Positions 1 to 64,000 of a DNA stretch of 64,000 nt are shown here, one piece after another. The notes under the pieces are model-generated. The model was not told the DNA's origin and made no database searches. It worked only from the letters and a program-made list of their open reading frames with translations. The stretch comes from Streptomyces sp. NBC_01317 (GTDB taxonomy: Bacteria > Actinomycetota > Actinomycetes > Streptomycetales > Streptomycetaceae). The stretch lies in assembly GCF_035961655.1 (NCBI RefSeq), contig NZ_CP108393.1:186001-250000 (forward strand), written 5' to 3'. Position 1 is the first letter of the stretch; every line of letters begins with the position of its first letter. The translations under genes were made by a program, and so were the position numbers.

Positions 1-1
1 C

Positions 2-349
2 CCGGACCCGGCCCTGTACGACCCGTCCCCGCCGCCCCAGGCCGCGCCCATGACGGGGCCCATGGTCGAGGAGAACGTCGTCTGGTCGTCGAGCATGGAC
101 TCCGTCCTGCTGTGGAGCTGGCAGTCCGGCCTCGACCTCCAGACGGTGGCCGGCGAGCTGGGACTCGACCTGCGGACCCTCCTGCTGCGCGTGCAGACGC
201 TCGCCGCCGACGGGCTGCTCACGTCCCCGTCCCCGTCGTCCGTCGACAACGGCCAGGCGGGGCGCCACCGCCGGCACTACGAGGAGGATCCCTACACGGC
301 CCTGTTCAGCCCGGCCCCCGCCTCGTTCCCCTCACCCGTCTACCGCTGA
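2..349 (+). CDS. C-terminal part of a hypothetical protein with a helix-turn-helix-like segment (5' end outside window)
   Basis: The reading frame is open from base 2 to the TGA at 347-349, so the start codon lies before the window. The visible part is about 115 residues. It opens with a Pro/Ala-rich stretch, followed by a segment (WSWQSGLDLQTVAGELGLDL) that reads like the first helices of a DNA-binding helix-turn-helix, then a Ser/Pro-rich tail. An internal ATG at 50 could start a 99-residue version, but upstream codons keep the same bias, so I prefer a truncated longer gene. It converges on the regulator that follows. I do not recognise the family. Confidence 0.5.
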   Translation, partial: PDPALYDPSPPPQAAPMTGPMVEENVVWSSSMDSVLLWSWQSGLDLQTVAGELGLDLRTLLLRVQTLAADGLLTSPSPSSVDNGQAGRHRRHYEEDPYTALFSPAPASFPSPVYR

Positions 350-875
350 TCCCGCCCTCCCTCGTCTCCCTCCTCCCCCAGTCCCCGGTCCGGCCGTCCG
401 CGCAGGTAGTTGTAGACCGTGGCGCGTGAGACCCCGAGGAACTGGGCGAGGGTCTGTACGGAGTGCTTGACCTGGAGGAAGCCCCGCGCCTGGAGGGAAC
501 GGACCAGTTCCTTCCGGGCGGCGGGCCCCAGGGCGCGCGGGGCGAGACGTCCAGGTTGAGACAGATGGCCGCGACGAACCGGCCCTCGCCGTTCCTGATC
601 CCGATCGAGGTGCTCTTGGCGGCCCTGCCGCCGGGGACGCGGTCGGGGTGGTTCTGGAGGACGTCGGGGTAGCCGGGGTCCTGGATGCGGGCGAGGCCCA
701 GTTCGGTGGCGAGGTCGCCCACCCGACGGCCGGACAGCCCGCCCTCGACCGCCCGTACGGCGTGCTCCGGGTCGCGCAGGTCGTGCAGGACGACCTCGCA
801 CAGCCCCGGGAACATCCGGCCGAGCGCGACGACGGTCTTCTCGGACTCCCGCAGCAGCTCGTCCTCGTCGCTCAC
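340..875 (-). pseudogene. DauR/YheO-type transcriptional regulator, split by a frameshift
   Basis: The protein starts at GTG 875, overlapping the stop of the upstream PLP-enzyme gene by 4 nt (GTGA), so the two were translationally coupled. The first frame encodes a YheO-like PAS domain (FPGLCEVVLHDLRDPEHAV, then AAICLNLDVS). Near 545-555 the homologous sequence jumps to another frame, which carries the expected C-terminal HTH_22 helix-turn-helix (LAQFLGVSRATVYNYLRG) and stops at 340. The span is 536 nt, one base short of a codon multiple, in a very GC-rich run. This is either a real one-base lesion that uncouples sensor and DNA-binding domain or a sequencing error. In this family the PAS and HTH domains are normally contiguous, as in the D-arginine regulator DauR. 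Confidence 0.75.
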
Positions 876-2065
876 GCGGTCCTCCCGGTCCCCTCGCCCC
901 GTCCTGGCGACCCGTTCCCGTCGTCCTCCCCGGCGACCAGCCGTCCCATCACGGCGGGGGCCTTGAGCCCGGACCCGGTCAGCACCACGACCGTGGTCTG
1001 TCCCGGCCTGATGACCCCCCGGGCCGTGAAGAGGTCGATCGCCGCGGCGGCGGTCGCGCTGGTCGGCTCCGCGTAGAGCCCCTTGGCGGCGAGCCGGCGG
1101 ACGGCGGACACGATGTCCGCCTCGGGGACCGCCGCCATGTCGCCCTCGGACCGCCTGATCGCCCGCAGCACCTCGGGGAGCCGTACGGGCCGCCGGATGG
1201 AGGCGCCCTCGGCGATGGTCGGCGCGTGGTCGACCGGTACGGGAGTCTCGCCCCCGGCCTGGAAACTGGCGTGCAGAGGGGCGCAGTTGGCGGGCTGGGC
1301 GACGAGCAGCCGGGGCAGGCGGCGGATTTGGCCGGCCGCCAGGAGTTCGGAGAAGCCCAGGTCGCAGCCGAGGACCACACTGCCCGCGCCGGCGACCGTG
1401 ACGACGTTGTCGGGCGCGGTGAAGCCGAGATCCTCCCAGAGTTCGTACGCGAGGGTCTTGACGCCCTGAAGGAAGAACGGGTGCCAGTTGTGGCTGGCGT
1501 AGGGGGTGTCGGCCGAACGGCGGACCGCCTCGGCCGCCGTCGCGTCCCGGTCGCCCGGCACGAGGCGCACCCGCGCTCCGTACGCGCGGCTCTGGAGGAT
1601 CTTCGCCTCCGACGTCGACTCGGGTACGAGGATCTCGGCGCCCAGGCCCGCGGCAGCGGAGTAGGCCGCGACGGAGGCGCCTCCGTTGCCCGAGCTGTCC
1701 TCGATCACGTCCGTGACGCCCTGCCCCGCCAGGTGGGAGATCATCACGCTCGTCCCGCGGTCCTTGAAGCTGCCCGTCGGGCTGAACCACTCCAGCTTGA
1801 AGGAGACCTGGACCGCGCCCCAGGAGGAGGCGAGGAGCGGCGTACCGCCCTCACCGAGCGAGACCGGGTGGTCCACCGCGACGGGCAGGGCGGCGCGGTA
1901 GCGCCAGAGCGAGCGGGTGCCGGTGTCCAGGTCGTCGCGGCCGATGCCCGGCAGGGGGGTCACGGTCAGGGGCGCGCCGTCGTCGCCGCGCCAGCGGCGG
2001 CCGGTCAGCGGGTAGGTCCTGCCCGACCGCTCGTCGAGGTAGCGGGGCGGTGTCGGACGTTCCAT
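872..2065 (-). CDS. Threonine-synthase-like PLP-dependent beta-family enzyme
   Basis: This 397-residue protein belongs to fold-type II PLP enzymes, which catalyse beta-elimination or replacement on hydroxy-amino acids. The likely PLP lysine is in GSFKDRGTS, the substrate/cofactor loop is EDSSGNGGASVAAY, and a Gly-rich phosphate-binding loop is seen as AGAGSVVLG. The N-terminal part (YLDERSGRTYPL) resembles threonine synthase. The ATG at 2065 has an AAGGGC ribosome site about 9 nt upstream and is preferred to the in-frame ATG at 2101. The coupled DauR-like regulator suggests catabolism of an amino acid (threonine, diaminopropionate or a D-amino acid) rather than housekeeping threonine synthesis. 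Exact substrate unknown. Confidence 0.75.
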   Translation of the reverse strand: MERPTPPRYLDERSGRTYPLTGRRWRGDDGAPLTVTPLPGIGRDDLDTGTRSLWRYRAALPVAVDHPVSLGEGGTPLLASSWGAVQVSFKLEWFSPTGSFKDRGTSVMISHLAGQGVTDVIEDSSGNGGASVAAYSAAAGLGAEILVPESTSEAKILQSRAYGARVRLVPGDRDATAAEAVRRSADTPYASHNWHPFFLQGVKTLAYELWEDLGFTAPDNVVTVAGAGSVVLGCDLGFSELLAAGQIRRLPRLLVAQPANCAPLHASFQAGGETPVPVDHAPTIAEGASIRRPVRLPEVLRAIRRSEGDMAAVPEADIVSAVRRLAAKGLYAEPTSATAAAAIDLFTARGVIRPGQTTVVVLTGSGLKAPAVMGRLVAGEDDGNGSPGRGEGTGRTA

Positions 2066-2082
2066 GGTCGGCTGCCCTTCGA

Positions 2083-2109
2083 ACGGTGGGACGGGTCGCA
2101 CGGTGGGAC
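2083..2109. repeat. Tandem 10-bp direct repeats in the divergent promoter region
   Basis: ACGGTGGGAC occurs twice, at 2083-2092 and 2100-2109, 17 bp apart start to start, just upstream of the PLP-enzyme start. Direct repeats at such spacing often bind a regulator dimer. The neighbouring DauR-like regulator is an obvious but unproven candidate. Confidence 0.4.
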
Positions 2110-2293
2110 CAGTTGGACGAAAAATACAGGGCTGGCCCCTTCGTCGAGACGCAGCGCGTGGTCGCGGTCACCTCCCGCTCTCCGCGCCCGCCGTTTCCTT
2201 TGGCCTGATCGTTCGTTGTGCTGGCCGGCGCCTGCCACTTTTGTCGGAGCCGTGAAGCGAACGCCACTGACACATGGCGGGGATGGAGTCGAG

Positions 2294-3157
2294 ATGAGCC
2301 CGGTGACCGGCGAGAAGCGGCGCATCGATGTGGACGGCACCAGGATCGCGTTCGTCGAAGCGGGACAGGGCGACCCGATCGTCTTCCTCCACGGCAACCC
2401 GACCTCGTCGTACGTGTGGCGCAATGTGATGCCCCACGTCACGGGACTCGGCCGCTGCCTGGCACCCGACCTGCCCGGAATGGGCGACTCGGACCCGCTG
2501 CCCGGGCGCGGCATGCGACTGGCCGACCACGCCGCCTTCCTGGAGCGCCTGCTGGACCGGCTGGACGTCCGGGAGCGCGTCGTGCTCGTGGTGCACGACT
2601 GGGGCTCGGTGCTCGGCTTCGACTGGGCGCGCCGTCACCCCGACGCGGTACGCGGCATCGCGTACATGGAAGCGATCGTGGCGCCGTTGACGCCGGCGCA
2701 CTTCGCCGACGGGGGCGAGTTCATCGGACGCGTTCGCGGTCCCGAGGGGGAAAAGCTCGTCCTCGACGACAATGTGTTCATCGAGAGCTTCCTTCCCGGT
2801 GGCGTTCTGCGCGAGCTCACCCCGGAGGAACTGGACGTCTACCGCCGCCCTTGGCGCGAGCCCGGCGAAGCACGCCGCCAGATGCTGGTCTGGCCGCGCG
2901 AGCTGCCCCTCGACGGCGAGCCCGCCGACGTCACCGCCGTGGTCGAGGCCAACGCGGCCTGGCTCCGTACCACGCCGGTGCCGAAGCTGTTCGTCGACGC
3001 CGAGCCCGGCCAGTTCCTCACCGGCGACCCTCGCGAGCAGTGCCGCACCTGGCCCCACCAGCGCGAGCTCAGCGTTCCGGGAATCCACTTCGTCCAGGAG
3101 GACGCCCCCGACCGGATCGGCGCCGCCCTCGCGGCATGGCTGCCCGAGCTGCCCTGA
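2294..3157 (+). CDS. Haloalkane dehalogenase (HLD-II-like alpha/beta hydrolase)
   Basis: A 287-residue alpha/beta hydrolase that would hydrolyse carbon-halogen bonds of haloalkanes in the cytoplasm. The complete subfamily II set is visible: nucleophile Asp102 and halide-binding Trp103 in VVHDWGS, the second halide ligand Asn35 in FLHGNPTSS, catalytic acid Glu126 after strand 6 (AYMEAIV) and base His265 (GIHFVQEDAPD). The cap domain lies around residues 130-220. Start ATG 2294 has GGAG five bases upstream. Upstream codons in the same frame lack this ribosome site and read as noise. The gene is single, divergent from the PLP enzyme, and no dedicated regulator is adjacent. Some family members are luciferases or epoxide hydrolases, but the Asn/Trp pair favours dehalogenase. 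Confidence 0.88.
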   Translation: MSPVTGEKRRIDVDGTRIAFVEAGQGDPIVFLHGNPTSSYVWRNVMPHVTGLGRCLAPDLPGMGDSDPLPGRGMRLADHAAFLERLLDRLDVRERVVLVVHDWGSVLGFDWARRHPDAVRGIAYMEAIVAPLTPAHFADGGEFIGRVRGPEGEKLVLDDNVFIESFLPGGVLRELTPEELDVYRRPWREPGEARRQMLVWPRELPLDGEPADVTAVVEANAAWLRTTPVPKLFVDAEPGQFLTGDPREQCRTWPHQRELSVPGIHFVQEDAPDRIGAALAAWLPELP

Positions 3158-3210
3158 CCGCGTGCGTTCCACGCCCCGGCGGGTCACCCCGCACGCAGGA
3201 CGGGCGGGTG

Positions 3211-4206
3211 TTACGGGCGGCTGCGGACGGTCGAGGAGCCGGTGACGGCACCTTGCGCCCACGCCATCGCGGAGGCGTGGCCGAACAGTCCGGGCATGCC
3301 GCCCGTGTGGAGGAAGACAGTGCGCTGTCCCGGCCGTACGTCCCCCTCGGCGACCGCCGCGATCAGACCAGCCATGGCGCGGCCCGTGTACACCGGGTCC
3401 AGCACCACCCCCTCCGCGCGCGCCGTCGTCGTGAGCGCGTCCGTCACGGCGTCGGTGAGGTCCGCGTACCCCGCGCCGATCTGGTCACGGCGCAGACGCA
3501 GCGCGTGCGGAGCCCGCGCCCCGGGCCCCGCGAGGCCGGCGACGAAGTCCGAGACGACCTGGACGGGATCGGTGACGGCTCCGACGTCCACGCCGAGGAC
3601 CCGGTCCGCGCCGAGCGCGTGGACCAGGCCCGCCATCGTCCCGCCGGATCCCATCGCGACCACCACCGTCGCCAGGCCGGGAGCCTGAGCCAGCAGTTCG
3701 TGCCCCGCTTCCGCGTATCCCCGGGCGGCGAGAACACTCGACCCGCCGAACGGGATCACGGCGGGCTCGGCGCCCTGGGCGCGCAGCTCCTCCGCGACCT
3801 CGTTCAGGACGGCGTCCAGACCCGCCTGGTCGACGTCGCCCGCCCAGACGATCCGGGCGCCGAGGATGCCGTCGAGCGCGATGTTCCCGCTCACCGCGAC
3901 GGGCGGTGAGCCTTTCAGTACGAGGACGGCGTCCATGCCGAGGCGCGCCGCGGCGGCGGCCGTGAGCCTGGCGTGGTTGCTCTGCGGTGCGCCGCTGGTG
4001 ACCAGGGTCCTGGCGCCCTGCCGGAGGGCCGCTCCCGCGGTCCACTCCAGCTTCCGCACCTTGTTGCCGCCGCCCGCGAGACCGGTGAGGTCGTCGCGTT
4101 TGATCCAGAGGTCGTCCGGTTCCAGCCCGATGAGCCGGGCGAGGCGCGGCGCCGGCTCCAGCGGGGTGGGCCAGGTGCCGAGCCGTACGGGAGTCTCGTC
4201 ACTCAT
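3211..4206 (-). CDS. D-cysteine desulfhydrase / ACC deaminase-family enzyme
   Basis: A 331-residue PLP enzyme of the 1-aminocyclopropane-1-carboxylate deaminase/D-cysteine desulfhydrase family. Signatures are LWIKRDDLTGLAGGGNKVRK, containing the PLP lysine (about residue 49), GAPQSNHARL for substrate binding, and GSGGTMAGL for the cofactor phosphate. The start at ATG 4206 follows a GAGAG ribosome site. A longer frame to 4257 has no better site. True ACC deaminases have specific Lys/Tyr/Glu residues around the active site that I cannot confirm by eye, so D-cysteine desulfhydrase is the safer label. It stands alone between the dehalogenase and the PRPP synthetase, which it follows by 62 bp on the same strand. 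Confidence 0.78.
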   Translation of the reverse strand: MSDETPVRLGTWPTPLEPAPRLARLIGLEPDDLWIKRDDLTGLAGGGNKVRKLEWTAGAALRQGARTLVTSGAPQSNHARLTAAAAARLGMDAVLVLKGSPPVAVSGNIALDGILGARIVWAGDVDQAGLDAVLNEVAEELRAQGAEPAVIPFGGSSVLAARGYAEAGHELLAQAPGLATVVVAMGSGGTMAGLVHALGADRVLGVDVGAVTDPVQVVSDFVAGLAGPGARAPHALRLRRDQIGAGYADLTDAVTDALTTTARAEGVVLDPVYTGRAMAGLIAAVAEGDVRPGQRTVFLHTGGMPGLFGHASAMAWAQGAVTGSSTVRSRP

Positions 4207-4268
4207 CCGGCTCTCTCGATCGGATCGCGGGGAAGGTTCCTCAAGGGCAAAGGGCAACGGTGAACGGG

Positions 4269-5219
4269 TCAGGTCGTGTGGGCGTCGAACAGGGCGCTGA
4301 CCGACTCTCCGTTGTGGATGCGCCGGACGGCCTCCGCGAGGGCCGGGGCGATCGAGAGGACCCGCAGCTTCTCGGTGTGATCCTCCAGCGGGATCGGCAC
4401 CGTGTTCGTGCAGACGATCTCCAGCACGTCCGGCTGCGCGGAGAGGCGCTTGAGGGCGCCGGCGGAGAACAGCCCGTGCGTACAGGCGACCCGGATCGAG
4501 CGGGGCTTCATCTCGCGCAGCCGGTCGAGGAGTTCGAGGACCGTGCTGCCCTTGGCGATCTCGTCGTCCAGCACGATGACGTCGCGGTCGGTGACATCAC
4601 CGATGACCGCGCTGATGCTGACCCGGTCGTCCGCGAAGCGCTGCTTGGCGCCCGCCGCCACCTGCGCGCCGAGCATCCGGGCGAAGGCCGCGGCCTCCTT
4701 GGCGTTGCCGAGGTCGGGCGAGACGACGGTGGTCCGCGACAGGTCGTAGTCGTGGAAGTGCGCGGCCAGTTCCCGCAGGGCGTGCAGGTGGTCGACCGGT
4801 ACGGAGAAGAAGCCGTGCATCTGGGGCGAGTGCAGGGTCATCGCCAGCACCCGGCTCGCTCCCGCCGTCACCATGAGATCGGCGACCAGCCGGCCGCCGA
4901 TGGAGATCCGCGGCGCGTCCTTCTTGTCCGAGCGCGCGTACGCGTAGTGGGGCATGACCACGGTGATACGGCTGGCCGACGCGCCCCGGGCGGCGTCGCA
5001 CATCAGCAGCAGTTCGACGAGGTTCTCCTGGACCGGGGTGACCAGGGGCTGGATCAGGAAGACGTCCCGCTCCCGGCAGTTGGCCTGGAGCTGCACCTCC
5101 AGACAGTCGTTGGCGAACCGACTGGTGCGTACGGGGCTGAGCGGAACGCCCAGGTGCCCGCACACCTCGGCCGCCAACTCGGGATGTGCACTACCGCTGA
5201 ATACAGCGATGTCTCGCAC
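4269..5219 (-). CDS. prs: Ribose-phosphate pyrophosphokinase paralogue with a divergent PRPP loop
   Basis: Makes PRPP from ribose 5-phosphate and ATP. The 316-residue protein has the two-Rossmann PRPP synthetase layout: FSGSAHPELA at the N-terminus, MPHYAYARSDKKDAPR (catalytic flexible loop), GFFSVPVDHL, VVSPDLGNAKEA and the PRPP loop. That loop reads DDEIAKGST, where housekeeping enzymes usually have a DDxxxTGGT pattern, so this is probably a second, specialised paralogue. I chose GTG 5219 because AGGAG lies 8 nt upstream; the in-frame ATG at 5237 would have no ribosome site. It may serve nucleotide or cofactor demand of a nearby pathway, but no partner genes are evident. Confidence 0.82.
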   Translation of the reverse strand: MRDIAVFSGSAHPELAAEVCGHLGVPLSPVRTSRFANDCLEVQLQANCRERDVFLIQPLVTPVQENLVELLLMCDAARGASASRITVVMPHYAYARSDKKDAPRISIGGRLVADLMVTAGASRVLAMTLHSPQMHGFFSVPVDHLHALRELAAHFHDYDLSRTTVVSPDLGNAKEAAAFARMLGAQVAAGAKQRFADDRVSISAVIGDVTDRDVIVLDDEIAKGSTVLELLDRLREMKPRSIRVACTHGLFSAGALKRLSAQPDVLEIVCTNTVPIPLEDHTEKLRVLSIAPALAEAVRRIHNGESVSALFDAHTT

Positions 5220-5225
5220 GAAAAC

Positions 5226-5233
5226 GGCTCCTC
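5226..5233 (-). promoter_or_regulatory. Ribosome binding site that fixes the prs start
   Basis: On the minus strand CGAGGAG precedes GTG 5219 with an 8-nt gap. The site lies inside the 6-codon extension to ATG 5237, which itself has no purine-rich site, so the GTG is the likely start. Confidence 0.6.
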
Positions 5234-5263
5234 GCATGATCGACCGGGGGTCCGTGGGTCATG

Positions 5264-6490
5264 CTACCGGCCGCTTCCGGACGCCGGATCCCCGGCCGGT
5301 CCGAGAGCCGCGGCGATCCGCTCCGGCCGCAGACCGGGCGCGAGAGCCAGCGTGACGATGACGGACGCCAGGGCCATGACCGTGATCGCCGTGGCGGGCA
5401 AAGTGTACTGCGCGACCGCCCCGGCGAGGGCCGCCGCCACCCCCTGCATGGTCAGCCGCCCGGAGGTGTCGAGGCCGAGGGCCTGCCCCTGGATGTCGTC
5501 CGGGGTCAGCGCGATCAGGCTCTCCTGGAGCAGCAGGCTCGACGCGAAACCGATCGAGGCGAGGGTGGCGGCCGCCGCCGCGAAGGGCGCCGCAGGGTGG
5601 CACACGAACACCAGGTAGGGCAGGGCGAGCAACAGGCGCAGCGGGGCGCCCAGCCGCTCGCGCCGGCGCGGGGGCAGGAAGCGGCCGGCGAGGGTGTCGC
5701 CGATGAGCATCCCGAAGGCCGCGCAGGCGAAGAGCAGACCCGCGTTCCGGGGGTCGTAGGGGACGAAGAGGGATTCGCAGCCGACTATCAGCCCGTTGGG
5801 CACCCACAGGGCCAGGAAGACCGTGCGCCGGGCGGGCGACGACCAGAGCCGGCTGTTGGTACGCCACGTCTCGGCGACCGAGGGTCTTCCGGCGGTACGG
5901 GGCGGGCGGGACGAGAGCCCGGCGGCGGCGAGGACCGCGGAGGCGGCGCCGAGGGCGGCGGCGGTGAGCAGGGCCCCGCGTGGGGAGAGGACCGCGAGCA
6001 GGACGCCGCCGGTGGCGTACCCGGCGATCTGCATGGTGCCGACGGACATGTTGAGGACGGAACGGCCCAGCAGGTAGCCGTCCTTGGGGAGGATCTCGCT
6101 CAGCAGCCCGTAGCGCACCCCGCCGCCGACCGAGGTGACCAGGCCCTCGACGAGGAGGACCGTGAAGACGGCCCACAGCGGCAGGCCCGGTACGGCCAGG
6201 ACAGCGGTGCCCGCGCCGACGACCAGGGCCACGGCGGTCATCGCGGAGCGCGGAGGCAGCCGGTCGGCCGCGGACAGCAGCAGGGTCGCGCCGAGCACCT
6301 GCGCCAGGGAGGGGCCGAACATGCTGAGGGCCGAGAGCAGGGCGGAGCCGGTGGACCGGAACACGAGCGTGGCCAGGGCCAGTCCGCCGACGGTCGTGGC
6401 GGCGACCTGCACGGAGCAGGTCAGGAAGAAGGGGGTGAACTCAGGGGTGCGGAAGAGCTGCCCGTAGGTGCGCATGGACGGCAGTCTCAT
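5264..6490 (-). CDS. MFS transporter (multidrug/drug-efflux-like)
   Basis: A 408-residue polytopic membrane protein with about 10-12 hydrophobic segments, an N-terminal half rich in small residues (TTVGGLALATLVFRSTGSAL) and the conserved Gly/Arg-rich loop of the Major Facilitator Superfamily between helices 2 and 3 (SAADRLPPRSAMTAV). It is divergently transcribed from an ArsR-type regulator, with only 45 bp between the two ATGs. This arrangement usually means the regulator represses the pump until a ligand binds. Start ATG 6490 is chosen; ATG 6475 is an alternative five codons in. Substrate unknown. Confidence 0.8.
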   Translation of the reverse strand: MRLPSMRTYGQLFRTPEFTPFFLTCSVQVAATTVGGLALATLVFRSTGSALLSALSMFGPSLAQVLGATLLLSAADRLPPRSAMTAVALVVGAGTAVLAVPGLPLWAVFTVLLVEGLVTSVGGGVRYGLLSEILPKDGYLLGRSVLNMSVGTMQIAGYATGGVLLAVLSPRGALLTAAALGAASAVLAAAGLSSRPPRTAGRPSVAETWRTNSRLWSSPARRTVFLALWVPNGLIVGCESLFVPYDPRNAGLLFACAAFGMLIGDTLAGRFLPPRRRERLGAPLRLLLALPYLVFVCHPAAPFAAAAATLASIGFASSLLLQESLIALTPDDIQGQALGLDTSGRLTMQGVAAALAGAVAQYTLPATAITVMALASVIVTLALAPGLRPERIAAALGPAGDPASGSGR

Positions 6491-6514
6491 CAGGGCCGTA
6501 CCCGCGGCGTTATT

Positions 6515-6534
6515 GTTTCGCGTGGAGGCGAAAC
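6515..6534. promoter_or_regulatory. Palindromic operator between MFS pump and ArsR regulator
   Basis: A perfect inverted repeat with 7-bp arms (GTTTCGC at 6515-6521, GCGAAAC at 6528-6534) and a 6-bp spacer lies in the 45-bp divergent gap. The spacer and right arm include GGAGG, the ribosome site of the regulator, so bound protein would block regulator expression directly and pump transcription from the other side. Confidence 0.7.
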
Positions 6535-6535
6535 C

Positions 6536-7534
6536 ATGGGCTGGTGGCAGATCGGTACGGACACCCTGGCGGGCAGCCGGTTCGTGATCTCGCCACTGGC
6601 GGAGACCACGGCGAGCCTGTTCGCCCTGGAGCGGGGCGCTCCGGCGCACCCGGGCGAGCGGGGGTGGTTCGACGCCCACGGGCCGGCGTACCGGGAGCGG
6701 CTGGCGGCCGATCCGCAGGCCGCGGAGCTGGTGCGGGCGGCGCGGGGGAACGGATGGAACGCGGACTTCATGACGCCCACCCCCGGGGCGCACCCGGCCC
6801 CCGTGCCGGAGGGTGACGGGAGCGCGGCGTTCACGCGGGAGCTGGCCCGGATCAGGGAGACCTCGCCGGAGGCCGTACGGGCGGATCTGGCGGTGGCCCA
6901 GGGCCGGCCGGTCCCGGAACGGCTGATCCGGTCCGATCCGGCGGGGCGCGTCGCCGACCTTCTGGAGTGGGTCTGGACGGAGACGGTCCTGCCGTACTGG
7001 CCGGCCCGGCGGCGGATCTGTGAGGCCGATGTGGTCGCGCGGACCCGGCAGCTGACGCTCGGGGGCTGGGCCGCCGCCCTGGACGACATGCGTCCGCGCA
7101 TGCGCTGGCTCGGGGAGGGGCGGTTGCAGATCAACACCCGCGCGTACCCGCCTCGCGAAGTGACCGACGCGCAGCTGGTGTTCGTGCCCGTCACGCCCCG
7201 GTCGGGGTGGGTCTGCTGGGAGGAGCCGCCGCACCGCTACGCCGTGGTGTACCCCTGTACGGGCCCGGCGGCCGGGCCGGGCGGGGCGGCCGAGCCGGAG
7301 GCGCTGGGCCGGCTGCTCGGGTCGTTCCGGGCGCGGGTCCTGCTGTTGCTCGACACCCCCAAGAGCACGACGCAGTTGGTGGGGCTGACCGGTATGGCGC
7401 TCGGTTCGGTGGGCCGCCACCTCAAGGTGCTGCTCGACGCCCGTCTGGTGGTCAGGCAGCGGGCGGGGCGGTCGGTGCTCTACTGCCGTACGGCGGCCGG
7501 GGACGGCCTGGTGGCGGCGCAGAGCGAGGCGTGA
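6536..7534 (+). CDS. ArsR-family transcriptional regulator with long N-terminal domain
   Basis: 332 residues. The C-terminal about 80 residues form a winged helix (LLLLDTPKSTTQLVGLTG, then GSVGRHLKVLLDARLVVRQR, then a wing GRSVLYCRT) typical of ArsR/HTH_20 regulators. The preceding 240 residues (RFVISPLAETTASLFAL at the start) are the DUF5937-like module often found in Streptomyces ArsR proteins and probably carry ligand or dimer functions. The ATG at 6536 follows GGAGGCGAAACC. The operator palindrome overlaps this ribosome site, consistent with autorepression and control of the divergent MFS pump. The ligand cannot be read from sequence; the metal-binding Cys pair of classical ArsR is absent. 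Confidence 0.78.
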   Translation: MGWWQIGTDTLAGSRFVISPLAETTASLFALERGAPAHPGERGWFDAHGPAYRERLAADPQAAELVRAARGNGWNADFMTPTPGAHPAPVPEGDGSAAFTRELARIRETSPEAVRADLAVAQGRPVPERLIRSDPAGRVADLLEWVWTETVLPYWPARRRICEADVVARTRQLTLGGWAAALDDMRPRMRWLGEGRLQINTRAYPPREVTDAQLVFVPVTPRSGWVCWEEPPHRYAVVYPCTGPAAGPGGAAEPEALGRLLGSFRARVLLLLDTPKSTTQLVGLTGMALGSVGRHLKVLLDARLVVRQRAGRSVLYCRTAAGDGLVAAQSEA

Positions 7535-7589
7535 GCGGTTGTCATCCGGCTCGACGGGCCTCAACACTCCCGTGATCGCATGCGAGTTC

Positions 7590-7604
7590 GAACACATCGT
7601 GTTC
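7590..7604. promoter_or_regulatory. Perfect palindrome GAACAC-N3-GTGTTC
   Basis: A 15-bp perfect inverted repeat sits in the 211-bp gap after the ArsR gene and upstream of the peptidoglycan-binding protein gene. A TTGACC hexamer follows at 7610-7615. It resembles a dimeric regulator site but is not the LexA pattern (GAAC-N4-GTTC). Regulator unknown. Confidence 0.45.
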
Positions 7605-7745
7605 TTGTTTTGACCCTTTCCCCTTCCATATGACCGGTTATCGCTCTCCCTGATGACTGATTGTGACTCTTTTCGGGACCGGGAAGCGCTGCGCAAAGCA
7701 GCGGCGGCTCTGCATAATCGCTGCGTCCCCAGGAAGGAAACGTCC

Positions 7746-8846
7746 GTGACGCAGGAATCTTGCCCCCGTTGTTTCGCACCTCCGGGCGAGGCCGGTCATC
7801 CCGACTGCGCGTGCGCCACCCGGGCCGACATCGCCGGGACGAGCCTCACCGACCCGGCGGACCGGTCCGGTGACGGCGATCAGATGCACGTACGCCCGTA
7901 TGTCTCGCTGGGGAGCGGGACCGACGCCCCGGAACGCGCGGCCGGGCCGACCGCTGCCGCCGACGCCGCCGACGCCGAGCGGGAGCGCGCCAAGCGGGAG
8001 CGCGCGGCCTTCGGCCCTCCCGGCAGCGCCGCGGCCGAAACGACGGCCGTGCAGGGTGTGGTGGCAGGAGCGGCCGCCCACGACAGCGACGACAGCTACG
8101 ACAACGACGATGCCGACGACAACAACGATGATGCCGGCGACGACGCGGGTGCGGGTGGCGCCGGCGGTGGGGCCGGGGAAAGCGCCGGTGAGGGCTCCTT
8201 CGGCGACGACGAGCCGGGCGAGCCGCCCGCCCGCCGCCGCAAGGGCGTCTACCTGGCCGTCGCCATCGCCGTGGTCGCCGCCGTCATCGCGGTGTCGGCC
8301 GGTGTCGCGGTCCGGGGCGGCGGCGAGGACGAGGCGGCGGGCCCCGGCTCGGCCTCCTCGGCCGCGCGGACGGCGCTCCCCGAAGCCACCGGCACGGCCG
8401 GCGACAAGGCCTCCCCGACCCCGGACAGTCCGTCCCCGGACGCCACCTCCTCGCCGTCGGACGACCCGGGCGCGAGCCCGTCCGACGAGTCCTCGGCGTC
8501 CGCCTCCGCCTCCGCGACCTCCGCGAAGGGCGAGGCGGGCGAGGACACCCCGGCGTCCCCCACGGCCTCCGCCTCGCCGAGCGGGTCCACGTCCCCCGGC
8601 TCCACCCCGTCGTCGGGCCCGGCCGTCCTGCGGGAGGGTGACACAGGCCCGGAGGTGGTCGAGTTGCAGAAGCGGATGAGCCAACTGCTCCTGCGCTACC
8701 TCGGGATGCCGGACGGCACGTACGACGCCGAGCTGGAGCGCGCGGTCGCCCGCTACCAGAAGGACCGCGACATCACCGGTGACGCTTCCGGTGTGTACGG
8801 GCCCGCCACCAGGAAGGTCCTGGAGGCGGAGACCGAGAAGCCGTAG
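7746..8846 (+). CDS. Membrane-anchored protein with zinc-ribbon-like N-terminus and peptidoglycan-binding domain
   Basis: 366 residues. Domain order: a Cys-rich N-terminus (CPRCF, then HPDCAC, within the first 20 residues) resembling a small zinc-binding knuckle; a very acidic Asp/Gly-rich cytoplasmic stretch; one membrane helix around residues 167-190 (VYLAVAIAVVAAVIAVSAGV) preceded by RRRK, giving N-in orientation; a Ser/Pro/Thr-rich wall-spanning linker; and a C-terminal PG_binding_1 domain (EVVELQKRMSQLL through YGPATRKVLE). GTG 7746 is chosen for its AGGAAGG site 6 nt upstream; the longer frame to 7653 has none. A CATAAT hexamer at 7713-7718 could be the -10. It probably links the wall to a cytoplasmic partner. 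Confidence 0.78.
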   Translation: MTQESCPRCFAPPGEAGHPDCACATRADIAGTSLTDPADRSGDGDQMHVRPYVSLGSGTDAPERAAGPTAAADAADAERERAKRERAAFGPPGSAAAETTAVQGVVAGAAAHDSDDSYDNDDADDNNDDAGDDAGAGGAGGGAGESAGEGSFGDDEPGEPPARRRKGVYLAVAIAVVAAVIAVSAGVAVRGGGEDEAAGPGSASSAARTALPEATGTAGDKASPTPDSPSPDATSSPSDDPGASPSDESSASASASATSAKGEAGEDTPASPTASASPSGSTSPGSTPSSGPAVLREGDTGPEVVELQKRMSQLLLRYLGMPDGTYDAELERAVARYQKDRDITGDASGVYGPATRKVLEAETEKP

Positions 8847-8872
8847 GCCGGGCCCCCCGCCGGGCCGTCAGG

Positions 8873-8921
8873 AAAGGGCGAGGGCCCCCACGTCCGCCGG
8901 CGTGGGAGCCCTCGCTCTTCC
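8873..8921. terminator. Bidirectional hairpin terminator
   Basis: A stem of about 19 bp with two imperfect pairs (arms around AAGGGCGAGGGC and GCCCTCGCTCTT) lies between the convergent genes ending at 8846 and 8945, so it can serve both. Confidence 0.75.
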
Positions 8922-8944
8922 CTCACCTCAGGTACGCACCCGGC

Positions 8945-10204
8945 TCAGCGGTCGCACCTCAGGCTCTTGAGGTCGACCGCGTCCGCCATCGCCTGCATGC
9001 CCTTGTCGTTCGGGTGCAGGCGGTCGCCGCCGTCGAAGACCGGGAGCAGCCTCTCCTGGTCGTACGGGCTGCGCAGCATCCGGTCGAAGTCGGCGACGCC
9101 GTCGAGTTCACCGCTGGTCCTGATGAACGCGTTGACGCCCTGCCGTACGGCCTCGCCCTCGGAGTCGTACTCCGACCAGCCCTTGAAGGGCAGGACGGTC
9201 GCGCCGACCACACACTTGCCCGCCGCGTGCGACCGTTCGATGATCTCCCGGTATCCGGCGATCAGGTCGGCCACCGTGACGCCGGAGTGCGCCTTGATGT
9301 CGTTGATGCCCTCGAAGAGGAGCACCGTACGGACGCCGGGCTGTGAGAGCACGTCCCGCTGGAGGCGGTTCAGCGCGCTCTGCCCTGCGCCGTCCGCCAG
9401 GACCTTGTTGCCGGAGATTCCCTCGTTGGCCACGCCCTTGACGCCGATCCCGGCGGCACTCCGGAGGCGGCGGGAAAGGTAGTCGGGCCACCGCCGGTTG
9501 GTGTCGGCGCTCGACTGCCAGCCGTCGGTGATGGAGTCGCCGAGGGTGACCACGGCGCCGGTGTTCCGGTCCGTCTCCACGCTCACCGCGTCGAGGTAGT
9601 ACCAGGACCCGGTCCGGTCGGTCCAGCTCGCGGCGCTCTCCTCGGCGGTGTGGTTGCCCGCCGTGGCGTACGAGGTCTGCATGGCCATGCCGTGGCCGGT
9701 CGAGGCGCCGCCCGCGCTCAGCACGTGGTAGCTGACGACCAGGTCGCTCTGGGCGGCCAGCCGCCCGGACAGCGGGTCGCTGACCACACTCTCCCCCGCC
9801 GCGACCGTGACCGAGCCCGCGCCGCCGAAGGTGAGCGCGCGGTTGCTGCCACTCACGAGCTGGGCGCCCTCCTTCCGCTTGCCGGCGTACACGCTGTCGA
9901 AGGTGAGCGGCTGGTCTCCGAACGCGTTGGAGAGCCGGACGCGGGTGCCGGTGCCGCCGACACTGGTACGGACGACGGCCCGGTAGCTCCGGTCGCGGGG
10001 TGCCTCGCCCTGCCGGTCCACACTCGCGCCCCAGGTGACGACCTGGTGGCGGCCCGACGCGCTCGCGGCGGTGGCACGTACAGCCGTCGCGTCCCCCGAC
10101 GACGCCGTCGCGGACACCGCCGTCGCCGGGGCGCAGAGGGTGACGAGCAGCGCGGCGACCAGGCCCGCCGCGTACCGGCGGCGGACCGGCCGTGGCCGTC
10201 TCAC
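8945..10204 (-). CDS. Secreted SGNH/GDSL hydrolase (esterase/deacetylase-like)
   Basis: 419 residues with an Arg-rich N-terminus and hydrophobic signal sequence (YAAGLVAALLVTLCAPATA). A beta-rich region around residues 50-190 (VRLSNAFGDQPLTFDSVYAG) precedes the catalytic domain. SGNH blocks are all present: GDSITDGW with the catalytic Ser, the NEGISGN Gly/Asn block, GINDI with the oxyanion Asn, and DRLHPND with the Asp-His pair. GTG 10204 overlaps the stop of the GH95 gene by 4 nt, so the two are co-translated. In this locus it probably removes acetyl or other ester groups from a decorated galactose/fucose-containing glycan so the glycosidases can act. Confidence 0.82.
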   Translation of the reverse strand: MRRPRPVRRRYAAGLVAALLVTLCAPATAVSATASSGDATAVRATAASASGRHQVVTWGASVDRQGEAPRDRSYRAVVRTSVGGTGTRVRLSNAFGDQPLTFDSVYAGKRKEGAQLVSGSNRALTFGGAGSVTVAAGESVVSDPLSGRLAAQSDLVVSYHVLSAGGASTGHGMAMQTSYATAGNHTAEESAASWTDRTGSWYYLDAVSVETDRNTGAVVTLGDSITDGWQSSADTNRRWPDYLSRRLRSAAGIGVKGVANEGISGNKVLADGAGQSALNRLQRDVLSQPGVRTVLLFEGINDIKAHSGVTVADLIAGYREIIERSHAAGKCVVGATVLPFKGWSEYDSEGEAVRQGVNAFIRTSGELDGVADFDRMLRSPYDQERLLPVFDGGDRLHPNDKGMQAMADAVDLKSLRCDR

Positions 10205-12636
10205 GTCAGGTCCCGCAGGGACACCGAGGCGCCCGGCTTGAGGCTGACCTTCTGCGTCCTGCCGCCGGACCGCACGGTGGTCGTACGGCCGCCGACACTG
10301 CGCAGCCGCGCCTCGGTCACCTTGCCGGCCTTCCACCGCAGGTCGAGGACAAATCCGCCCCGCACCCCCACGCCGGCGATCGCGCCGGAGGCGGCCCACG
10401 CGTCGGGCAGCGCGGGCAGCAGCTCGACCAGGCCGGGCCGGGAGTAGACCAGCATCTCGATCATGGCGGCGGCGGTGCCGAAGTTGGACTCGATCTGGAA
10501 GATGCCCCGTCCCTTCTCGACCTCGTAGATGTCGAAGAGGTTCGGGGCGGTGCCGTTGGTGCCGCCGATGGACGGCCGGAGGTTGGTCACGACACCCTGG
10601 TACGCCTTCTCGGCGTCCTTGAGCCGCGCCCAGCACAGGCTGCGCCAGGCGTTGGCCCAGCCGAAGCTGTTCGTCCCCCGGGCGGTGAGCAGGGCGGTCG
10701 CGCCGTCGACGATCTCCTTCGGCGTGGAGGCGTCGGGGCGGATGCGGTCCCCGGGGAACAGCCCGATGAGCGGGGAGAGGTGGCGGTGGGTCGTCTCGCC
10801 GAGGTTGTCGGGGGACATCCACTCCTGGAGCCAGCCCGACGTGGGGCTCACCTCGGGGAGGTACAGCCGCTCCCGGAGCGCGCCGACCGTCCTGCTGTGC
10901 GCGGCGTCCTTGCCGAGGACGTCGGTGGCGGTGCGGAAGTTGCCGAAGAGCGCCCAGACCAGTTCCTGGGCGTACGTCATGCCCTGGGCGTCCTGCGGGC
11001 CGTGCTCGGGCGACCAGTCCTTGTCGTCGATGAGCACCTCGCGGGTCTCGCCGGTGGCCCGGTCGGTGACCGTCGTGGTGATGAGGCGCGCCTCCCAGAA
11101 CTCGACGGCGCCCTTGAGCAGCGGGTAGATCTTGGCGAGGTACGCCTTGTCCTGCGTGAACTCGTAATGCTCGAAGAGGGAGTTGGCCAGCCAGGCGCTG
11201 CCGCCGGGGTGCCACCACCAGCCGTTGCCCCCGTGGACGTTGGTGGAGAAGGAGACGGCCCAGCCGCCGACCTTGCCGGTGGAGTTGCGGAACCGGTTGC
11301 GCGGGTCCTGGTAGAGGTCGTGGGTGAGCTTCGTCCACGAGGGGAGCTGTGCCACGCAGTAGTCGGCGAACGCGTCGAACAGGCCTGACAGGCCCGCCCG
11401 GTCGGCCATCCAGTAGTTCATCTGGATGTTGATGTCGGTGTGGTAATCGCCCATCCAGTCCGGGTCGTTGCCGTCCAGCCACAGCCCCTGGAGGGCGACG
11501 GGCAGGCTGTCCCGCGATCCGGCGATCATCAGGTAGCGGCCGAACTGGAGGTACGACGCTTCGAGTTCGGGGTCCGCCTCGCCGTCGGTGTAGCGCGCCC
11601 TGACCCGCTCCCAGGTGTCGAGGCCGCGCTGGAACGCGGACGACTGCCCGAGGGAGATGTCCATCCGCTCGAACAGCTCGCGGTGGTCGGCGACATGGCT
11701 GTGCAGGAGGGTGGTGGCGGAGTGGCGGGCCGCCGCGAGGACCTTGGTCCTGGCCAGCGGCTCCGGGTCGACGGCGCGATCCCGGTAGCCGGTGGCCGCG
11801 TCCGGGGCGTAGTCGGTGCCGCCGCTGACGACGACCGTCAGCTCCTTGCAGTCCGTGAAGGTGATCCGCGTCCCGTCGACGGCGACCTTGCCGGTGTCGC
11901 TGTACGCGGTGACGGCGGCGCCGTACCGCAGTCCCCCGTCCGGGAAGGAGCCGTGGAACGAGGCGTACTTCCGTGCGCGGTCGGCGGTGGTCTTCTCGTC
12001 GTGGGTGCCGGCCAGGCTCACCGAGCCGGTGTAGCGCCCGCCGCCCTTCTGCGTGAAGTGCAGGACGATGGCGTCGTCGGGGTGGCTGGCGAAGATCCGG
12101 CGCTCGTAGGTCGCTCCGGAGCGTACGTACGTGGCGGAGACCACGCCCTGGCTGATGTCGAGGTCCCGCCGGTAGGAGGAGAGCGACGACAGGTCGTGGT
12201 CCGGGATGTCGACGGTCAGCCGCCCGAGCAGGGTGAACGAGCCGAAGTCCTGGCGTCCGTAGGGGAATTGGCCGTCCGCGTCGAGGGTGCCGTTGAGGCC
12301 GCCGGTCCACAGGGTGGCGTCGGTGAGGAGCAGCACCTCGCGGGAGGGGTCGTTGCCGGCGAGGGCGCCGAGCCGGCCGTTGCCGACCGGCAGGCCCTGC
12401 TCGATCATGTTCGTGTCGGACGCCGGCGCCTGGTACCAGAAACGGGTCGCCGACGCCTCGGAGAGCAGGGGGGACCTGGTCTGCCGGACCACGGGTCCGG
12501 AGGCGGCGAAGGCGGGCAGGCCGCCGAGGGCGGTGAAGGCGCCCACCGCGGCGGCGAGCGAGAGGGCTTCCCGCCGGCTCGGGCCACGGGGGGACGTCGG
12601 GGCGGGCGCGGCTGCGCCGGTGTGCTGGTCGTCCAC
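10201..12636 (-). CDS. Divergent GH95-family glycosidase, Tat-exported
   Basis: 811 residues. A Tat-type signal (SRREALSLAAAVGAFTALGG) implies folded export. The N-terminal beta-sandwich (WYQAPASDTNMIEQGLPVGN) and following (alpha/alpha)6 barrel match GH95 alpha-L-fucosidase/L-galactosidase proteins. The presumed general-acid Glu is in SPEHGP (about residue 544). Three normally invariant motifs differ: TNIN-QMNYW reads TDINIQMNYW (residues 400-409), SHLYGL reads SPLIGL, and QIDGNFGGT reads QIESNFGTA (residues 714-721). GTG 12636 is preferred over ATG 12648 because GGAG lies 6 nt upstream. The last codon overlaps the SGNH esterase start. Substrate may be a non-fucose 6-deoxy or galactose-type sugar. 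Confidence 0.8.
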   Translation of the reverse strand: MDDQHTGAAAPAPTSPRGPSRREALSLAAAVGAFTALGGLPAFAASGPVVRQTRSPLLSEASATRFWYQAPASDTNMIEQGLPVGNGRLGALAGNDPSREVLLLTDATLWTGGLNGTLDADGQFPYGRQDFGSFTLLGRLTVDIPDHDLSSLSSYRRDLDISQGVVSATYVRSGATYERRIFASHPDDAIVLHFTQKGGGRYTGSVSLAGTHDEKTTADRARKYASFHGSFPDGGLRYGAAVTAYSDTGKVAVDGTRITFTDCKELTVVVSGGTDYAPDAATGYRDRAVDPEPLARTKVLAAARHSATTLLHSHVADHRELFERMDISLGQSSAFQRGLDTWERVRARYTDGEADPELEASYLQFGRYLMIAGSRDSLPVALQGLWLDGNDPDWMGDYHTDINIQMNYWMADRAGLSGLFDAFADYCVAQLPSWTKLTHDLYQDPRNRFRNSTGKVGGWAVSFSTNVHGGNGWWWHPGGSAWLANSLFEHYEFTQDKAYLAKIYPLLKGAVEFWEARLITTTVTDRATGETREVLIDDKDWSPEHGPQDAQGMTYAQELVWALFGNFRTATDVLGKDAAHSRTVGALRERLYLPEVSPTSGWLQEWMSPDNLGETTHRHLSPLIGLFPGDRIRPDASTPKEIVDGATALLTARGTNSFGWANAWRSLCWARLKDAEKAYQGVVTNLRPSIGGTNGTAPNLFDIYEVEKGRGIFQIESNFGTAAAMIEMLVYSRPGLVELLPALPDAWAASGAIAGVGVRGGFVLDLRWKAGKVTEARLRSVGGRTTTVRSGGRTQKVSLKPGASVSLRDLT

Positions 12637-12702
12637 GGAGCACTCCATTCCGGAGGGGCGGTGCGGGCCTGCGGGTGCCGGGCCGCCGGGAGAAGGATGG
12701 GG

Positions 12703-12738
12703 CCGGTGCGGGGCCCGGGCTTCGGAGCCCCGCACCGG
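12703..12738. terminator. Hairpin between the GH27 and GH95 genes
   Basis: A perfect 12-bp stem (CCGGTGCGGGGC at 12703-12714 with GCCCCGCACCGG at 12727-12738) and a 12-nt loop follows the GH27 stop. It could terminate or attenuate transcription into GH95. No T-run is present. Confidence 0.6.
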
Positions 12739-12761
12739 TGTGGAGAGAGGGCCGCGCGGGA

Positions 12762-14594
12762 CTACAGCCGCGGTACGGCGATCCGGTCGATGTCGGGCGC
12801 GTAGTCGTCGCCGCTGTCGATGGTGATCGTGTTCGTGCCGGCCTTGAGGGTGACCGGGACGGTGACGGTCTCGACGGTCCCCCAGTCCGCGGTGGACGGG
12901 AACTTCAGCGCGGTGGCGCCGTTGCCGTTGCTGGAGATCTTCGCCGGGCGGGAGTCACCGCTGATGTAGGAGACGTCGATCATGTAGTGGCCGGCCTTCG
13001 TGGCCACGACGTCGTTGAACCGGACCTTGCCGCCCTGGTAGAGGTTGCCGACCTTGTGCGTGCCGGAGCACGCGCCGCAGTCGCCGATCGAGGCGTTGCC
13101 GCTCAGTGTGTTGGCCGGCGACTCGGCCTCGTACGCCGTCTTCTTGAAGGCGGTTCCGCGCGGGGTGACGGTGAACAGGCGCGAGCCGTGAGCCGGCAGG
13201 GCCTGAGTGACCTTGTCCTTGAACGTACCGAGGTCTTCCTTGTTCCAGACGTCGCGGACCTTGCCCTGGCCGGTGAAGCCGAGGGACTGCCAGTCGGCGG
13301 TCACGGCTGCGGAGGAGTCGGCGAGGTTGAACAGGGCGACGGTGTAGCTGCCGTCGGCGTTCTTCGCGCTCCACACCTGCTGGTCGCCGGTGGCGGTGAC
13401 GGGCCGCGCGGGCGGGGTGCTGCCCTGGTTGATCGCGAGGACGTCCCTGTTGGTCAGCAGGGAGACGCCGTAGTCGTCGAGACGGGTCAGGTCGTCACCG
13501 GTGTAGAGGGGCGACTTGGCGATGGCCCACAGGGTCATGTAGCTCTGCCGCTCGGCCTTGGTCAGACCGTCCATCTCGCCGTTGCCGACGTCGATCGCGT
13601 CGAGGTCGTTCCAGCCGCCGGGACCGGCGAACCGGGTCCACTTGGGGGTGTCGTCGAAGCGGTCGTTCACCGAGTTCTCCCACGACACCAGGGTGTTGCA
13701 GTAGCACTCGACGTCGGTGTCGATCCGCCAGCCGTTGGTGTACTTCTGCCAGTCGGCGGCGTGGTTGATGTCCAGCGACCAGGAGACTTCGAGGTGGAGC
13801 GGGCGGCCGGCGGTGGCTATCGCCTTCTGCCAGGCGGCCACGTCGGCGATGTTGTCGTAGTTGTCGCCGCTCTTGAAGGACCCGGGGCCGACGCCGTCGA
13901 GCTTGAGGTAGTCGTACCCCCAGTCGGCGAACATCCGCGCCTGCGAGTCGACGTACTTCTGCGCGCAGGGGCCGGAGAAGTCGATCTTGTACGCGCTGTC
14001 CCAGCCGTTGGTGGTGCGCAGGTCGGAGTAGACGATGTCGGCCGTGGTGCAGCCGGGCGCGTCGAAGATCGGGACCTTGCCCTCGCCGTACGCCTCCTTC
14101 TGGAGGCCGACGGGCAGGTAGATGCCGGCCTTGAGGCCCTTCGCGTGGATGTCGTCGGCGACGGGCTTCATGCCCCGGGGGAAGCGGCCGGGGTCGGCGG
14201 CCTGGCGGCCGTACGCGTCGAAGCGGGGCTTCCACGCCAGGTCCATCCACCAGCCGGCGTCGATGTTGACGTATTCGTAGCCGTACTTCTTGAGCTTGGA
14301 CGCGAGCGCGTCGGTCTGCTTGAGGACGTTCTTCTCGGTCAGGTAGCTGTAGTCGCCGTCGGGGTTGAGGCCCGGGTACTTGGACGACTGCATGGACCAG
14401 CTGGTCCAGCCCATGAAGGGCTTCTCGGCGAGCCCGGCGGCGGCATCGGCGGCCGGGGCCGCGGCGGGGGCCTGGGCGACGGCCGCCCCGGCGGTGGTGG
14501 GGGTGGCCGCCATAGCCGAGGGGACGGCGGTGGTCAGGCCGGCCGCGAGGGCCAGGACGAGCACGGCTCTGAAGGGGTACGCGGGTGACCGCAT
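12762..14594 (-). CDS. Secreted GH27 alpha-galactosidase with C-terminal CBM35/CBM6-like domain
   Basis: 610 residues: signal peptide (VLVLALAAGLTTAVPSAMAA), Ala/Pro linker, GH27 TIM barrel from about residue 58 (KPFMGWTSWS), a beta domain, and a carbohydrate-binding module from about residue 485 (TAYEAESPANTLSG to the end). Catalytic nucleophile Asp233 is in YLKLDGVG and the acid/base is Asp294 in WRIDTDVECY, four residues after the conserved Arg. NIDAGWW is the substrate-binding strand. It should release terminal alpha-linked galactose from polysaccharide or oligosaccharide outside the cell. AGGAGG lies upstream of ATG 14594. Hairpins flank the gene on both sides, so its expression may be uncoupled from the transporter. 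Confidence 0.9.
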   Translation of the reverse strand: MRSPAYPFRAVLVLALAAGLTTAVPSAMAATPTTAGAAVAQAPAAAPAADAAAGLAEKPFMGWTSWSMQSSKYPGLNPDGDYSYLTEKNVLKQTDALASKLKKYGYEYVNIDAGWWMDLAWKPRFDAYGRQAADPGRFPRGMKPVADDIHAKGLKAGIYLPVGLQKEAYGEGKVPIFDAPGCTTADIVYSDLRTTNGWDSAYKIDFSGPCAQKYVDSQARMFADWGYDYLKLDGVGPGSFKSGDNYDNIADVAAWQKAIATAGRPLHLEVSWSLDINHAADWQKYTNGWRIDTDVECYCNTLVSWENSVNDRFDDTPKWTRFAGPGGWNDLDAIDVGNGEMDGLTKAERQSYMTLWAIAKSPLYTGDDLTRLDDYGVSLLTNRDVLAINQGSTPPARPVTATGDQQVWSAKNADGSYTVALFNLADSSAAVTADWQSLGFTGQGKVRDVWNKEDLGTFKDKVTQALPAHGSRLFTVTPRGTAFKKTAYEAESPANTLSGNASIGDCGACSGTHKVGNLYQGGKVRFNDVVATKAGHYMIDVSYISGDSRPAKISSNGNGATALKFPSTADWGTVETVTVPVTLKAGTNTITIDSGDDYAPDIDRIAVPRL

Positions 14595-14658
14595 GGGTCA
14601 GGACCTCCTGTTGTCGGCGCATGGACGTGCACGGAGCGTGCGTGCGGTCGGGGCAGGG

Positions 14659-14698
14659 GGACGGGCGTACGGGACAACGGTCGTACGTAGGCCCGTCC
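14659..14698. terminator. Imperfect hairpin between permease and GH27 genes
   Basis: GGACGGGC (14659-14666) pairs with GCCCGTCC (14691-14698), and an inner GTACG/CGTAC pair extends it with a 4-nt bulge. It may reduce read-through from the transporter genes into GH27. Confidence 0.45.
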
Positions 14699-14704
14699 TT
14701 CGGC

Positions 14705-15631
14705 TCAGCCCTTGCCCGAACCGATGGTCAGCCCGCTGATGAACTGGCGCTGGAGCGCGAAGTACACCAGCAGCGTGGGGATCGCGGTCATCAGCGCACC
14801 GGCCGCGATCAGGTTGGGGTTGGTGAAGTACTGGCCCTGGAGGTTGGCCAGCGCGGAGGTGATCGGACGCTTGTCGCCGGTCTCGATCAGCGCGAGCGAC
14901 CAGAAGAAGTCGTTGTAGATCCAGATCGATTCGAGCGTGGCCAGCGCCGCGAAGGCGGGGCGGCACAGCGGCAGCACGATCTGGAAGAACTGGCGCCACA
15001 CGGGAGCGCCGTCGACCAGCGCCGCCTCGGTGATCTCCTTGGGGATCGTCCGCATGTAGTTGCTGAGGACGAAGGTGCAGAAGCCGCACTGGTAGGCGAT
15101 GTGGATGAAGACGATGCCCCACACCGAGTTGTAGAGCAGGAACGAGTCGCTCATCCACCCCGGCAGCGGGATCAGCAGGTAGAGCCGGTACAGCGGGGTG
15201 ATGAGCACCTGGGCGGGCAGCAGGTTGCCCGCCGTGAAGAGCATCAGCAGGACGATGTTCCAGCGGAAGTCGAAGCGCGAGACGAAGAACGCCACGGCGG
15301 CGGAGAACAGCAGGGTGCCGAGGACCGCGGGGACCGTGATGAGCACGGAGTTCCAGAAGAAGTGCGGCATCCCGGACTGGCTCCAGGCGTCCGAGAAGTT
15401 CTCCAGGCTGAGGCTGCGCGGCCAGGAGAGATACCCGTTCCTGCTGGTGTCCGAGTACGGCCGCAGCGAGGTGTAGACCGCCCAGAGCAGCGGGACGAGC
15501 CACAGCAGGGCGATGCCGCCGAGCAGGACGTGGCGGCCCGCCTGGCTCTTGGGACGCGAAGGGCCGGATTCCTGCGACGCGGTACGGCGGGTGCGTGAGC
15601 CGGCGGCCGGCGGTGTGGCGGTCGCGGTCAC
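14705..15631 (-). CDS. Carbohydrate ABC transporter permease (MalG type)
   Basis: 308 residues with six predicted membrane helices and the EAA loop (EITEAALVDGAPVWRQF) that contacts the ATPase, characteristic of MalG/CUT1 permeases. The GTG start at 15631 overlaps the upstream permease stop by 4 nt (GTGA) and is preceded by AAGGAGG. It forms the transmembrane channel with its partner for uptake of an oligosaccharide. No ATPase gene is in the locus; Streptomyces CUT1 importers commonly share the MsiK ATPase encoded elsewhere. Confidence 0.9.
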   Translation of the reverse strand: MTATATPPAAGSRTRRTASQESGPSRPKSQAGRHVLLGGIALLWLVPLLWAVYTSLRPYSDTSRNGYLSWPRSLSLENFSDAWSQSGMPHFFWNSVLITVPAVLGTLLFSAAVAFFVSRFDFRWNIVLLMLFTAGNLLPAQVLITPLYRLYLLIPLPGWMSDSFLLYNSVWGIVFIHIAYQCGFCTFVLSNYMRTIPKEITEAALVDGAPVWRQFFQIVLPLCRPAFAALATLESIWIYNDFFWSLALIETGDKRPITSALANLQGQYFTNPNLIAAGALMTAIPTLLVYFALQRQFISGLTIGSGKG

Positions 15632-16572
15632 TGGTCCTCCTTGCGGAAGGTCTGTACGAGGAAGGTCCCGATGGCGAGCAGGGAGACCACGAGCAGGACC
15701 ACCGCGAGGGCGGAGCCGTAACCGATGTGGCTGGACTCGCCGATGATGTTGTCGGTGATCAGGAGGGAGAGCAGCTCCATGCCCGGTTTGCTGCCGACGC
15801 CGCCGCCGAGGACGTACACGATGTCGAAGGCGCGCAGCGACTCCATGACGGTGACGACCAGGATGATGATGTTGACGGGCTTGAGGGCGGGGAAGACGAC
15901 GCGCAGGAAGGTCTGGCGTTCGTTGGCGCCGTCGAGTGACGCGGCTTCCTTGAGCGCGGGATCGAATCCCTTGAGGCCGGCCAGGTAGAGGATCATGATG
16001 TAGCCGGTGTGCCGCCAGGCCGACGCGACCAGTACGGCCCAGAGGTTGAGGTCCGGGTCGCCGAGCCAGTCGATGTGGTGGCCGGGCGCGACCCCGTCGA
16101 GGATGCCGTTGAGCAGTCCGTTGTCGGGGTTGTAGATGATCTCCCAGATGAAGCCGACCACGGCCAGGGACAGCACCATGGGCAGGAAGATCGCGGTCTG
16201 GTAGATCCGGGTGAAGCGGATCTTCCGGTCGAGCTGGTAGGCCAGGAAGATGCCGAACGGGGTGGGCAGCAGGGCCGTGAAGAGCAGCCAGACCACGTTG
16301 TGCTGGACGGCCGGCCAGAACGGCGGGTAGTTGGTGAAGATCTCGTGGTAGTTGTCCAGTCCGATCCAGTGGATGTCGGACAGCGCGATGCCGTCCCAGC
16401 TGGTGAAGGACAGACCGATGGACGCCAGCGCCGGCAGCCAGACGAAGACGAGCAGGGCGAGTACGGGGATGCCGACGATGACCGCGAGGAAGAGACGGTC
16501 ACCGGCGCTGAGCCTGCGCGGCCGGGGGCGGGCGCGCGGCGTGGTGGGGGGCGCTGGGCGCACGGAGGACAT
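15628..16572 (-). CDS. Carbohydrate ABC transporter permease (MalF type)
   Basis: 314 residues with six membrane helices and an EAA motif (ALKEAASLDGANERQTFLRV). It begins with a Pro/Arg-rich cytoplasmic tail and then DRLFLAVIVGIPVLALLVFV. The ATG at 16572 follows GGGAAGG at a normal distance. The gene lies 22 bp downstream of the binding-protein gene and overlaps the MalG-type gene by 4 nt, so the two permeases are made in equal amounts. It belongs to the CUT1 sugar uptake system of the galactoside locus. Confidence 0.9.
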   Translation of the reverse strand: MSSVRPAPPTTPRARPRPRRLSAGDRLFLAVIVGIPVLALLVFVWLPALASIGLSFTSWDGIALSDIHWIGLDNYHEIFTNYPPFWPAVQHNVVWLLFTALLPTPFGIFLAYQLDRKIRFTRIYQTAIFLPMVLSLAVVGFIWEIIYNPDNGLLNGILDGVAPGHHIDWLGDPDLNLWAVLVASAWRHTGYIMILYLAGLKGFDPALKEAASLDGANERQTFLRVVFPALKPVNIIILVVTVMESLRAFDIVYVLGGGVGSKPGMELLSLLITDNIIGESSHIGYGSALAVVLLVVSLLAIGTFLVQTFRKEDQ

Positions 16573-16594
16573 GGTGGAACCTTCCCGGTCCTGA

Positions 16595-17905
16595 TCAGGC
16601 GGTGAAGAAGCGCGAGCGCTGGGACTCGATCTTCTTGAGCAGGGCCGAGCCGTCGTCGGGGTGTCCCAGCCACTGGGTGAGGCCGGGGAGCACGACGGTC
16701 GAGATGAAGCCGGGGTCGCTGTCCCGGTCGGCGAACTGGGTGATGTGCTTCGCCGACGCGATGAGTTCGGCGGACTTCTTCTGGAGTGCGTTGTACGTGC
16801 TGGTGTCGGCGCCGGAATTGACGGCGACATTGCTGGGGTCGACGCCCATGTAGAGGTTCTCGGCCCCGGCGCTGCCGAGGAACTCCAGGAGCTTGGTGGA
16901 GCCGTCCAGGTTCTTGGGCTTGCGGCTGAGCATGAAGCCGTCGGTGGGGGCTTCGACGGTGTCCTGGCCGAAGGACGGGTCGATCGTGGGGAAGGGGAAG
17001 AAGTCGATGTCGTCGCGGAGCTTCTCGTCCGTGATCTGCTGGCCGAGGAAGAGGCCGATGACGGCCATGCCGGACTTCTTGTCGAGCAGCGACTGGGCCG
17101 CGTCCTGCCAGGACCGGCCGCCCGCGCCTTCCTGGTAGTACGGGCTGATCTCGCGCCAGAGGTCGAGCGTCCTGCTGGTGCGCCTGTCGGTCCAGGCGGC
17201 CTCGCCGCGCATGAGCGACATGTGGAAGTCGTAGCCGTTGGCGCGGAGGTTGAGGTAGTCGAAGGCGCCGAGGACGGACCAGCTGTCACCGCCGCCGTAG
17301 CCGGAGGCGATCGGCGAGAGGCCGTCCTTCTTCATCTGCTTGGCCAGCGCGGTGAACGCGCTCCAGGTGGCGGGCGGCTGGTAGCCGCGCTCCTGGAACA
17401 CACTCTTCCGGTAGAACACGGCCCAGGGGTAGTTGTAGAGCGGGACGAAGTAGAACGTGCCGTCCTGGCCCTTGGACAGCTGCTTGGCGGCGTCGCTGAA
17501 ACCGGAACCTATCGTGTCCCACACGTCGTCGACGGGGTGGGCCAGGCCCTTCTTGGCGAAGAACTGCATGCGGTAGCCGGCGAACCAGGTGAAGACGTCG
17601 TCCGGGGTGCCCTGGAGGTAGTTGGAGATGCTCTTCTGGAACGTGTCGTGGTCGACGGTGTTCGTCTTGACCTTGAGGCCGCTGTCCTTGGTGAAGGCGC
17701 CGGTGACGGCCGAGTAGGCCTTCTTGGGAGTGGCGTCCGCCCCGTTGGAGCCGAAGGTCACCGTCTTCGGGTCGGCGGCGGGCCCTCCGCCGCAGGCGGT
17801 CAGGACGGGCGCGGCCAGGGCGGCGGCGCCGGCCCCGAGCACGCCGCGGACCACGTGGCGGCGGCTCGGAACGTGGAAGGGCGAGGGGGTGCGGCTCAGC
17901 GTCAT
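16595..17905 (-). CDS. Sugar-binding lipoprotein of the ABC transporter (Tat-type signal)
   Basis: 436 residues, extracellular solute-binding protein family 1. The N-terminus has twin arginines (SRRHVVRGVLGAGAAALAA) and a lipobox ending LTAC, so it is exported folded and lipid-anchored. The mature part has the two-lobe pattern (DVFTWFAGYRMQFFAKKG; FVPLYNYPWAVFYRKSVF; AVIGLFLGQQI). The ATG 17905 follows AGGAG and comes only 8 nt after the stop of the ROK regulator gene. It should capture the oligosaccharides released by the extracellular glycosidases and deliver them to the adjacent permeases. Confidence 0.9.
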   Translation of the reverse strand: MTLSRTPSPFHVPSRRHVVRGVLGAGAAALAAPVLTACGGGPAADPKTVTFGSNGADATPKKAYSAVTGAFTKDSGLKVKTNTVDHDTFQKSISNYLQGTPDDVFTWFAGYRMQFFAKKGLAHPVDDVWDTIGSGFSDAAKQLSKGQDGTFYFVPLYNYPWAVFYRKSVFQERGYQPPATWSAFTALAKQMKKDGLSPIASGYGGGDSWSVLGAFDYLNLRANGYDFHMSLMRGEAAWTDRRTSRTLDLWREISPYYQEGAGGRSWQDAAQSLLDKKSGMAVIGLFLGQQITDEKLRDDIDFFPFPTIDPSFGQDTVEAPTDGFMLSRKPKNLDGSTKLLEFLGSAGAENLYMGVDPSNVAVNSGADTSTYNALQKKSAELIASAKHITQFADRDSDPGFISTVVLPGLTQWLGHPDDGSALLKKIESQRSRFFTA

Positions 17906-17913
17906 CGCTACTC

Positions 17914-19089
17914 CTAGTACGTGTCTGTTCCGATGAAGGACTGGATGGCGGTGGCCGCGGCGCCCCGCGCCCACTCCTCGAAGGGCAGCGGACGTGTCAT
18001 CACGTCACACTGCGCGGCGGTTCCGAAGGCGGACGCGGCGAACGCGTCACGGATCTGCTCGGCGAACAGGTCGTACGCCGCCAGGCCCTCGCCGGAGATG
18101 ATCACTCGTTGGGGGCCCAGGACGTTGACGACGGCGCCGATGGCCCGGCCGATCGCCTCCCCGGCCCGCGCGTAGGCCTCCTTGGCGCCCGGGTCGCCCC
18201 GGTGCGCCAGCTCCAGGGCCCGCGCGGAGTCGGTGACCGGCAGACCGGTCACCTCCCGGACGCGGCGGACGATGGCCGAGTCCCCCGCGATCGCCTCCAC
18301 ACAGCCGGTGTTGCCGCAGTGGCACGGCGGCCCCAGCGGGTCGATGGACAGATGGCCGATCTCACCGGCCACCCCGTGGGCGCCCGAGACGACTCGGCCG
18401 TGCACCACCAGCCCGCAGCCGATGCCGGCGCCGACGGTCACGAGCGCGAAGTCGGAGAGACCGACGCCCGCGCCGAACCACTGCTCGGCGACGGTCAGCG
18501 CGCGGACGTCGTTGTCGACCGTGACCGGCAGCCCCGTCACGGTTCCCGCCAGCTCGGCGAGGGGGACGTCGCGCCAGTCCAGGAAGGGCGAGTAGCGCAC
18601 GACTCCGGCCGTACGGTCCACGTCGCCGGAGACGGCGAGCCCGAGCCCGCGCACCTCGACGCCGAACCCGTCGGCCTCCGTGAGGAGTTCCTGGACGAGT
18701 CCGGCGATGGCGGCGAGCACGGCGCCCGGTTCGCGGTCGGTGAGGGGGAGGTGCCGGGCGACCCGGATGCGGCAGCACAGGTCGGTGAGGACGGCGATGA
18801 TCTCGTCGCCCGTCACCTTGACGCCGATGAACAGGGCCCGTCCGCCGTCGACCCGCACCAGGTTGGCGGGGCGTCCGAGCGACGGGCGTGCCTCCTCGTC
18901 CACCCCTTCGACCAGGTAGCCGGCCTCCATGAGCGGACGGACCGCCTTGGTCACGGCGGCTGAGGAGAGCGTGGTGCGCCGGGCTATCTCGATCCGCGTG
19001 AGCGGGCCGTGGGACAGCACGGTCGTGAAGACCAGGGAAGCGGCCGGCGTCGGTGCCGGAACCGCCTCGGTACGAGGGGTCGAGCGCAT
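17914..19089 (-). CDS. ROK-family transcriptional repressor
   Basis: 391 residues. An N-terminal winged helix (LTRIEIARRTTLSSAAVTKA) is followed by the ROK sugar-kinase-like fold: GLAVSGDVDRTAGVV, VDNDVRALTVAEQWFG, the GEIGHLSI motif, and the zinc-type cluster CHCGNTGCVEA. Such proteins repress sugar-uptake operons and are released by a sugar or sugar phosphate. It is the first gene of the transporter operon. ATG 19089 has no Shine-Dalgarno sequence, and a promoter TTGACA-N17-TACGTT ends 6 nt before it, suggesting a leaderless mRNA. It probably controls both this operon and the divergent GH36 gene. Confidence 0.88.
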   Translation of the reverse strand: MRSTPRTEAVPAPTPAASLVFTTVLSHGPLTRIEIARRTTLSSAAVTKAVRPLMEAGYLVEGVDEEARPSLGRPANLVRVDGGRALFIGVKVTGDEIIAVLTDLCCRIRVARHLPLTDREPGAVLAAIAGLVQELLTEADGFGVEVRGLGLAVSGDVDRTAGVVRYSPFLDWRDVPLAELAGTVTGLPVTVDNDVRALTVAEQWFGAGVGLSDFALVTVGAGIGCGLVVHGRVVSGAHGVAGEIGHLSIDPLGPPCHCGNTGCVEAIAGDSAIVRRVREVTGLPVTDSARALELAHRGDPGAKEAYARAGEAIGRAIGAVVNVLGPQRVIISGEGLAAYDLFAEQIRDAFAASAFGTAAQCDVMTRPLPFEEWARGAAATAIQSFIGTDTY

Positions 19090-19095
19090 GGCCGA

Positions 19096-19124
19096 AACGT
19101 AGGGGTGTTCTTTTCCACTGTCAA
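19096..19124 (-). promoter_or_regulatory. Consensus promoter of the ROK operon, giving a leaderless transcript
   Basis: On the minus strand TTGACA (19124-19119), a 17-bp spacer and TACGTT (19101-19096) form a near-ideal vegetative promoter. Six bases separate the -10 from the ATG at 19089, so the transcript would start at or next to the A of ATG. Confidence 0.7.
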
Positions 19125-19125
19125 T

Positions 19126-19149
19126 GAAAGAAGCAAGCCCCTTTCGAAA
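19126..19149. promoter_or_regulatory. Candidate ROK operator cluster
   Basis: GAAAG (19126-19130) and CTTTC (19141-19145) form an inverted repeat with a 10-bp spacer, overlapped by the 8-bp palindrome TTTCGAAA (19142-19149). The cluster abuts the -35 of the ROK promoter, which is where a repressor would act. Confidence 0.4.
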
Positions 19150-19199
19150 TGCCAAACAAGGGACGTCTCAACTTGCAAATGTGCGCCAGCCTCCGGGTA

Positions 19200-19228
19200 T
19201 TGACACCTGATCCAAGGCAAGGTTGGCT
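19200..19228 (+). promoter_or_regulatory. Putative promoter of the GH36 gene
   Basis: TTGACA at 19200-19205 is a perfect -35. The best -10 at 17-bp spacing is TTGGCT (19223-19228), which is weak. The start codon lies 40 bp further on, with GAGGA as ribosome site. Confidence 0.35.
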
Positions 19229-19267
19229 GCGGTTTGCTCTCGAGGCGCAAAACGAACGTGAGGATCC

Positions 19268-21391
19268 ATGCCTGTGATCTCCTTCGCCCCTCACACCGGG
19301 GTCTGGCTGCTCTCCACTCCGCGCACGTCGTACGCGCTGCGGATCGACGAGACGGGCGCGCCCTGCCACCTCGGATGGGGACCCCGGCTGACCCTCGAAG
19401 AGGCACAGGAGCTTGCCGCTCCCCCGGCGTCGCCGGCCAGCAGTTTCGAGGGGCGCTCGCCCGTCGGGGAGGAACTGCCCGTGGACGGAGGGGCCCGGTA
19501 CGGCGCCCCCTCCCTCCAGGTGCGGTTCGCCGACGGCACCCGCGCCTTCGAGTGGCGGCCCACCGGCCACCGGGTCGACGAGTCCGCCCCCGGATCGGCC
19601 GAACTGGTCCTGGAGTTCGCCGATACGCACTACGGCCTGGACGTCGACCTCCACTACCGCGTCCACGGCGACAGCGACGTGATCGAGCGCTGGACCGTCC
19701 TGCGCAACACCGGCGACACCCCCGTGACGCTGCCGCGCGCGGACTCCGCCGCGTGGACGCTGCCGGCCAGGGAGGACTACCGGTTCAGCCATGTCACGGG
19801 ACAGTGGTCGGCGGAGAGCCGGCTGCGCCGGGAGCCGGTGCCGTACGGCGAGACGACCCTCACCAGCCGGCGGGGCATCACCAGCCATCACGCGAACCCC
19901 TGGGTGATGCTGGACGCCGGAGACGCGACCGAGGACCGTGGCGAGGTGTGGAGCACCGCCCTGGCCTGGAGCGGCAGTTGGCGCGTCACGGTGCAGCGCA
20001 CCCCCGACGGCCGCGCCTGTTTCACCGGCGGCGCGGGCCAGGACGGTACGGCGCTGCCGCTCGGCCCCGGCGAGGAGTTCACCACCCCCCGCCTCGCGGG
20101 CCTGTACAGCGACGGCGGTTTCGGCGCGGCGAGCCGCGCCTGGCACGCGTACACCCTCGCCCATGTGCTGCCCCACCCCGGCGAGGTACGGCCCGTGTTG
20201 TACAACTCGTGGGAGGCGACGGGCTTCGACGTGGACGAGGCCGGCCAGAAGGCGCTGGCCGCGCGGGCCGCGGCGCTCGGGGTGGAGCTGTACGTCATGG
20301 ACGACGGCTGGTTCGGCGCCCGCCGCGACGCGGAGGCGGGGCTCGGTGACTGGACCCCGTCCCCGGACCGCTTCCCCGGCGGACTGTCGCCGCTGGTCGA
20401 GGAGGTGCACCGGCTCGGGATGCGCTTCGGCCTGTGGGTGGAGCCCGAGATGGTCAACCCGGACAGCGACCTGTACCGCCGGCACCCGGACTGGGTGCTG
20501 CACTTCCCGCACCGTACCCGCACCGAACTGCGCAGCCAGCTGGTCCTCAACCTCGCCCGCCGCGACGTCGCCGACTGGGCGTACGGCTGGCTGACCCGGC
20601 TGGTCGGCGAGCACTCCGTCGACTTCCTCAAGTGGGACATGAACCGCGCGTTCAGCGAGGCCGGCTGGCCCGACCGGGCCGACGGCGCCGATCACCTGGG
20701 GACGGCCTACGTACAGAACCTGTACGCCCTCCTCGACCGGCTGCGCGCCGACCATCCCGGACTGCGGATCGAGTCGTGCAGCGGCGGCGGCGGCCGGGTG
20801 GACCTGGGCATCCTGTCCCGCACCGACCAGGCCTGGGCGTCGGACAACACCGACGCCTGGGACCGGCTGTCCGTCCAGCACGGATACGGGCAGATCTACC
20901 CGGCGCGCACGATGGCCGCCTGGGTGACGGACGTACCGAACCAGCTCACCGCGCGCTCCGTGCCGCTGCGGTTCCGCTTCCACGTCGCGATGGCCGGGGC
21001 CCTGGGCATCGGCGGCGACCTGACCCGGTGGTCCGAGGAGGAGCTGGCCGAGGCCGCGGAGCTGGTCGCCGACTACAAACGCGTCCGCCCGCTCGTCCAG
21101 CACGGTGTCCCGCACCGGCCGCGCGGACCCGTCGACGACGGTCCGTCGGCGGTGCAGTACACCAGCGCGGACCGGAGCGAGGCGCTGCTGCTGGTCTGGC
21201 AGCGGGGTCCGCGCCACGGCAGCCCGCGCACGCCGCTCCGGCTGGCGGGGCTCGACCCCGACGCCCGCTACCGCGACGCGCGGACCGGCTCGGTCCACTC
21301 CGCGCGTGTGCTGACCGGCTACGGGATCCTGCCGGAGCTGCCCGAGGGCGACTGGGCCAGTACGGCGGTGCACCTGGTCCGGGTGTCCTGA
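19268..21391 (+). CDS. GH36 alpha-galactosidase, cytoplasmic
   Basis: 707 residues without a signal peptide, so it acts on imported oligosaccharides. The layout is GH36: an N-terminal beta-supersandwich (residues 1-300), then a (beta/alpha)8 barrel with YVMDDGWFG (about 345), nucleophile Asp457 in FLKWDMNR, the CSGGGGRVD loop and acid/base Asp526 in WASDNTDAWD, and a C-terminal beta domain. It should cleave alpha-1,6-galactosides of the raffinose or galactomannan-fragment type. GAGGATCC precedes ATG 19268. It is transcribed divergently from the ROK-transporter operon and probably responds to the same repressor. Confidence 0.93.
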   Translation: MPVISFAPHTGVWLLSTPRTSYALRIDETGAPCHLGWGPRLTLEEAQELAAPPASPASSFEGRSPVGEELPVDGGARYGAPSLQVRFADGTRAFEWRPTGHRVDESAPGSAELVLEFADTHYGLDVDLHYRVHGDSDVIERWTVLRNTGDTPVTLPRADSAAWTLPAREDYRFSHVTGQWSAESRLRREPVPYGETTLTSRRGITSHHANPWVMLDAGDATEDRGEVWSTALAWSGSWRVTVQRTPDGRACFTGGAGQDGTALPLGPGEEFTTPRLAGLYSDGGFGAASRAWHAYTLAHVLPHPGEVRPVLYNSWEATGFDVDEAGQKALAARAAALGVELYVMDDGWFGARRDAEAGLGDWTPSPDRFPGGLSPLVEEVHRLGMRFGLWVEPEMVNPDSDLYRRHPDWVLHFPHRTRTELRSQLVLNLARRDVADWAYGWLTRLVGEHSVDFLKWDMNRAFSEAGWPDRADGADHLGTAYVQNLYALLDRLRADHPGLRIESCSGGGGRVDLGILSRTDQAWASDNTDAWDRLSVQHGYGQIYPARTMAAWVTDVPNQLTARSVPLRFRFHVAMAGALGIGGDLTRWSEEELAEAAELVADYKRVRPLVQHGVPHRPRGPVDDGPSAVQYTSADRSEALLLVWQRGPRHGSPRTPLRLAGLDPDARYRDARTGSVHSARVLTGYGILPELPEGDWASTAVHLVRVS

Positions 21392-21412
21392 CGGGCCCGG
21401 ATCCGGGGGGCC

Positions 21413-21449
21413 GGTGCGGGGAGTCCGGGGTTCCGGGTCTCCCCGCACC
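21413..21449. terminator. Hairpin terminator after the GH36 gene
   Basis: GGTGCGGGGAG (21413-21423) pairs perfectly with CTCCCCGCACC (21439-21449), with partial pairing of the inner bases. It lies 22 bp after the GH36 stop. Confidence 0.65.
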
Positions 21450-21573
21450 GAGGCCGCGAGCGGTTCCGATGGTGCTCATGGTGCGACGGGACCAGACTGG
21501 GAGGCGACGTTACAGACAGGCGACACTCACCGGCGCCCCGCTCAGCGGTGCCGGGGAGGGAGAGGAGACCGAC

Positions 21574-22170
21574 GTGGCTGTCATCTCTCGCGGTTTCCAC
21601 GGCCGGCGCCCGACGGAGGAGAAGCTGCCCCCGGGCCAGTACGTGGTGCACGACTTCCCGGTGCTGTCGGCCGGTCCCACGCCGGTGGTCGCGAAGGAGG
21701 ACTGGCAGTTCACCCTGACCACGGTGGCCGGGGACACCCGTCACTGGTCGTGGCAGGACCTGACCGCGCTGCCCGCCGAGCGGCCCACGGTCGACATCCA
21801 CTGTGTGACGAAGTGGTCCAAGTTCCGTACGGAGTGGGAAGGGGTGTCCCTGGACACCCTGCTCGACGGTGTGGATCTCGACGGTGACTACGCCATGGTC
21901 CAGAGCTACGGCGGGTACACCACCGACCTGCCGCTGGAGGATCTGCTCGACGGGCAGGCGTGGATCGCGTACCGCTACGACCACGACGACCTCCCCGCCG
22001 AACACGGCGGTCCCGCACGGCTGTTGGTGCCGCACCTGTACTTCTGGAAGTCGGCGAAGTGGGTGAACGGCATCCGGTTGATGGACTCGGACGAGCCGGG
22101 CTTCTGGGAAGGCCTCGGCTACCACGAATACGGTGACCCGTGGCGCGAGCAGCGGTATCAGGGCGACTGA
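21574..22170 (+). CDS. Sulfite-oxidase-like molybdopterin oxidoreductase
   Basis: 198 residues, the oxidoreductase molybdopterin-binding fold. The molybdenum-ligating Cys is probably that of DIHCVTKWSK (about residue 73), with cofactor-contacting segments SYGGYTTDLPLEDLL, HGGPARLLVPHLYFWKSAKW and a final GYHEYGDPW. It has no Tat signal, so it is likely cytoplasmic. GTG 21574 is chosen because AGGAG lies 6 nt upstream. It overlaps the flavin-reductase gene by 31 nt, and together they look like a two-component redox enzyme: reductase supplies electrons, molybdoenzyme transfers an oxygen. The physiological substrate is unknown. Confidence 0.85.
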   Translation: MAVISRGFHGRRPTEEKLPPGQYVVHDFPVLSAGPTPVVAKEDWQFTLTTVAGDTRHWSWQDLTALPAERPTVDIHCVTKWSKFRTEWEGVSLDTLLDGVDLDGDYAMVQSYGGYTTDLPLEDLLDGQAWIAYRYDHDDLPAEHGGPARLLVPHLYFWKSAKWVNGIRLMDSDEPGFWEGLGYHEYGDPWREQRYQGD

Positions 22171-22901
22171 CCGGCCGGCTGCGCTGGCAGACGGCGACGG
22201 TCGAGGACGTCCGCGACGAGACGGGGACCGCGCGCACGCTGGTGCTGCGGGCACCCGACTGGCGGGGCCACGCGGCCGGTCAGCACGTGGACGTACGGCT
22301 GACGGCGGAGGACGGCTACAGCACCCAGCGCAGCTACTCACTCGCGTCCGCGCCCGGCGGCGACCGGATCGAGCTGACCGTGCAGCGGATCGGCGACGGC
22401 GAGGTCTCGCCCTACCTGGTCGACGTGCTGGAGGCCGGTGACCAGCTGGAACTGCGCGGCCCGGTCGGCGGGTGGTTCGTCTGGGACCCGGCCGATCCCT
22501 CCCCCGTGCTGCTGATGGCCGGGGGCTCCGGGGTGGTCCCGCTGATGTCCATGATCCGTACCCGGAGGAACGTCGGGAGCCGGGTCCTCTTCCGGTTGCT
22601 CTACTCGGTCCGCACGCCCGAGGAACGCTACTACGCACGGGAGCTGGGCCCGGGAGGTGCCCAGGGCGGGCTGGACATCACCCATCTGTACACCCGGTCG
22701 GCGCCGGAGGGCCCGCGCCGGCCGCCGGGCCGGCTCACCGAGGACGACGTGGCGGCCTACGGCTGGCCCGCGGAGTTCGCACCGATGTGTTTTGTGTGCG
22801 GCCCGACCGGGTTCGTGGAGCGGGCGGCCGAGATCCTCGTGGCGCAGGGCCACGATCCGCAACGGATAAGGACCGAGCGTTTTGGTCCGGTCGGAGGTTG
22901 A
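22140..22901 (+). CDS. FAD/NAD(P)-binding ferredoxin-reductase-like protein
   Basis: 253 residues. The FAD-binding beta-barrel shows QRSYSLAS (the RxYS flavin motif) and the NAD domain shows LLMAGGSGVVPLMSM and FVCGPTGFVE. There is no C-terminal 2Fe-2S domain. The start GTG 22140 lies inside the molybdoenzyme gene (31-nt overlap), implying translational coupling; no better in-frame start follows close by. It most likely passes electrons from NAD(P)H to the molybdoenzyme encoded just upstream. Confidence 0.85.
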   Translation: MARAAVSGRLTGRLRWQTATVEDVRDETGTARTLVLRAPDWRGHAAGQHVDVRLTAEDGYSTQRSYSLASAPGGDRIELTVQRIGDGEVSPYLVDVLEAGDQLELRGPVGGWFVWDPADPSPVLLMAGGSGVVPLMSMIRTRRNVGSRVLFRLLYSVRTPEERYYARELGPGGAQGGLDITHLYTRSAPEGPRRPPGRLTEDDVAAYGWPAEFAPMCFVCGPTGFVERAAEILVAQGHDPQRIRTERFGPVGG

Positions 22902-22902
22902 C

Positions 22903-23202
22903 ATGCGTCCCACCCAGGCGGCCGGTACGACGACCGGCGAGGCGTTCCAGGACGGCAACGTGCTGGCGGGCCCCTTCCGCGAGTTCTTCACGACCGACCT
23001 GACCACGGCGACCGGGACGTGCGCCGCCTGCGGGCGGGCGGGTCCGCTGGCGGAGCTGCGGGTCTACACCCACGCCCCGGGCATGGTCGCCCGGTGTCCG
23101 GAGTGCGACGCGGTGGTCATGCGGATGGTCCGGGGGCCGGAAGCGGCCTGGCTGGACATGCGCGGGACCACCGCGCTCAGGATCCCGCTCCCCGGGGAGT
23201 GA
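22903..23202 (+). CDS. DUF6510-like small zinc-ribbon protein
   Basis: 99 residues with two CxxC pairs (CAACGRAG and CPECDAVV) about 35 residues apart, a typical four-Cys zinc ribbon. GGAGG lies 5 nt before ATG 22903, which follows the flavin-reductase stop by one base, so it is the third gene of the redox operon. The family is annotated DUF6510 from memory and often accompanies this molybdoenzyme/reductase pair. Possible roles are electron-transfer scaffold or cofactor insertion factor; none is shown by the sequence. Confidence 0.7.
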   Translation: MRPTQAAGTTTGEAFQDGNVLAGPFREFFTTDLTTATGTCAACGRAGPLAELRVYTHAPGMVARCPECDAVVMRMVRGPEAAWLDMRGTTALRIPLPGE

Positions 23203-23215
23203 CCGGGCCGCGGGC

Positions 23216-24028
23216 TCAGGGCGCGACCGGGCCGTGCTGGCAGCGCGGGCACCAGTAGGCGGGGCGCTCGCGCCCGATCCGGCCGTGGGTCTCGGACGCG
23301 ACGCGTACGGGCGTACCGCAGACCAGGCAGGACCGGCCCGCGCGGCCGTACACGTACAGGCGGTGGCGGGAGCGGGCCCGGACGGCGGCGCTGGTCGTGG
23401 TCCGGTCGACGCTCTCGCGGTTGGCCTCCAGCAGGCGCTTCGCGGCCGGGACGAGACGCTCGATCGCGGCGCAGTCGCCGACGCGGGTCCACGGGGTGAC
23501 CCGGGCGAGGAAGCACAATTCGGCCATGAAGACGTTGCCGATGCCGGCGAGGTTGCGCTGGTCCAGGAGCGCCGAGCCGATGGGCCGGTCCGGGTCGGCC
23601 AGCAGGCGGCGCAGCGCCTCGTCCGCGTCCCAGTCGGGGCCGAGGAGGTCGGGGCCGAGATGTCCCACCACCCGGTCCTCCTCACCGGTCCTGAGCAGTT
23701 CCAGGACGGGAAGCCGGTAGCCGACGGCGGTGCGGTCGGCGGTGGCGAGGACGGCCCGGATCTCGTGGCCGGGGCCGCCGCGCCACGGGGCGCCGGGCTC
23801 GTACACCTTCCACGCCCCGTCCATGCGCAGGTGCGAGTGCAGGGTCCAGCCGCCCTCGACACGCGTGAGCAGGTGCTTGCCGCGCGGTGTGACGTCAAGG
23901 ACGGTACGGCCGGTGAGGTCGGCCGTGGCGAGCGACGGCACGCGCAGGTCGGACCGTACGAGCCGGTGCCCGGCCAGCGCGCCGTGCAGGCGCCGGGCGG
24001 CCTGGTACACCGTGTCTCCTTCTGGCAT
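23216..24028 (-). CDS. Fpg/Nei-family DNA glycosylase (endonuclease VIII-like)
   Basis: 270 residues. It begins MPEGDTV, giving the catalytic N-terminal Pro2 and Glu3 after Met removal, and carries the H2TH motif region (LLDQRNLAGIGNVFMAELCF) and a C-terminal zinc finger with four cysteines (CLVCG and CPRCQ). It excises oxidised bases and nicks the abasic site in base-excision repair. The PEGDTV signature is that of the actinobacterial Nei2 group. Start is fixed by the catalytic proline. It converges with the DUF6510 gene (13 bp apart). Confidence 0.92.
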   Translation of the reverse strand: MPEGDTVYQAARRLHGALAGHRLVRSDLRVPSLATADLTGRTVLDVTPRGKHLLTRVEGGWTLHSHLRMDGAWKVYEPGAPWRGGPGHEIRAVLATADRTAVGYRLPVLELLRTGEEDRVVGHLGPDLLGPDWDADEALRRLLADPDRPIGSALLDQRNLAGIGNVFMAELCFLARVTPWTRVGDCAAIERLVPAAKRLLEANRESVDRTTTSAAVRARSRHRLYVYGRAGRSCLVCGTPVRVASETHGRIGRERPAYWCPRCQHGPVAP

Positions 24029-24062
24029 ACCTCCATGATGCCGCCACTCCGGCGGACCGGCG

Positions 24063-24101
24063 CCGGACCTTCCCCGTACCGGACGTACGGGGAAGGTCCG
24101 G
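24063..24101. terminator. Strong perfect hairpin terminator
   Basis: A 17-bp perfect stem (24063-24079 with 24085-24101) and a 5-nt loop lie just downstream of the minus-strand gene ending at 24109 and upstream of the Nei gene, insulating the two. Confidence 0.8.
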
Positions 24102-24108
24102 CTCCACG

Positions 24109-24516
24109 TCACTCGAAGAAGCGCCGTACCAGCCAGTCCGGCAGCACGTCCGCCGCCGTGATCGGCGGACCGAACTCGTACCCGTGCCGCCCCGGATGTC
24201 CCAATGGCAGATGGCACCCCTCCTCCGACACCGCCCCCTTCAGGAACTTGGCCGGGCAGGAGTCCAGCCGTACCAGCTCCCGCCCCGGGCCGTACTCGTC
24301 GTCGTCCGGCCAGCGCGCCCACATGTCCCACGGCGCGATGGGCCCCGATCCCCTGACACACTGCGCGATCACGTGGTGCGAACCCGCGTGGCCCGCCTCC
24401 AGCGTGCACCACAAACCCGGCTCGACATCGAAGCCGCCGTCCAACTCCCCCAGGGCGGAAAGCTCCTCCGGCAGGAAGAGAATCCGCGCAGGACAGGACA
24501 CCTGATAGACCGACAT
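24109..24516 (-). CDS. Hypothetical protein with His/Cys motifs
   Basis: 135 residues, not recognised. It has two related segments, CTLEAGHAGSHHVIAQC and CHLPLGHPGRHGYEFG, each Cys-x5-His-x3-His-like, which could bind a metal; the rest is acidic and Trp-rich (IAPWDMWARWPDDDEYGPG). No signal peptide or membrane helix. ATG 24516 with GGGGGTGACC upstream is preferred to 24558. It is divergent from another short hypothetical gene. The repeated His/Cys pattern suggests a small metal-binding protein, an inference only. Confidence 0.6.
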   Translation of the reverse strand: MSVYQVSCPARILFLPEELSALGELDGGFDVEPGLWCTLEAGHAGSHHVIAQCVRGSGPIAPWDMWARWPDDDEYGPGRELVRLDSCPAKFLKGAVSEEGCHLPLGHPGRHGYEFGPPITAADVLPDWLVRRFFE

Positions 24517-24624
24517 GGTCACCCCCAGGCGGCAAGTGTGGCGCCAGACCTCCGCCACGGGCAGCCCCTTGAACCGACTTCACCCATTTCGGCTCGATCG
24601 CGCTCACGGGGGCAGACGCAGCAC

Positions 24625-24981
24625 ATGACCACTCAACAGACCGAACCGCACGGCGACGAGCTCGTGGGCACCAGGCCACGCACCCAGGTCGAGGAGGCAT
24701 TCCGCGAGCTGGAGGCCGTCGCCGCCGCGCCGACGGGGCAGACACAGCTCTCCCGAGGCGCCATGACGGGCTATCTCTGGGCGCTGGGCCGGGGCGACGC
24801 GGCCCCGGTGACCGGGGCCACCGACCAGGGGGCGCCCGACCTGTCCGTACTGACGGCGGAGGCGGACGCGGCGACCGTACAACTGGAGGACGCCACGCAG
24901 CGGACCATTCCCCGGGACTACATCCAGGGGGTGCACGCGGCGCTGGCATGGATCTGCGGCCACAGCGACCGGCGGCCTTGA
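24625..24981 (+). CDS. Hypothetical small soluble protein
   Basis: 118 residues, acidic and Ala-rich, with no membrane segment and no motif I recognise. The middle reads TQLSRGAMTGYLWALGRGDAAPVTG and the end IPRDYIQGVHAALAWICGHSD, which has the feel of a short helical protein. ATG 24625 has a weak GGGGGCA ribosome site. It is divergent from the His/Cys hypothetical gene and followed by a convergent XRE regulator. Confidence 0.5.
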   Translation: MTTQQTEPHGDELVGTRPRTQVEEAFRELEAVAAAPTGQTQLSRGAMTGYLWALGRGDAAPVTGATDQGAPDLSVLTAEADAATVQLEDATQRTIPRDYIQGVHAALAWICGHSDRRP

Positions 24982-25033
24982 CCTGCGCGGGAGCCCTCGG
25001 GGCGACCGCCACCACAAGCCTCCGGGGGACGGC

Positions 25034-25900
25034 TCACGGCCCGGCCGGGGTCAGGACCAGCACGGCCGCGTCCGGCGCGTCCGCCGGGAACAGCAGCGAC
25101 ATCCCGTAGCGCGGGCGGGTCCCGTCGCCCTGGACGAGTTCGACCGCACGGGACGTGAACGGGCCCACCGACCGGCAGTCCCACCAGGGGGCCAGGTCCG
25201 GGCGGGCCGCGCGCAGGCGGTCGGTCAGCGCACGGAACCGGCCGTCGTGCGGGCGGGTGTCGGCGCGGGTACGGAGGTGGCGGTAGAGGTCCATGGCCAC
25301 CGACTCCCAGGCGGGCAGCGCCCGTTGGCACGCGGCGTCGCCGACGAGCAGGAGCAGCAGGTTGCCCTCGTGTTGCGCGGACGGGGCGAAATCGGGCCAC
25401 AGCGTGGCGCACGCCGTGTTCGACGCGGTGACGGTCAGTGTGTCGTCGAGCAGGAGGGCCGGACTGTCCCGCCAGCTCTCCAGCATCCTGACGAGGGGGT
25501 GCGCGGACCGGTCGGCGGAATCCGCCGCGCCGGCTTCGGGGGTGGCGGCGGCCGGGACGAATCCCGCCAGGGTCAGGACGTGACGGTGGGCCGCCTCGTC
25601 GAGCCGCAGGGCGCCGGCGACCGCCGAGATCACCTGCCGGGAGGTCTCGACGCGGCCCTGTTCCAGCCAGGTGTACCAGGCGACAGAGACGCCGGAGAGC
25701 GCGGCGACCTCCTCCCGGCGCAGTCCCGGCGTACGGCGCCGGGCGGTGGCGGGCAGGCCGACCTCCGCCGGGGTCAGCCGGTCCCGGTGGGCCCGCAGGA
25801 ATCCGCCCAGCTCCTGCCGGAGCGCGACCGTGCCGCTCCCCGTACCGGTCGTACGGACGGCTTCCGCGCTCTCCGTGCCCGCTCCGGTCGTCGTGGTCAT
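25034..25900 (-). CDS. XRE-family regulator with MmyB-like ligand domain
   Basis: 288 residues. The N-terminal helix-turn-helix (GLRREEVAALSGVSVAWYTW, followed by LEQGR) is the typical signature of the large Streptomyces HTH_31/MmyB family, and the C-terminal part (VTASNTACATLWPDFAP; RALTDRLRAARPDLAPWW) matches the MmyB-like PAS-type ligand-binding domain. It starts 78 bp from a divergent VOC-family gene, which is a plausible target. Such regulators usually repress one neighbouring enzyme; no inducer can be inferred. Confidence 0.85.
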   Translation of the reverse strand: MTTTTGAGTESAEAVRTTGTGSGTVALRQELGGFLRAHRDRLTPAEVGLPATARRRTPGLRREEVAALSGVSVAWYTWLEQGRVETSRQVISAVAGALRLDEAAHRHVLTLAGFVPAAATPEAGAADSADRSAHPLVRMLESWRDSPALLLDDTLTVTASNTACATLWPDFAPSAQHEGNLLLLLVGDAACQRALPAWESVAMDLYRHLRTRADTRPHDGRFRALTDRLRAARPDLAPWWDCRSVGPFTSRAVELVQGDGTRPRYGMSLLFPADAPDAAVLVLTPAGP

Positions 25901-25977
25901 GGCGCCAGCCTATGACTCCCGCTCACCGTACGAACGCCTGTCTGGCTACGCGGCCGTCGCCGCACGAGGCTCTTCCC

Positions 25978-26412
25978 ATGACCGAGAACACGTACCTCCC
26001 GCGCCTGTGGCGCCGTACCAACAACTCCTCCGGGCTCACCGCTCCCCGCGTCTTCGTCCGGGTGTACACCGGGCCGGGAACACTGGAGTCCGTCACCGCC
26101 TTCTACGAAAGGCTTCTCGGTACCGAACGGGACATGTGGTTCACGTTTCCGGAGAAGCGGCTCGCGCTCGCCACGGTCGGTGCCTTTCTCCTCGTCGAGG
26201 GGACGGCCGAGACGCTGGAGCCTTTCCGCGCGACCGACGGCACCCTGCTGGTCGACTCGGCGCACGCCTATCTGGAGCGGCTGACGGCGGAGGGGGCCGA
26301 GATCCTCGACCCGCTGTCGAAGGTGCCGACCGGATCCGGCTTCACCGCCCGCCACCCCGACGGCACGGTCGTCGAGTACGTGGAGCACCGGCCGGACGCG
26401 GACGGGAACTAG
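25978..26412 (+). CDS. VOC/glyoxalase-superfamily protein
   Basis: 144 residues with the VOC fold layout: an N-terminal beta strand [10 protein letters not shown], helix [10 protein letters not shown], strands [14 protein letters not shown], a second half [20 protein letters not shown] and a C-terminal [14 protein letters not shown] containing a likely metal-ligand Glu. ATG 25978 has GAGG upstream. It is divergent from the XRE regulator. It may be a dioxygenase-like, isomerase or antibiotic-binding protein; the metal-ligand set is incomplete by eye. Confidence 0.72.
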
Positions 26413-26572
26413 GGCGACGCCGCGAGCCAGACGCCACTTCGCGGACACGCCCAAGCGCCCGCGTACGGGCCCCCGGCCGCTGGGGTGGGAATGCGGCTAC
26501 CCCTCCCGGCGTTGGCATGGACACGAAGTGCGGACCGTCGTGAGGCGGTGCGCCGTACGGAAGGGACAGGCC

Positions 26573-26695
26573 ATGAAAGTCCGCCAGTCACTGCACGCGC
26601 TGAAGGCCAAGCCGGGCGCCCAGGTGGTCCGCCGCCGGGGCCGTGTCTTCGTGATCAACAAGAAGGAACCGCGGTTCAAGGCCCGCCAGGGCTGA
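26573..26695 (+). CDS. rpmJ: 50S ribosomal protein L36, type B (zinc-independent)
   Basis: A 40-residue gene. It begins [19 protein letters not shown] and ends [12 protein letters not shown]. This is the type-B L36 (YkgO-like), which lacks the CxxC-C-H zinc ligands of the normal protein and can replace it when zinc is scarce. A GGAAGGGACAGG ribosome site precedes ATG 26573. Paralogues of this kind in actinomycetes are often repressed by Zur, but I see no AT-rich Zur-box-like palindrome in the 160 bp upstream. It is monocistronic, with its own terminator. Confidence 0.92.
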
Positions 26696-26725
26696 CCGTC
26701 CGCGTGCCACGCACCCACCACGTTC

Positions 26726-26755
26726 TCGGAGGCCCGGCGAAAGCCCGGCCTCCGA
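26726..26755 (+). terminator. Terminator of the L36 gene
   Basis: TCGGAGGCC (26726-26734) pairs with GGCCTCCGA (26747-26755), with additional G-C pairing in the loop, followed by a T-rich stretch (TCGTTACTTTTCT). Confidence 0.75.
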
Positions 26756-26816
26756 TCGTTACTTTTCTGTGGGATGCTGAAGTTTCAGGCTTTTCCCTTC
26801 TTCCCCCAGAGGCACT

Positions 26817-27134
26817 ATGCGCTGCGTCATCGCCCGCTTCCCCTTCGAGCTGGTCAAGAGCGAGGTGCAGCAGTCGATGAAGGGCATCAAGCCCGAGCCC
26901 ATCACGGGTGAGTCCGTGGTCATCGGCCGCCGGGTCTTCCCCGTGAAGCAGGTGGGTGAGGTGATCACCCGCCAGGACCGCCGCGACTTCACGTCCTTCG
27001 AGGTCACCAGGGCGCTGACGCGTCTCGGTTTCACCTGCAACCCGGTGGCGCCCGAGCCCGTGGCCGCCCCGGCGCCGGTGCTCTCCCCGCTGGAGTCGGC
27101 GTCCGCCATGCTCGGGACTCCCGTACAGAATTGA
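26817..27134 (+). CDS. SCO5918-family conserved hypothetical protein
   Basis: 105 residues, small and soluble. MRCVIARFPFELVKSEV and GESVVIGRRVFPVKQVGEVI are followed by a helical stretch (RRDFTSFEVTRALTRLGF) and a Pro/Ala-rich tail. It resembles the SCO5918 family of Streptomyces, which sits beside the DEAD-box helicase and cold-shock gene, as it does here. GAGGCACT precedes ATG 26817. The conserved neighbourhood suggests a role linked to cold shock or RNA metabolism, but no function is established. Confidence 0.75.
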   Translation: MRCVIARFPFELVKSEVQQSMKGIKPEPITGESVVIGRRVFPVKQVGEVITRQDRRDFTSFEVTRALTRLGFTCNPVAPEPVAAPAPVLSPLESASAMLGTPVQN

Positions 27135-27140
27135 TTGATC

Positions 27141-27188
27141 GGTCGTGACCGGGCCGGAGGGCGCACGCCCTCCGTACGGGTCACGACC
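27141..27188. terminator. Long hairpin terminator after the SCO5918-like gene
   Basis: Outer arms GGTCGTGACC/GGTCACGACC (10 bp) and inner arms GGAGGGCG/CGCCCTCC (8 bp) stack around a short internal loop. Confidence 0.75.
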
Positions 27189-27212
27189 TGCCGTGGGGCG
27201 CCTCGCGCGTAG

Positions 27213-27218
27213 TACAGT
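27213..27218 (+). promoter_or_regulatory. -10 element TACAGT of a probably leaderless gene
   Basis: TACAGT ends 8 bp before ATG 27227 and no ribosome site is present, so transcription likely starts at or within two bases of the ATG. The -35 region (TGCCGT at 27189-27194) is weak. Confidence 0.5.
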
Positions 27219-27226
27219 CAGCGCCC

Positions 27227-27601
27227 ATGTCGAAGCCTGATCATCTGCTTGTTGACATCGCCTCAGCGGTGGAGTCCGAGCAAAGCAATCAGATGTCCCT
27301 CACCGTGGTCGTCCAGGGCGCTGTCATCACCGGGCGTCTGGCCCCCGAAGCCGTCTGGCGCGAGCGGGTCGCGGAGGTGCTGCGGGACTCCGAGCGCCTG
27401 GGCCCGTTCGCCGCCGTCTTCGGGTCCGCGAGCAGTGCGGCCGTCCTGCGGCCCGGCGAGCCCCCCACGCATCTGCACTTCCACGTCGCGCGGATCCTCC
27501 AGGGGAGCGTGGGCATCCCGGAGACCGGTGGGATGTACCGCATCGCCGTCAAGGACGTCAGCGCCTGGACGGTGGGCGACTTCAGCTACTCGGACCACTG
27601 A
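27227..27601 (+). CDS. Conserved hypothetical protein (SCO5919-like position)
   Basis: 124 residues. N-terminal SKPDHLLVDIASAVESEQ leads into beta-rich sequence (MSLTVVVQGAVITGRLAPE), a helix, then PTHLHFHVARILQGS and a final IAVKDVSAWTVGDFSYSD. The pattern of an N-terminal helix and a small beta-barrel distantly resembles gas-vesicle accessory GvpU-like proteins, a weak guess. It lies between the SCO5918-like gene and the convergent helicase. The start has no Shine-Dalgarno sequence, and a -10 lies 8 bp upstream, so the mRNA is likely leaderless. Confidence 0.6.
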   Translation: MSKPDHLLVDIASAVESEQSNQMSLTVVVQGAVITGRLAPEAVWRERVAEVLRDSERLGPFAAVFGSASSAAVLRPGEPPTHLHFHVARILQGSVGIPETGGMYRIAVKDVSAWTVGDFSYSDH

Positions 27602-27634
27602 CCGTCCCCCTCCCCCGCACGAACCCCGACGACA

Positions 27635-27680
27635 ACACACCGAGGCCCCGGTACCAGCAGGTACCGGGGCCTCGGTGTGT
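27635..27680. terminator. 21-bp perfect bidirectional terminator
   Basis: A perfect 21-bp inverted repeat (27635-27655 with 27660-27680) with a 4-nt loop AGCA separates the convergent genes ending at 27601 and 27708. It is the longest perfect stem I found in the window. Confidence 0.92.
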
Positions 27681-27707
27681 GTACGGGCACGCCGTACGTC
27701 CCAGGCC

Positions 27708-29297
27708 TTACGCGGCGTTGCTGCGCGGGGCGGCCGACACGGCGGACGCCGCCGACGCCGGGCGCGGGGCGCCGCCGGTCCGGGTGCGGGACGAGGCGCC
27801 CGAGCGGTGACCCTGGCCGCCGGTACGACCGCGACCGCGGCCCGCCGACGTACCACGCTTGCGCTCGGAGACGGGGGCGGTGATGACGACGGGGACGCCG
27901 GACGGGGCCTGGGCGCCGGTGATACGGCTCAGTTCGGCCTCGCCGGAGCGGACCTGGGTGATCTGCGGGGTGATGCCGGCGTCGGCCATCAGGCGGGTCA
28001 TCTCACGGCGCTGGTTCGGCAGGACCAGGGTGACGACACTGCCGGACTCACCGGCGCGGGCGGTACGGCCGCCGCGGTGCAGGTAGTCCTTGTGGTCGCT
28101 GGGCGGGTCCACGTTGACGACGAGGTCGAGGTCGTCGACGTGGATGCCACGGGCGGCGACGTTGGTGGCCACCAGCACGGTGACATGGCCGGTCTTGAAC
28201 TGGGCGAGCGTACGGGTGCGCTGCGGCTGGGACTTGCCGCCGTGCAGCGCGGCGGCGCGCACCCCGCTGTTGAGCAGGTGCTCGGTGAGCCGGTCGACGG
28301 CGTGCTTGGTGTCCAGGAACATCAGCACCCGGCCCTCACGGGCCGCGATCTCGGTGGTGGTGGCGTACTTGTCGGCGCCGTGGACGTGGAAGACGTGGTG
28401 TTCCATCGTGGTGACCGTACCGACCGAGGCGTCGACCGAGTGGACGACCGGGTCGTGCAGGTAGCGGCGCACCAGCAGGTCGACGTTGCGGTCGAGGGTC
28501 GCCGAGAACAGCATCCGCTGCCCGTCGGGCCGCACCTGGTCGAGCAGTGCGGTGACCTGGGGCATGAAGCCCATGTCGGTCATCTGGTCGGCCTCGTCGA
28601 GGACGGTGACGGCGACCCGGTCCAGGCGGCAGTCGCCGCGGTCGATGAGGTCCTTGAGGCGGCCCGGGGTGGCGACGACGATCTCGGCGCCGCCGCGCAG
28701 CGCGCCGGCCTGGCGGCCGATCGACATGCCGCCGACGACCGTGGCCAGGCGCAGGCGCAGCGACCGGGCGTAGGGGGTGAGCGCGTCGGTGACCTGCTGG
28801 GCCAGCTCGCGGGTGGGGACCAGGACCAGGGCGAGCGGCTGCTTCGCCTCGGCGCGCTGTCCCGCGGTGCGGACGAGCATGGCCAGGCCGAAGGCGAGGG
28901 TCTTGCCGGAGCCGGTGCGGCCGCGGCCCAGGACGTCCCGGCCGGCCAGCGAGTTCGGCAGCGTGGCGGCCTGGATGGGGAAGGGCTCGTTCATGCCGAG
29001 GCTGGTGAGCATGTCCGTCAGCGCGGACGGCATGTCCAGCTCCGCGAAGCTCGTCACGGCCGGCAGCGCGGGGGTGAGGGTCACCGGCAGGGCGAATTCG
29101 CCCTGGACGGCGGAGGGGCGGCGCCCGTAGGAGCCACCGGAGCCGCCGTTGCGGCTCGAACCGCCGGAGCGGCCGGGGGCACCCGAACGGGTAGGTGCGG
29201 CACCGGAGCGGAAGCGGCCGGCGCCGTTGCCGGTGGAGCCGGAGCCGCCGCCCGTACGGGTACGGGAGTAGCGGTCGTTCGTGCGTGTGCGGTTCAT
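27708..29297 (-). CDS. DEAD-box ATP-dependent RNA helicase
   Basis: 529 residues. An Arg/Gly/Ser-rich N-terminus (about 85 residues) and a similar C-terminal tail flank a complete DEAD-box core: Q motif (FPIQAATLP), Walker A GRTGSGKT, PTRELA, TPGRL, VLDEADQM, LFSATL, VLVATNVAARG and HRGGRTARAGESG. It unwinds structured RNA, probably during cold adaptation, judging by the adjacent cold-shock gene. The RG-rich tails are typical of cold-shock helicases and may bind RNA. ATG 29297 has AAAGG 8 nt upstream, right after a hairpin that partly covers it. Confidence 0.93.
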   Translation of the reverse strand: MNRTRTNDRYSRTRTGGGSGSTGNGAGRFRSGAAPTRSGAPGRSGGSSRNGGSGGSYGRRPSAVQGEFALPVTLTPALPAVTSFAELDMPSALTDMLTSLGMNEPFPIQAATLPNSLAGRDVLGRGRTGSGKTLAFGLAMLVRTAGQRAEAKQPLALVLVPTRELAQQVTDALTPYARSLRLRLATVVGGMSIGRQAGALRGGAEIVVATPGRLKDLIDRGDCRLDRVAVTVLDEADQMTDMGFMPQVTALLDQVRPDGQRMLFSATLDRNVDLLVRRYLHDPVVHSVDASVGTVTTMEHHVFHVHGADKYATTTEIAAREGRVLMFLDTKHAVDRLTEHLLNSGVRAAALHGGKSQPQRTRTLAQFKTGHVTVLVATNVAARGIHVDDLDLVVNVDPPSDHKDYLHRGGRTARAGESGSVVTLVLPNQRREMTRLMADAGITPQITQVRSGEAELSRITGAQAPSGVPVVITAPVSERKRGTSAGRGRGRTGGQGHRSGASSRTRTGGAPRPASAASAVSAAPRSNAA

Positions 29298-29307
29298 ATC
29301 CGAACCT

Positions 29308-29332
29308 TTCTCGATGCGGCACGTATCGAGAA
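29308..29332 (-). promoter_or_regulatory. Leader hairpin touching the helicase ribosome site
   Basis: TTCTCGAT and ATCGAGAA form an 8-bp perfect stem with a 9-nt loop in the mRNA leader. The right arm ends in GAGAA, directly continuous with AGG of the ribosome site, so folding would partly hide it. Confidence 0.5.
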
Positions 29333-29490
29333 TTCTTGGCAGGGGTGACCGCACAGAGAATCGCAAGAACGAGCCGGAATTTCGTTGAACGGAGCCACGC
29401 CGGGGCGAAAAGGGCCTGAGCCGGCGTATTTGGTCTCTCGTCGCCCGACGCGGCCGTTACGGCGGTCCGGGCGGGTCCTGCAAAAAGCAA

Positions 29491-29530
29491 CGAGCTGGGG
29501 TCCGCATCCCAAGGAGCGGACCCCAGCTTG
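29491..29530 (-). terminator. Terminator of the cold-shock gene
   Basis: AGCTGGGGTCCGC (29493-29505) pairs perfectly with GCGGACCCCAGCT (29516-29528), extendable at the ends by a G-T and a C-G pair. It lies 16 bp past the cold-shock stop. The helicase gene therefore needs its own promoter in the 29298-29490 interval. Confidence 0.8.
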
Positions 29531-29545
29531 TCATGCGCCTAAGCG

Positions 29546-29749
29546 TCAGGCGGGAACGATGTTCTCCGCCTGCGGGCCCTTCTGGCCCTGCGTGACGTCG
29601 AAGTTCACCTTCTGGCCCTCCTGGAGCTCGCGGAAGCCCTGGGCGGCGATGTTCGAGTAGTGGGCGAAGACGTCAGCGCCGCCACCGTCCTGCTCGATGA
29701 AGCCGAAACCCTTTTCCGCGTTGAACCACTTGACGGTACCACTGGCCAT
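29546..29749 (-). CDS. Cold-shock domain protein
   Basis: 67 residues, a complete single cold-shock domain: [17 protein letters not shown] carries RNP1 (KGFGFI), and DVFAHYSNI is RNP2. It binds single-stranded nucleic acid and acts as an RNA chaperone. AAGGAG lies 7 nt before ATG 29749; the upstream in-frame ATG at 29797 lacks a site. A leader of about 165 nt precedes it, with hairpins, as expected for a cold-shock mRNA. Confidence 0.96.
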
Positions 29750-30164
29750 TTTGATCTCCTTCGGGGCAATGTGCCCGGAGGTCCGCACTGTGCGCACCCC
29801 ACGTCGCCGCGATGATTACCCCGTCCGGAAGAAATCCGGAAATACAAAAGTGCACCTACCGGCACATAAAGCCGGGAAGAGCACTTGAAGTCTTTGGGAA
29901 CCACAACTGCAACTGAGATCAACAGTAGCACGGTGCATGTGGACGAGCACGGCAGGTGTTATCACTCCGCCTGCCGTGCCATAAATACTGACCGCGCATC
30001 GACGCTATTTCTGTACTCGCCGCCATAGATATCGCACGGATCCCGGCCGGCCCTTCGTACACGGATTTCCTGGTGTCGCCGCCGGGTGCGGCCGCCGTGG
30101 CGCACGTACGGTGGCCGCGACGATTGACGGGTCCTTCCGCCGGTTCCGGTCCTGGGGTGGCGCC
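29750..30164. promoter_or_regulatory. Divergent regulatory region with a long cold-shock leader
   Basis: This 415-bp gap holds no gene. On the minus strand a TACTGT -10 at 29927-29922 would give a leader of about 165 nt for the cold-shock gene. Within it, TCCGGA-N5-TCCGGA (29824-29840) forms a 6-bp stem. Upstream, a perfect 10-bp inverted repeat (GCACGGCAGG at 29947-29956, CCTGCCGTGC at 29970-29979) with a 13-nt spacer could be an operator or terminator. No clear promoter for the + strand gene is visible. Confidence 0.5.
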
Positions 30165-30806
30165 ATGTGCTGGAGTGCGACGGCCAATCTCGTGGCGGGC
30201 GCCGCGATCGCCTCGGTCGGCGTGGCGTGTGTGGCGCGCGTGCGCCGGGCCCGCGATCTGCCGCTCGCCGCGCTGCCGCTGCTCCTGGGCGCCCACCAGA
30301 TCACCGAGGCCGTCGTGTGGGACGGCGGCGGGGGCACCGGGGCCGCCACGCTCGCCTGGGCGGTGGTGGCGCTGCCGCTCCTGGCGGTGTGGGTGCCCCT
30401 GGGCGTCCTGCTGGCCGCCCAGGGGCACGCCAGGCGCCGGCTGGTGGTGCCCGCCGTGCTCGGGCTCGCCGTCGCCGGTGTCCTCGCCTTCCAGCTGTCC
30501 GCGGGGACCGTACGGGCGGAGGTGCGCGGTCACACCGTCGGGTACGTCCTCGACCTTCCGGACGCGCCCGTGGTCGTGGCGGGCTATCTGCTCGCCACGC
30601 TCGGGGCCCTGCTCCTCGCCGGCGATCCCCTGCTCCGGCTGCTCGGCGGGACGGTCGCGGCCGGGGCGGTCGTGTGCGCCCTGCTGTGGCGGCTGGAGTT
30701 CGTCTCCACCTGGTGTGCGGTCGCCGCGGTGGCGTCGGTCATGCTCCTCGGCTGGGTGGGGCGTACGGTCGGGGAGTTCACGCCCCACGACGCCGGAACA
30801 CACTGA
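30165..30806 (+). CDS. DUF6629-like polytopic membrane protein
   Basis: 213 residues, mostly hydrophobic, about seven membrane helices. The start MCWSATANLVAGAAIASVGV and the following LPLAALPLLLGAHQITEAVV match a family I know as DUF6629, widespread in Streptomyces. Conserved MCWS, HQ and a late EFVSTWC could be functional, but no activity is known. ATG 30165 is internal to a longer frame (from 30111), chosen because family members start MCWS. No co-transcribed partner is evident. Confidence 0.7.
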   Translation: MCWSATANLVAGAAIASVGVACVARVRRARDLPLAALPLLLGAHQITEAVVWDGGGGTGAATLAWAVVALPLLAVWVPLGVLLAAQGHARRRLVVPAVLGLAVAGVLAFQLSAGTVRAEVRGHTVGYVLDLPDAPVVVAGYLLATLGALLLAGDPLLRLLGGTVAAGAVVCALLWRLEFVSTWCAVAAVASVMLLGWVGRTVGEFTPHDAGTH

Positions 30807-30987
30807 ACTCCCTTACCAGGGGCCCCTGCAGAGGCGGACACGGTCACCGGCGGGGCGGGCTCGGGCCGTTCGGATCCCGGTCCGGGGTGTCAAGGATTAC
30901 TCAATACACAACAACACACCTTAGGCTGCGGTACAGAGGTCACCCTCGTGGGACAACAGCGGTGGCCCGGAACGGAAGGCAGCCACC

Positions 30988-31668
30988 ATGACCACCACAT
31001 CCGGAGCGCCCGGGAACCCCGGCAGCATCGACGCGACGACCGCGCTGTTGCAGGCCGAACTCCCGCGGCTGGAAGAGCACCAGCAGACACTGGAGAAGGA
31101 TCTCGCCGCGGTCACCGAGCGGCTCGAGTCCGTGCGCGCCGCGCTGAGCGCGCTGCGGGCCCTGTCCCTCGCGCCCGAGCTCCAGGAGGCCGAGCAGGCC
31201 GCGGCGGCGGCCGTGCCGGCGCCGGTCGCGGAGGCCGCCGCGCCGGTGGCACAGGACACCACCGACGTGACGGTCGGGACGGCCGCCCCGGCGGGTCGCA
31301 AGGCGGCCTCCGGCATCAAGCGGAAGCTGCCCGCGGCGGGGCCCAAGAAGCAGGGCCAGACCCGGCCGCCGGCCAAGAAGAACACCGCCTCGAAGCGCGT
31401 GAAGGCGGCGAAGCCCGCCAAGGCCGCGCCCGTCGAGCAGTCGGCGGACGACACGTCCGAGTCGGCCGGCGGCCTCACGGAGCAGGTCATCCAGATCCTG
31501 GCCGACGCGGGCGACTCACCGGTGCGGGCGCGCGACGTGGCGGCGAAGCTGGGCCGCGACGACAGCCCCGGCAGCATCAACGCCGTTCGCAGCACGCTCG
31601 ACCGGCTGGTGGCCACCTCCCGCGCCCACCGCGCGGGCCGGGGCCTCTACCAGTCGCCGGGCAACTGA
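30988..31668 (+). CDS. Coiled-coil / Lys-Ala-rich / winged-helix protein
   Basis: 226 residues in three parts. Residues 25-75 form a coiled coil (ELPRLEEHQQTLEKDLAAV and onward). Residues 105-150 are a Lys/Ala/Pro-rich, histone-H1-like linker (KAASGIKRKLPAAGPKK; RVKAAKPAKAAP). Residues 160-226 form a winged helix (LTEQVIQILADAGDSPVRA; NAVRSTLDRLVATSRA). This suggests a dimeric DNA-binding protein, perhaps nucleoid-associated or a regulator. GGAAGG lies upstream of ATG 30988. No target or partner gene is obvious. Confidence 0.7.
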   Translation: MTTTSGAPGNPGSIDATTALLQAELPRLEEHQQTLEKDLAAVTERLESVRAALSALRALSLAPELQEAEQAAAAAVPAPVAEAAAPVAQDTTDVTVGTAAPAGRKAASGIKRKLPAAGPKKQGQTRPPAKKNTASKRVKAAKPAKAAPVEQSADDTSESAGGLTEQVIQILADAGDSPVRARDVAAKLGRDDSPGSINAVRSTLDRLVATSRAHRAGRGLYQSPGN

Positions 31669-31819
31669 CCGGGGCGCCCGGCGGGCGCAGGGTGGGGCAG
31701 AACGCGTTTCCGTCCTGATTTCGCAACAGGCCGTGTCCGGCCGGGACAAGATGCGTAATGTCTGGCACCTCGCGCCCGCCTCGTCGTGCGGCGCCCCACC
31801 CGGAACAGGACGTTCTGCC

Positions 31820-32269
31820 ATGCCCCGTACCCGCATAGCCGTCACCGCCGCCGCCACCGCGGCCGCCACCTTGTTCATGTTCCCCGGCCAGGCCCAGGCC
31901 GCCGGATCCGTGCACCTCACGAAGATCTGGTACAACTCCCCGGGTTCGGACAGCCGTTCCAACGCCAGCCTCAACGGCGAGTGGGTCCAGATCAAGAACA
32001 CCACCACCAAGTCGGTGAGCCTCAAGGGCTGGACGCTCACCGACGCCTCCAAGCACGCCTATACGTTCGGTACGTTCACGCTCAAGGCCGGTAAGACCGT
32101 CACGGTGAAGACCGGCAAGGGCACGAACACCGCCGCGACGGTGTTCCAGAAGCGCGGCGCCTACGTCTGGAACAACGACAAGGACACCGCGACCCTGCGG
32201 CGCGCCACCAAGGCCGTTCAGGACACGTGTGCGTACAACGCCCCGAAATCCTCCTCCAAGGCCTGCTGA
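31820..32269 (+). CDS. Secreted lamin-tail-domain protein
   Basis: 149 residues: signal peptide MPRTRIAVTAAATAAATLFM with cleavage after QAQA, then one immunoglobulin-like lamin tail domain (VHLTKIWYNSPGSDSRSNAS; LNGEWVQIKNTTTKSVSLKG; FTLKAGKTVTVKTGKG), ending with a Cys pair that may form a disulfide. Bacterial LTD proteins are exported and thought to bind surface or nucleic-acid-like ligands. ATG 31820 follows AGGAC. It stands alone, about 115 bp before the biosynthetic-type operon, which it is unlikely to belong to. Confidence 0.85.
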   Translation: MPRTRIAVTAAATAAATLFMFPGQAQAAGSVHLTKIWYNSPGSDSRSNASLNGEWVQIKNTTTKSVSLKGWTLTDASKHAYTFGTFTLKAGKTVTVKTGKGTNTAATVFQKRGAYVWNNDKDTATLRRATKAVQDTCAYNAPKSSSKAC

Positions 32270-32373
32270 GCCGTAACCGGCCCTCCTCCAACTCGCGCCG
32301 CCCCGCCGGGAACTCGACGGCGGTGGCAGCCGACCACTGAAGGAGAAGGTGAGCCGGAAGGGCCGTGAGGTCC

Positions 32374-32382
32374 AGGAGGAGG
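32374..32382 (+). promoter_or_regulatory. Ribosome binding site setting the methyltransferase start
   Basis: AGGAGGAGG lies 3-6 nt before tandem GTG codons at 32386 and 32389. This argues against the in-frame GTG at 32365 as the start. Confidence 0.55.
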
Positions 32383-32385
32383 GCC

Positions 32386-33132
32386 GTGGTGTTGAAGTGG
32401 TACGAGGACGAATCTCTCTGGTCCGACTTCGCTTCCACGATGTTCTCGGCCGACCGGGGTGAGACGGTGGCCGAACTCGTGAGCTCCTCCCCCCTCCTGG
32501 ACTTCCCGCCGGGCACCCGGGTCCTCGACCTGTGCTGCGGTCCCGGGCTGTTCCTCGTCCCGCTGGCCCGCCGCGGCTACGCCGTCACCGGGGTCGACCT
32601 CAGCCCGTCCCTGCTGGAGCGGGCCACGGGCGCGTGCGCGGAGGCGGAGGTCGACGTACGGCTCGTGCGGGCCGACATGCTCGCGTACGCCGATCCCGGC
32701 GCGTTCGACGTCGTGCTCAACGTCTTCACGTCGTTCGGCTACTTCGACGACCCCGAGGACAACCTCCAGGTGCTGCGCAACGCGTGGGCGAGCCTCGCGC
32801 CCGGCGGGCGGCTGCTGGTCGACGTGATGGGCAAGGAGGTGCTGGCAGGCTGGATCGGCCGGCCGCAGGCGGTCGACCTCCCGGACGGCTCGTACGTGGT
32901 GCAGCGTGACGTCGTCCTCGACAGCTGGCGCCGGCTGCGGACCGACTGGACGCTGGTGCGCGGCACGACGGCCCGTACCGCCTCGATCATCTCCTTCCTC
33001 TACAGCGGCGCCGAACTCCACGACCTGTTCGAGGCGGCCGGCTTCACCGATGTCGAGTGTTTCGGCGGCTTCGACGGCTCTCCTTACGACCAGCACTCCC
33101 GGCGCCTGATCGTCAGGGGGACCAGGAAATGA
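32386..33132 (+). CDS. Class I SAM-dependent methyltransferase
   Basis: 248 residues. Motif I is VLDLCCGPGLFLVPLARRGY, followed by GVDLSPSLLERA, an acidic residue motif RADMLAYADPGAFDVVLNVF and LAPGGRLLVDV. It methylates a small molecule or peptide at O, N or C; the substrate is not evident. GTG 32386 follows AGGAGGAGG. The stop overlaps the next ATG by 4 nt (ATGA). As first gene of a four-gene unit with a PLP enzyme, ATP-grasp ligase and exporter, it is likely a tailoring enzyme for the product. Confidence 0.85.
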   Translation: MVLKWYEDESLWSDFASTMFSADRGETVAELVSSSPLLDFPPGTRVLDLCCGPGLFLVPLARRGYAVTGVDLSPSLLERATGACAEAEVDVRLVRADMLAYADPGAFDVVLNVFTSFGYFDDPEDNLQVLRNAWASLAPGGRLLVDVMGKEVLAGWIGRPQAVDLPDGSYVVQRDVVLDSWRRLRTDWTLVRGTTARTASIISFLYSGAELHDLFEAAGFTDVECFGGFDGSPYDQHSRRLIVRGTRK

Positions 33133-34256
33133 GGGCCCGGGACGTCATGGCGCCGGACCTCGACTACGCCGTCGCCGCTCCCCCGGCGTCCGCGTCCGTA
33201 CCGGCGTCGGCCTCCGTGCCCGCACCCGTGCACGCGCACATCACCGACGCGATGAAGGCGCCGGACCTGATCAGGCTGGGCGACAACATCGTGCTGGCCC
33301 GGTTCGAGACGATGAAGGTGTACGCGGCGCTCGGCGCCGTCCGCGCCCTGCTGCGCGCGGGCCGGGTCGTCCCGGGCCAGACGCTCGTGGACAGTTCGAG
33401 CGGCATCTACGCGCTGGCCCTCGCGATGGCCTGCCACCGCTACGGCCTGCGCTGCCACATCGTGGCCTCCACGACCGTCGACGCGGTGATGCGCGCGCAG
33501 TTGGAGGTGCTCGGCGCGACCGTCGACCAGATGCCGCCGTCGAGCAGCCTGCGGCTGGACCAGGAGCGGCGGGTGCGGCACGTACGTCAACTGCTGGCGG
33601 AGCGGCCGGACTTCCACTGGATGCGGCAGTACCACGACCCCGTGCATTATGCCGGCTACGGCGAGTTCGCCGGTCTGGTCTCCGAGGCTCTGCCCGACGC
33701 CGAGCTGACGGTGGTCGGCGCGGTGGGTACGGGCGCGTCCACCGGCGGTCTGGTGCAGGCGCTGCGCGGGTCCGGGCGGTCGGTGCGGCTGGTGGGAATC
33801 CAGCCGTTCGGCAGTGTGACCTTCGGCAGTGAGCGGTTCAGCGACCCGGAAGCGATCATCGCGGGCATCGGCAGCTCCATCCCGTTCGAGAACGTGCGGC
33901 ACGAGCTGTACGACACACTCCACTGGGTGGACTTCCGCCATGCCATGGCGGGTGCGGTGGGCCTGCTGCGGGACCACGCGGTGTTCGCCGGGCTGTCCAC
34001 CGGGGCGGCCCACCTGGTCGCCTCGTGGGAGGCGGCCCTCGATCCCGGGCGGCAGCATCTTGTCATCGGCGCCGACACCGGACACCGGTACGCGGAAAGG
34101 GTGTTCGCCCGGCACGCGGAGGCGCTGGACCGGTCGTCGCTGCGGCCCCGGCGGATCACGGACCTGGACGAACTGCGGCCACCGTGGTCGGTGATGGAGT
34201 GGGCCGGGCGGGCCCACCAGGAGTCCGGCGCGACGCCGGCGGAGGAGGTCTCATGA
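33129..34256 (+). CDS. Cysteine-synthase-like PLP enzyme with an altered Asn loop
   Basis: 375 residues of fold-type II, close to cysteine synthase/cystathionine beta-synthase. The PLP lysine is probably Lys63 in ETMKVYAALG, and the cofactor phosphate loop is GAVGTGASTGGL. The loop that is SSGN in ordinary family members reads SSSGIYAL (residues 90-97): the Asn contacting the PLP ring is Ile here. A 45-residue Ala/Pro/Ser-rich N-terminus precedes the core. It could make a non-proteinogenic amino acid (for example a beta-substituted alanine) or catalyse elimination. ATG overlaps the methyltransferase stop; ATGA overlaps the ATP-grasp start. Confidence 0.8.
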   Translation: MRARDVMAPDLDYAVAAPPASASVPASASVPAPVHAHITDAMKAPDLIRLGDNIVLARFETMKVYAALGAVRALLRAGRVVPGQTLVDSSSGIYALALAMACHRYGLRCHIVASTTVDAVMRAQLEVLGATVDQMPPSSSLRLDQERRVRHVRQLLAERPDFHWMRQYHDPVHYAGYGEFAGLVSEALPDAELTVVGAVGTGASTGGLVQALRGSGRSVRLVGIQPFGSVTFGSERFSDPEAIIAGIGSSIPFENVRHELYDTLHWVDFRHAMAGAVGLLRDHAVFAGLSTGAAHLVASWEAALDPGRQHLVIGADTGHRYAERVFARHAEALDRSSLRPRRITDLDELRPPWSVMEWAGRAHQESGATPAEEVS

Positions 34257-35485
34257 CGGTGGTGGCGCTGGAGGCGCTGTCCTTCGGACTGGCCAGGACG
34301 GCCGCCGCCGCGGCGTCCGCCGGGCACCGGCTGTGCCTGCTCACCGGTGACCGGTCGGTCTACCGGCACGAGCTGGACACACTGCCGCCCGGTACGGCCC
34401 TGGACGTGGTGGACGTCGACACGTTCGACGTGGACGCCACCCGGCGGGCGTTCGCCGCCGTGCCCGGGGTCGCGGGGATCATCAACACCACCGACACGTG
34501 GAGTGTGCCGGCGGCGCTGCTCGCCGCCGAGTACCGGCTGCCGGGGCCCGATCCGGAGTCCGTACGGCTGCTGCGGGACAAGGCGCGGGTACGGGATCTC
34601 CTGCACGGCAAGGGCCTGGGCAAGAGCCCCGCCCTGCGGGTGGCCCCCGACCCCGCGAGCGCGGCGGAAGTGCTAGGTACGGTCGGCCTGCCGGTGGTCC
34701 TCAAGGACGCGTCGGGCACCTCGTCGCGTGACGTCTGGGTGGTGCGGGACGAGGAGGCGCTGCGCGCCGCGCTCGGCGAGGCGGGACAACGCGCCCTCAC
34801 CGGGGGGCTGTTCGCCGAGCCGTTCCTGTCCGGTCCGCTCTACAGCGCGGAGACGATCAGCTGGGACGGGGAGAGCCGGCTGCTGGGGGTGCTCAGCCGG
34901 CAGACCTCGCGGGAGCCCGCCGTACGGGAGGAGGCCGCGGCCTTCCCCGTCGTGTTCCCGCACGGCGGACTCGGCGAGATCGAGGAGTGGGTGGGGCGGG
35001 TCCTGCACACCGCGGGGCACCACAGCGGCTTCGCGCACGTCGAGTTCGTCCTCACCTCCGAGGGGCCGCAGCTGGTCGAGATCAACCGGCGGATCGGCGG
35101 TGCGCTGGTCGGTGAGGCGCTGTGCCTGTCACTGGGGACCAATGTGTACGAGGCCGTGATCGAGGTGGCGCTGGGTGTACGGCCCGCGCTGATGGACGCC
35201 CGCCTCGGACACACGGGCCCCGCCAGCGGCTTTGTCCTCGTGTACGCGGACCGGCCCGGCGTCCTGACCGGCTGGCGCGGGCTCGACGGGCTGGGCGACT
35301 ACCCAGGCTCGGTGCGGTGGTTCCCGACGCGGGCGCCGGGGGACACGGTGCGGTACGTGCACGACCAGCGCGGCTGTACGGGCATCGTGCTGGCGGAGGG
35401 CGCCACCGCGGAACTGGCGCTGCACCGGGCGCTCAGCGCCGCCGGGGGTGTGCGGGCCGTTGTCGCGGCCGACGACGGCCTGTGA
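34253..35485 (+). CDS. ATP-grasp carboxylate-amine ligase
   Basis: 410 residues. The N-terminal Rossmann-like domain is followed by the ATP-grasp fold: VVLKDASGTSSRDVWVV with the ATP-binding Lys and Gly/Ser loop, AEPFLSGPLYSAET, and the metal-binding HVEFVLTSEGPQLVEINRR with its Glu and Asn pair. Enzymes of this group (bacilysin BacD, carnosine synthase and the D-cycloserine ligase DcsG are known relatives) form amide or peptide bonds through an acyl phosphate. GAGGAGG precedes ATG 34253, which overlaps the PLP gene; the stop overlaps the MFS start (GTGA). It likely joins the PLP-enzyme product to a second amine or amino acid. Confidence 0.88.
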   Translation: MTVVALEALSFGLARTAAAAASAGHRLCLLTGDRSVYRHELDTLPPGTALDVVDVDTFDVDATRRAFAAVPGVAGIINTTDTWSVPAALLAAEYRLPGPDPESVRLLRDKARVRDLLHGKGLGKSPALRVAPDPASAAEVLGTVGLPVVLKDASGTSSRDVWVVRDEEALRAALGEAGQRALTGGLFAEPFLSGPLYSAETISWDGESRLLGVLSRQTSREPAVREEAAAFPVVFPHGGLGEIEEWVGRVLHTAGHHSGFAHVEFVLTSEGPQLVEINRRIGGALVGEALCLSLGTNVYEAVIEVALGVRPALMDARLGHTGPASGFVLVYADRPGVLTGWRGLDGLGDYPGSVRWFPTRAPGDTVRYVHDQRGCTGIVLAEGATAELALHRALSAAGGVRAVVAADDGL

Positions 35486-36822
35486 GGGCGGGGCCGGTGG
35501 CGGGGGCGGGTCCCGGCCATGGGGCCTCCGACGGGGATGAGCCCCGGGCCGGTGCGCGGCTCCGGTCGGGGCCCCGGTCGTTCCTGCTGGCTGCCTCGTT
35601 CCTGATCACGCTGGGCAGCTTCGCCGTCCTGCCGTACATGTCGGTGGTGCTGCACCAGCGGCTGGGTCTCGGCCTCGGCACGGTCGGTGTGGTGCTGGCC
35701 GTCGCCTCGCTGGTGCAGTTCTCCGGCGGGGTGGTGGGCGCGGCGCTGGCCCGGCGCATCGGGCTGCGGGCCACGATGCTGGTGGCGCTGGCGGTCCGTA
35801 CGGCGGGCTTCGCCGCGTTCGTGCCGGGGCTCGGCAGTCCGGTGGCGTCGGTCGGCGCGCTGTTCCTGGTGTCCTGCGGGGCGGCGTTGTATCTCCCGGC
35901 GAACAAGGCGTATCTCGTGGAGGGGGCGCCGGAGCGGGACCGGCCGCGGCTGCTGTCGGCGAGCGGTTCGGCGTTCAACGCGGGGATCGCGCTGGGGCCT
36001 CCGCTGGCGGCGCCCTTCGTGCTGAGTTCACCGGCCGCGCTGTTCACCGTGGTCAGTGTGCTGTTCGCCGCCGTGGGGGTGGGGCATCTGCTGCTCCCGG
36101 CGGTGGTCTCCCCCGAGGCCGCTCCGGACGAGGGCGCTCCGGACGAGGGCGCTCCGGAGAAGAGCGCTCCCGGCGTGAAGCCGGGTGCCGGGGACGGTGT
36201 CCTGCCCTTCCTCGTCACCGTCGTGAGCGTGTACGTCTTCATGTTCTTCCAGCACTACCTGGCGCTGTACGCGGTCCCCCGCACCTCGGCCTCCTTCTAC
36301 GGCGTCGTGCTGATGGCGTACGCGGGCCTCCTCGTCGTCGCGCAGCCGCCGCTGTCCCGGTGGATCGCCGGGCTCACCTACCCGGGCGCGATGCGGGTGG
36401 GGTTCGGCGCCATGGCGGCCGGGACGGCGGTCATCGGGACGGGCGGGTACGCGGGCATCGGGGCGGGGGCCGCGCTGATCTGCCTGGGTGAGCTGGTGCT
36501 CTTCCTCAAGAACGACCTGGAGGCCCTGGCCCGGTCGTCGGCGCCCCCGGCCACGGTCTTCGGCCGGCAGCGGCTGGCGGCGGGCATCGGGGCGTTCGCG
36601 AGCGGGGTGGTCGGCGGGCAGCTGTACGGCGTGGCCGAACAGGCGGGCTCCGCAGGGGCGTTCTGGGGCGTGGTGTCGCTCCAGTGCGTGGTGCTGCCCG
36701 TGGTGCTGACGGCGGCGGTGCGTCACCGGTACGGCGGGTCCGCCGCGCGGACCGGTGACGCACCGGGTGTCAGGCCGGTTGCCCGGCGAGGACCGCGCCG
36801 TCGGCCTGCCAGACCGAGGTGA
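35482..36822 (+). CDS. MFS transporter of the ATP-grasp operon
   Basis: 446 residues, about 12 membrane helices in two halves separated by a Pro/Glu/Asp-rich cytoplasmic loop with repeated APDEGAPDEGAPEK. The MFS loop-2 signature is present as ALARRIGLRATMLVALAV. GTG 35482 overlaps the ATP-grasp stop by 4 nt, so it is the last gene of the unit and the likely exporter (or self-resistance pump) of its product. Its tail overlaps the end of the convergent sigma-factor gene by 53 bp. Confidence 0.85.
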   Translation: MRAGPVAGAGPGHGASDGDEPRAGARLRSGPRSFLLAASFLITLGSFAVLPYMSVVLHQRLGLGLGTVGVVLAVASLVQFSGGVVGAALARRIGLRATMLVALAVRTAGFAAFVPGLGSPVASVGALFLVSCGAALYLPANKAYLVEGAPERDRPRLLSASGSAFNAGIALGPPLAAPFVLSSPAALFTVVSVLFAAVGVGHLLLPAVVSPEAAPDEGAPDEGAPEKSAPGVKPGAGDGVLPFLVTVVSVYVFMFFQHYLALYAVPRTSASFYGVVLMAYAGLLVVAQPPLSRWIAGLTYPGAMRVGFGAMAAGTAVIGTGGYAGIGAGAALICLGELVLFLKNDLEALARSSAPPATVFGRQRLAAGIGAFASGVVGGQLYGVAEQAGSAGAFWGVVSLQCVVLPVVLTAAVRHRYGGSAARTGDAPGVRPVARRGPRRRPARPR

Positions 36823-37441
36823 GGTCGCGCCGGGCCCGTGCGACGCGCGAACGGACCGTACCGACGGGGCAGTCGGCGGCGACGGCGGCCTCCGCGTAGG
36901 ACAGGCCGAGGAGTTGGGTCAGGACGAAGGCCTGGCGGCGCGGCCCGTTCATCGTGTCGAGGAGGTCGTACACCGCCACGCTCTCGTCGAAGCCGGGCAG
37001 ATGGCGTGGCTGGGCGCGCTCGGCGGCCAGTTGCCAGTCCGTGGTGTCGGCGACCCGGGGTCTCGCGGCGGCGCTGCGGTAGCGGTCGACGACGACACAC
37101 CGGGCGATCGACAGCAGCCAGGTCCTGGCGCAGGAGCGGCCGGCGAACTTGGCCAGGCCGGTCAGGGCCCGTACGTAGGTCTCCTGGGCCAGGTCGTCGG
37201 CGCCGGGCACGTCACCGCTGAGGTGGGCGACAAACCGCCGCACGTCGTCGTACGTGGCGCGGACGAAGTGCTCGGCGGCCTCCCGGTCACCGCGTCCTGC
37301 GGCCAGCGCCCAGGCGGTGACGCGGTCGTCCCGGTGGCTGTCATGGCGGGTGGTGGCACGGACGGGGGCGGGAACGGGCTTGACGGGCCGGGCAGTTGTG
37401 GGGGACATCGTGGGGGGAATCGTGGTCGGGGCAGTGAACAT
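36770..37441 (-). CDS. ECF (RpoE-type) sigma factor
   Basis: 223 residues. A 45-residue Thr/Pro-rich extension precedes region 2 (FVRATYDDVRRFVAHLSGDV; ADDLAQETYVRALTGL) and region 4 (RRQAFVLTQLLGLSYAEAAV; GTVRSRVARARRDL). It directs polymerase to specific promoters. No anti-sigma gene is adjacent, so regulation is unclear. ATG 37441 has AAGGA about 9 nt upstream, and ATG 37408 is an alternative. Neighbouring membrane genes (Met/His-loop protein and ferric-reductase-like protein) are plausible targets. Confidence 0.88.
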   Translation of the reverse strand: MFTAPTTIPPTMSPTTARPVKPVPAPVRATTRHDSHRDDRVTAWALAAGRGDREAAEHFVRATYDDVRRFVAHLSGDVPGADDLAQETYVRALTGLAKFAGRSCARTWLLSIARCVVVDRYRSAAARPRVADTTDWQLAAERAQPRHLPGFDESVAVYDLLDTMNGPRRQAFVLTQLLGLSYAEAAVAADCPVGTVRSRVARARRDLTSVWQADGAVLAGQPA

Positions 37442-37579
37442 CGCAAAGAGTCCTTCGCGTCCTCGTGGGCCGTCCCGGACGGGATCGGGCCCCCTCGGTG
37501 GCCGGGCTCCGGGCCGTGCGGGTCACCGGAGCGGGGCATGACGGTGTACTCCCCCGGCCGCGGGCGGACAGGCGCCGGC

Positions 37580-37600
37580 GGCCCGGCGGTGTGCCGGGCC
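37580..37600 (-). terminator. Hairpin downstream of the Met/His-loop membrane gene
   Basis: GGCCCGGC (37580-37587) and GCCGGGCC (37593-37600) form an 8-bp perfect stem with a 5-nt loop, 19 bp past the stop. Confidence 0.55.
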
Positions 37601-37618
37601 GTGAAGAGGCAGGGGGGT

Positions 37619-38314
37619 TCAGCGGCAGGACGGAAGGAGCGGTGGGCCACGCCGGGAGGCGGAGTCCAGCACGACACGACGGCCGGGGCGCCGTGGCGCC
37701 CGGTGCGGGACGGTGGGACGGGCGGCGGGCAGGCGGTGTCCGGCGGCGGGCCGGGACAGGACCCGCCAGGCCAGGCGGAGCGGGGAGCCGATGAACAGGG
37801 CCAGGCTGCGGGCGAGTTGGCCGACCGCGGTCTCGCCCCGCCACAGCCACCAGCCGCACAGCAGACCGGCGAGCAGGTGGGCGGCCGCCATGCCCGCGGT
37901 CGGGGAGTGACCGTCGTACGCCATCGTCAGCGCCATCAGGTCGGCGGACTCCGCGCTCATCTCCTGGTGCGCGTGGGCCATGCTCATCGTCATGCCGGAC
38001 CGGCCGCCACCGGAGGCACCGGCCGTCCCCGCCGTACCGGACGCCGGCAGACAGAGCGGAAGCACACCGAACAGGTAGTGCAGGACCGCCTGTCCGACCG
38101 CGGACGCGGCCACGACCACCGGGGCGCCGCGATCCCGGCCCGTCAGCCACCAGCCCGCGCCGAGCACCATCACGAAGGCGCCGCCCAGCGCGGGTAACGG
38201 AACGGGACCGCCCGAGCTGAGGGCGTGGCCGAGCCCGGACACCGCTACGCACACGGCAGCGAAGATCGCGGCACGTGTGAGACGGAGTGCGGGCCCGGCT
38301 CTCATGGCGGTCAT
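37619..38314 (-). CDS. Polytopic membrane protein with Met/His-rich loop and a TTA codon
   Basis: 231 residues with about four or five hydrophobic helices (FAAVCVAVSGLGHALSSG; LGGAFVMVLGAGWWLTG; VVVAASAVGQAVLHYLFG; GMAAAHLLAGLLCGWWLW). The loop at about residues 105-125 (GMTMSMAHAHQEMSAESADL) is rich in Met and His, typical of copper or haem handling. Codon 40 is TTA (38197-38195), the leucine codon read only by the bldA tRNA in Streptomyces, so its translation may be development-dependent. ATG 38314 (MTAM) is chosen with GAGTGG upstream. It is divergent from the ferric-reductase-like gene. Family not identified. Confidence 0.72.
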   Translation of the reverse strand: MTAMRAGPALRLTRAAIFAAVCVAVSGLGHALSSGGPVPLPALGGAFVMVLGAGWWLTGRDRGAPVVVAASAVGQAVLHYLFGVLPLCLPASGTAGTAGASGGGRSGMTMSMAHAHQEMSAESADLMALTMAYDGHSPTAGMAAAHLLAGLLCGWWLWRGETAVGQLARSLALFIGSPLRLAWRVLSRPAAGHRLPAARPTVPHRAPRRPGRRVVLDSASRRGPPLLPSCR

Positions 38315-38400
38315 CGTGCCACTCGCGCGGGAGCATCGGAAAAGGGCAGCCGATCCTGATACGTCGCCAGTTCGCCCGCTAAGAAAGGACAACACTTCCC

Positions 38401-38416
38401 TGTGATCCATGTCACA
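38401..38416. promoter_or_regulatory. Crp-type palindrome TGTGA-N6-TCACA
   Basis: TGTGATCCATGTCACA matches the E. coli CRP consensus half-sites and also the GTG-N6-GNCAC pattern I recall for Streptomyces Crp. It lies between the divergent starts at 38314 and 38512, within reach of both promoters. Confidence 0.65.
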
Positions 38417-38427
38417 CAACAGCGCGG

Positions 38428-38455
38428 GGAACTTTTCCGGTACGCGGGCCGACTC
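38428..38455 (+). promoter_or_regulatory. Possible ECF-type promoter GGAAC-N18-CGACT
   Basis: GGAAC (38428-38432) and CGACT (38450-38454) have the shape of an ECF promoter. It lies 58 bp ahead of the ferric-reductase-like start and could be read by the adjacent sigma factor. Weak evidence. Confidence 0.3.
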
Positions 38456-38511
38456 CTCGGGAGACGCGCGTGTCCCCGCTCCGCCCCACGCCACCGAGAA
38501 AGCCGTTACCC

Positions 38512-39558
38512 ATGAAGCCGACCCCAGCGCCCGCCGCCCCCGATCCGGCCGGCCGATCCGCAGAAGCCGACACGGCCGCGGAATCCGACACCGCCACCGG
38601 GTCCGACCCGACCGCCGAGGCGGCCGAGGCCGAACGTACCGCAGACCGCTCGCGGGGCCGGGTCACACTCCGCTCGGATCTGCGCGCCTCCATACCCGAC
38701 GGCCTGATCGCCCTGGTCCTGACCGCGGCGGTCTTCGCGCTGATCTACGCCCGTATCAAGGCGAAGACGTCCTCGACCGTGACCGTGATGCCGTTCATGG
38801 CCGACGCGGGCGGCTTCTGGATGTACTTCCTCAGCCAGGCCTTCGGCTGGACCGCCCTCCTGTGGGCGTGGACCACCGTCGTCCTCGGACTCCTGCTCGG
38901 GGGCTCCACACCCCGCTGGCTGCCGATGTCGGCCCCGCGCCTGGAACGTCTCCACCGCACCACGAGCCTCAACACGATCGCCCTGATCTTCGCCCATGCC
39001 CTGCTGTTCGCGGCGGAGTTGGTGCGCCACGACACCGCGCGCTGGAACTCCGCCGTCTACACCGCGTTCGTCGAGGCGTTCGTCCCGGGCGGGTACGACT
39101 CCGGGACCGGCGTGTGGGCGATGCCGATCGGGCAGGCCGCGCTCTACGTGGCGATCCCTCTCGGACTGCTCTTCTACGTCAGGCACCGGATCGGTCCCAA
39201 GACCTGGCGGGTCCTGCACCGCTTCGTGATCGTCGTGTACGTCCTGAGCGTGTGGCACGTCCTCCTCTACGGCACCAACGTCTGGTACGACGGGTGGTTC
39301 CGCACGACCGTGTGGCTGCTCCAACTGCCCATCGCCGCGCTCCTGCTGGTGCGCCTGCTGCTTCCCGCGCGACGCTCCGAGAAGCTGGCGCGGCCCGGTG
39401 CCCACACCGGCTCGGCGGCGGGCTGGGCCCTGCGGTTCACCGGCCGGTTCGCGGCGGCCGCCGTCATCGCGGCCCTGCTCGCCATCATGATCAGCGGCAG
39501 CGACGGCGGCCGCACGGTCCCCCCGGAGGACACCTCGTCCACCCACAACCACGACTGA
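38512..39558 (+). CDS. Ferric-reductase-like transmembrane haem protein
   Basis: 348 residues. A Pro/Ala/acidic cytoplasmic N-terminus (about 55 residues) precedes six or so helices of the ferric-reductase-like (YedZ/FRE) fold. Two helices each carry a His pair 13-14 residues apart, LHRTTSLNTIALIFAH and LHRFVIVVYVLSVWH, the usual bis-His haem ligands. It probably passes electrons across the membrane to iron or another acceptor; no flavin domain is attached, so a partner reductase is needed. ATG 38512 is chosen as start, with GAGAAAG upstream. It ends in a HNHD tail. Confidence 0.82.
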   Translation: MKPTPAPAAPDPAGRSAEADTAAESDTATGSDPTAEAAEAERTADRSRGRVTLRSDLRASIPDGLIALVLTAAVFALIYARIKAKTSSTVTVMPFMADAGGFWMYFLSQAFGWTALLWAWTTVVLGLLLGGSTPRWLPMSAPRLERLHRTTSLNTIALIFAHALLFAAELVRHDTARWNSAVYTAFVEAFVPGGYDSGTGVWAMPIGQAALYVAIPLGLLFYVRHRIGPKTWRVLHRFVIVVYVLSVWHVLLYGTNVWYDGWFRTTVWLLQLPIAALLLVRLLLPARRSEKLARPGAHTGSAAGWALRFTGRFAAAAVIAALLAIMISGSDGGRTVPPEDTSSTHNHD

Positions 39559-39594
39559 GGCGGGGGCGGTCGGGGCCCTCTCCCCACCCGTACC

Positions 39595-39807
39595 TCACGA
39601 TCCGCCTGGTACGTCCCGGTGGTCGAGGAGCCCGCCGAGCGCGGCGGCGGGGGTTGTCGCCGCCGCGTTCCGCTCGGACGCCGGGGACATCGTCGTGGTC
39701 CGTCCCGGCTGGAGCCGGTGCGGGGCGCCGGGGCGCCGGCCGAGCCCGACGATGACACGAGCGGCCTCGACGGGATCGCCGGGCCGGGCGTGGTTGCTGC
39801 GCAGGGC
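39595..39807 (-). pseudogene. C-terminal remnant of a short-chain dehydrogenase
   Basis: In this frame the peptide ALRSNHARPGDPVEAARVIV, followed by APHRLQPG, reads like the C-terminal 60-70 residues of an SDR oxidoreductase (typical pattern NGxQPGDPxKAAxAI...PxRLxLG). No Rossmann or YxxxK part is found upstream, where the AraC gene begins to overlap. It looks like a degraded fragment that used to sit next to the regulator. Confidence 0.5.
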
Positions 39808-39914
39808 ACACTCACGGCTCACCCCCACGGTCGCCGCCTCGTCGCCGACCGCCGCCTTCGCCCGCGTCGGGGAACGCGAGCGCAGTGCGGTGGTGTCGCG
39901 GGCGGTCGTTCGGC

Positions 39915-40865
39915 TCACCTGCTGTCGCGCCATTCGCGCGGGGACATCCCGTACGCCTCCTTGAAGACGCGGCCGAAATGGCTGGCGTTGCCGAACCCCC
40001 AGCGCCGGGCGACCGACGCGATCGTCACGGCTCCCGCGCCCGGCCGCGCGAGGTCCCTGCGGCAGTTCTCCAGCCGGTGCGTCCTGATCCAGTCGCCGAG
40101 GTGGACGCCGGAGCGGGCGAGGATCGCGTACAGATGCCGTACGGACACGTTGTGCCGGCGTGCGATGCGGGCGGCGGTCAGGTCGTGGTCGGCGAGATGC
40201 GCGCGTACGTACTCCATGATCCGTACGTCCAGGGTGGCTTCGAGCGGCTCGCGCGCCGGCCGGGGGTCGGGGAGCCGGGAGGTGAGGGCCGCCCGGATCA
40301 GTTCGATGCTGGCGGTGCCGACGGCGTCCGCGACCGTGAGGTCAGGGACGTGCGGGGTCTCGGCCAGCCGGCGCAGATAGGTCGCCGCGAGGTCGGCCAT
40401 CGGGTGCTCCGTACCGAACCGCAGTGCGGTGAGCCGCCCGAGCGCGTCCGCCGGGAGGGCCAGATCGCTCTGCGCCATGCGGAAGAAGTGCTGGTGGATC
40501 CCCTGCGGCTGGAGCAGCGTGTACGGGACGGTGGTGTCGTAGATCGCGAAGTCGCCGGGCCGCAGCACCGCCTCGCGGCCTCCCTGGACCACCATGCTGG
40601 TGCCGGACACCTGGAGGCCGAGGAACACGCTGGGCGGCAGATCGTCCCGGGCGAGCCGGGGGGTGCGCCGGACGGTGGTGGCGTTGGCCGCGACGGAACA
40701 GACGTTGAGCCGTCCCACGTCGCTGATCACACCGCACACGGCGATGCGGTCGGGCTCCGGCTGGTGTTCGATCTCGACCCGGACGACTGTGTTCCAGATC
40801 GCCTCGCGGATCGCCTCGGCCCGCTCGGCCGGCGCCACCTGCCGCACATCGAGGATGACCACCAT
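39915..40865 (-). CDS. AraC-family transcriptional regulator
   Basis: 316 residues. The N-terminal cupin-like sensing domain (residues 40-190; VFLGLQVSGTSMVVQGGREA; LRPGDFAIYDTTVPY) is followed by two helix-turn-helix units (LTAARIARRHNVSVRHLYAI; VARRWGFGNASHFGRVFK) ending in YGMSPREW, the AraC signature. This is the AraC-binding-like/HTH_18 type common in Streptomyces oxidative-catabolism loci. ATG 40865 has AGAAGG upstream. Its ancestral target may have been the SDR now reduced to a remnant immediately downstream. Confidence 0.88.
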   Translation of the reverse strand: MVVILDVRQVAPAERAEAIREAIWNTVVRVEIEHQPEPDRIAVCGVISDVGRLNVCSVAANATTVRRTPRLARDDLPPSVFLGLQVSGTSMVVQGGREAVLRPGDFAIYDTTVPYTLLQPQGIHQHFFRMAQSDLALPADALGRLTALRFGTEHPMADLAATYLRRLAETPHVPDLTVADAVGTASIELIRAALTSRLPDPRPAREPLEATLDVRIMEYVRAHLADHDLTAARIARRHNVSVRHLYAILARSGVHLGDWIRTHRLENCRRDLARPGAGAVTIASVARRWGFGNASHFGRVFKEAYGMSPREWRDSR

Positions 40866-41031
40866 CCGGCAACCACCTTCTGAACTCGCTCCACGCTGTC
40901 GGCCAGGGCGGGCCGAGTCTATCCGGCGAGGGGGCGGGCGCCGGGGGCTGGAACCGTCGCGGCCCCGGCACGCGTTCTCCTCACAGCGCCGTACGAACCG
41001 GCGTGTTCGGCGAACGGGACGGGTGGTGCCG

Positions 41032-42408
41032 ATGACCGAGTTGGTTCCCGGGGGGAATCTGCCGCTGCCGGACGGGGCGCTGACGATCCAGGTGCCCGGC
41101 CCCTTCGACCTGTCCGTCCTGATCACCGGAGACGGCGGGAAGGTGGCCGGTGACGAGGACTTCGTGTTCTACAACCAGCCGTCGGCCCCCGGGGTCCGGC
41201 TCGGCTCCGGCACCGTCCGGGTGGACCCCCGGCGGCTGCGGGCCGGGGCCGGGCGGCTCACCGTCGTCGTGAGCGCGGCCGATCCGGGTGTCCCGCTCGG
41301 CCGGCTGCCCGTTCCGGCGCTGACGGTCAGCGGCGAGGGCCGGGGTGTCCTGGCCCGGTTCACGCCCGTACGCCCGACGCGTGAGACGGTCCTGCTGCTG
41401 GCGGAGATCTACCGGCGGGGCTCCGCGTGGAAGCTGCGCGCGCTGGGACAGGGGTACGCGGACGGGCTGGGCGGGATCGCCCGTGACTTCGGGGTGGACG
41501 TGGCGGAGGAGGCGGGGGCACCCGCCGCCGTGTCCCCGACGCCGGCCGCATCTCCTGTACGCGCAGCGACCCCGGCCCGCACCACACCTCGGCCGCCCGC
41601 CTCCCCGCAGGCGGCCCTCGCGGACGGTACGGAGGCGGAGTTCGCCGCCCTTGTCCGTACCGAACGGCTCGGGGCCGGCGCCCCGCCCGTGATCGTCGAA
41701 CCCCGGCTCTCGGCGGCGGCCCGAGCCCATGCCGAGGCCATGGCACGGCAGGGCCGGCTGGGCGCGGAGGCGCCGGACGGGACATCGGTCTTCCAGCGGA
41801 TCACGGCGGGCGGGTACCGCTATCTCCGGATCGAGCAGCAGCTGGTCTCAGGACCCCGTACACCGCGTGAGTTCCTGGACTACTGCCGGTCCAACGCCTC
41901 GACCCGAGGTCCGCTGCGGGACTCCGCGTTGACCGACGCCGGGATCGGGCGGGCGGTCGACCCGCGCTCCGGCGACCTCTGCTGGACGGCGCTGTGGGCC
42001 CGGCCCTTCACCGCCGAGGGCCTGGTCAGGATCACGGCCGAGGTGCTCGCCCTGACGAACGCGGAGCGTGGCGCGGCCGGGCTCCGGCCGCTGGCCCCCG
42101 ACCGGCGGCTGGCCGACGCCGCGCAGACGTACAGCGTGGACATGGCCGCGCGGGCCTTCTACTCCCACACCTCACCCGAGGGGCTCGCTCCGTGGGACCG
42201 GGCGGCCGCCGCGGGCGCGCCCCACCGGGGCATCGGCGAGAACATCGCCTGCGGGCAGCGGACGGCGGCCGAGGTGCTGGAGGGGTGGATGAACAGCCCC
42301 GGGCACCGGGCGAACATCCTCAAGCCGGACTTCACCCACCTCGGCGTGGGGTACGCGGGCGGCGGCCCGGCGGGCACGTACTGGACGCAGCTCTTCGGCC
42401 GGATGTGA
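41032..42408 (+). CDS. TerD domain fused to two CAP/SCP domains
   Basis: 458 residues without signal peptide. Residues 1-165 are a TerD-like calcium-binding domain (PFDLSVLITGDGGKVAGDED; VLLLAEIYRRGSAWKLRA), a Thr/Pro/Ala linker follows to about 205, then a degenerate CAP repeat (LSAAARAHAEAMARQGRLG) and a second, well-kept CAP domain (TNAERGAAGLRPLAPD; FYSHTSPEGLAP; WMNSPGHRANIL). The CAP His/Glu pair is in SHTSPEG and GIGENIAC. TerD proteins are cytoplasmic stress proteins, while CAP domains are usually secreted, so the fusion is unusual. ATG 41032 is chosen; the upstream frame lacks a site. No partner ter genes nearby. Confidence 0.8.
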   Translation: MTELVPGGNLPLPDGALTIQVPGPFDLSVLITGDGGKVAGDEDFVFYNQPSAPGVRLGSGTVRVDPRRLRAGAGRLTVVVSAADPGVPLGRLPVPALTVSGEGRGVLARFTPVRPTRETVLLLAEIYRRGSAWKLRALGQGYADGLGGIARDFGVDVAEEAGAPAAVSPTPAASPVRAATPARTTPRPPASPQAALADGTEAEFAALVRTERLGAGAPPVIVEPRLSAAARAHAEAMARQGRLGAEAPDGTSVFQRITAGGYRYLRIEQQLVSGPRTPREFLDYCRSNASTRGPLRDSALTDAGIGRAVDPRSGDLCWTALWARPFTAEGLVRITAEVLALTNAERGAAGLRPLAPDRRLADAAQTYSVDMAARAFYSHTSPEGLAPWDRAAAAGAPHRGIGENIACGQRTAAEVLEGWMNSPGHRANILKPDFTHLGVGYAGGGPAGTYWTQLFGRM

Positions 42409-42518
42409 GCCCGGCGGCGGGCGGACCCGACGAGCGTCGTGAGGGTGCGGTGGACGGTGCTCGGGCCGACCCGTACCTGCTTCACGGTGGAACGCACGGC
42501 GCCCGGTCGTCCGTCATG

Positions 42519-42785
42519 TCAGAGCGCCGCCCGGCCCGTACGACGCCGCTGCGGGACCCGGACGTACGTCGCGGCGTACACGACGGTCGCCGTGGCCAGG
42601 GTTCCGAAGCTGGGCGGCACCTTGGGCACGGCGTAGCCGAGTCCGAGCCCGGTCCACATCTCGGCCACCGCCAGGCCGGCGGAGAGGGCGAGCGCGCGGT
42701 AGGGGCGGGCGGTGAGGCGTTGCGCGGCTCCCGCCGGGGCCGCCAGCAGGCCGAGCATGGCCCATTGCTCAGCTATGAAAATCAT
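42519..42785 (-). CDS. Small membrane protein
   Basis: 88 residues with two or three hydrophobic stretches (EQWAMLGLLAAPAGAAQRL; ALALSAGLAVAEMWTGLGLG; TLATATVVYAATYVRV) and a basic C-terminus (PQRRRTGRAAL). Not recognised. The start ATG 42785 (MIFIAEQ) has a weak GAAG site. It is divergent from an SDR gene 107 bp away. Real-gene evidence is moderate: codon bias holds, but the protein is short. Confidence 0.5.
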   Translation of the reverse strand: MIFIAEQWAMLGLLAAPAGAAQRLTARPYRALALSAGLAVAEMWTGLGLGYAVPKVPPSFGTLATATVVYAATYVRVPQRRRTGRAAL

Positions 42786-42891
42786 TACCACTTCTTGACC
42801 GCTCTCCTGACCGTGTTCCTGGGGCTCTCGGGGACCACGAGATCGCATACTCTCGGGGCTGATCCCCATCGGCAGAAGGGCATGCAGCGCC

Positions 42892-43680
42892 ATGGACATG
42901 GAACTGAGCGGCAGAACAGCGGTCGTGACGGGCGCCGGCCGGGGCATCGGACTGGCCGTGACCCGGGCGCTGGCCGCCGAGGGGGCGCAGGTCGTCGCCG
43001 GCTCCCGTTCGGTCACCGAGGAACTGGAGAAGCTGGCCGGGACCCACGCCGTCCACCCGGTGGCGGTGGATCTCGCGGCCCCCTCGGGGCCCGCCGACCT
43101 GATCGCGCGGGCGGTCGAACTCACCGGTGGGGTCGACGTCCTCGTCAACAACGTCGGCGGGGTGCGTCCCCGCACCGAGGGATTCCTGTCGGTCACGGAC
43201 GACGACTGGGATCACGCGCTGCTGGTCAACCTGATGACGGCGGTACGGACGATCCGGGCCGTCGTCCCGCACTTCCTCGACCGGGGCGCCGGGAACATCG
43301 TGACCATCAGCTCGGTGAACGCCGCGCTCCCCGATCCGCTGGTCGTGGACTACGGCGCGGCCAAGGCGGCGCTGACCAACGTCTGCAAGGCGGTGTCCAA
43401 GGAGTACGGGCCCCGGGGCATCCGGAGCAACACGATCAGTCCGGGGCCCGTCTCCACGGCGCTCTGGCTCGGGGACGGCGGCGTCGCCGCCACCGTGGCG
43501 CGGGCGTCCGGGCAGGACCCGGCCGCCGTAGCCGAGCACGCGGCGGGCGACTCGGTCACCGGGCGGTTCACCCGCCCCGAGGAGGTCGCCGACCTCGTCG
43601 TCTGGCTGGCCGGCGGGCGCGCGTCCAACATCACCGGGACCGACTTCGGCATCGACGGCGGACTGATCACGACCGTCTGA
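42892..43680 (+). CDS. Short-chain dehydrogenase/reductase
   Basis: 262 residues, classical SDR: VVTGAGRGIGLAVTRAL binds NAD(P), NNVGG is the structural Asn block, catalytic Ser in TISSVN and Tyr-Lys in DYGAAKAALTN, then ISPGPVSTALW and the C-terminal DFGIDGGLIT. It reduces or oxidises an alcohol/carbonyl of an unknown substrate. ATG 42892 is used. The GxxGxxG-type glycine pattern is intact, so it is probably functional. It precedes the PP2C phosphatase gene by 115 bp. Confidence 0.9.
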   Translation: MDMELSGRTAVVTGAGRGIGLAVTRALAAEGAQVVAGSRSVTEELEKLAGTHAVHPVAVDLAAPSGPADLIARAVELTGGVDVLVNNVGGVRPRTEGFLSVTDDDWDHALLVNLMTAVRTIRAVVPHFLDRGAGNIVTISSVNAALPDPLVVDYGAAKAALTNVCKAVSKEYGPRGIRSNTISPGPVSTALWLGDGGVAATVARASGQDPAAVAEHAAGDSVTGRFTRPEEVADLVVWLAGGRASNITGTDFGIDGGLITTV

Positions 43681-43780
43681 CCGGGCAGCCCGCCGTACGG
43701 TCCGCCGCCCCGTGATCACCGGCCGGCGGGGGCCTCCCTCCGGCCGCGCGGAACCTCCCCGATGGTGTGAGACTGCCGGT

Positions 43781-43788
43781 AAGGAGGT
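43781..43788 (+). promoter_or_regulatory. Strong ribosome site for the PP2C phosphatase
   Basis: AAGGAGGT at 43781-43788, 7 nt before GTG 43796, is a near-perfect anti-16S match and sets the start inside a longer open frame that begins at 43712. Confidence 0.6.
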
Positions 43789-43795
43789 AATACCG

Positions 43796-45031
43796 GTGGC
43801 CGCCGAATCTTCCGCGACGGGACCCGGCTCCCGCCCCGAACTGGGGCCGGGTCCCGGGCCGGGCGAGGCGCTGCTCGACAAGCTTCTCGGGGAGGCGCAG
43901 GGCGCGGCGCCGATGGACCTGCCGGACCTGGTGGACCGGTGTGCCGCGGCGATCGGTCTCCAGCAGCTCGCGGTGTACGTCATCGACCTCCAGCAGCGTC
44001 ACCTCGTGTCGCTCACCGACGGACTGCCGTCCCTCGACGTGGACTCCTCGACGGCGGGTGAGGCGTACCGGACGCTCTCCCTCCAGATGGAGGAGAGCCA
44101 CCGGGGGGACGAGCTGACCGCGTGGCTGCCGCTGGTCGACGGCGCGGAGCGGCTCGGTGTGCTCGGCATCCGTACGGCGGTGTTCGACGCCACGCGCCTG
44201 CGCCGCTGCCGCATGCTGGCCGCCGTGCTCGCCATGGTGATCACCTCGAAGCGGGCGTACAGCGACAGCTTCGCGCGGCGGGCCCGTTCCGAGCCGATGC
44301 GGCTGCCCGCGGAGATGCTCCGCGCGTTCCTGCCGCCGCGGACCATCGGCAACACGAAGGTCATCTCGACGGGCGTGCTGGAGCCCGCGTACCGCATCGG
44401 CGGTGACGCGTTCGACCACTCGCTGACCCAGTCGACCCTGCACGCGGCGATCCTCGACTCCATGGGCCACAACCTGGCGTCCGGTCTCACGACCGCGGTC
44501 GCGATGGCGGGCTGCCGCAACGCCCGCCGGGCCGGCGCCGATCTGCCGCAGCTCGTCGACACGGTCGACCAGGCGCTCGCGCAGTGGCTGCCCGACCAGT
44601 ACTGCACCGGCATCCTCAGCCAACTCGACCTGAACGATGGTGTGTTCCGGTGGATCAACTGCGGGCATCCGCCGCCGCTGCTCATCCGCGACCGCCGGGT
44701 GCTGGGCCAGGCCCTGGAACGCACCCCCCAGCCGCCGATGGGGCTCGCCGCCCAGTTCTCCGACGCGCCGCACGAGGTCAACGAGGTGGCGCTGGAGGCG
44801 GGCGACCGGGTGCTCTTCTACACGGACGGGGTGACGGAGGCGCGTGTCGACAGCGGCGCGCAGCTCGGCCTCGAACGCTTCACCGACTCGATCATCCGCG
44901 CGACCGCCTCGGGGAAGCTCGCGCCGGAGGCCCTGCGTGTGCTGATCCACTCGATCCTGGACCGGCAGCAGAACCAGCTGCGTGACGACGCGACGATCCT
45001 GCTGATCGAGTGGCTCCCCGCCGGCCGGTGA
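43796..45031 (+). CDS. PP2C/SpoIIE-type serine phosphatase with N-terminal sensory domain
   Basis: 411 residues. The N-terminal 170 residues resemble a GAF-like sensing module (DRCAAAIGLQQLAVYVIDL). The C-terminal PPM domain has its metal-binding residues: RIGGDAFDHS, ILDSMGHN (variant of DGMGHG), FYTDGVTEAR and RDDATILLIEW. Such phosphatases act on anti-sigma-factor antagonists and link stress signals to sigma factors. GTG 43796 follows an AAGGAGGT site. No kinase or antagonist gene is adjacent, so the partner is encoded elsewhere. Confidence 0.88.
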   Translation: MAAESSATGPGSRPELGPGPGPGEALLDKLLGEAQGAAPMDLPDLVDRCAAAIGLQQLAVYVIDLQQRHLVSLTDGLPSLDVDSSTAGEAYRTLSLQMEESHRGDELTAWLPLVDGAERLGVLGIRTAVFDATRLRRCRMLAAVLAMVITSKRAYSDSFARRARSEPMRLPAEMLRAFLPPRTIGNTKVISTGVLEPAYRIGGDAFDHSLTQSTLHAAILDSMGHNLASGLTTAVAMAGCRNARRAGADLPQLVDTVDQALAQWLPDQYCTGILSQLDLNDGVFRWINCGHPPPLLIRDRRVLGQALERTPQPPMGLAAQFSDAPHEVNEVALEAGDRVLFYTDGVTEARVDSGAQLGLERFTDSIIRATASGKLAPEALRVLIHSILDRQQNQLRDDATILLIEWLPAGR

Positions 45032-45058
45032 TCTCCGCGAGGGTACGGGGGTACGAGG

Positions 45059-45430
45059 TCAACTCGCCCTGGTCGCAGGAGAAGCGGGCGCGAAGGTGTC
45101 CATGACCGACCGCAGCTCGGCGCGGGCGGACTCCAGGTCCCTGATCATCCCGTCGAGGCGGCGCAACTCCACGGAGAGCGCGCTACGGAGCTGGGGCGCC
45201 CCGCCGGGAGAGGCCTCCTCCAGGGCCGGGAGCAGCTCGCCGATCTTCGAGCTGCACAGGCCCGCGCCGTAGAGCCGCTGGATCAGGCCGACCCGCGCCA
45301 CCGCCTCCGGTGCGAAGCGCCGTCGGCCGCCGGGGTCGCGCACACTGCACAGGAGGCCCTGCTCCTCGTAGTAGCGCAGCGACCGCACGCTGACGTCGCT
45401 CCGGGCGGCCAGCTCACCGATCCGCAGCAT
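45059..45430 (-). CDS. MerR-family regulator
   Basis: 123 residues. The winged helix (MLRIGELAARSDVSVRSLRY, YEEQGLL) is followed by the second helix pair (RRRFAPEAVARVGLIQRL) and a coiled-coil dimerisation helix (LDGMIRDLESARAELRSVMD). No metal-binding Cys is present in the coil end, so a redox or organic ligand is more likely than a metal. ATG 45430 has GGGGAG 6 nt upstream. It is divergent from the VOC-PhzF gene; the promoter between them has the long 19-bp spacer that MerR proteins untwist to activate transcription. Confidence 0.88.
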   Translation of the reverse strand: MLRIGELAARSDVSVRSLRYYEEQGLLCSVRDPGGRRRFAPEAVARVGLIQRLYGAGLCSSKIGELLPALEEASPGGAPQLRSALSVELRRLDGMIRDLESARAELRSVMDTFAPASPATRAS

Positions 45431-45445
45431 GCCCACTCCCCTGGC

Positions 45446-45476
45446 TTGCACCTCACACCGACGTGAGGATTTAGCT
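45446..45476 (+). promoter_or_regulatory. MerR-type promoter with 19-bp spacer and operator
   Basis: TTGCAC (-35, 45446-45451), a 19-bp spacer and TTAGCT (-10, 45471-45476). The spacer holds the palindrome CCTCAC-N6-GTGAGG (45451-45468). The ATG at 45485 follows 8 bp after the -10 with no ribosome site, so the activated transcript is probably leaderless. Confidence 0.8.
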
Positions 45477-45484
45477 TAACGGGC

Positions 45485-46861
45485 ATGGGAACAGACCGAC
45501 GGACACCAGTGGTACGACAGTTGCGCGTGGTCGTGTCGGCCGCCGACTACGACGAGGCGGTGGCCTTCTACGGGGAGGCGCTCGGCCTCCCGGCCCGGGA
45601 CGCCTTCGCGGGGGAGGGGGGCGCGCGTGTGGTGATCCTGGACGCGGGGCGGGCGACTCTGGAGATCGCCAACCCGGCGCAGGTGGCGATGATCGACGCG
45701 GTGGAGGTGGGCCGGCCGGTCAGCCCGCACCTGCGTCTGGCGTTCGAGGTGGACGACGCGGAGGGCTCGACCCGTACCCTCGTCGACGCCGGGGCGGAGC
45801 TGATCGCGGCACCGACGCGGACCCCCTGGAACTCCCTCAACTCCCGCCTCGGGGCGCCGGGCGGTCTCCAGATCACCTTGTTCCAGGAGGCCGAACCCGA
45901 GGCCGGGGCGGACGCGGACCGTGACACCGGCACCGTGCCCTTCGCGCTGGTGGACGTCTTCGGTGAGGCGTCCCTGACCGGCAACCCGCTCGGCGTGGTG
46001 GACCTCACGGCGTGGGAGCAGCCGGTGGACGAGGAGTGGCTGCGCGAGGTGGCGCGGGAACTGCGGCAGTCCGAGACGACGTTCGTGCTGCCCGGCCAGG
46101 AGGGCGCCCTGCGCGCGCTGCGGTCCTTCACCGCCGGAGGTGTGGAGGTGACCGGGGCCGGACACAACGCCCTGGGTGCGTGGTGGTGGCTGCTGGAGAG
46201 CGGCCGGGTGGCACGCCCGGTGCCGGGCGCCGGGCCCCTGGTCCAGTGGATCGGCGGGCGTGAACTGCCCGTGCTCGTACGGGAGGACGGCGCCCTGGCC
46301 CTGCGGCAGGCGCCCGCCCGGCTGGGCGCGGCGGTCGAGGACGTGGCGGGGCTGGCGGAGGCGGTCGGCCTCTCCCCGGCCGACATCGGCTCGCACCCCG
46401 CACCCCGGGTCGTGGACACCGGGGCGGCCCATCTGATCGTGACCCTGACCTCCCACGCGGCGCTCACCCGGGCGGTCGTGCGGAAGGCCGAACTGGTCGG
46501 GCTCGCCCGGTCCGTCGGCGCGCAGGGGGTGTATCTGGCGTGGCCGGAGGCGGCCTCCACGCGCGGGGCCGGAGTCGCGGGCTCCGGCGAAGTGACCGTC
46601 CACACCCGGTTCTTCAACCCGGGCGCCGGGCTGGACGAGGACCCGGCCACCGGCAGCGCGGCGGGCCCGCTCGGTGCCCTGCTGCGTGACCACGGCCTGC
46701 TCGGGGCCGGGGAGCAACTGACCGTGTCGCAGGGCGCGTCGATGGGCCGGCCGAGCACTCTGCGGGTCACGGTCGGCGACGGTCTGGTGCCGGAGGTCGC
46801 CGGGCGTGGTGTGGTCACGATCGAGGGCCGTATCAAGGCGCCCCCGGCGAAGGCCGGTTGA
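45485..46861 (+). CDS. Fusion of a VOC (glyoxalase-like) domain and a PhzF-family isomerase
   Basis: 458 residues. Residues 1-140 are a VOC domain (LRVVVSAADYDEAVAFYGEA; HLRLAFEVDDAEGSTRTL; GGLQITLFQE), and residues 155-455 are PhzF-like (FALVDVFGEASLTGNPLGVV; RQSETTFVLP with the catalytic Glu; AGHNALGAWWWLLE; DEDPATGSAAGPLGALLRDH). PhzF enzymes are isomerases or epimerase-like. Both halves look complete. The MerR-controlled promoter suggests induction by the substrate or a stress. It could be a detoxifier that senses its substrate through MerR. Confidence 0.82.
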   Translation: MGTDRRTPVVRQLRVVVSAADYDEAVAFYGEALGLPARDAFAGEGGARVVILDAGRATLEIANPAQVAMIDAVEVGRPVSPHLRLAFEVDDAEGSTRTLVDAGAELIAAPTRTPWNSLNSRLGAPGGLQITLFQEAEPEAGADADRDTGTVPFALVDVFGEASLTGNPLGVVDLTAWEQPVDEEWLREVARELRQSETTFVLPGQEGALRALRSFTAGGVEVTGAGHNALGAWWWLLESGRVARPVPGAGPLVQWIGGRELPVLVREDGALALRQAPARLGAAVEDVAGLAEAVGLSPADIGSHPAPRVVDTGAAHLIVTLTSHAALTRAVVRKAELVGLARSVGAQGVYLAWPEAASTRGAGVAGSGEVTVHTRFFNPGAGLDEDPATGSAAGPLGALLRDHGLLGAGEQLTVSQGASMGRPSTLRVTVGDGLVPEVAGRGVVTIEGRIKAPPAKAG

Positions 46862-46867
46862 CCCCCG

Positions 46868-48136
46868 TTACGTCTTCAGCGGGGAGGCCTCAGGGACGGC
46901 GTGCGGGGGTACGGTTCCCGGCCGTCGCCGCGTCACCTCCTCCACCAGCACGTGGTGGTCCGGCGGAGTCGTACGCAACGGCAGGGCGACCAGCAGTCCG
47001 AGCGTGATCCAGACGTAGGCGTTGGCGCCGACGAAGGCGTCCGGGCCGGTCGCGCCGTCGCGCCACAGCCAGACGACACTGCTGCACAGCAGCACGTACA
47101 CCACCGCGCACAGGGTCAGCAGTCCGCTGTCGCGCCGGCCCCCGGGATCCCGGCGCAGGGCGGTGTCGGTCAGGACGACGAGGGCGGGGACGACCCAGAC
47201 CAGGTGGTGCACCCAGGTCACCGGGCTGACCAGGCAGGCGGCCAGTCCGGTCAGCGCGAACCCCGCCCGGTCGTCCCCGCTCCGGACGGCCGCGCGGGCG
47301 CGGTACGCCCACACGGCGAGGACGGCGGCCACACACGCCAGCCACACCGTGTGGCCGGTGTCCTCGGGGCGGAGGCGGGACAGGACCCCTTGGACCGACT
47401 GGTTGGAGACATAGCTGAGTTCGCCCACACGTCCGGTGTCCCACAGCGCCCGCGTCCAGAAGTCCCTGGACGCCCCGGGGTCGAGGGCGGCGGCGAACAG
47501 GGTGGCCGCGGCCGCCGTCCCCGAGGCGACCGCGGCCTGCCTGCGGCGGCCGGTGATCAGCAGATAGCCGATGAAGAGCGCGGGGGTGAGCTTGACCGCG
47601 GTCGCGAGGCCGATGCCGATCCCCGCGTACCGACCCCGCCCGGTGGCCAGCAGCCGGGCGTCGGCGAGGACCAGCGCGACGAGCAGGAGGTTCACCTGGC
47701 CGAAGGTGAAGGTGTCGCGGACCGGTTCGAACAGGCCGAAGAGGCAGCCGATCACCACCCACACGAACCAGCCGCGCCGGCCTTCGCGGCGGACGACAGG
47801 ACCCACCAGCCAGTTCAGCACCAGCGCCGACGCCACGACACTCAGGACCAGGCTGACCGCCACGGCCACCGGCCAGGAGACCAGCGCCATCGGCAGCATG
47901 GAGACGGCCGCGAAGGGCGGGTACGTGAAGCCGTACGACGTACCGGGGCTGAGGTAGTCGTAGATCCGGCCGCCGTGGTGGACCCACTCCCCCACCGCGC
48001 CGTAGTACACACCGACGTCGAAGAAGTCGCGGAACAGCGGGACGGTCGCCAGGAAGACGGCGGTGGCGGCGACCAGGCACACCGCGACGGCGGCCCGCCC
48101 GCCGGGCCGCGCCATGACCAGGCGCGGCCACCTCAC
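46868..48136 (-). CDS. GT87-type polyprenol-phosphate-mannose-dependent mannosyltransferase
   Basis: 422 residues with 9-11 membrane helices. It has the GT-C pattern: DVGVYYGAVGEWVHHGGRIYD in the first large loop with a conserved acidic residue, YGFTYPPFAAVSMLP, then TFGQVNLLLVALVLAD and VTWVHHLVWVVPALV. GT87 proteins use polyprenyl-phosphate mannose for lipoglycan synthesis. GTG 48136 overlaps the upstream MptB-like gene by 4 nt, so both act together. It converges on the VOC-PhzF gene with only 6 bp between the stops. Confidence 0.82.
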   Translation of the reverse strand: MRWPRLVMARPGGRAAVAVCLVAATAVFLATVPLFRDFFDVGVYYGAVGEWVHHGGRIYDYLSPGTSYGFTYPPFAAVSMLPMALVSWPVAVAVSLVLSVVASALVLNWLVGPVVRREGRRGWFVWVVIGCLFGLFEPVRDTFTFGQVNLLLVALVLADARLLATGRGRYAGIGIGLATAVKLTPALFIGYLLITGRRRQAAVASGTAAAATLFAAALDPGASRDFWTRALWDTGRVGELSYVSNQSVQGVLSRLRPEDTGHTVWLACVAAVLAVWAYRARAAVRSGDDRAGFALTGLAACLVSPVTWVHHLVWVVPALVVLTDTALRRDPGGRRDSGLLTLCAVVYVLLCSSVVWLWRDGATGPDAFVGANAYVWITLGLLVALPLRTTPPDHHVLVEEVTRRRPGTVPPHAVPEASPLKT

Positions 48137-49569
48137 GACACGGCCCGGGTGCGGGCGGGCAGGACGGCGGGTTCCGACATCAGGAACATCCACCAGAGCG
48201 TGACGAGGGCGAGCGCGCCGCCCGCGACCGCGAACGTCAACTGGGCACCGTCCGGCGGGGATCCACTGGGCAGCATGCCGAGCGCGAGGATCCCGCTGCC
48301 GACGGACGCCCACCTCCGTACGCGCCCGTCGGGCGCCGCCGCGGCGATCAGGAACAGCCCCCACAGCGCGTACCACGGCCGGAACGCCGGACCCAGGACG
48401 AAGACCGCCAGCAGGCTCAGCGCGAGCGCGTACACCGGTCCGAGCCGTACGCGGTGCGCGCGGCGCAGCCACAGCCACGCCACGGTCAGCACGGTGACCA
48501 CCAGGCCGAGCCGCCGCCACGCCGGGACCGCGAGGTCGCCGAGGCCGCTGCCCACGCTGTCCAGCAGCGCCCCGCTGAGCCGTCCGAGTCCGCTGGTCAG
48601 GGACCAGTTGTCGGCGGAGACGGGGGTGGAGAGCGCGCCGAGCCAGCCGTACCCCGTCCCGGCCAGGGCCGTCGTGACCACGGTGGTGGCCAGGGCGACG
48701 GCGCAGGTCAGCGCGGCGGCTCTGGCGGTACGGCCCCGGCCGTCGAGTTGGCCGGCCCAGAGGACCGCGACCGCCAGCAGGCCCAGCGCGGCGGGCGCCT
48801 TCACCAGCGCGGCGAGGGAGACGAGGACGGCCGCGCGGGCGGGCATCGCGCCGAGGGCGGCGACCAGTCCGGCGCCGAGCAGCCCCAGCATGAGGGCGTC
48901 GTTGTGGGCGCCCGCGACCAGGTGCAGCAGGACCAGCGGGTTGAGCGCGCCGAGCCACAGGGCGGCCGGGGGCTCGACGCCGCAGCGGCGGGCGAGCGAG
49001 GGCAGGAACGCGATCATCAGTCCGACGCCGAGCAGCGCCACGAGCCGCATGCCGAGGATGCCCGCGGGCATGTCGAGGCGGGTCAGGAAAGAGGTCTTCT
49101 CGGCGAGGAAGAGGAACACCGGGCCGTAGGGCGCGGGGGTGTGCTGCCAGACGGGTGCCACCTCGGTGGCGAGCGGGCCGCCGAGGTGGGCGGGGCCGTG
49201 GACGTACACGTCCATCCGCGCGTCGACCATGGCGCCCTGCGCCAGGTAGCTGTAGACGTCACGGCTGAACAGGGGTGGTCCCAGGACAAGGGGCGCGGCC
49301 CACACGCCCAGGGTCACGAGCAGGGCGCGCGGGGCGGGCGGGCGGGGGCCGCGGACGGACCTGCCGAGCCACCACCAGGCGGCGATCAACAGGACGAGGC
49401 CGAAGTACGCGCAGACGACGCCCAGGGCGGCGCGTCCGGAGGAGGGCAGCAGCGCGTCGCGTACGGGGAGCGCGCCCGCGGTCAGCCCGCCGGTCATGAG
49501 CGCGACGGACCCGGCGAGCCCCAGCATCCGGCATCGGCGCGGGTTCACTTCCGCGTTCAGGGCGAGCAT
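48133..49569 (-). CDS. mptB: MptB-like alpha-1,6-mannosyltransferase, polytopic GT-C enzyme
   Basis: 478 residues with 11-13 helices and the GT-C motif region SRDVYSYLAQGAMVDARMDV (the conserved acidic pair), then APYGPVFLFLA and NPLVLLHLVAGAHNDALM, which match the polyprenol-phosphomannose-dependent MptB family. It extends an alpha-1,6-mannan core of a lipoglycan. The N-terminal start is uncertain: ATG 49569 has no good ribosome site, and GTG 49548 or ATG 49527 are possible. A stem-loop that terminates the upstream ThuA gene lies about 160 bp before it. Confidence 0.8.
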   Translation of the reverse strand: MLALNAEVNPRRCRMLGLAGSVALMTGGLTAGALPVRDALLPSSGRAALGVVCAYFGLVLLIAAWWWLGRSVRGPRPPAPRALLVTLGVWAAPLVLGPPLFSRDVYSYLAQGAMVDARMDVYVHGPAHLGGPLATEVAPVWQHTPAPYGPVFLFLAEKTSFLTRLDMPAGILGMRLVALLGVGLMIAFLPSLARRCGVEPPAALWLGALNPLVLLHLVAGAHNDALMLGLLGAGLVAALGAMPARAAVLVSLAALVKAPAALGLLAVAVLWAGQLDGRGRTARAAALTCAVALATTVVTTALAGTGYGWLGALSTPVSADNWSLTSGLGRLSGALLDSVGSGLGDLAVPAWRRLGLVVTVLTVAWLWLRRAHRVRLGPVYALALSLLAVFVLGPAFRPWYALWGLFLIAAAAPDGRVRRWASVGSGILALGMLPSGSPPDGAQLTFAVAGGALALVTLWWMFLMSEPAVLPARTRAVS

Positions 49570-49719
49570 CTGTGGAGGCTCGCAGCAGGCGGTGGCCGGA
49601 AGGCGACGGTCTGCCCACGGTCCGGTGGCTGCCGCATAGCCGGGGGCTTACGGGTGCCCGGTCGGGCGAGAGGCGGAGAAGTCGCCGGGAGGCGGGCGGG
49701 TGGAGCCGGGCACGGCGGA

Positions 49720-49746
49720 GCGGGCCCCGGTGTGTCCGGGACCCGC
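49720..49746 (-). terminator. Hairpin downstream of the ThuA-CBM6 gene
   Basis: GCGGGCCCCGG (49720-49730) and CCGGGACCCGC (49736-49746) form an 11-bp stem with one C-A mismatch and a 5-nt loop. Confidence 0.6.
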
Positions 49747-49780
49747 CCTGCCGGTCGTGGAGCCGCGCCGGTGCGGCCTG

Positions 49781-51508
49781 TTACCTCCCGATCGTGAAGG
49801 TGTCGATGTCGAACAGGGAACCCGCGCCACCGGTGAAGGTGAGGAACACCGGCCCGGTCGGTGTGCCGGTCAACGGGGTCGAGACGGTCGCGAAGGTCTC
49901 CCAGCCGCCGGTGTTGGCGACGGCGACCGAGCCGATCACCGGGCCGGTGGCCGAGCCGGAACGGACCTGGACGGTGCCGCCCGCGCCGGCCGAGGACACC
50001 TTCGCGGTGAAGGTCTTCGCACCCGTGAGGGACGCCTGGGAGTAGCCCGCCCAGTCGCCGTTCTCGATGTAGCCGAGTGTCCTGCCGCCGCTCGCCGGAG
50101 CGTGGTCGGCCGCCTGGACGCCCTGCTGCGAGGTGAACGACTCGCCCTCGTACGTGGACGACGTGGGCGGGGTCGTACCGCCCAGCTCCTTGATCCGGAC
50201 GTTGCGGAAGGACACGTCGTCACCGGTGCCGTGGTTCTGGATCCCGATGTATCCCTGCTGGAGGGAGCGGACCGGGTCCGTGTTGGTGAAGTCGTTGATC
50301 TTCGCGCCGTTGAGGAAGACCTGGAGCCGCTCCCCCTCCACCCGGATCTCGTACGTGTTCCAGGCGCCGGGCGGGTTCAGCGCGGCGTCCCTGGCCGCGA
50401 TGTCCGCCGACTTGAAGCCGTACACCGATCCGGTCGTCCGGTCCGCCGTGTCGGTGGCGTCGATCTGGATCTCGTACCCCTGGTTGATCGCCGAGTTGGG
50501 ATCGGTCGAGCTGGGGAAGCCCACGAACACACCGGAGTTGTCGTCCCCGGGCATCCGCCAGTCCAGCTTGAGGGAGTACGCGGCGTACTGCTTCGCCTGG
50601 TACCAGTACAGGCCCATGCCGCCCGTGGAGGTGAGGGTGGCGTCGGTGTTGGTGAAGCTGCCCGGACCGGCCTGGGACCAGCCGGTGGTCGAGCCGTTGT
50701 AGAGCGTGGTGTAGCCGGTCTCCGCGCGGCAGTCGGCCTTGGCCCAGCCCGCCGCGTACCGGATGCCGCCGAGCAGCAGCGTCCGGAACGCGGGGTCGGC
50801 GTAGGACTCCTGGGTGTGGCCGAGTCCGGTGTAGAAGGACCGGCCGTTGCCCTGCGGATGGCACCAGGTGATCGGGTGGTCCCCGCTCATCTCGCCGCCG
50901 CTGTAGCTGCCTTCGTCCAGGTTCTGGAGCACCTTGACGTTGTTGCGCGGGTTGGTGCGGTAGTTGTACCACTCGTCGGTACGGTTCCAGGTCTGGCCGA
51001 GGTGCGCGGTGGCCGGGTTGGCCCGGTCCTCCGTCCTCAGCGTGGCCTGCTGGATCGCCGGGTGGCTCTTGAACCAGGCGCCGGCGATCTGCTCGTACTG
51101 CGGCCAGTCGTACTCGGTGTCGGCGGCGGCGTGGATGCCGAGGTAGCCGCCACCCCCGTCGACGTACGACTGGAAGGCCGACTGCTGGGTGGCGTTGAGG
51201 ACGTCACCGGTGGTGGAGAGGAACACCACCGCCTTGAAGCCGGCCAGGTTGGCGGTGGTGAAGGCGTTGCTGTCCTCGGTGGCCGTGACCGTGAAGTTGT
51301 TGGCCGCGCCGAGGTCCCTGATGGCCTGGGTGCCGGCCGGGATGGAGTCGTGGCGGAAGCCCGCCGTCTTGGAGAAGACGAGCACCTTGTAGGCGGGGTC
51401 GGCCGCCTGCGCCGTGGCCGCCGGGGTGAGCAGCGACCCGGCGAGACCGAGGGCGACGACAAACGCCGAGGCGGCGGTGGTCGGCAGGCGCCGGAGTTGA
51501 CGGAACAT
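49781..51508 (-). CDS. Secreted ThuA + DUF1080 + CBM6 protein
   Basis: 575 residues: signal peptide (SAFVVALGLAGSLLTPAATA, cut near AQA), ThuA-like domain at about 40-240 (VLVFSKTAGFRHDSIPAG; GYLGIHAAADTEYDWPQYEQ; HPITWCHPQGNGRSFYTGLG), a DUF1080/concanavalin-like domain at about 250-430 (YSLKLDWRMPGDDNSGVFVG; SVYGFKSADIAARDAAL), and a CBM6 domain at 445-575. ThuA and DUF1080 proteins act in oxidised-sugar (3-keto-glycoside) metabolism. It starts 20 bp after the sugar dehydrogenase stop, so they are one operon. ATG 51508 has AAGGGCC upstream. Confidence 0.85.
   Translation of the reverse strand: MFRQLRRLPTTAASAFVVALGLAGSLLTPAATAQAADPAYKVLVFSKTAGFRHDSIPAGTQAIRDLGAANNFTVTATEDSNAFTTANLAGFKAVVFLSTTGDVLNATQQSAFQSYVDGGGGYLGIHAAADTEYDWPQYEQIAGAWFKSHPAIQQATLRTEDRANPATAHLGQTWNRTDEWYNYRTNPRNNVKVLQNLDEGSYSGGEMSGDHPITWCHPQGNGRSFYTGLGHTQESYADPAFRTLLLGGIRYAAGWAKADCRAETGYTTLYNGSTTGWSQAGPGSFTNTDATLTSTGGMGLYWYQAKQYAAYSLKLDWRMPGDDNSGVFVGFPSSTDPNSAINQGYEIQIDATDTADRTTGSVYGFKSADIAARDAALNPPGAWNTYEIRVEGERLQVFLNGAKINDFTNTDPVRSLQQGYIGIQNHGTGDDVSFRNVRIKELGGTTPPTSSTYEGESFTSQQGVQAADHAPASGGRTLGYIENGDWAGYSQASLTGAKTFTAKVSSAGAGGTVQVRSGSATGPVIGSVAVANTGGWETFATVSTPLTGTPTGPVFLTFTGGAGSLFDIDTFTIGR
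49800..50125. repeat. CBM6-encoding repeat, copy 1
   Basis: The CBM6-coding 3' region of the ThuA gene is a near copy of the second CBM6 in the dehydrogenase gene (51548-51876), with identical runs of over 20 bases (for example starting 49824 and 49889). It implies a recent domain duplication or gene conversion. Confidence 0.7.
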
Positions 51509-51528
51509 CAGTGGCCCTTTCCCGCGCG

Positions 51529-54402
51529 TCACTTGGTGAGGGTGAGGGTGTCGATGTCGAACAGGGACCCGGCGCCACCGGTGAAGGTGAGGAACAGCGC
51601 TCCGGAGGAGGCCGTACCGGTCAGGGTCGTGGTGACGTTGGCGAAGGTCTCCCAGCCGCCGGTGTTGGCGACCGCCACCGTACCGAGCACGGCGCCGGTC
51701 GCGGAGCCCGAGCGGACGGTGATGGTGCCGCCCGCGCCGGCCGAGGAGACCTTCGCGCTGAAGGTCTTGGTCCCGGCCGTGGGAACGGCCGCGTACCCGG
51801 CCCAGTCACCGTTCTCGATGTAGCCGAGGGTGTTTCCGCCGCTCGCCGGGGTGTGGGCAGCCGCCTGGACGCCCTGTCCCGAGCTGAACGACTCGCCCTC
51901 GACGGTCTGGCTCGACCCGCCGCTGGTCCCGGTGGTGAAAGTAAAGGCGTCGAGGTCGAAGAGGTTGCCCTGGCCCGTCGGTCCCTTGAAGACGAGGAAC
52001 AACTCCGTCGAGCCGGAGGGCGCGTTGGTCAGGTTCGCCGAGACGTCGACGAAGTTCTCCCAGCCGCCGGTCGGTGCCACGGTCGCCGTGCCCAGCAGGG
52101 TGCCGGTGGCCGAGCCCGTCCGTACCTCCAGCGTGCCGCCGACGCCACCCGAGGAGACCCGGGCGGTGAAGCGGTTGGCGTTGCCGAGGACGTACGGCTT
52201 GTAGGAGATCCAGTCGTTGTTGTCGGTGAAGCCGACGGTGCTGCCGCCTTCGGCGGACGTGTGGGCCGCTACCTGGACGCCGTTCTGGGCGCCGAAGTGC
52301 TCGCCCTGGCGGTGGCGGGGCTGGAGGATGCGCGCGCTGTGCGTGGTGAGCCCGGCGGCGTCGGTGTACTCGGCGTCGAAGACCCCGTAGATGTTGGCGG
52401 CGCTGTCGTGCTCACCGTCGGCCGGTACGGAGAGGTTGCCCGAGCAGCCCGTGGCCTGGGTGATCTGGTGGCGGTGCTCGTCATGGCCGAGGAGGTAGGT
52501 GACCTTGACCTTGGAGCAGTCGATGGCACCGTCCTCGGGGTCGCTCACCGAGACCTGGAAGGGAACGGTGTCGCCGAAGGAGAACAGCTGGCCGTCACCG
52601 GGGCTGGTGAGGTTGACCGTGGGGGCGGTGTTGCCCGACGTCACCACGAGACTCGCGGAGCCGGTCAGACCCTCCGGGTCCTTGACGGTGAGGGTGGGAC
52701 GGAAGGTGCCCCTGGTGGTGTACGTGTGGCTCGGGTTGGCGGCCGTGGAGCTGGTGCCGTCGCCGAAGTCCCAGGCGTAGGTGAGGGCCTTGCCCTCGGG
52801 GTCGGAGCTGCCGGCCGAGGAGAACGCGACCGTGAGCGGAACGGCTCCTGAGACCTTGTCCGCGGCGGCCTTGGCGACCGGGTTGCGGTTGCTGCCCGCG
52901 GTGTACTCGACGCGGTACAGGGCCTGGTTGTTGGCGCCGGTGCCGTAGTCGAGGACGTAGAGCGCGCCGTCGGGGCCGAAGGCCTGGTCCATGACCTGCG
53001 TACCGGTCCAGGGGAAGGCCTCGATGACACCGGGGGTGCCGTCGGCCTTGACCTCGATGGCCTTGATCCACTTGCGGCCGTACTCGGCGGCGAAGAAGCG
53101 GCCGTCCAGGGACTGGGGGAACTTGACGCTGGAGTTCAGCGCGGCGTTGTAGCGGTAGACGGGACCGCCCATGGGGGACTCGGAGCCGCCGCCGAACTCG
53201 GGCGGAGTGCCGGAGTCACCGCCGTACTTGATCCAGGAGGACTTGGCGGCGGGGAGGGTGGCCTGTCCGGTGTTGCGGAAGGAGTTGTTGGCCGGTGCGC
53301 CGCAGTTGTACTTCCCGGCGGACGGGCCGCTGGGGAAGGCGTACTCGCCGTACGTCTCCGTGGCGGTGTTCGTGCCGGTGCAGTACGGCCAGCCGTAGTT
53401 GCCGGGGGCGGTGATCCGGTTGAACTCGACCTGGCCGCTGGGGCCCCGGGCGCCGTCCGTGACGCCCGCGTCGGGGCCGTAGTCACCGAGGTAGACGATT
53501 CCGGTGGCCTTGTCGACGGACATCCGGAAGGGGTTGCGGAAGCCCATCGCGTAGATCTCGGGACGGGTCCCGGCCGTACCGGCCGCGAAGAGGTTCCCCG
53601 CGGGCACGGTGTAGCCGCCGGCGGCGGTGGGCTTGATCCGCAGGACCTTGCCGCGCAGGTCGTTGGTGTTGCCGGAGGAACGCTGGGCGTCGAACTGCGG
53701 GTTGCGGTCGGTCCGTTCGTCGATCGGCGCGTAGCCGCTCGACTCGAACGGGTTGGTGTCGTCGCCGGTGGTCAGGTAGAGGTTCCCGGCGGCGTCGAAG
53801 TCGATGTCACCGCCGACGTGGCAGCACTGGCCCCGGTCGTTGGCGACTTCGAGGACGACCTTCTCGCTGGCGAGGTCGAGGGTGTTGTCGGCCTTGAGGG
53901 TGAAGCGGGAGAGGTTGAGGTGTCCCTTCCACGCTTCGAAGGTGGCCGCCGAGCCGGTGGTGGGGGCGTCGCCGCCGGGCGTGGTGAGCTTCGGCGAGTA
54001 GTACAGGTACAGGTAGCGGTTCGTGGCGAAGCCGGGGTCGGCCGCTATGCCCTGGAGACCTTCCTCGTCGTGCGTGTAGACGTCCAGCTTGCCGGCCGTC
54101 TTGGTGTTGCCCGCGGCGTCGGTGTAACGGACCGTACCGTCCCTGGCCGTGTGGACCACCGCGCGGTCGGGCAGTACGGCGAGTGACATCGCCTCGCCCA
54201 ACTCGGCGTTTCCTAGGGCAAGTTGCACCTGCTGGTAGTCACCGGTGGGGATGACCGCGGCGGCGGCCTCGTGCTCGGGGTGGCCGGGGTGCGCGGAGGC
54301 CGTGGGGACGGCGAGCGCACCTCCGCTCACCACGAGGCCCAACACGGTGAGCCACCTCAACCACGCACGTCTCGGGCGTGACCGTCCTGACAGTCCTGAC
54401 AT
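51529..54402 (-). CDS. Secreted PQQ-type sugar dehydrogenase with PKD, Ig-like and two CBM6 domains
   Basis: 957 residues. Signal peptide (LRWLTVLGLVVSGGALAVPT, ending ASA), then a six-bladed glucose/sorbosone-dehydrogenase barrel to about residue 490 (EEGLQGIAADPGFATNRYLY; HVGGDIDFDAAGNLYLTTGD; GNTNDLRGKVLRIKP; IYAMGFRNPFRMSVD), a PKD domain (YAWDFGDGTSSTAANPSHTY), an Ig-like region (TVNLTSPGDGQLFSFGDTVP), and tandem CBM6 modules. It may oxidise sugars or glycans bound by the CBMs; true PQQ dependence is not provable by eye. ATG 54402 has GGAAGGA upstream. It heads the operon with the ThuA protein. Confidence 0.85.
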   Translation of the reverse strand: MSGLSGRSRPRRAWLRWLTVLGLVVSGGALAVPTASAHPGHPEHEAAAAVIPTGDYQQVQLALGNAELGEAMSLAVLPDRAVVHTARDGTVRYTDAAGNTKTAGKLDVYTHDEEGLQGIAADPGFATNRYLYLYYSPKLTTPGGDAPTTGSAATFEAWKGHLNLSRFTLKADNTLDLASEKVVLEVANDRGQCCHVGGDIDFDAAGNLYLTTGDDTNPFESSGYAPIDERTDRNPQFDAQRSSGNTNDLRGKVLRIKPTAAGGYTVPAGNLFAAGTAGTRPEIYAMGFRNPFRMSVDKATGIVYLGDYGPDAGVTDGARGPSGQVEFNRITAPGNYGWPYCTGTNTATETYGEYAFPSGPSAGKYNCGAPANNSFRNTGQATLPAAKSSWIKYGGDSGTPPEFGGGSESPMGGPVYRYNAALNSSVKFPQSLDGRFFAAEYGRKWIKAIEVKADGTPGVIEAFPWTGTQVMDQAFGPDGALYVLDYGTGANNQALYRVEYTAGSNRNPVAKAAADKVSGAVPLTVAFSSAGSSDPEGKALTYAWDFGDGTSSTAANPSHTYTTRGTFRPTLTVKDPEGLTGSASLVVTSGNTAPTVNLTSPGDGQLFSFGDTVPFQVSVSDPEDGAIDCSKVKVTYLLGHDEHRHQITQATGCSGNLSVPADGEHDSAANIYGVFDAEYTDAAGLTTHSARILQPRHRQGEHFGAQNGVQVAAHTSAEGGSTVGFTDNNDWISYKPYVLGNANRFTARVSSGGVGGTLEVRTGSATGTLLGTATVAPTGGWENFVDVSANLTNAPSGSTELFLVFKGPTGQGNLFDLDAFTFTTGTSGGSSQTVEGESFSSGQGVQAAAHTPASGGNTLGYIENGDWAGYAAVPTAGTKTFSAKVSSAGAGGTITVRSGSATGAVLGTVAVANTGGWETFANVTTTLTGTASSGALFLTFTGGAGSLFDIDTLTLTK
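51548..51876. repeat. CBM6-encoding repeat, copy 2
   Basis: Corresponds to copy 1 at 49800-50125. Both CBM6 modules share the stretch AKVSSAGAGG, RSGSATG, VANTGGWETFA and LTFTGGAGSLFDIDT. The first CBM6 of this same gene is more divergent. Confidence 0.7.
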
Positions 54403-54601
54403 GGAGCGTCCTTCCTGACCTTGCGGGGGGAGCGATGCGGGCATGCGTGCGCGACCGGCACGCTGCCGTGTCACTGAGGGAGGAGCCTGCGCCTGGGTGA
54501 TGTCCCGTCACCTGGGCGGCAGCCGTACCGATCTAGGGGGAAGCTGGGGAGAGCTTTCGATGCGGCATCAAGGTTGTGCGGAGACTCGCGCGAGTTTTTG
54601 C

Positions 54602-54630
54602 ATGCTGGCAACGGGGACTTAATTTGTCAA
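54602..54630 (-). promoter_or_regulatory. Promoter of the sugar dehydrogenase/ThuA operon
   Basis: TTGACA (54630-54625), 17-bp spacer, CAGCAT (54607-54602) on the minus strand. Transcription would start near 54595, giving a leader of about 190 nt before ATG 54402. Confidence 0.5.
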
Positions 54631-54645
54631 GGGCGTGGTCAAATT
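54621..54645. promoter_or_regulatory. Operator-like inverted repeat AATTTG-N13-CAAATT
   Basis: A 25-bp inverted repeat in very AT-rich sequence (for this genome) covers the -35 of the operon promoter. LacI or ROK-type repressors often bind such sites over -35 elements. No regulator gene adjoins. Confidence 0.55.
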
Positions 54646-54707
54646 GCCGCGACAGTCGTCCGAAAGGCCGGAAGTCGACGGAGTTGACGGCAACGTCCGT
54701 ACGGGAA

Positions 54708-54740
54708 GGGCCCGGTGCGCGACGTGCGCGCACCGGGCCC
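54708..54740. terminator. 13-bp perfect GC hairpin
   Basis: GGGCCCGGTGCGC (54708-54720) pairs with GCGCACCGGGCCC (54728-54740) across a 7-nt loop. It lies past the stop of the MDR gene on the minus strand and can insulate it from the dehydrogenase operon. Confidence 0.7.
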
Positions 54741-54905
54741 CGGAGCTCGGCTCTCGTCGGCGGCCGCGACGGGACCGCTTTAGTTCAGGGTTAAAACTAT
54801 ATGGCCGGGCCACCGGTTGTACGGAGGTGGCCGGGCTCGGGACAGCGCTCTCCCTGTATACGATCGGACGAGCCGGGATGCCGCCCAGGCGGGACGGACG
54901 GCGCG

Positions 54906-55931
54906 TCAGGCGACGTGGACGACCGCCTTGCCGGTGTTGTCGCCGCGCAGCATGCCGAGGAAGGCGTGCACGGTCCCGCCGAAGCCCTCGGTGACCGTCA
55001 CATCGGGGCTGATCCGCCCGCTGCGCAGATGCGGGACCAGGAAGTCCTCCAACTCGCCTTGCAGGGCTGTGTGGTTCCGGACATGCATGCCCTCCATCCG
55101 CAGGCTCTTCTCCACCATGTCCGGGAGATTGCGCGGGGCCGCGGGAGGCTCGGTGGCGTTGTACTGGGCGACCGTGCCCACCCGGGCGATCCGCCCGTAC
55201 TCACGCAGCGCGGAGATCGCGCCCTCCAGGTGCGTCCCGCCGACGTTGTCGAGGTAGGCGTCGATCCCGTCGGGCGCCGCCTTGGCGAGGGACTCCCCCA
55301 CCGGGCCCTCGTGGTAGTCGAAGGCCGCGTCGTAGCCGACCTGGCCGGTGAGGTACGCGGCCTTGGCCGCCGAGCCCGTGCTCCCGATGATCCGGCCGGC
55401 GCCGAGCAGCCGCGCGATGCGGCCGGCCGCGGTGCCCACGCCTCCGGCGGCGGCCGAGACGAACAGGTCCTCGCCCTCCGCGAGGCGCAGGGTACGGGTC
55501 AGCGCGACGTAGGCCGTGAGGCCGGTGCCGCCGAGGATGCTCAGGTACGCGACGAGCGGAACGCCCTCGTACCGCCGCAGCTTCCTGGTGCCCGCGGCGC
55601 CCAGGGTGACCCGTGCGTGGGTGCGCCAGCCCTGGCGGTGGAAGACCAGGTCGCCCTGGGCGAGACCCGGGTCCCTGGAGAGCAGCACACGGCCGAGGGC
55701 CCGGCCCTCCAGCGGCGCGTCCAGCGCGAAGCCGCCGTCCATCATCTCGCGGTGGTACGGATCCACGGAGAGGTAGAGGTTCTCCACGAGCGCGGTGCCG
55801 GGGGCCGGTGACGGCACGGGACTCTTCACGAACGCGAAGAGGTCCGGGGTCGGGAAGCCGTGGGGGCGGGCGGTCTGGTGCACGGCGATGGCGGTCGCGG
55901 GGGTGGCGGTGGGAGGCGTCTTGACGGTCAT
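54906..55931 (-). CDS. MDR-superfamily NADP-dependent oxidoreductase (curcumin-reductase-like)
   Basis: 341 residues. It resembles the zinc-independent MDR group of prostaglandin/leukotriene and curcumin reductases: N-terminal TARPHGFPTPDLFAFVKSPV, ENLYLSVDPYHREMM, then the Rossmann fold FVSAAAGGVGTAAGRIARLL and IDAYLDNVGGTHLEGAIS, with Y/N contacts later (RVGTVAQYNATEPPAAPRN). It would reduce an alkenal/alkenone double bond using NADPH. The ATG at 55931 has no clear ribosome site; a -10-like TACGGT 7 bp upstream suggests a leaderless transcript. It is divergent from the LysR regulator. Confidence 0.82.
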   Translation of the reverse strand: MTVKTPPTATPATAIAVHQTARPHGFPTPDLFAFVKSPVPSPAPGTALVENLYLSVDPYHREMMDGGFALDAPLEGRALGRVLLSRDPGLAQGDLVFHRQGWRTHARVTLGAAGTRKLRRYEGVPLVAYLSILGGTGLTAYVALTRTLRLAEGEDLFVSAAAGGVGTAAGRIARLLGAGRIIGSTGSAAKAAYLTGQVGYDAAFDYHEGPVGESLAKAAPDGIDAYLDNVGGTHLEGAISALREYGRIARVGTVAQYNATEPPAAPRNLPDMVEKSLRMEGMHVRNHTALQGELEDFLVPHLRSGRISPDVTVTEGFGGTVHAFLGMLRGDNTGKAVVHVA

Positions 55932-55938
55932 GATGGCG

Positions 55939-55944
55939 ACCGTA
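55939..55944 (-). promoter_or_regulatory. -10-like TACGGT of the MDR gene
   Basis: On the minus strand TACGGT ends 7 bp before the ATG at 55931. The -35 (TGCCTG) is weak, so this is tentative. Confidence 0.4.
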
Positions 55945-55978
55945 GGGAGGAATGCGCGCGCCAGGCAGGGGGTTGGGC

Positions 55979-56012
55979 TCATGGGGCCGCCCGGCCCATG
56001 AATGTTCCTCAT
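55979..56012. promoter_or_regulatory. LysR-type binding region between the MDR and LysR genes
   Basis: Two adjoining palindromes: TCATGGG-N9-CCCATGA (55979-56001) and ATGA-N7-TCAT (55998-56012). The second contains the T-N11-A core typical of LysR-family sites. Both sit in the 100-bp divergent gap. Confidence 0.65.
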
Positions 56013-56031
56013 AGGACGAGGTGAGCGCCCC

Positions 56032-56961
56032 ATGGCCGACCTGGCCCCGCACGAACTCCGCATCCTGGTGGCGGTCGCGGACGCGGGTGGTTTCTCCGCG
56101 GCGGCCGGGGTGCTGGGGCTGACGCAGTCCGCCGTGTCGCACTCGGTGCGGAGCAGTGAGACCAAAGTCGGAGCGGTGCTCTTCGAACGGAGCGGGCGGG
56201 GAGCGCGGCCCACGGCGGCGGGGGCGGGCGCCGTGGCTCACGCCCGGCGCATCCTGCGGCTGTTGGACGTCCTGGTGGCGGAGGCCCGGGGCGCGGCGCG
56301 AGGCGCGGGCGCGGAGACGCCGGCGGGGCCCCTGCGGATCGCGGCCTTCCGCAGCGCGGCGCTGCACCTGCTGCCGGCCGCGCTGGAACGGCTGAGGGCC
56401 CGTCATCCGGGGATCGACCCGGAGGTGCGGATCGTACGGGAGGTGGGGCCGGGGGCGGCGGGCGAGGTGGCGGCGGGGCGGGCGGACCTGGGCATCGCCA
56501 CGATCGGCACGCGCGTGCCGATGCCGGCGGGGCTGGTCCGGTCGGTCCTGATCGAGGAGCCGTACGCGCTGGTGCACCCGGCGGGCCACCCGGATCCGAG
56601 AGCGCTCCCGCTGGTGGACTGGGCGGAGAACTGCACGTCGTACACGAAGGCCTGGTGGGCGGCGCAGGACTGGATCCCGCGCGCGACGGTGGAGGCGGAG
56701 GACGACGGAGCGGTGCTCTCGATGGTGAGCAGCGGTCTGGGCATGGCGATCATGCCCGCGCTCTCCCTGACCGGAGCACCGCCCACCATCGAGATCACCG
56801 CGCTCGGCCCGGACCGCCCGACCCGCGCGGTCGGCTACGTGACCACTCCCGAACAGTCCCGCACCCGCGCGGTCCGCGCCCTGGTCCGGGAACTGCGGGC
56901 GCTACCTGCGCCGCGCGGCCGCCGTGACGGCACGGCGCGGGCCGCGGGCACAGCGGCCTGA
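56032..56961 (+). CDS. LysR-family transcriptional regulator
   Basis: 309 residues. Winged helix in the first 65 residues (LRILVAVADAGGFSAAAGVL; LGLTQSAVSHSVRSSETKVG) and a periplasmic-binding-like effector domain (GPLRIAAFRSAALHLLPAAL; EDDGAVLSMVSSGLGMAIMP). ATG 56032 follows GAGGTGAGCG; a longer frame from 56002 lacks this. It should autoregulate and control the divergent MDR gene, whose product may process the effector. Confidence 0.9.
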   Translation: MADLAPHELRILVAVADAGGFSAAAGVLGLTQSAVSHSVRSSETKVGAVLFERSGRGARPTAAGAGAVAHARRILRLLDVLVAEARGAARGAGAETPAGPLRIAAFRSAALHLLPAALERLRARHPGIDPEVRIVREVGPGAAGEVAAGRADLGIATIGTRVPMPAGLVRSVLIEEPYALVHPAGHPDPRALPLVDWAENCTSYTKAWWAAQDWIPRATVEAEDDGAVLSMVSSGLGMAIMPALSLTGAPPTIEITALGPDRPTRAVGYVTTPEQSRTRAVRALVRELRALPAPRGRRDGTARAAGTAA

Positions 56962-57021
56962 TCCGAGCCCCGGCGGCGCGTGGACGGGATGCGCGGCCGG
57001 AGCGCGGGCGGCCGTCGCTGT

Positions 57022-57471
57022 TCAGACGTCCGTGCCGCCCGTCCCGGTGCCCTGGTGGAAGTACAGGCGCCAGCCGTCGGAGGTCAGGCGCCAGATCGAG
57101 CTGCGGCGAACCCGGCGGCCCGCGTGGGCCGAGACGTACGTCAGATGGACGAGCCCCGGAGCGAGCAGCCGCCCCGCCAGAGCGGTGACGCCGACCGGCG
57201 CCCCCTCCGTCACGGAACCGTCGCCGGTGACCCCCAGGACCGACGTGGCGTCCCAGCGGGCCCCCGACGCCCCGAACTCCACGAACTCCGGGTCGAGGAG
57301 CGCCGAGACGAGCGCCGGCGACGACCGTACCTCCGGGTCGAGGAGCCGCAACTCCCCTTCGATCGCGGCCTCCACGGCGCGCGCCGACTCCGGGCCCCCG
57401 TCGATGCCGCCACCGGTCCCGCCCCTGCCAGCGGTGGTGTCGGTCCGGGCCGGTCCGTCCTCCGTCGTCAT
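57022..57471 (-). CDS. NTF2-like/DUF4440 protein
   Basis: 149 residues. A disordered Thr/Gly-rich N-terminus (about 28 residues) precedes an NTF2-like fold (AVEAAIEGELRLLDPEVRSS; LDPEFVEFGASGARWDATSV; GLVHLTYVSAHAGRRVRRSS; SIWRLTSDGWRLYFHQGTG). This cone-shaped fold can bind small hydrophobic ligands or act as SnoaL-like enzymes; no active-site residues are recognisable. It converges with the LysR gene (60 bp) and is divergent from Pit (136 bp). Confidence 0.8.
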   Translation of the reverse strand: MTTEDGPARTDTTAGRGGTGGGIDGGPESARAVEAAIEGELRLLDPEVRSSPALVSALLDPEFVEFGASGARWDATSVLGVTGDGSVTEGAPVGVTALAGRLLAPGLVHLTYVSAHAGRRVRRSSIWRLTSDGWRLYFHQGTGTGGTDV

Positions 57472-57615
57472 GCCGGAAGCCTACGGACGGCGTCCGCCGC
57501 CCGTGCGGCGATCGGCCCCGGCCCTGCCCGGTCCGCTGACCCTTTGGAAGGAAGCATCCGGTGTCGGTCCGCCGGATCTCCTTCTCACGGGGGCGGCTGC
57601 GCTTGTATGGGGCAA

Positions 57616-58761
57616 ATGGACCACATCACGTTCCTCGTGGCAATAGTGATCGTGACCGCGCTCGCGTTCGACTTCACCAACGGATTTCACGACACCGCGA
57701 ACGCGATGGCCACCTCCATCGCCACCGGAGCCCTGCGTCCCAAGGTCGCGGTCCTCATCAGCGGGGTCCTCAACGTGGTGGGCGCGTTCCTGTCCACGGA
57801 GGTCGCGAAGACGATCTCCGGGGGCATCGTGAACGACAGTCTCGTCACCCCCGGGATGATCTTCGCGGGGCTGATCGGCGCCATCCTGTGGAATCTGTCG
57901 ACCTGGCTGATGGGCCTCCCCTCCAGTTCCTCGCACGCGCTGTTCGGCGGGCTGATCGGCGCCGTGTGGGTCGGGGCGGGCCGGCAGGGCGTGCACTTCG
58001 AGAAGGTGGTCGAGAAGATCCTCCTTCCCGCCGTGGCCTCCCCGCTCATCGCGGGGGCCGCCGCGCTGATGGCCACGTACCTCGCCTACCGCCTCACCCA
58101 CCGGGGGCGGCGGTCCTCGGTGGACCGCGGATTCCGGCTCGGGCAGATCGCCTCCGCGTCCCTCGTCTCGCTGGCGCACGGCACCAACGACGCGCAAAAG
58201 ACCATGGGGATCATCACCCTCACCCTGATCTCGGCGGGCGCGCTCGGGCCCGGTGCCGGGCCGCCCGCGTGGGTGATCGGCTCGGCGGGGCTCTCCATCG
58301 GGCTCGGTACGTATCTGGGCGGCTGGCGGATCATCAGGACGATGGGCAAGGGACTCACGGACATCCGCGCCCCGCAGGGCTTCGCGGCGGAGTCCTCCGC
58401 GACCACCGTCATCCTCACCTCCGCCCATCTCGGCTTCGCCCTGTCCACCACCCAGGTCTGCGCCGGAGGCATCCTCGGCGCGGGACTGGGCCGCAGGCTC
58501 GCCCACGTCCGCTGGGGAACGGCCGGCCGCATGGTCGCCGCCTGGTGCGTGACCCTGCCCGCCGCCGCGGCTGTCGGCGCGCTCGCCGCGAGTGTGGTCG
58601 TGAACGGCGGCACGCTCGGGATCGTGGTCGTCGCCGTCGTCGCCGCGGCTCTCGCCGCGTTCATCTTCATCATGTCCCGGCGCACCCGCGTCACCTCCCG
58701 CAATGTCAACGACGACCACGCGGTGGCCGTCCGCCCGGGGCCCGCCAAGGCGAATGTCTGA
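57616..58761 (+). CDS. pit: Pit-family low-affinity inorganic phosphate transporter
   Basis: 381 residues with ten or so membrane helices and the internal repeat of the PiT family: AFDFTNGFHDTANAMATSI near the start and VSLAHGTNDAQKTMGIITL in the second half. It imports phosphate with divalent metals. The second ATG (57616, MDHITF) is preferred over 57607. It precedes a small partner gene by 44 bp, as in other Streptomyces. Confidence 0.9.
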   Translation: MDHITFLVAIVIVTALAFDFTNGFHDTANAMATSIATGALRPKVAVLISGVLNVVGAFLSTEVAKTISGGIVNDSLVTPGMIFAGLIGAILWNLSTWLMGLPSSSSHALFGGLIGAVWVGAGRQGVHFEKVVEKILLPAVASPLIAGAAALMATYLAYRLTHRGRRSSVDRGFRLGQIASASLVSLAHGTNDAQKTMGIITLTLISAGALGPGAGPPAWVIGSAGLSIGLGTYLGGWRIIRTMGKGLTDIRAPQGFAAESSATTVILTSAHLGFALSTTQVCAGGILGAGLGRRLAHVRWGTAGRMVAAWCVTLPAAAAVGALAASVVVNGGTLGIVVVAVVAAALAAFIFIMSRRTRVTSRNVNDDHAVAVRPGPAKANV

Positions 58762-58805
58762 CGGGCCGTGACCGACACGGCCCGGGAAACGGGGAGGAGG
58801 AGCCG

Positions 58806-59126
58806 ATGGATCTGAACTGGAGCTCGCTGGGCGAGGTCGCCGTGGTCAGCATCGGCGCCACCGTCGGCCTTGTGATCGTCTTCTCGCTGGGGGTACGGGC
58901 GCTGGCCGCGACCGGGGGAGACGGCGAGAGGGATGACGGGAAGAGCGGTGACGGGGAGCCGGGCGGCGCGAAGCCTCCGGGCGGCGGGAGCACCGCGTAC
59001 GGGGGCCGCCGCGCCGGGGCGAGCCGGCCGGGAGCGCCGGCGGTGGCCGTCGCCGGGCTGTGCTTCCTCGCCTGCGCCGCGGCCGTGCTCTACGGGCTGT
59101 ATCTGATCGTCCCGCAGTTCCACTGA
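58806..59126 (+). CDS. Small two-helix membrane protein, Pit partner
   Basis: 106 residues: an N-terminal helix (GEVAVVSIGATVGLVIVFSL), a Gly/Asp-rich cytoplasmic linker, and a C-terminal helix (VAGLCFLACAAAVLYGLYLI). GGAGGAGGAG lies before ATG 58806. It follows Pit in the same order as SCO1845-type loci. It is probably an accessory or regulatory subunit, an inference from position only. Confidence 0.7.
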   Translation: MDLNWSSLGEVAVVSIGATVGLVIVFSLGVRALAATGGDGERDDGKSGDGEPGGAKPPGGGSTAYGGRRAGASRPGAPAVAVAGLCFLACAAAVLYGLYLIVPQFH

Positions 59127-59166
59127 GCCCAGGAGCCCGGGGGGGGCCGCGCGAGCGACCCGCCCC

Positions 59167-60714
59167 CTACCCCATCTCCGCGCAGATCCGCAGCCCTTCC
59201 GGTGACGCGCACGGCAGGTGCCCGTGCGTACGGACCACGTCCTGGCCGCTGCCCCTCATCAGGTAGTTGAGGAAACTGGAGACGAGCGAGTCGGCCGGCG
59301 GATCGCCGTACGTGTACGCGTACTCGATCTCGCGGTACGGGTACGCGCTGTCCGCGATCGCGTCCACGGACGCGGTCCGCCCGTCGAGCGCCAGCGGGTG
59401 GAGCCCGTCGGGGGTGGATCCGGAGCGCAGGTCCGTGTACCCGATCGCGCCCGGTGTGTCGGCGACGGTGGCCAGGACCCGGTCCGTGCTGCCGAGTTCG
59501 CAGCGGAAGACCTTGGCCGTGGTGTCGTCCTTGTGACGGCAGTCGGTGGAGGAGTACGCCTGCTCGAACGCGTGGAGCACCCGGCGCTGGAAGATGTCCC
59601 GGGTGCCGGACTCCGAGTTGCGGCTCACCAGGACGATCGGCAGGTCGGGGCCGCGTACCCGGCCGGGGCCGCGCAGCTGGTTCCAGTTCGACACGTCCCC
59701 GCGGTAGAGACGGCGTACGTCCGTGGTCGAGAGGCTCTTCAGCGGCACGCTGTCGTTCACGACGAGGGTGAAGACGGAGACCGCGACCCGGTTCTCGCGC
59801 AGCCGGCCGAAGCCGGCCGTCTTGGGACCGTCGGACAGGGCGATCAGGGCGGGCGAACCGCCCTTCGCCGCGGCGCCGCGCTCGTCCAGCTCCCTGACCC
59901 CGTCGCGGCTGCTGCGGGCGTCGACCGTGATGGTGGAGCCCGCGCAGTCCTGTTCGTACTTCGCCGCCAGTTCCTCGGCGACCGGCGCGAAGGCGGTGGA
60001 TCCGGTGATGGTCAGGCTGCCCCGCGCGCAGCCCATCGGGGGCGGCGCGTCGTCCCGTACGACGATGATCGACGCGAGGATGACCACGCAGACGGTCAGC
60101 AACATCGTGATCATGCTGGACGCCCTGCTGAACAGCGGCGGGGTGTCGTCCGGCGTGGTGCTGCGGTTCAGGGACACGTCCCCGTCCCTGAGCCCGCCCG
60201 CGACCCGGATCGGATCGCCGACCGCGCCGCCGGTGAGCAGGACGAGGAGTTTGAAGTGCCGGCCCCGGTTGAGCGGGACACGCGGGAGGTAGACGGTGTC
60301 CTCGGCGTGGCGCAGACCGGCGGCCGGGGTGAAGTGGTCCAGCAGATGCTCGTCGCCCGGCGGGGTGGTGACCGCGAGACCGTGGATCGTACGGGAGGTG
60401 AACACCGCGGTCAGACCGTGGAGTTCGCGCCCCGTGTAGTCGCCGTCGCCGATGCTCTGCGAGCCGTCGTTCTCTATGCGCAGCAGGACCAGCGTGGCGT
60501 CGGAGAGGTGCGGGTTGTCCTGGAAGAAGCCGAGGCGTACGCCGGCCCGGCCGCTGCGTTCCGCGCTGCCGACCGGCGTGTCCAGCTGGATCCGGTAACC
60601 GATGCGCCGGTGGGCGGGCACGCGGCGCTCGAACCAGAGCACGCCCAGTGAGGCGAGAATGCCGAGCAGCGCCGTGCCCAGCGCGACGACGTTTTCCGTA
60701 CTGAACCACTCCAC
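59167..60714 (-). CDS. Membrane-anchored PstS-like substrate-binding protein
   Basis: 515 residues. It has an N-terminal membrane helix (VVALGTALLGILASLGVLWF), a beta-rich intracellular domain (residues 45-200), a second membrane helix (ITMLLTVCVVILASIIVVRD) near residue 213, then an extracellular type-II periplasmic-binding domain of PstS kind (LTITGSTAFAPVAEELAAKY; NSESGTRDIFQRRVL; ATVADTPGAIGYTDL). GTG 60714 is preferred over an upstream TTG at 60846 because a G-rich site precedes it. It has no pst partner genes here, so it may sense or relay phosphate across the membrane. Confidence 0.75.
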   Translation of the reverse strand: MEWFSTENVVALGTALLGILASLGVLWFERRVPAHRRIGYRIQLDTPVGSAERSGRAGVRLGFFQDNPHLSDATLVLLRIENDGSQSIGDGDYTGRELHGLTAVFTSRTIHGLAVTTPPGDEHLLDHFTPAAGLRHAEDTVYLPRVPLNRGRHFKLLVLLTGGAVGDPIRVAGGLRDGDVSLNRSTTPDDTPPLFSRASSMITMLLTVCVVILASIIVVRDDAPPPMGCARGSLTITGSTAFAPVAEELAAKYEQDCAGSTITVDARSSRDGVRELDERGAAAKGGSPALIALSDGPKTAGFGRLRENRVAVSVFTLVVNDSVPLKSLSTTDVRRLYRGDVSNWNQLRGPGRVRGPDLPIVLVSRNSESGTRDIFQRRVLHAFEQAYSSTDCRHKDDTTAKVFRCELGSTDRVLATVADTPGAIGYTDLRSGSTPDGLHPLALDGRTASVDAIADSAYPYREIEYAYTYGDPPADSLVSSFLNYLMRGSGQDVVRTHGHLPCASPEGLRICAEMG

Positions 60715-60883
60715 GGTCGCCAGGCCCCCCTGAACGCGCGGCCCGAACACCCCGCCGGTCCGGATCGTCCGGTCACCGTACGGGCGCCGAGGGCGGCGGA
60801 CGGCCGGTTTCACCGGCGCGTGCGCTGCTGTTTGTCCACGGTTCAACAGCCCGGACCGGGCGGGGGCGTGACGCCCGGGAAGG

Positions 60884-61717
60884 TCAGAATTCCTCGTGGT
60901 GGTCGGGGTCGCCGCCGAGCCTGCGGTGGGGGCGTGACTCGATCCGGGTGATCTCGTCCCCGGTCAGCTCGAAGCCGGAGAGGTCGAGGTTCTGCCGCTG
61001 CCGCTCCGGACTGCCCGACTTGGGGATCGGTACGGCGCCCACCTGGGTGTGCCAGCGGAGCACGACCTGTCCCGGGGTGACCTCGTGCGCCTCGGCGATG
61101 GCCCCGATCTCCGGGTCCTTCAGCAGGTCGGTGCCGCGGCCGAGGGGGCTCCAGCTCTCCGTGCGGATCCCCTTGGCCCGGTGCACGGCGCGCAACTCCT
61201 CCTGAGGGAAGAGGGGATGCATCTCGATCTGGTTGACCGAGGGCAGCACGCCCGTCTCCGCCTCCAGGCGGTCGAGATGGGCGGCGGTGAAGTTGGAGAC
61301 GCCGATGGAGGCGACCAGGCCGTCCTCGCGGAGTTTGACCATCGCCTTCCAGGATTCGACGTACTTGCCGACGCGCGGCAGCGGCCAGTGGATGAGGTAG
61401 AGGCCGACGCGGTCCAGGCCCAGGGCGCGGCGCGACTCCTCGAACGAGCGGAGGGTCTCCTCGAAACCGTGGTCGCGGCCCGGGAGTTTGGTCGTGACGA
61501 CGATGTCCTCGATCGGCACGCCCGCCCGCGCGAGGCCCCGGCCGACACTGGCCTCGTTGCGGTAGTTGACGGCCGTGTCGATCAGCCGGTAGCCGAGCTC
61601 CAGGGCTCCGGCGACCGCCTTCTCCGCCTCGTCGTCCTTGAGCGGATAGGTGCCCAGGCCGACGGCGGGGAGCGTCGTACCGTCGTTGAGGGGGTGGGCC
61701 GGGGCTGTCCGGGTCAC
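60884..61717 (-). CDS. Aldo/keto reductase
   Basis: 277 residues, AKR fold. The catalytic tetrad is visible: Asp and Tyr in LIDTAVNYRNE, Lys in VVTTKLPG, His in YLIHWPL. NADPH contacts are at IGVSNF, WSPLGRG and VPIPKSGSPER. GTG 61717 overlaps the stop of the FAD oxidoreductase by 4 nt, so they form a two-gene operon. It reduces an aldehyde or ketone, perhaps the product of its neighbour. Confidence 0.92.
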   Translation of the reverse strand: MTRTAPAHPLNDGTTLPAVGLGTYPLKDDEAEKAVAGALELGYRLIDTAVNYRNEASVGRGLARAGVPIEDIVVTTKLPGRDHGFEETLRSFEESRRALGLDRVGLYLIHWPLPRVGKYVESWKAMVKLREDGLVASIGVSNFTAAHLDRLEAETGVLPSVNQIEMHPLFPQEELRAVHRAKGIRTESWSPLGRGTDLLKDPEIGAIAEAHEVTPGQVVLRWHTQVGAVPIPKSGSPERQRQNLDLSGFELTGDEITRIESRPHRRLGGDPDHHEEF

Positions 61718-62997
61718 TGGCTTCCCTTTCGTCGTGTCGCTCGTGGATGGTCCCGGGCGCTGTCCGCCGCCAGTACGTCACGGGCCGCGCGGGTCCCCGA
61801 GGCCAGGGCTCCCTGCACGGAGCCGGTCGCCCGGTGGTCGCCGCACACGTACCGCCCCGGGCCGGTCCGGGCCGGCCGGGACAGCGGCCAGGGCGGGGGC
61901 ATGGCGGGTAGGGCGTCCTCGATCGTATACGTGGCGAGCGGCTCCCAGTCGCCGGTGCTCTCGCCGTAGGCGTCGGCCAGGTCGGCGCGCAGGGTGGCCT
62001 CCCGGCCCGGGAGTTCCGGCCCGAGGACGGACGTGGAGACCAGGGACCGGCCGGCGGGCGCGTAGCCGGGCACGACCTCGCTGATCACGCAGGTGTTGAG
62101 GAAGCGGCGTCGGGTGTCGACCAGGAGGGTCGGTTCGCGCAGCGGCGGGGCGAGGGCCGCGTGGTAGTACGTCGTGACCGTGCGGGTGGCGGGCACGTCG
62201 AGGCCCGGCAGGAGCCGCGCCGCCGCGCGGGGTCCCGTCGCCACCACGACGGTGTCCGCCGGCCACTCCGTACCGTCCTCGCCACGGACGCCGTCGTCGG
62301 TCAGCTCCGCGACCGGCGTCTCCAGGCGGACGGTGTCCGGCGGCAGGCCGTCCGCCAGTTGGGCGGGTACGGCCCCGATGCCCGCGCTGGGCAGGCAGAG
62401 CGTGCCGCGCAGCATGCTGCGCCAGACGAGGTGGAAGAAGCGCGAGGAGGTCTCCAGCTCGTCCTCCAGGAAGACCCCGGAGAGGAAGGGCCGGAAGAAC
62501 CGTTCGACGAGGGCGGGCGAGATGCCCGCGTCGGCGAGGGCGGTGAGGGTCGTACGGTCCGGCTGCCGCTTCAGTCCGGCGACGGGGCCGAGCATGTCAC
62601 GGGCCGTCAGGAGGCCCAACGCCAGGAGATCGCGACCGGGGGCGAGCCGTCCCGGCAGCAGATCGGCGGCGGCGCCCGGCTGTCTGCTGGGGTCGGTGAA
62701 CCGCAGGGTGGTGGTGTCGGTTCGTACGAGCGCGCCGGGGGTGAACGGCCGCAGGCGCAGCCCTCGCAGGTCGATCCGGCGTTTCACCTGGGGGTACGCG
62801 GTGTTGAAGACCTGGAACCCGCGGTCGAGGAGGAAGCCTTCGTGCCGGTCGGTGCGCATCCGGCCGCCCACCGCGTCGGCGGCCTCCAGGACGCGCACCG
62901 ACCGTCCCGCCCTGATCAGGTCGGCGGCGCAGGCCAGGCCCGCCATCCCCGCTCCGATCACGACCACGTCCGTCCGGCGCCGCTGGTTGTCCGGCAC
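61714..62997 (-). CDS. FAD-dependent amine-oxidase/phytoene-desaturase-like oxidoreductase
   Basis: 427 residues. Rossmann FAD site at the start (VVVIGAGMAGLACAADLIRA; EAADAVGGRMRTD), a central amine-oxidase-like region and the C-terminal FAD-contacting motif YVCGDHRATGSVQGALASG. GTG 62997 has GAAGGG upstream. Members act on amines or carotenoid-like lipids; the substrate here is unknown. It pairs with the aldo/keto reductase in one operon. Confidence 0.85.
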   Translation of the reverse strand: MPDNQRRRTDVVVIGAGMAGLACAADLIRAGRSVRVLEAADAVGGRMRTDRHEGFLLDRGFQVFNTAYPQVKRRIDLRGLRLRPFTPGALVRTDTTTLRFTDPSRQPGAAADLLPGRLAPGRDLLALGLLTARDMLGPVAGLKRQPDRTTLTALADAGISPALVERFFRPFLSGVFLEDELETSSRFFHLVWRSMLRGTLCLPSAGIGAVPAQLADGLPPDTVRLETPVAELTDDGVRGEDGTEWPADTVVVATGPRAAARLLPGLDVPATRTVTTYYHAALAPPLREPTLLVDTRRRFLNTCVISEVVPGYAPAGRSLVSTSVLGPELPGREATLRADLADAYGESTGDWEPLATYTIEDALPAMPPPWPLSRPARTGPGRYVCGDHRATGSVQGALASGTRAARDVLAADSARDHPRATRRKGSQ

Positions 62998-63159
62998 GCG
63001 TGTCCCGCCCTTCGCTCCGTGCTTCCCGCCCAGGGGGCTTCCGCTCCCGCCCGGCGCCGTCCTTCCGATGGTGTCAGGCGGGGGCGGGAGCGGCGCGGCG
63101 CCGCGAAGGGCCGGACGGGTGGCGGTCGGTGAGGGAGGCGTTTCCCGGTGGCGAGGTCG

Positions 63160-63861
63160 TCAGATCCAGGGGCCGGTGCGCAGGGTGGCGTACCAGCGGT
63201 CGGCCATCTTGGCGTAGCCACCCGCGTTGGGGTGGATGCCGTCGGCGAGGTCGCCGGTGTTGAGGGCGCTGTGCATGTCGACGAAGTGGACCTTGCGGCC
63301 CTTCTTCGCCCACTGGTCCACGATGCCGGGCACGGCCGCGTTGAACGGCCTCGCCCTGGCCTCGAAGGTGGCGTCGGAGAACGGGATGATGTTCGTGACG
63401 AAGACGTCGGCGCCGGGCGCGGCCGCGGTGATGTGGTCGATCAGCGCGGACAGCCGGGAGGGCGCTCCCGGTATGTCACGGTTCTGGGTGATGTCGTTGG
63501 TGCCGATGTGGAGCAGGACGGTCCTGGGATTGGTGGCCCTGACCCACTGGGTGGCCTGGGCGTCGATCTGGTCGATGCGCCAGCCGGAGTGGCCCTCGTG
63601 GTCGTGGTCGCCGAGCTGGGCGGGGCCGTTGAACTGCGAGCCCACGAAGTCGGTGCGCCGCCGGTCCGCCGCGGCGCGTTCCCACAGGCGGGTGCGGTAG
63701 CCGCCGGGGACGTTGAATCCGTCGGTGATCGAGTCGCCGAGCGGCATCACGCGCACGCCGCCGTTGGACTCGGCGAGCGCGGGTGAGGTGGGCACCAGGA
63801 CCACGGCGAAGGCCGCGGCCGCCGTGGCACAGGCGAGAGCGGCGCGGTGGGTCAAGCGCAT
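63160..63861 (-). CDS. Secreted SGNH/GDSL hydrolase
   Basis: 233 residues with a signal peptide (ACATAAAAFAVVLVPTSPAL, then AES). Catalytic blocks: GDSITDGF (Ser), HIGTNDITQ (Asn), and DGIHPNAGGY (Asp-His). The Gly block is weak. It is a secreted esterase/lipase of unknown acyl substrate. ATG 63861 is preceded by a purine-rich stretch (CCTGAGGAGTCCGG on the minus strand). It is the last gene in the window. Confidence 0.9.
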   Translation of the reverse strand: MRLTHRAALACATAAAAFAVVLVPTSPALAESNGGVRVMPLGDSITDGFNVPGGYRTRLWERAAADRRRTDFVGSQFNGPAQLGDHDHEGHSGWRIDQIDAQATQWVRATNPRTVLLHIGTNDITQNRDIPGAPSRLSALIDHITAAAPGADVFVTNIIPFSDATFEARARPFNAAVPGIVDQWAKKGRKVHFVDMHSALNTGDLADGIHPNAGGYAKMADRWYATLRTGPWI

Positions 63862-64000
63862 CCGGACTCCTCAGGAGGGTGGGGGGAGCTGGGGGGATGG
63901 GACACCTGTGCGACACGGGGAATTGACCGCACGGAAAACAAATTGGCATGAGCAGAACAGCACAGGGCGATCGGGCTGTCCAGATCCGCGGCACAAACCG
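63862..64000. other. Upstream region of the terminal SGNH gene
   Basis: This 139-bp stretch to the window end carries the promoter region of the SGNH gene on the minus strand. It is mildly AT-rich. I see no convincing promoter or gene. Confidence 0.3.

Follow-up and report, generated by a model that had tools for sequence, protein, structure and literature searches.

A four-gene Streptomyces operon behind a SigC-type promoter, a candidate source of an NRPS-independent copper chelator

The window analysed here, a stretch of 64,000 nucleotides, contains a four-gene operon that probably serves to produce a small copper chelator (chalkophore) independently of any NRPS, and to export it, upon copper starvation; we infer both the product and its binding of copper. 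As far as the DNA letters themselves go, the locus combines coupled enzymes with a gene for a SigC-like ECF sigma factor and a conserved motif that precedes both the operon and a ferric-reductase-like gene. The four genes stand behind a promoter that appears to belong to a copper-starvation sigma factor, which suggests a role in copper scavenging. Taken together with the sigma factor, with importer genes in part of the relatives and with the ferric-reductase-like gene, the promoter motif likewise points to metal acquisition, most likely of copper.

All four genes lie on the forward strand and were labelled in an earlier, sequence-only reading as a methyltransferase, a PLP enzyme, an ATP-grasp ligase and an MFS pump, and each of these labels is borne out by a Pfam score above the cut-off. 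The first gene (32386..33132) encodes a SAM methyltransferase (Methyltransf_25, 68 bits); no NCBIfam model reached its cut-off for this protein. Its in-frame start candidates are GTG 32386, GTG 32389 and TTG 32392, and many homologues have an ATG where the window gene has TTG 32392. It is followed by a PLP enzyme with the CysK/SbnA fold (33129..34256; PALP, 109.7 bits), an ATP-grasp ligase with an L-amino-acid-ligase C-terminal domain (34253..35485) and an MFS transporter that is presumably an exporter (35482..36822; MFS_1, 70.3 bits), for which the nearest NCBIfam models are efflux MFS proteins with scores below the cut-off. The ORF calls also reproduce the 4-nt overlaps reported for all three junctions (ATGA, ATGA and GTGA).

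The two central enzymes point to amino acid chemistry. The top PDB profile match of the PLP enzyme is SbnA (75.8 bits), with K63 aligned to the PLP-lysine position, and an AlphaFold2 model (pLDDT 71) matches CysK, CBS and SbnA structures; the model confirms the predicted fold and does not thereby indicate the substrate. Against the NCBIfam model for SbnA itself (TIGR03945) the protein scores 136.1 bits, below the cut-off of 349.95. The ligase matches ATP-grasp_4 (33.9 bits, cut-off 27) and LAL_C2 (59.7 bits, cut-off 29.4), and its top PDB matches are L-amino acid ligases (best 2.1e-13), consistent with membership of the L-amino acid ligase family. Neither SbnB nor an NIS synthetase appears among the Pfam and NCBIfam matches of the four genes.

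The unit is not rare, PLP-enzyme relatives being encoded in 485 stretches of the genome collection. We examined the remaining genes in the best 80 of these loci, where counts of gene order are lower bounds since several contigs are cut. The PLP gene is present in 80/80, the ATP-grasp gene in at least 78 and the methyltransferase gene in at least 75, and the order methyltransferase, PLP enzyme, ATP-grasp, MFS is contiguous in at least 29. The genes thus stay together in the relatives examined instead of being scattered, and the conserved order that the sequence-only reading had asked about does exist. The cluster occurs across Streptomyces and Pseudonocardiales. That reading had also proposed an undescribed, coupled unit for biosynthesis and export, its PLP enzyme being of an amino-acid type and its ATP-grasp ligase of an amide type, and this holds for the open-licence literature, in which we found neither a product nor any description of this cluster type; one published elsewhere could be missed.

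A regulatory clue is a SigC-type promoter motif, GGGAAC-N17-CGACC, at 32308..32335 on the forward strand, 78 bp ahead of the methyltransferase ORF (distances to gene starts are approximate here and below, as ORF starts were called automatically). The motif GGGAAC-N17-CGAC precedes the methyltransferase gene in 67 of 72 complete 400-bp upstream windows of relatives, with a spacing of 17 in every case, and is missing from the other five; the reversed motif, used as a control, was found in 0/72 of the same windows. The eight remaining loci of the 80 were dropped because they had no methyltransferase match reaching 55% identity or less than 400 bp of upstream sequence. A second copy (GGGAAC-N17-CGACT, 38427..38454, forward strand) lies upstream of the ferric-reductase-like gene. 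Across the whole genome of the window the reversed pattern has 10 exact matches and the motif itself 13. Of these 13, two are those of the window, a third is intergenic and precedes a gene with SpoIIE/GAF domains (L147), and the other ten fall inside called reading frames, in one case an antisense frame (L142). A copper gene governed by the motif was not found among these 13 exact matches, so that a copper regulon in the same genome did not emerge from this search. The link between motif and SigC is drawn from their co-location in the present analysis.

Contrary to the earlier view that the four genes stand without others, the sigma gene, its neighbour and the ferric-reductase-like gene appear to be part of the unit. 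The sigma gene (36770..37441, reverse strand) shares 53 bp at its 3' end with the MFS gene, and its best PDB match is M. tuberculosis SigC (2.5e-24). Its score stays below the cut-off for both the SigC equivalog NF007231 (166.6 bits, cut-off 219) and PRK12535 (180.9 bits, cut-off 290). Paralogues in its own genome are at most 36% identical, and a branch with support 93 sets the window sigma factor and 36 relatives, two of which exceed the SigC cut-off, apart from three of these paralogues. Where a PLP locus is without a sigma gene, a sigma relative was found elsewhere in the genome in 16/16 tested cases; as a baseline, 85 of 394 class genomes have such a relative at a looser E-value, with seven candidates scored per genome. 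Next to the sigma gene, a small His/Met-rich membrane-type protein (family F10; 37619..38314, reverse strand, ORF extending to 38494) has no Pfam match; it is found in 29/107 related loci and adjoins the sigma gene in 27 of 29 class-wide loci, and is possibly a partner of the sigma factor or a sensor. The ferric-reductase-like transmembrane protein (38470..39558, forward strand, with ATG 38512 the likelier start; PF01794, 34.2 bits, cut-off 28) belongs to a family (F7) found in 29 loci including the window. Ferric-reductase, FecCD and FhuF neighbours are equally typical of iron, a counterpoint to copper.

Evidence for copper comes from the company that motif and sigma factor keep in other genomes. 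According to a study of M. tuberculosis (PMC7924339), SigC responds to copper starvation and prevents it, and ctpB and the nrp operon are regarded as directly transcribed by this sigma factor; diisonitriles are described as chalkophores in another paper (PMC9600254). In a PPE-bearing genome (L197) with a SigC equivalog (227 bits, cut-off 219), the motif precedes a copper-type, ctpB-like P-ATPase gene adjoining that equivalog, and also a PPE-ScoE-FadD10 operon (scores 477 vs. a cut-off of 400 for ScoE and 993 vs. 726 for FadD10) that resembles a diisonitrile chalkophore cluster. Within the genus of L197, 12 of the 16 genomes with a sigma match were tested: in six a CtpB-like ATPase match, running divergently from the sigma gene, has the motif 76–91 bp ahead of it, and in the other six the exact motif is not before the ATPase gene, with ATPase and sigma genes still neighbours in two of them (G217 and G350). 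The motif is also found at a second CtaG gene (with a CopD-like N-terminus) in at least 5 of 18 genomes, a count that leaves out the ambiguous case G078, and a heavy-metal P-ATPase gene follows in four of these five. Among 20 other sigma loci, seven, all in the genus of the window, have a CtpB-like ATPase together with PCuAC, three have the motif before SBP-FecCD operons, and one has it before a P450-isonitrile synthase pair.

The accompanying uptake genes allow other readings too. FecCD permease and ATPase genes occur in 23 of the 80 related PLP loci, FhuF is found in Saccharothrix loci and the PF01794 gene adjoins the operon, all of which would fit an iron siderophore operon under an iron-starvation-type sigma factor, with the ferric complex handled by the FecCD, ferric-reductase-like and FhuF-like genes. 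We consider this fairly unlikely: IdeR/DmdR-type boxes (at most four mismatches to the consensus) occur in only 3/80 loci (L105, L107 and L133), always downstream of the PLP gene and never before the operon, and sigma factor and motif accompany copper-type ATPases, PCuAC and CtaG. A chelator for zinc, nickel or cobalt, with a SigC-like sigma factor that changed its signal in Streptomyces, gains some plausibility from a sister PLP family, whose loci carry Zur boxes in 8/12 cases along with FecCD importers, and from EDDS, presented in PMC4993170 as a Zur-regulated zincophore of Amycolatopsis japonicum. The twelve sister loci were hand-chosen (L033, L034, L043–L051 and L053), omitting L052 with its broken PLP gene and L032, L035 and L036 with other neighbours. 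The window-type loci, on the other hand, have Zur boxes (at most three mismatches) in 0/80 cases, with none in window positions 28001–42000 either, and a scan of these loci for Nur-type boxes gave one weak match, far from the operon (L040); we consider another metal quite unlikely. The sequence-only reading had favoured an antibiotic akin to D-cycloserine or bacilysin, built as an amino acid or a dipeptide. The ligase with LAL_C2, the PLP enzyme and the MFS pump do match such a parts list, but the SigC-type promoter and sigma factor, the ferric-reductase-like gene, the importer genes in part of the relatives and the Zur boxes of the sister clusters point to metal acquisition instead, making an antibiotic very unlikely. 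We dropped the idea, having found no supporting feature beyond generic common parts in the domain matches and gene neighbourhoods examined here. Finally, the product might be regulated by copper and serve no uptake, for example as a copper-binding toxin or signal: neither the window locus nor any of the 29 contiguous four-gene loci, which retain the exporter, has an ABC importer. Many Pseudonocardiales loci, however, have an importer between the biosynthetic genes, and such a molecule seems highly improbable.

For the favoured copper chelator, the following scheme can be envisaged. Low copper would release the sigma factor, perhaps from the His/Met-rich F10 protein, leading to transcription of both units. 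The SbnA-like PLP enzyme might convert a beta-activated serine such as O-phosphoserine to an aminoacrylate that takes up a nitrogen nucleophile, after which the ATP-grasp enzyme would attach a second amino acid to the product; tailoring by the methyltransferase and export by the MFS pump would follow. The copper complex may re-enter via a FecCD-type ABC importer, encoded next to the cluster in some relatives and absent at the window locus, and could then be reduced by the ferric-reductase-like protein.

The known classes of bacterial chalkophores are few: besides isonitrile lipopeptides and methanobactin-type RiPPs there is a handful of others. We see about an even chance that SigC-type sigma factors of actinomycetes run a copper-acquisition programme with an exchangeable biosynthetic module (a diisonitrile NRPS, a P450 with isonitrile synthase, an MFS protein with asparagine synthase, or, in the window, the PLP/ATP-grasp/methyltransferase route to a novel, NRPS-free chalkophore class), and that the sister PLP family was recruited under Zur for zinc. 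If so, copper chelators would have a genetically simple source in the four-gene route, found across Streptomyces and Pseudonocardiales, and the sigma factor known for copper starvation from work on M. tuberculosis would control a programme that extends more widely among actinomycetes. With the promoter motif as a handle, further sets of copper-acquisition genes can be sought; the sister clusters under Zur, for their part, suggest a single enzyme family adapted to several metals.

Comparison with known systems brings out likenesses and differences. With SbnA, the staphyloferrin B precursor enzyme considered here together with CmnB, the PLP enzyme shares the fold, the nearest PDB profile match, the aligned PLP lysine and a tyrosine (Tyr168, aligned to Tyr152 of SbnA), but it has Gly200 where SbnA has Ser185. 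The ligase has the ATP-grasp and LAL_C2 domains of bacterial L-amino acid ligases such as BL00235, from which it differs in that the similarity is weak and its genomic setting suggests metal acquisition. The [S,S]-EDDS cluster, likened here by its published description, is similar in that its chelator is said in PMC4993170 to be made by neither an NRPS nor an NIS route and was found via a metal regulator, and dissimilar in being Zur-regulated, whereas the window type is without a Zur box. The mycobacterial SigC regulon with its diisonitrile (nrp) operon differs in chemistry, the window unit having PLP, ATP-grasp and methyltransferase enzymes in place of an NRPS, ScoE and an acyl ligase, and in that no copper ATPase controlled by the motif was found in the window genome, whose sigma factor scores below the SigC cut-off. 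The two systems nevertheless have related ECF sigma factors and the same GGGAAC-N17-CGAC element, which in L197 stands before the ScoE-FadD10 operon, and the small-molecule biosynthesis under copper-starvation control that PMC7924339 and PMC9600254 describe for mycobacteria is what we propose for the window unit.

The sequence-only reading had proposed a four-gene biosynthetic unit, and an ORF check on the window DNA bears this out: the genes for a methyltransferase (MT; 32386..33132), a PLP enzyme (33129..34256), an ATP-grasp protein (34253..35485) and an MFS transporter (35482..36822), all on the forward strand, overlap by 4 nt at each junction, and their labels are backed by Pfam (methyltransferase, PALP, ATP-grasp_4 plus LAL_C2, and MFS_1). 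All four proteins score below the NCBIfam cut-offs; the nearest model for the PLP enzyme is SbnA (136.1 bits vs. a cut-off of 349.95), and its closest named protein relatives come from Streptomyces. Just 5' of the operon is a gene for a small lamin-tail-domain protein (31820-32269), whose family is present in 6 loci including the window.

Scanning genome contigs for relatives of the PLP enzyme yielded 485 stretches; the 80 best loci were retained. The PLP enzyme is present in all 80, the ATP-grasp protein in 78 and the MT in 75, and 29 have the contiguous MT-PLP-ATP-grasp-MFS block; absences are uncertain, since many contigs end within the locus. A FecCD permease and ATPase are encoded within 23 of the 80 loci, most of which have the order MT, permease, ATPase, binding protein, PLP enzyme, ATP-grasp. 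This importer is found in none of the 29 contiguous blocks, and the window locus has no importer genes. Together, these counts indicate that the genes are conserved as a group and, in some of the relatives, linked to the uptake of metal chelates. One locus close to those of Kibdelosporangium (L103) comes from a 12.4 Mb genome (G071) with a record titled Rhodococcus rhodnii, which may be mislabelled.

On reading the upstream regions of these relatives, we noticed a common element 5' of the MT gene. The exact form, GGGAAC-N17-CGAC, occurs in 67 of 72 complete 400-bp MT-upstream regions at a median distance of 89 bp, with a spacing of 17 in every match even though 16 and 18 were permitted, and is missing from five (L069, L101, L110, L127 and L134). 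The reversed motif, used as a control, has no match in the 72 regions. Within the window, the motif is located at 32308, before the MT operon, and at 38427, before a ferric-reductase-like gene. Across the own genome (8.07 Mb in a single contig that contains the window), the stricter GGGAACY-N16-CGACY has 13 matches, and its reversed form has 10. Of the 13, two are in the window, one is intergenic and ten fall within called reading frames, one of the ten (L142) being antisense in an uncertain frame call that closer inspection backs. The intergenic match (L147; G000:C1, 7362163-7362190) lies between a SpoIIE/GAF-domain gene, which it precedes, and a response-regulator gene, and is either due to chance or a third regulon member.

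The MFS gene is overlapped at its 3' end by a SigC-like ECF sigma factor gene on the reverse strand (36770..37441). The best PDB match of the sigma factor is M. tuberculosis SigC (2.5e-24), and it scores below both NCBIfam cut-offs (PRK12535, 180.9 vs. 290 bits; SigC model, 166.6 vs. 219 bits). No own-genome paralogue is more than 36% identical to it, and in a quick tree, rooted on three such paralogues with their long branches, a branch of support 93 separates these from the window sigma and 36 relatives. Adjoining the sigma gene is F10 (37619..38314, reverse strand), encoding a His/Met-rich, membrane-type protein that has no Pfam match and is found beside the sigma gene in 27 of 29 class-wide loci. 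The sigma gene is missing from 23 of 61 long window-type loci; in genome searches for 16 of those 23, a sigma relative was found elsewhere every time at E 1e-30 or better, in one case (G065) only ~5 kb beyond the locus. The background rate is 85 of 394 class genomes at a looser 1e-25, a comparison that is support rather than a test because the two genome sets differ in make-up.

What might such a sigma factor respond to? A class search gave 16 genomes of one genus (f6/g8) with a sigma relative, 12 of which were tested. In six of these (G054, G227, G299, G366, G374 and G413), a CtpB-like ATPase match is divergently oriented to the sigma gene and is preceded by the CGACT-ending motif at a distance of 76-91 bp; the ATPase and sigma genes of G217 and G350 are adjacent, with no exact motif. 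One of these loci, L197, encodes a sigma factor that scores as a SigC equivalog (227 bits against a cut-off of 219) and carries the motif before a copper-type ATPase gene (500; cut-off 397), with a second motif before PPE, ScoE (477; cut-off 400), FadD10 (993; cut-off 726) and one more frame, which has no Pfam match and, being incomplete, runs off the end of the stretch. The PPE proteins suggest a mycobacterium. In the known diisonitrile chalkophore cluster an NRPS gene comes after FadD10, and over the part covered (PPE, ScoE, FadD10) the gene order of L197 is the same. In three loci of the SigC-bearing family (L196, L201 and L202) the motif also precedes PPE-like-looking genes followed by a conserved operon. 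M. tuberculosis SigC is reported to prevent copper starvation, with near-identical predicted SigC promoter elements before ctpB and ppe1-nrp (PMC7924339), and diisonitriles are described as copper-acquiring chalkophores (PMC9600254). Judged by its co-location with SigC-type sigma, ATPase and chalkophore-type genes, GGGAAC-N17-CGAC is the predicted motif of a copper-starvation sigma factor.

Further copper links come from CtaG, with 34 genes in 18 genomes carrying window-type loci (14 of the 18 non-Streptomyces by record title). In at least five of the 18, a second CtaG copy, with an N-terminal half that is CopD-like where scored but under the CopD cut-offs, has the motif at or immediately before its start; these are about four independent cases, since two of the genomes are close and Kibdelosporangium-like. 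Three other CtaG copies inspected (L161-L163) have no motif. A P-type ATPase gene is next in four of the five, scoring above the copper-ATPase cut-off in L156, L157 and L160 and having HMA and E1-E2 ATPase domains in L158. Twenty further sigma loci, picked from the class search by sigma similarity (18 from the window's genus), contain F10 in 18 cases and a CtpB-like ATPase in seven, the same seven having the copper chaperone PCuAC; L224, one of the twenty, is a window-type cluster in its own right. The motif stands before SBP-FecCD operons (L210, L211 and L214), P450 genes (L208:1640-3979, followed by an isonitrile-synthase-family gene, DIT1_PvcA, 251 bits; L209:11230-12711) and MFS genes followed by asparagine synthase (L207:11456-14795; L214:11300-14578). 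The P450 sets adjoin genes for a copper-type ATPase and PCuAC and are candidates for isonitrile chalkophore synthesis; the asparagine synthase sets are candidates for another copper-related small-molecule set. It thus seems that various small-molecule gene sets, located next to copper genes, are driven by this one promoter. A Cys-rich small protein (FCGNCDCGCPQLFVD) with no Pfam match is encoded near sigma or importer genes at L214:10953-11267 and L213:5822-6208.

We followed a sister PLP family, whose members share 53-61% identity with the window enzyme, in 12 loci of our choosing (L033, L034, L043-L051 and L053). Its neighbours are FecCD importers, MFS, DUF364 (described as 'putative heavy-metal chelation') and, in most loci, a GHMP kinase, with no ATP-grasp neighbour among the reference matches. 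Allowing up to 3 mismatches to the consensus, Zur-like boxes occur in 8 of the 12 loci, vs. none of the 80 window-type loci and zero matches in five shuffled sets. The SigC-type motif precedes a cluster gene in none of the 12, its matches sitting within PLP genes or off the cluster; IdeR-type boxes are found in 3 of the 80 window-type loci, all downstream of the PLP gene. The sister clusters are probably zincophore clusters, and the split between Zur boxes and SigC-type motif suggests that one PLP enzyme family serves different metals under different regulators. The own genome also has a second, distant system (L056, G000:C1:740001-760000, at about 8545-13254) with a GHMP kinase, an SbnA-like PLP enzyme and an ATP-grasp/argininosuccinate-lyase fusion, resembling a system on Mesorhizobium plasmid pMLa (L037).

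As to chemistry, the fold of the PLP enzyme is that of CysK/SbnA, and in the SbnA alignment K63 falls at the lysine of the SMK motif. Using residue numbers from the structure entry title Y152F/S185G, SbnA Tyr152 is aligned to Tyr168, whereas the place of Ser185 is taken by Gly200. A phosphorylated amino-acid substrate would be in keeping with the GHMP kinases beside several PLP relatives, and the best PDB matches place the ATP-grasp protein nearest to L-amino acid ligases. For the product, a natural guess is a methylated, amide-linked chelator of the aminopolycarboxylate or diamino-acid kind. Overall, the four genes form a real, conserved unit preceded by a SigC-type promoter motif, and the leading reading, which we consider fairly probable, is that they make an NRPS-free chalkophore. 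We found no description of a chalkophore operon of this biosynthetic type in the open-licence papers searched; copper-regulated chalkophore operons as such are already known, and the new element is the biosynthetic type seen in the window.
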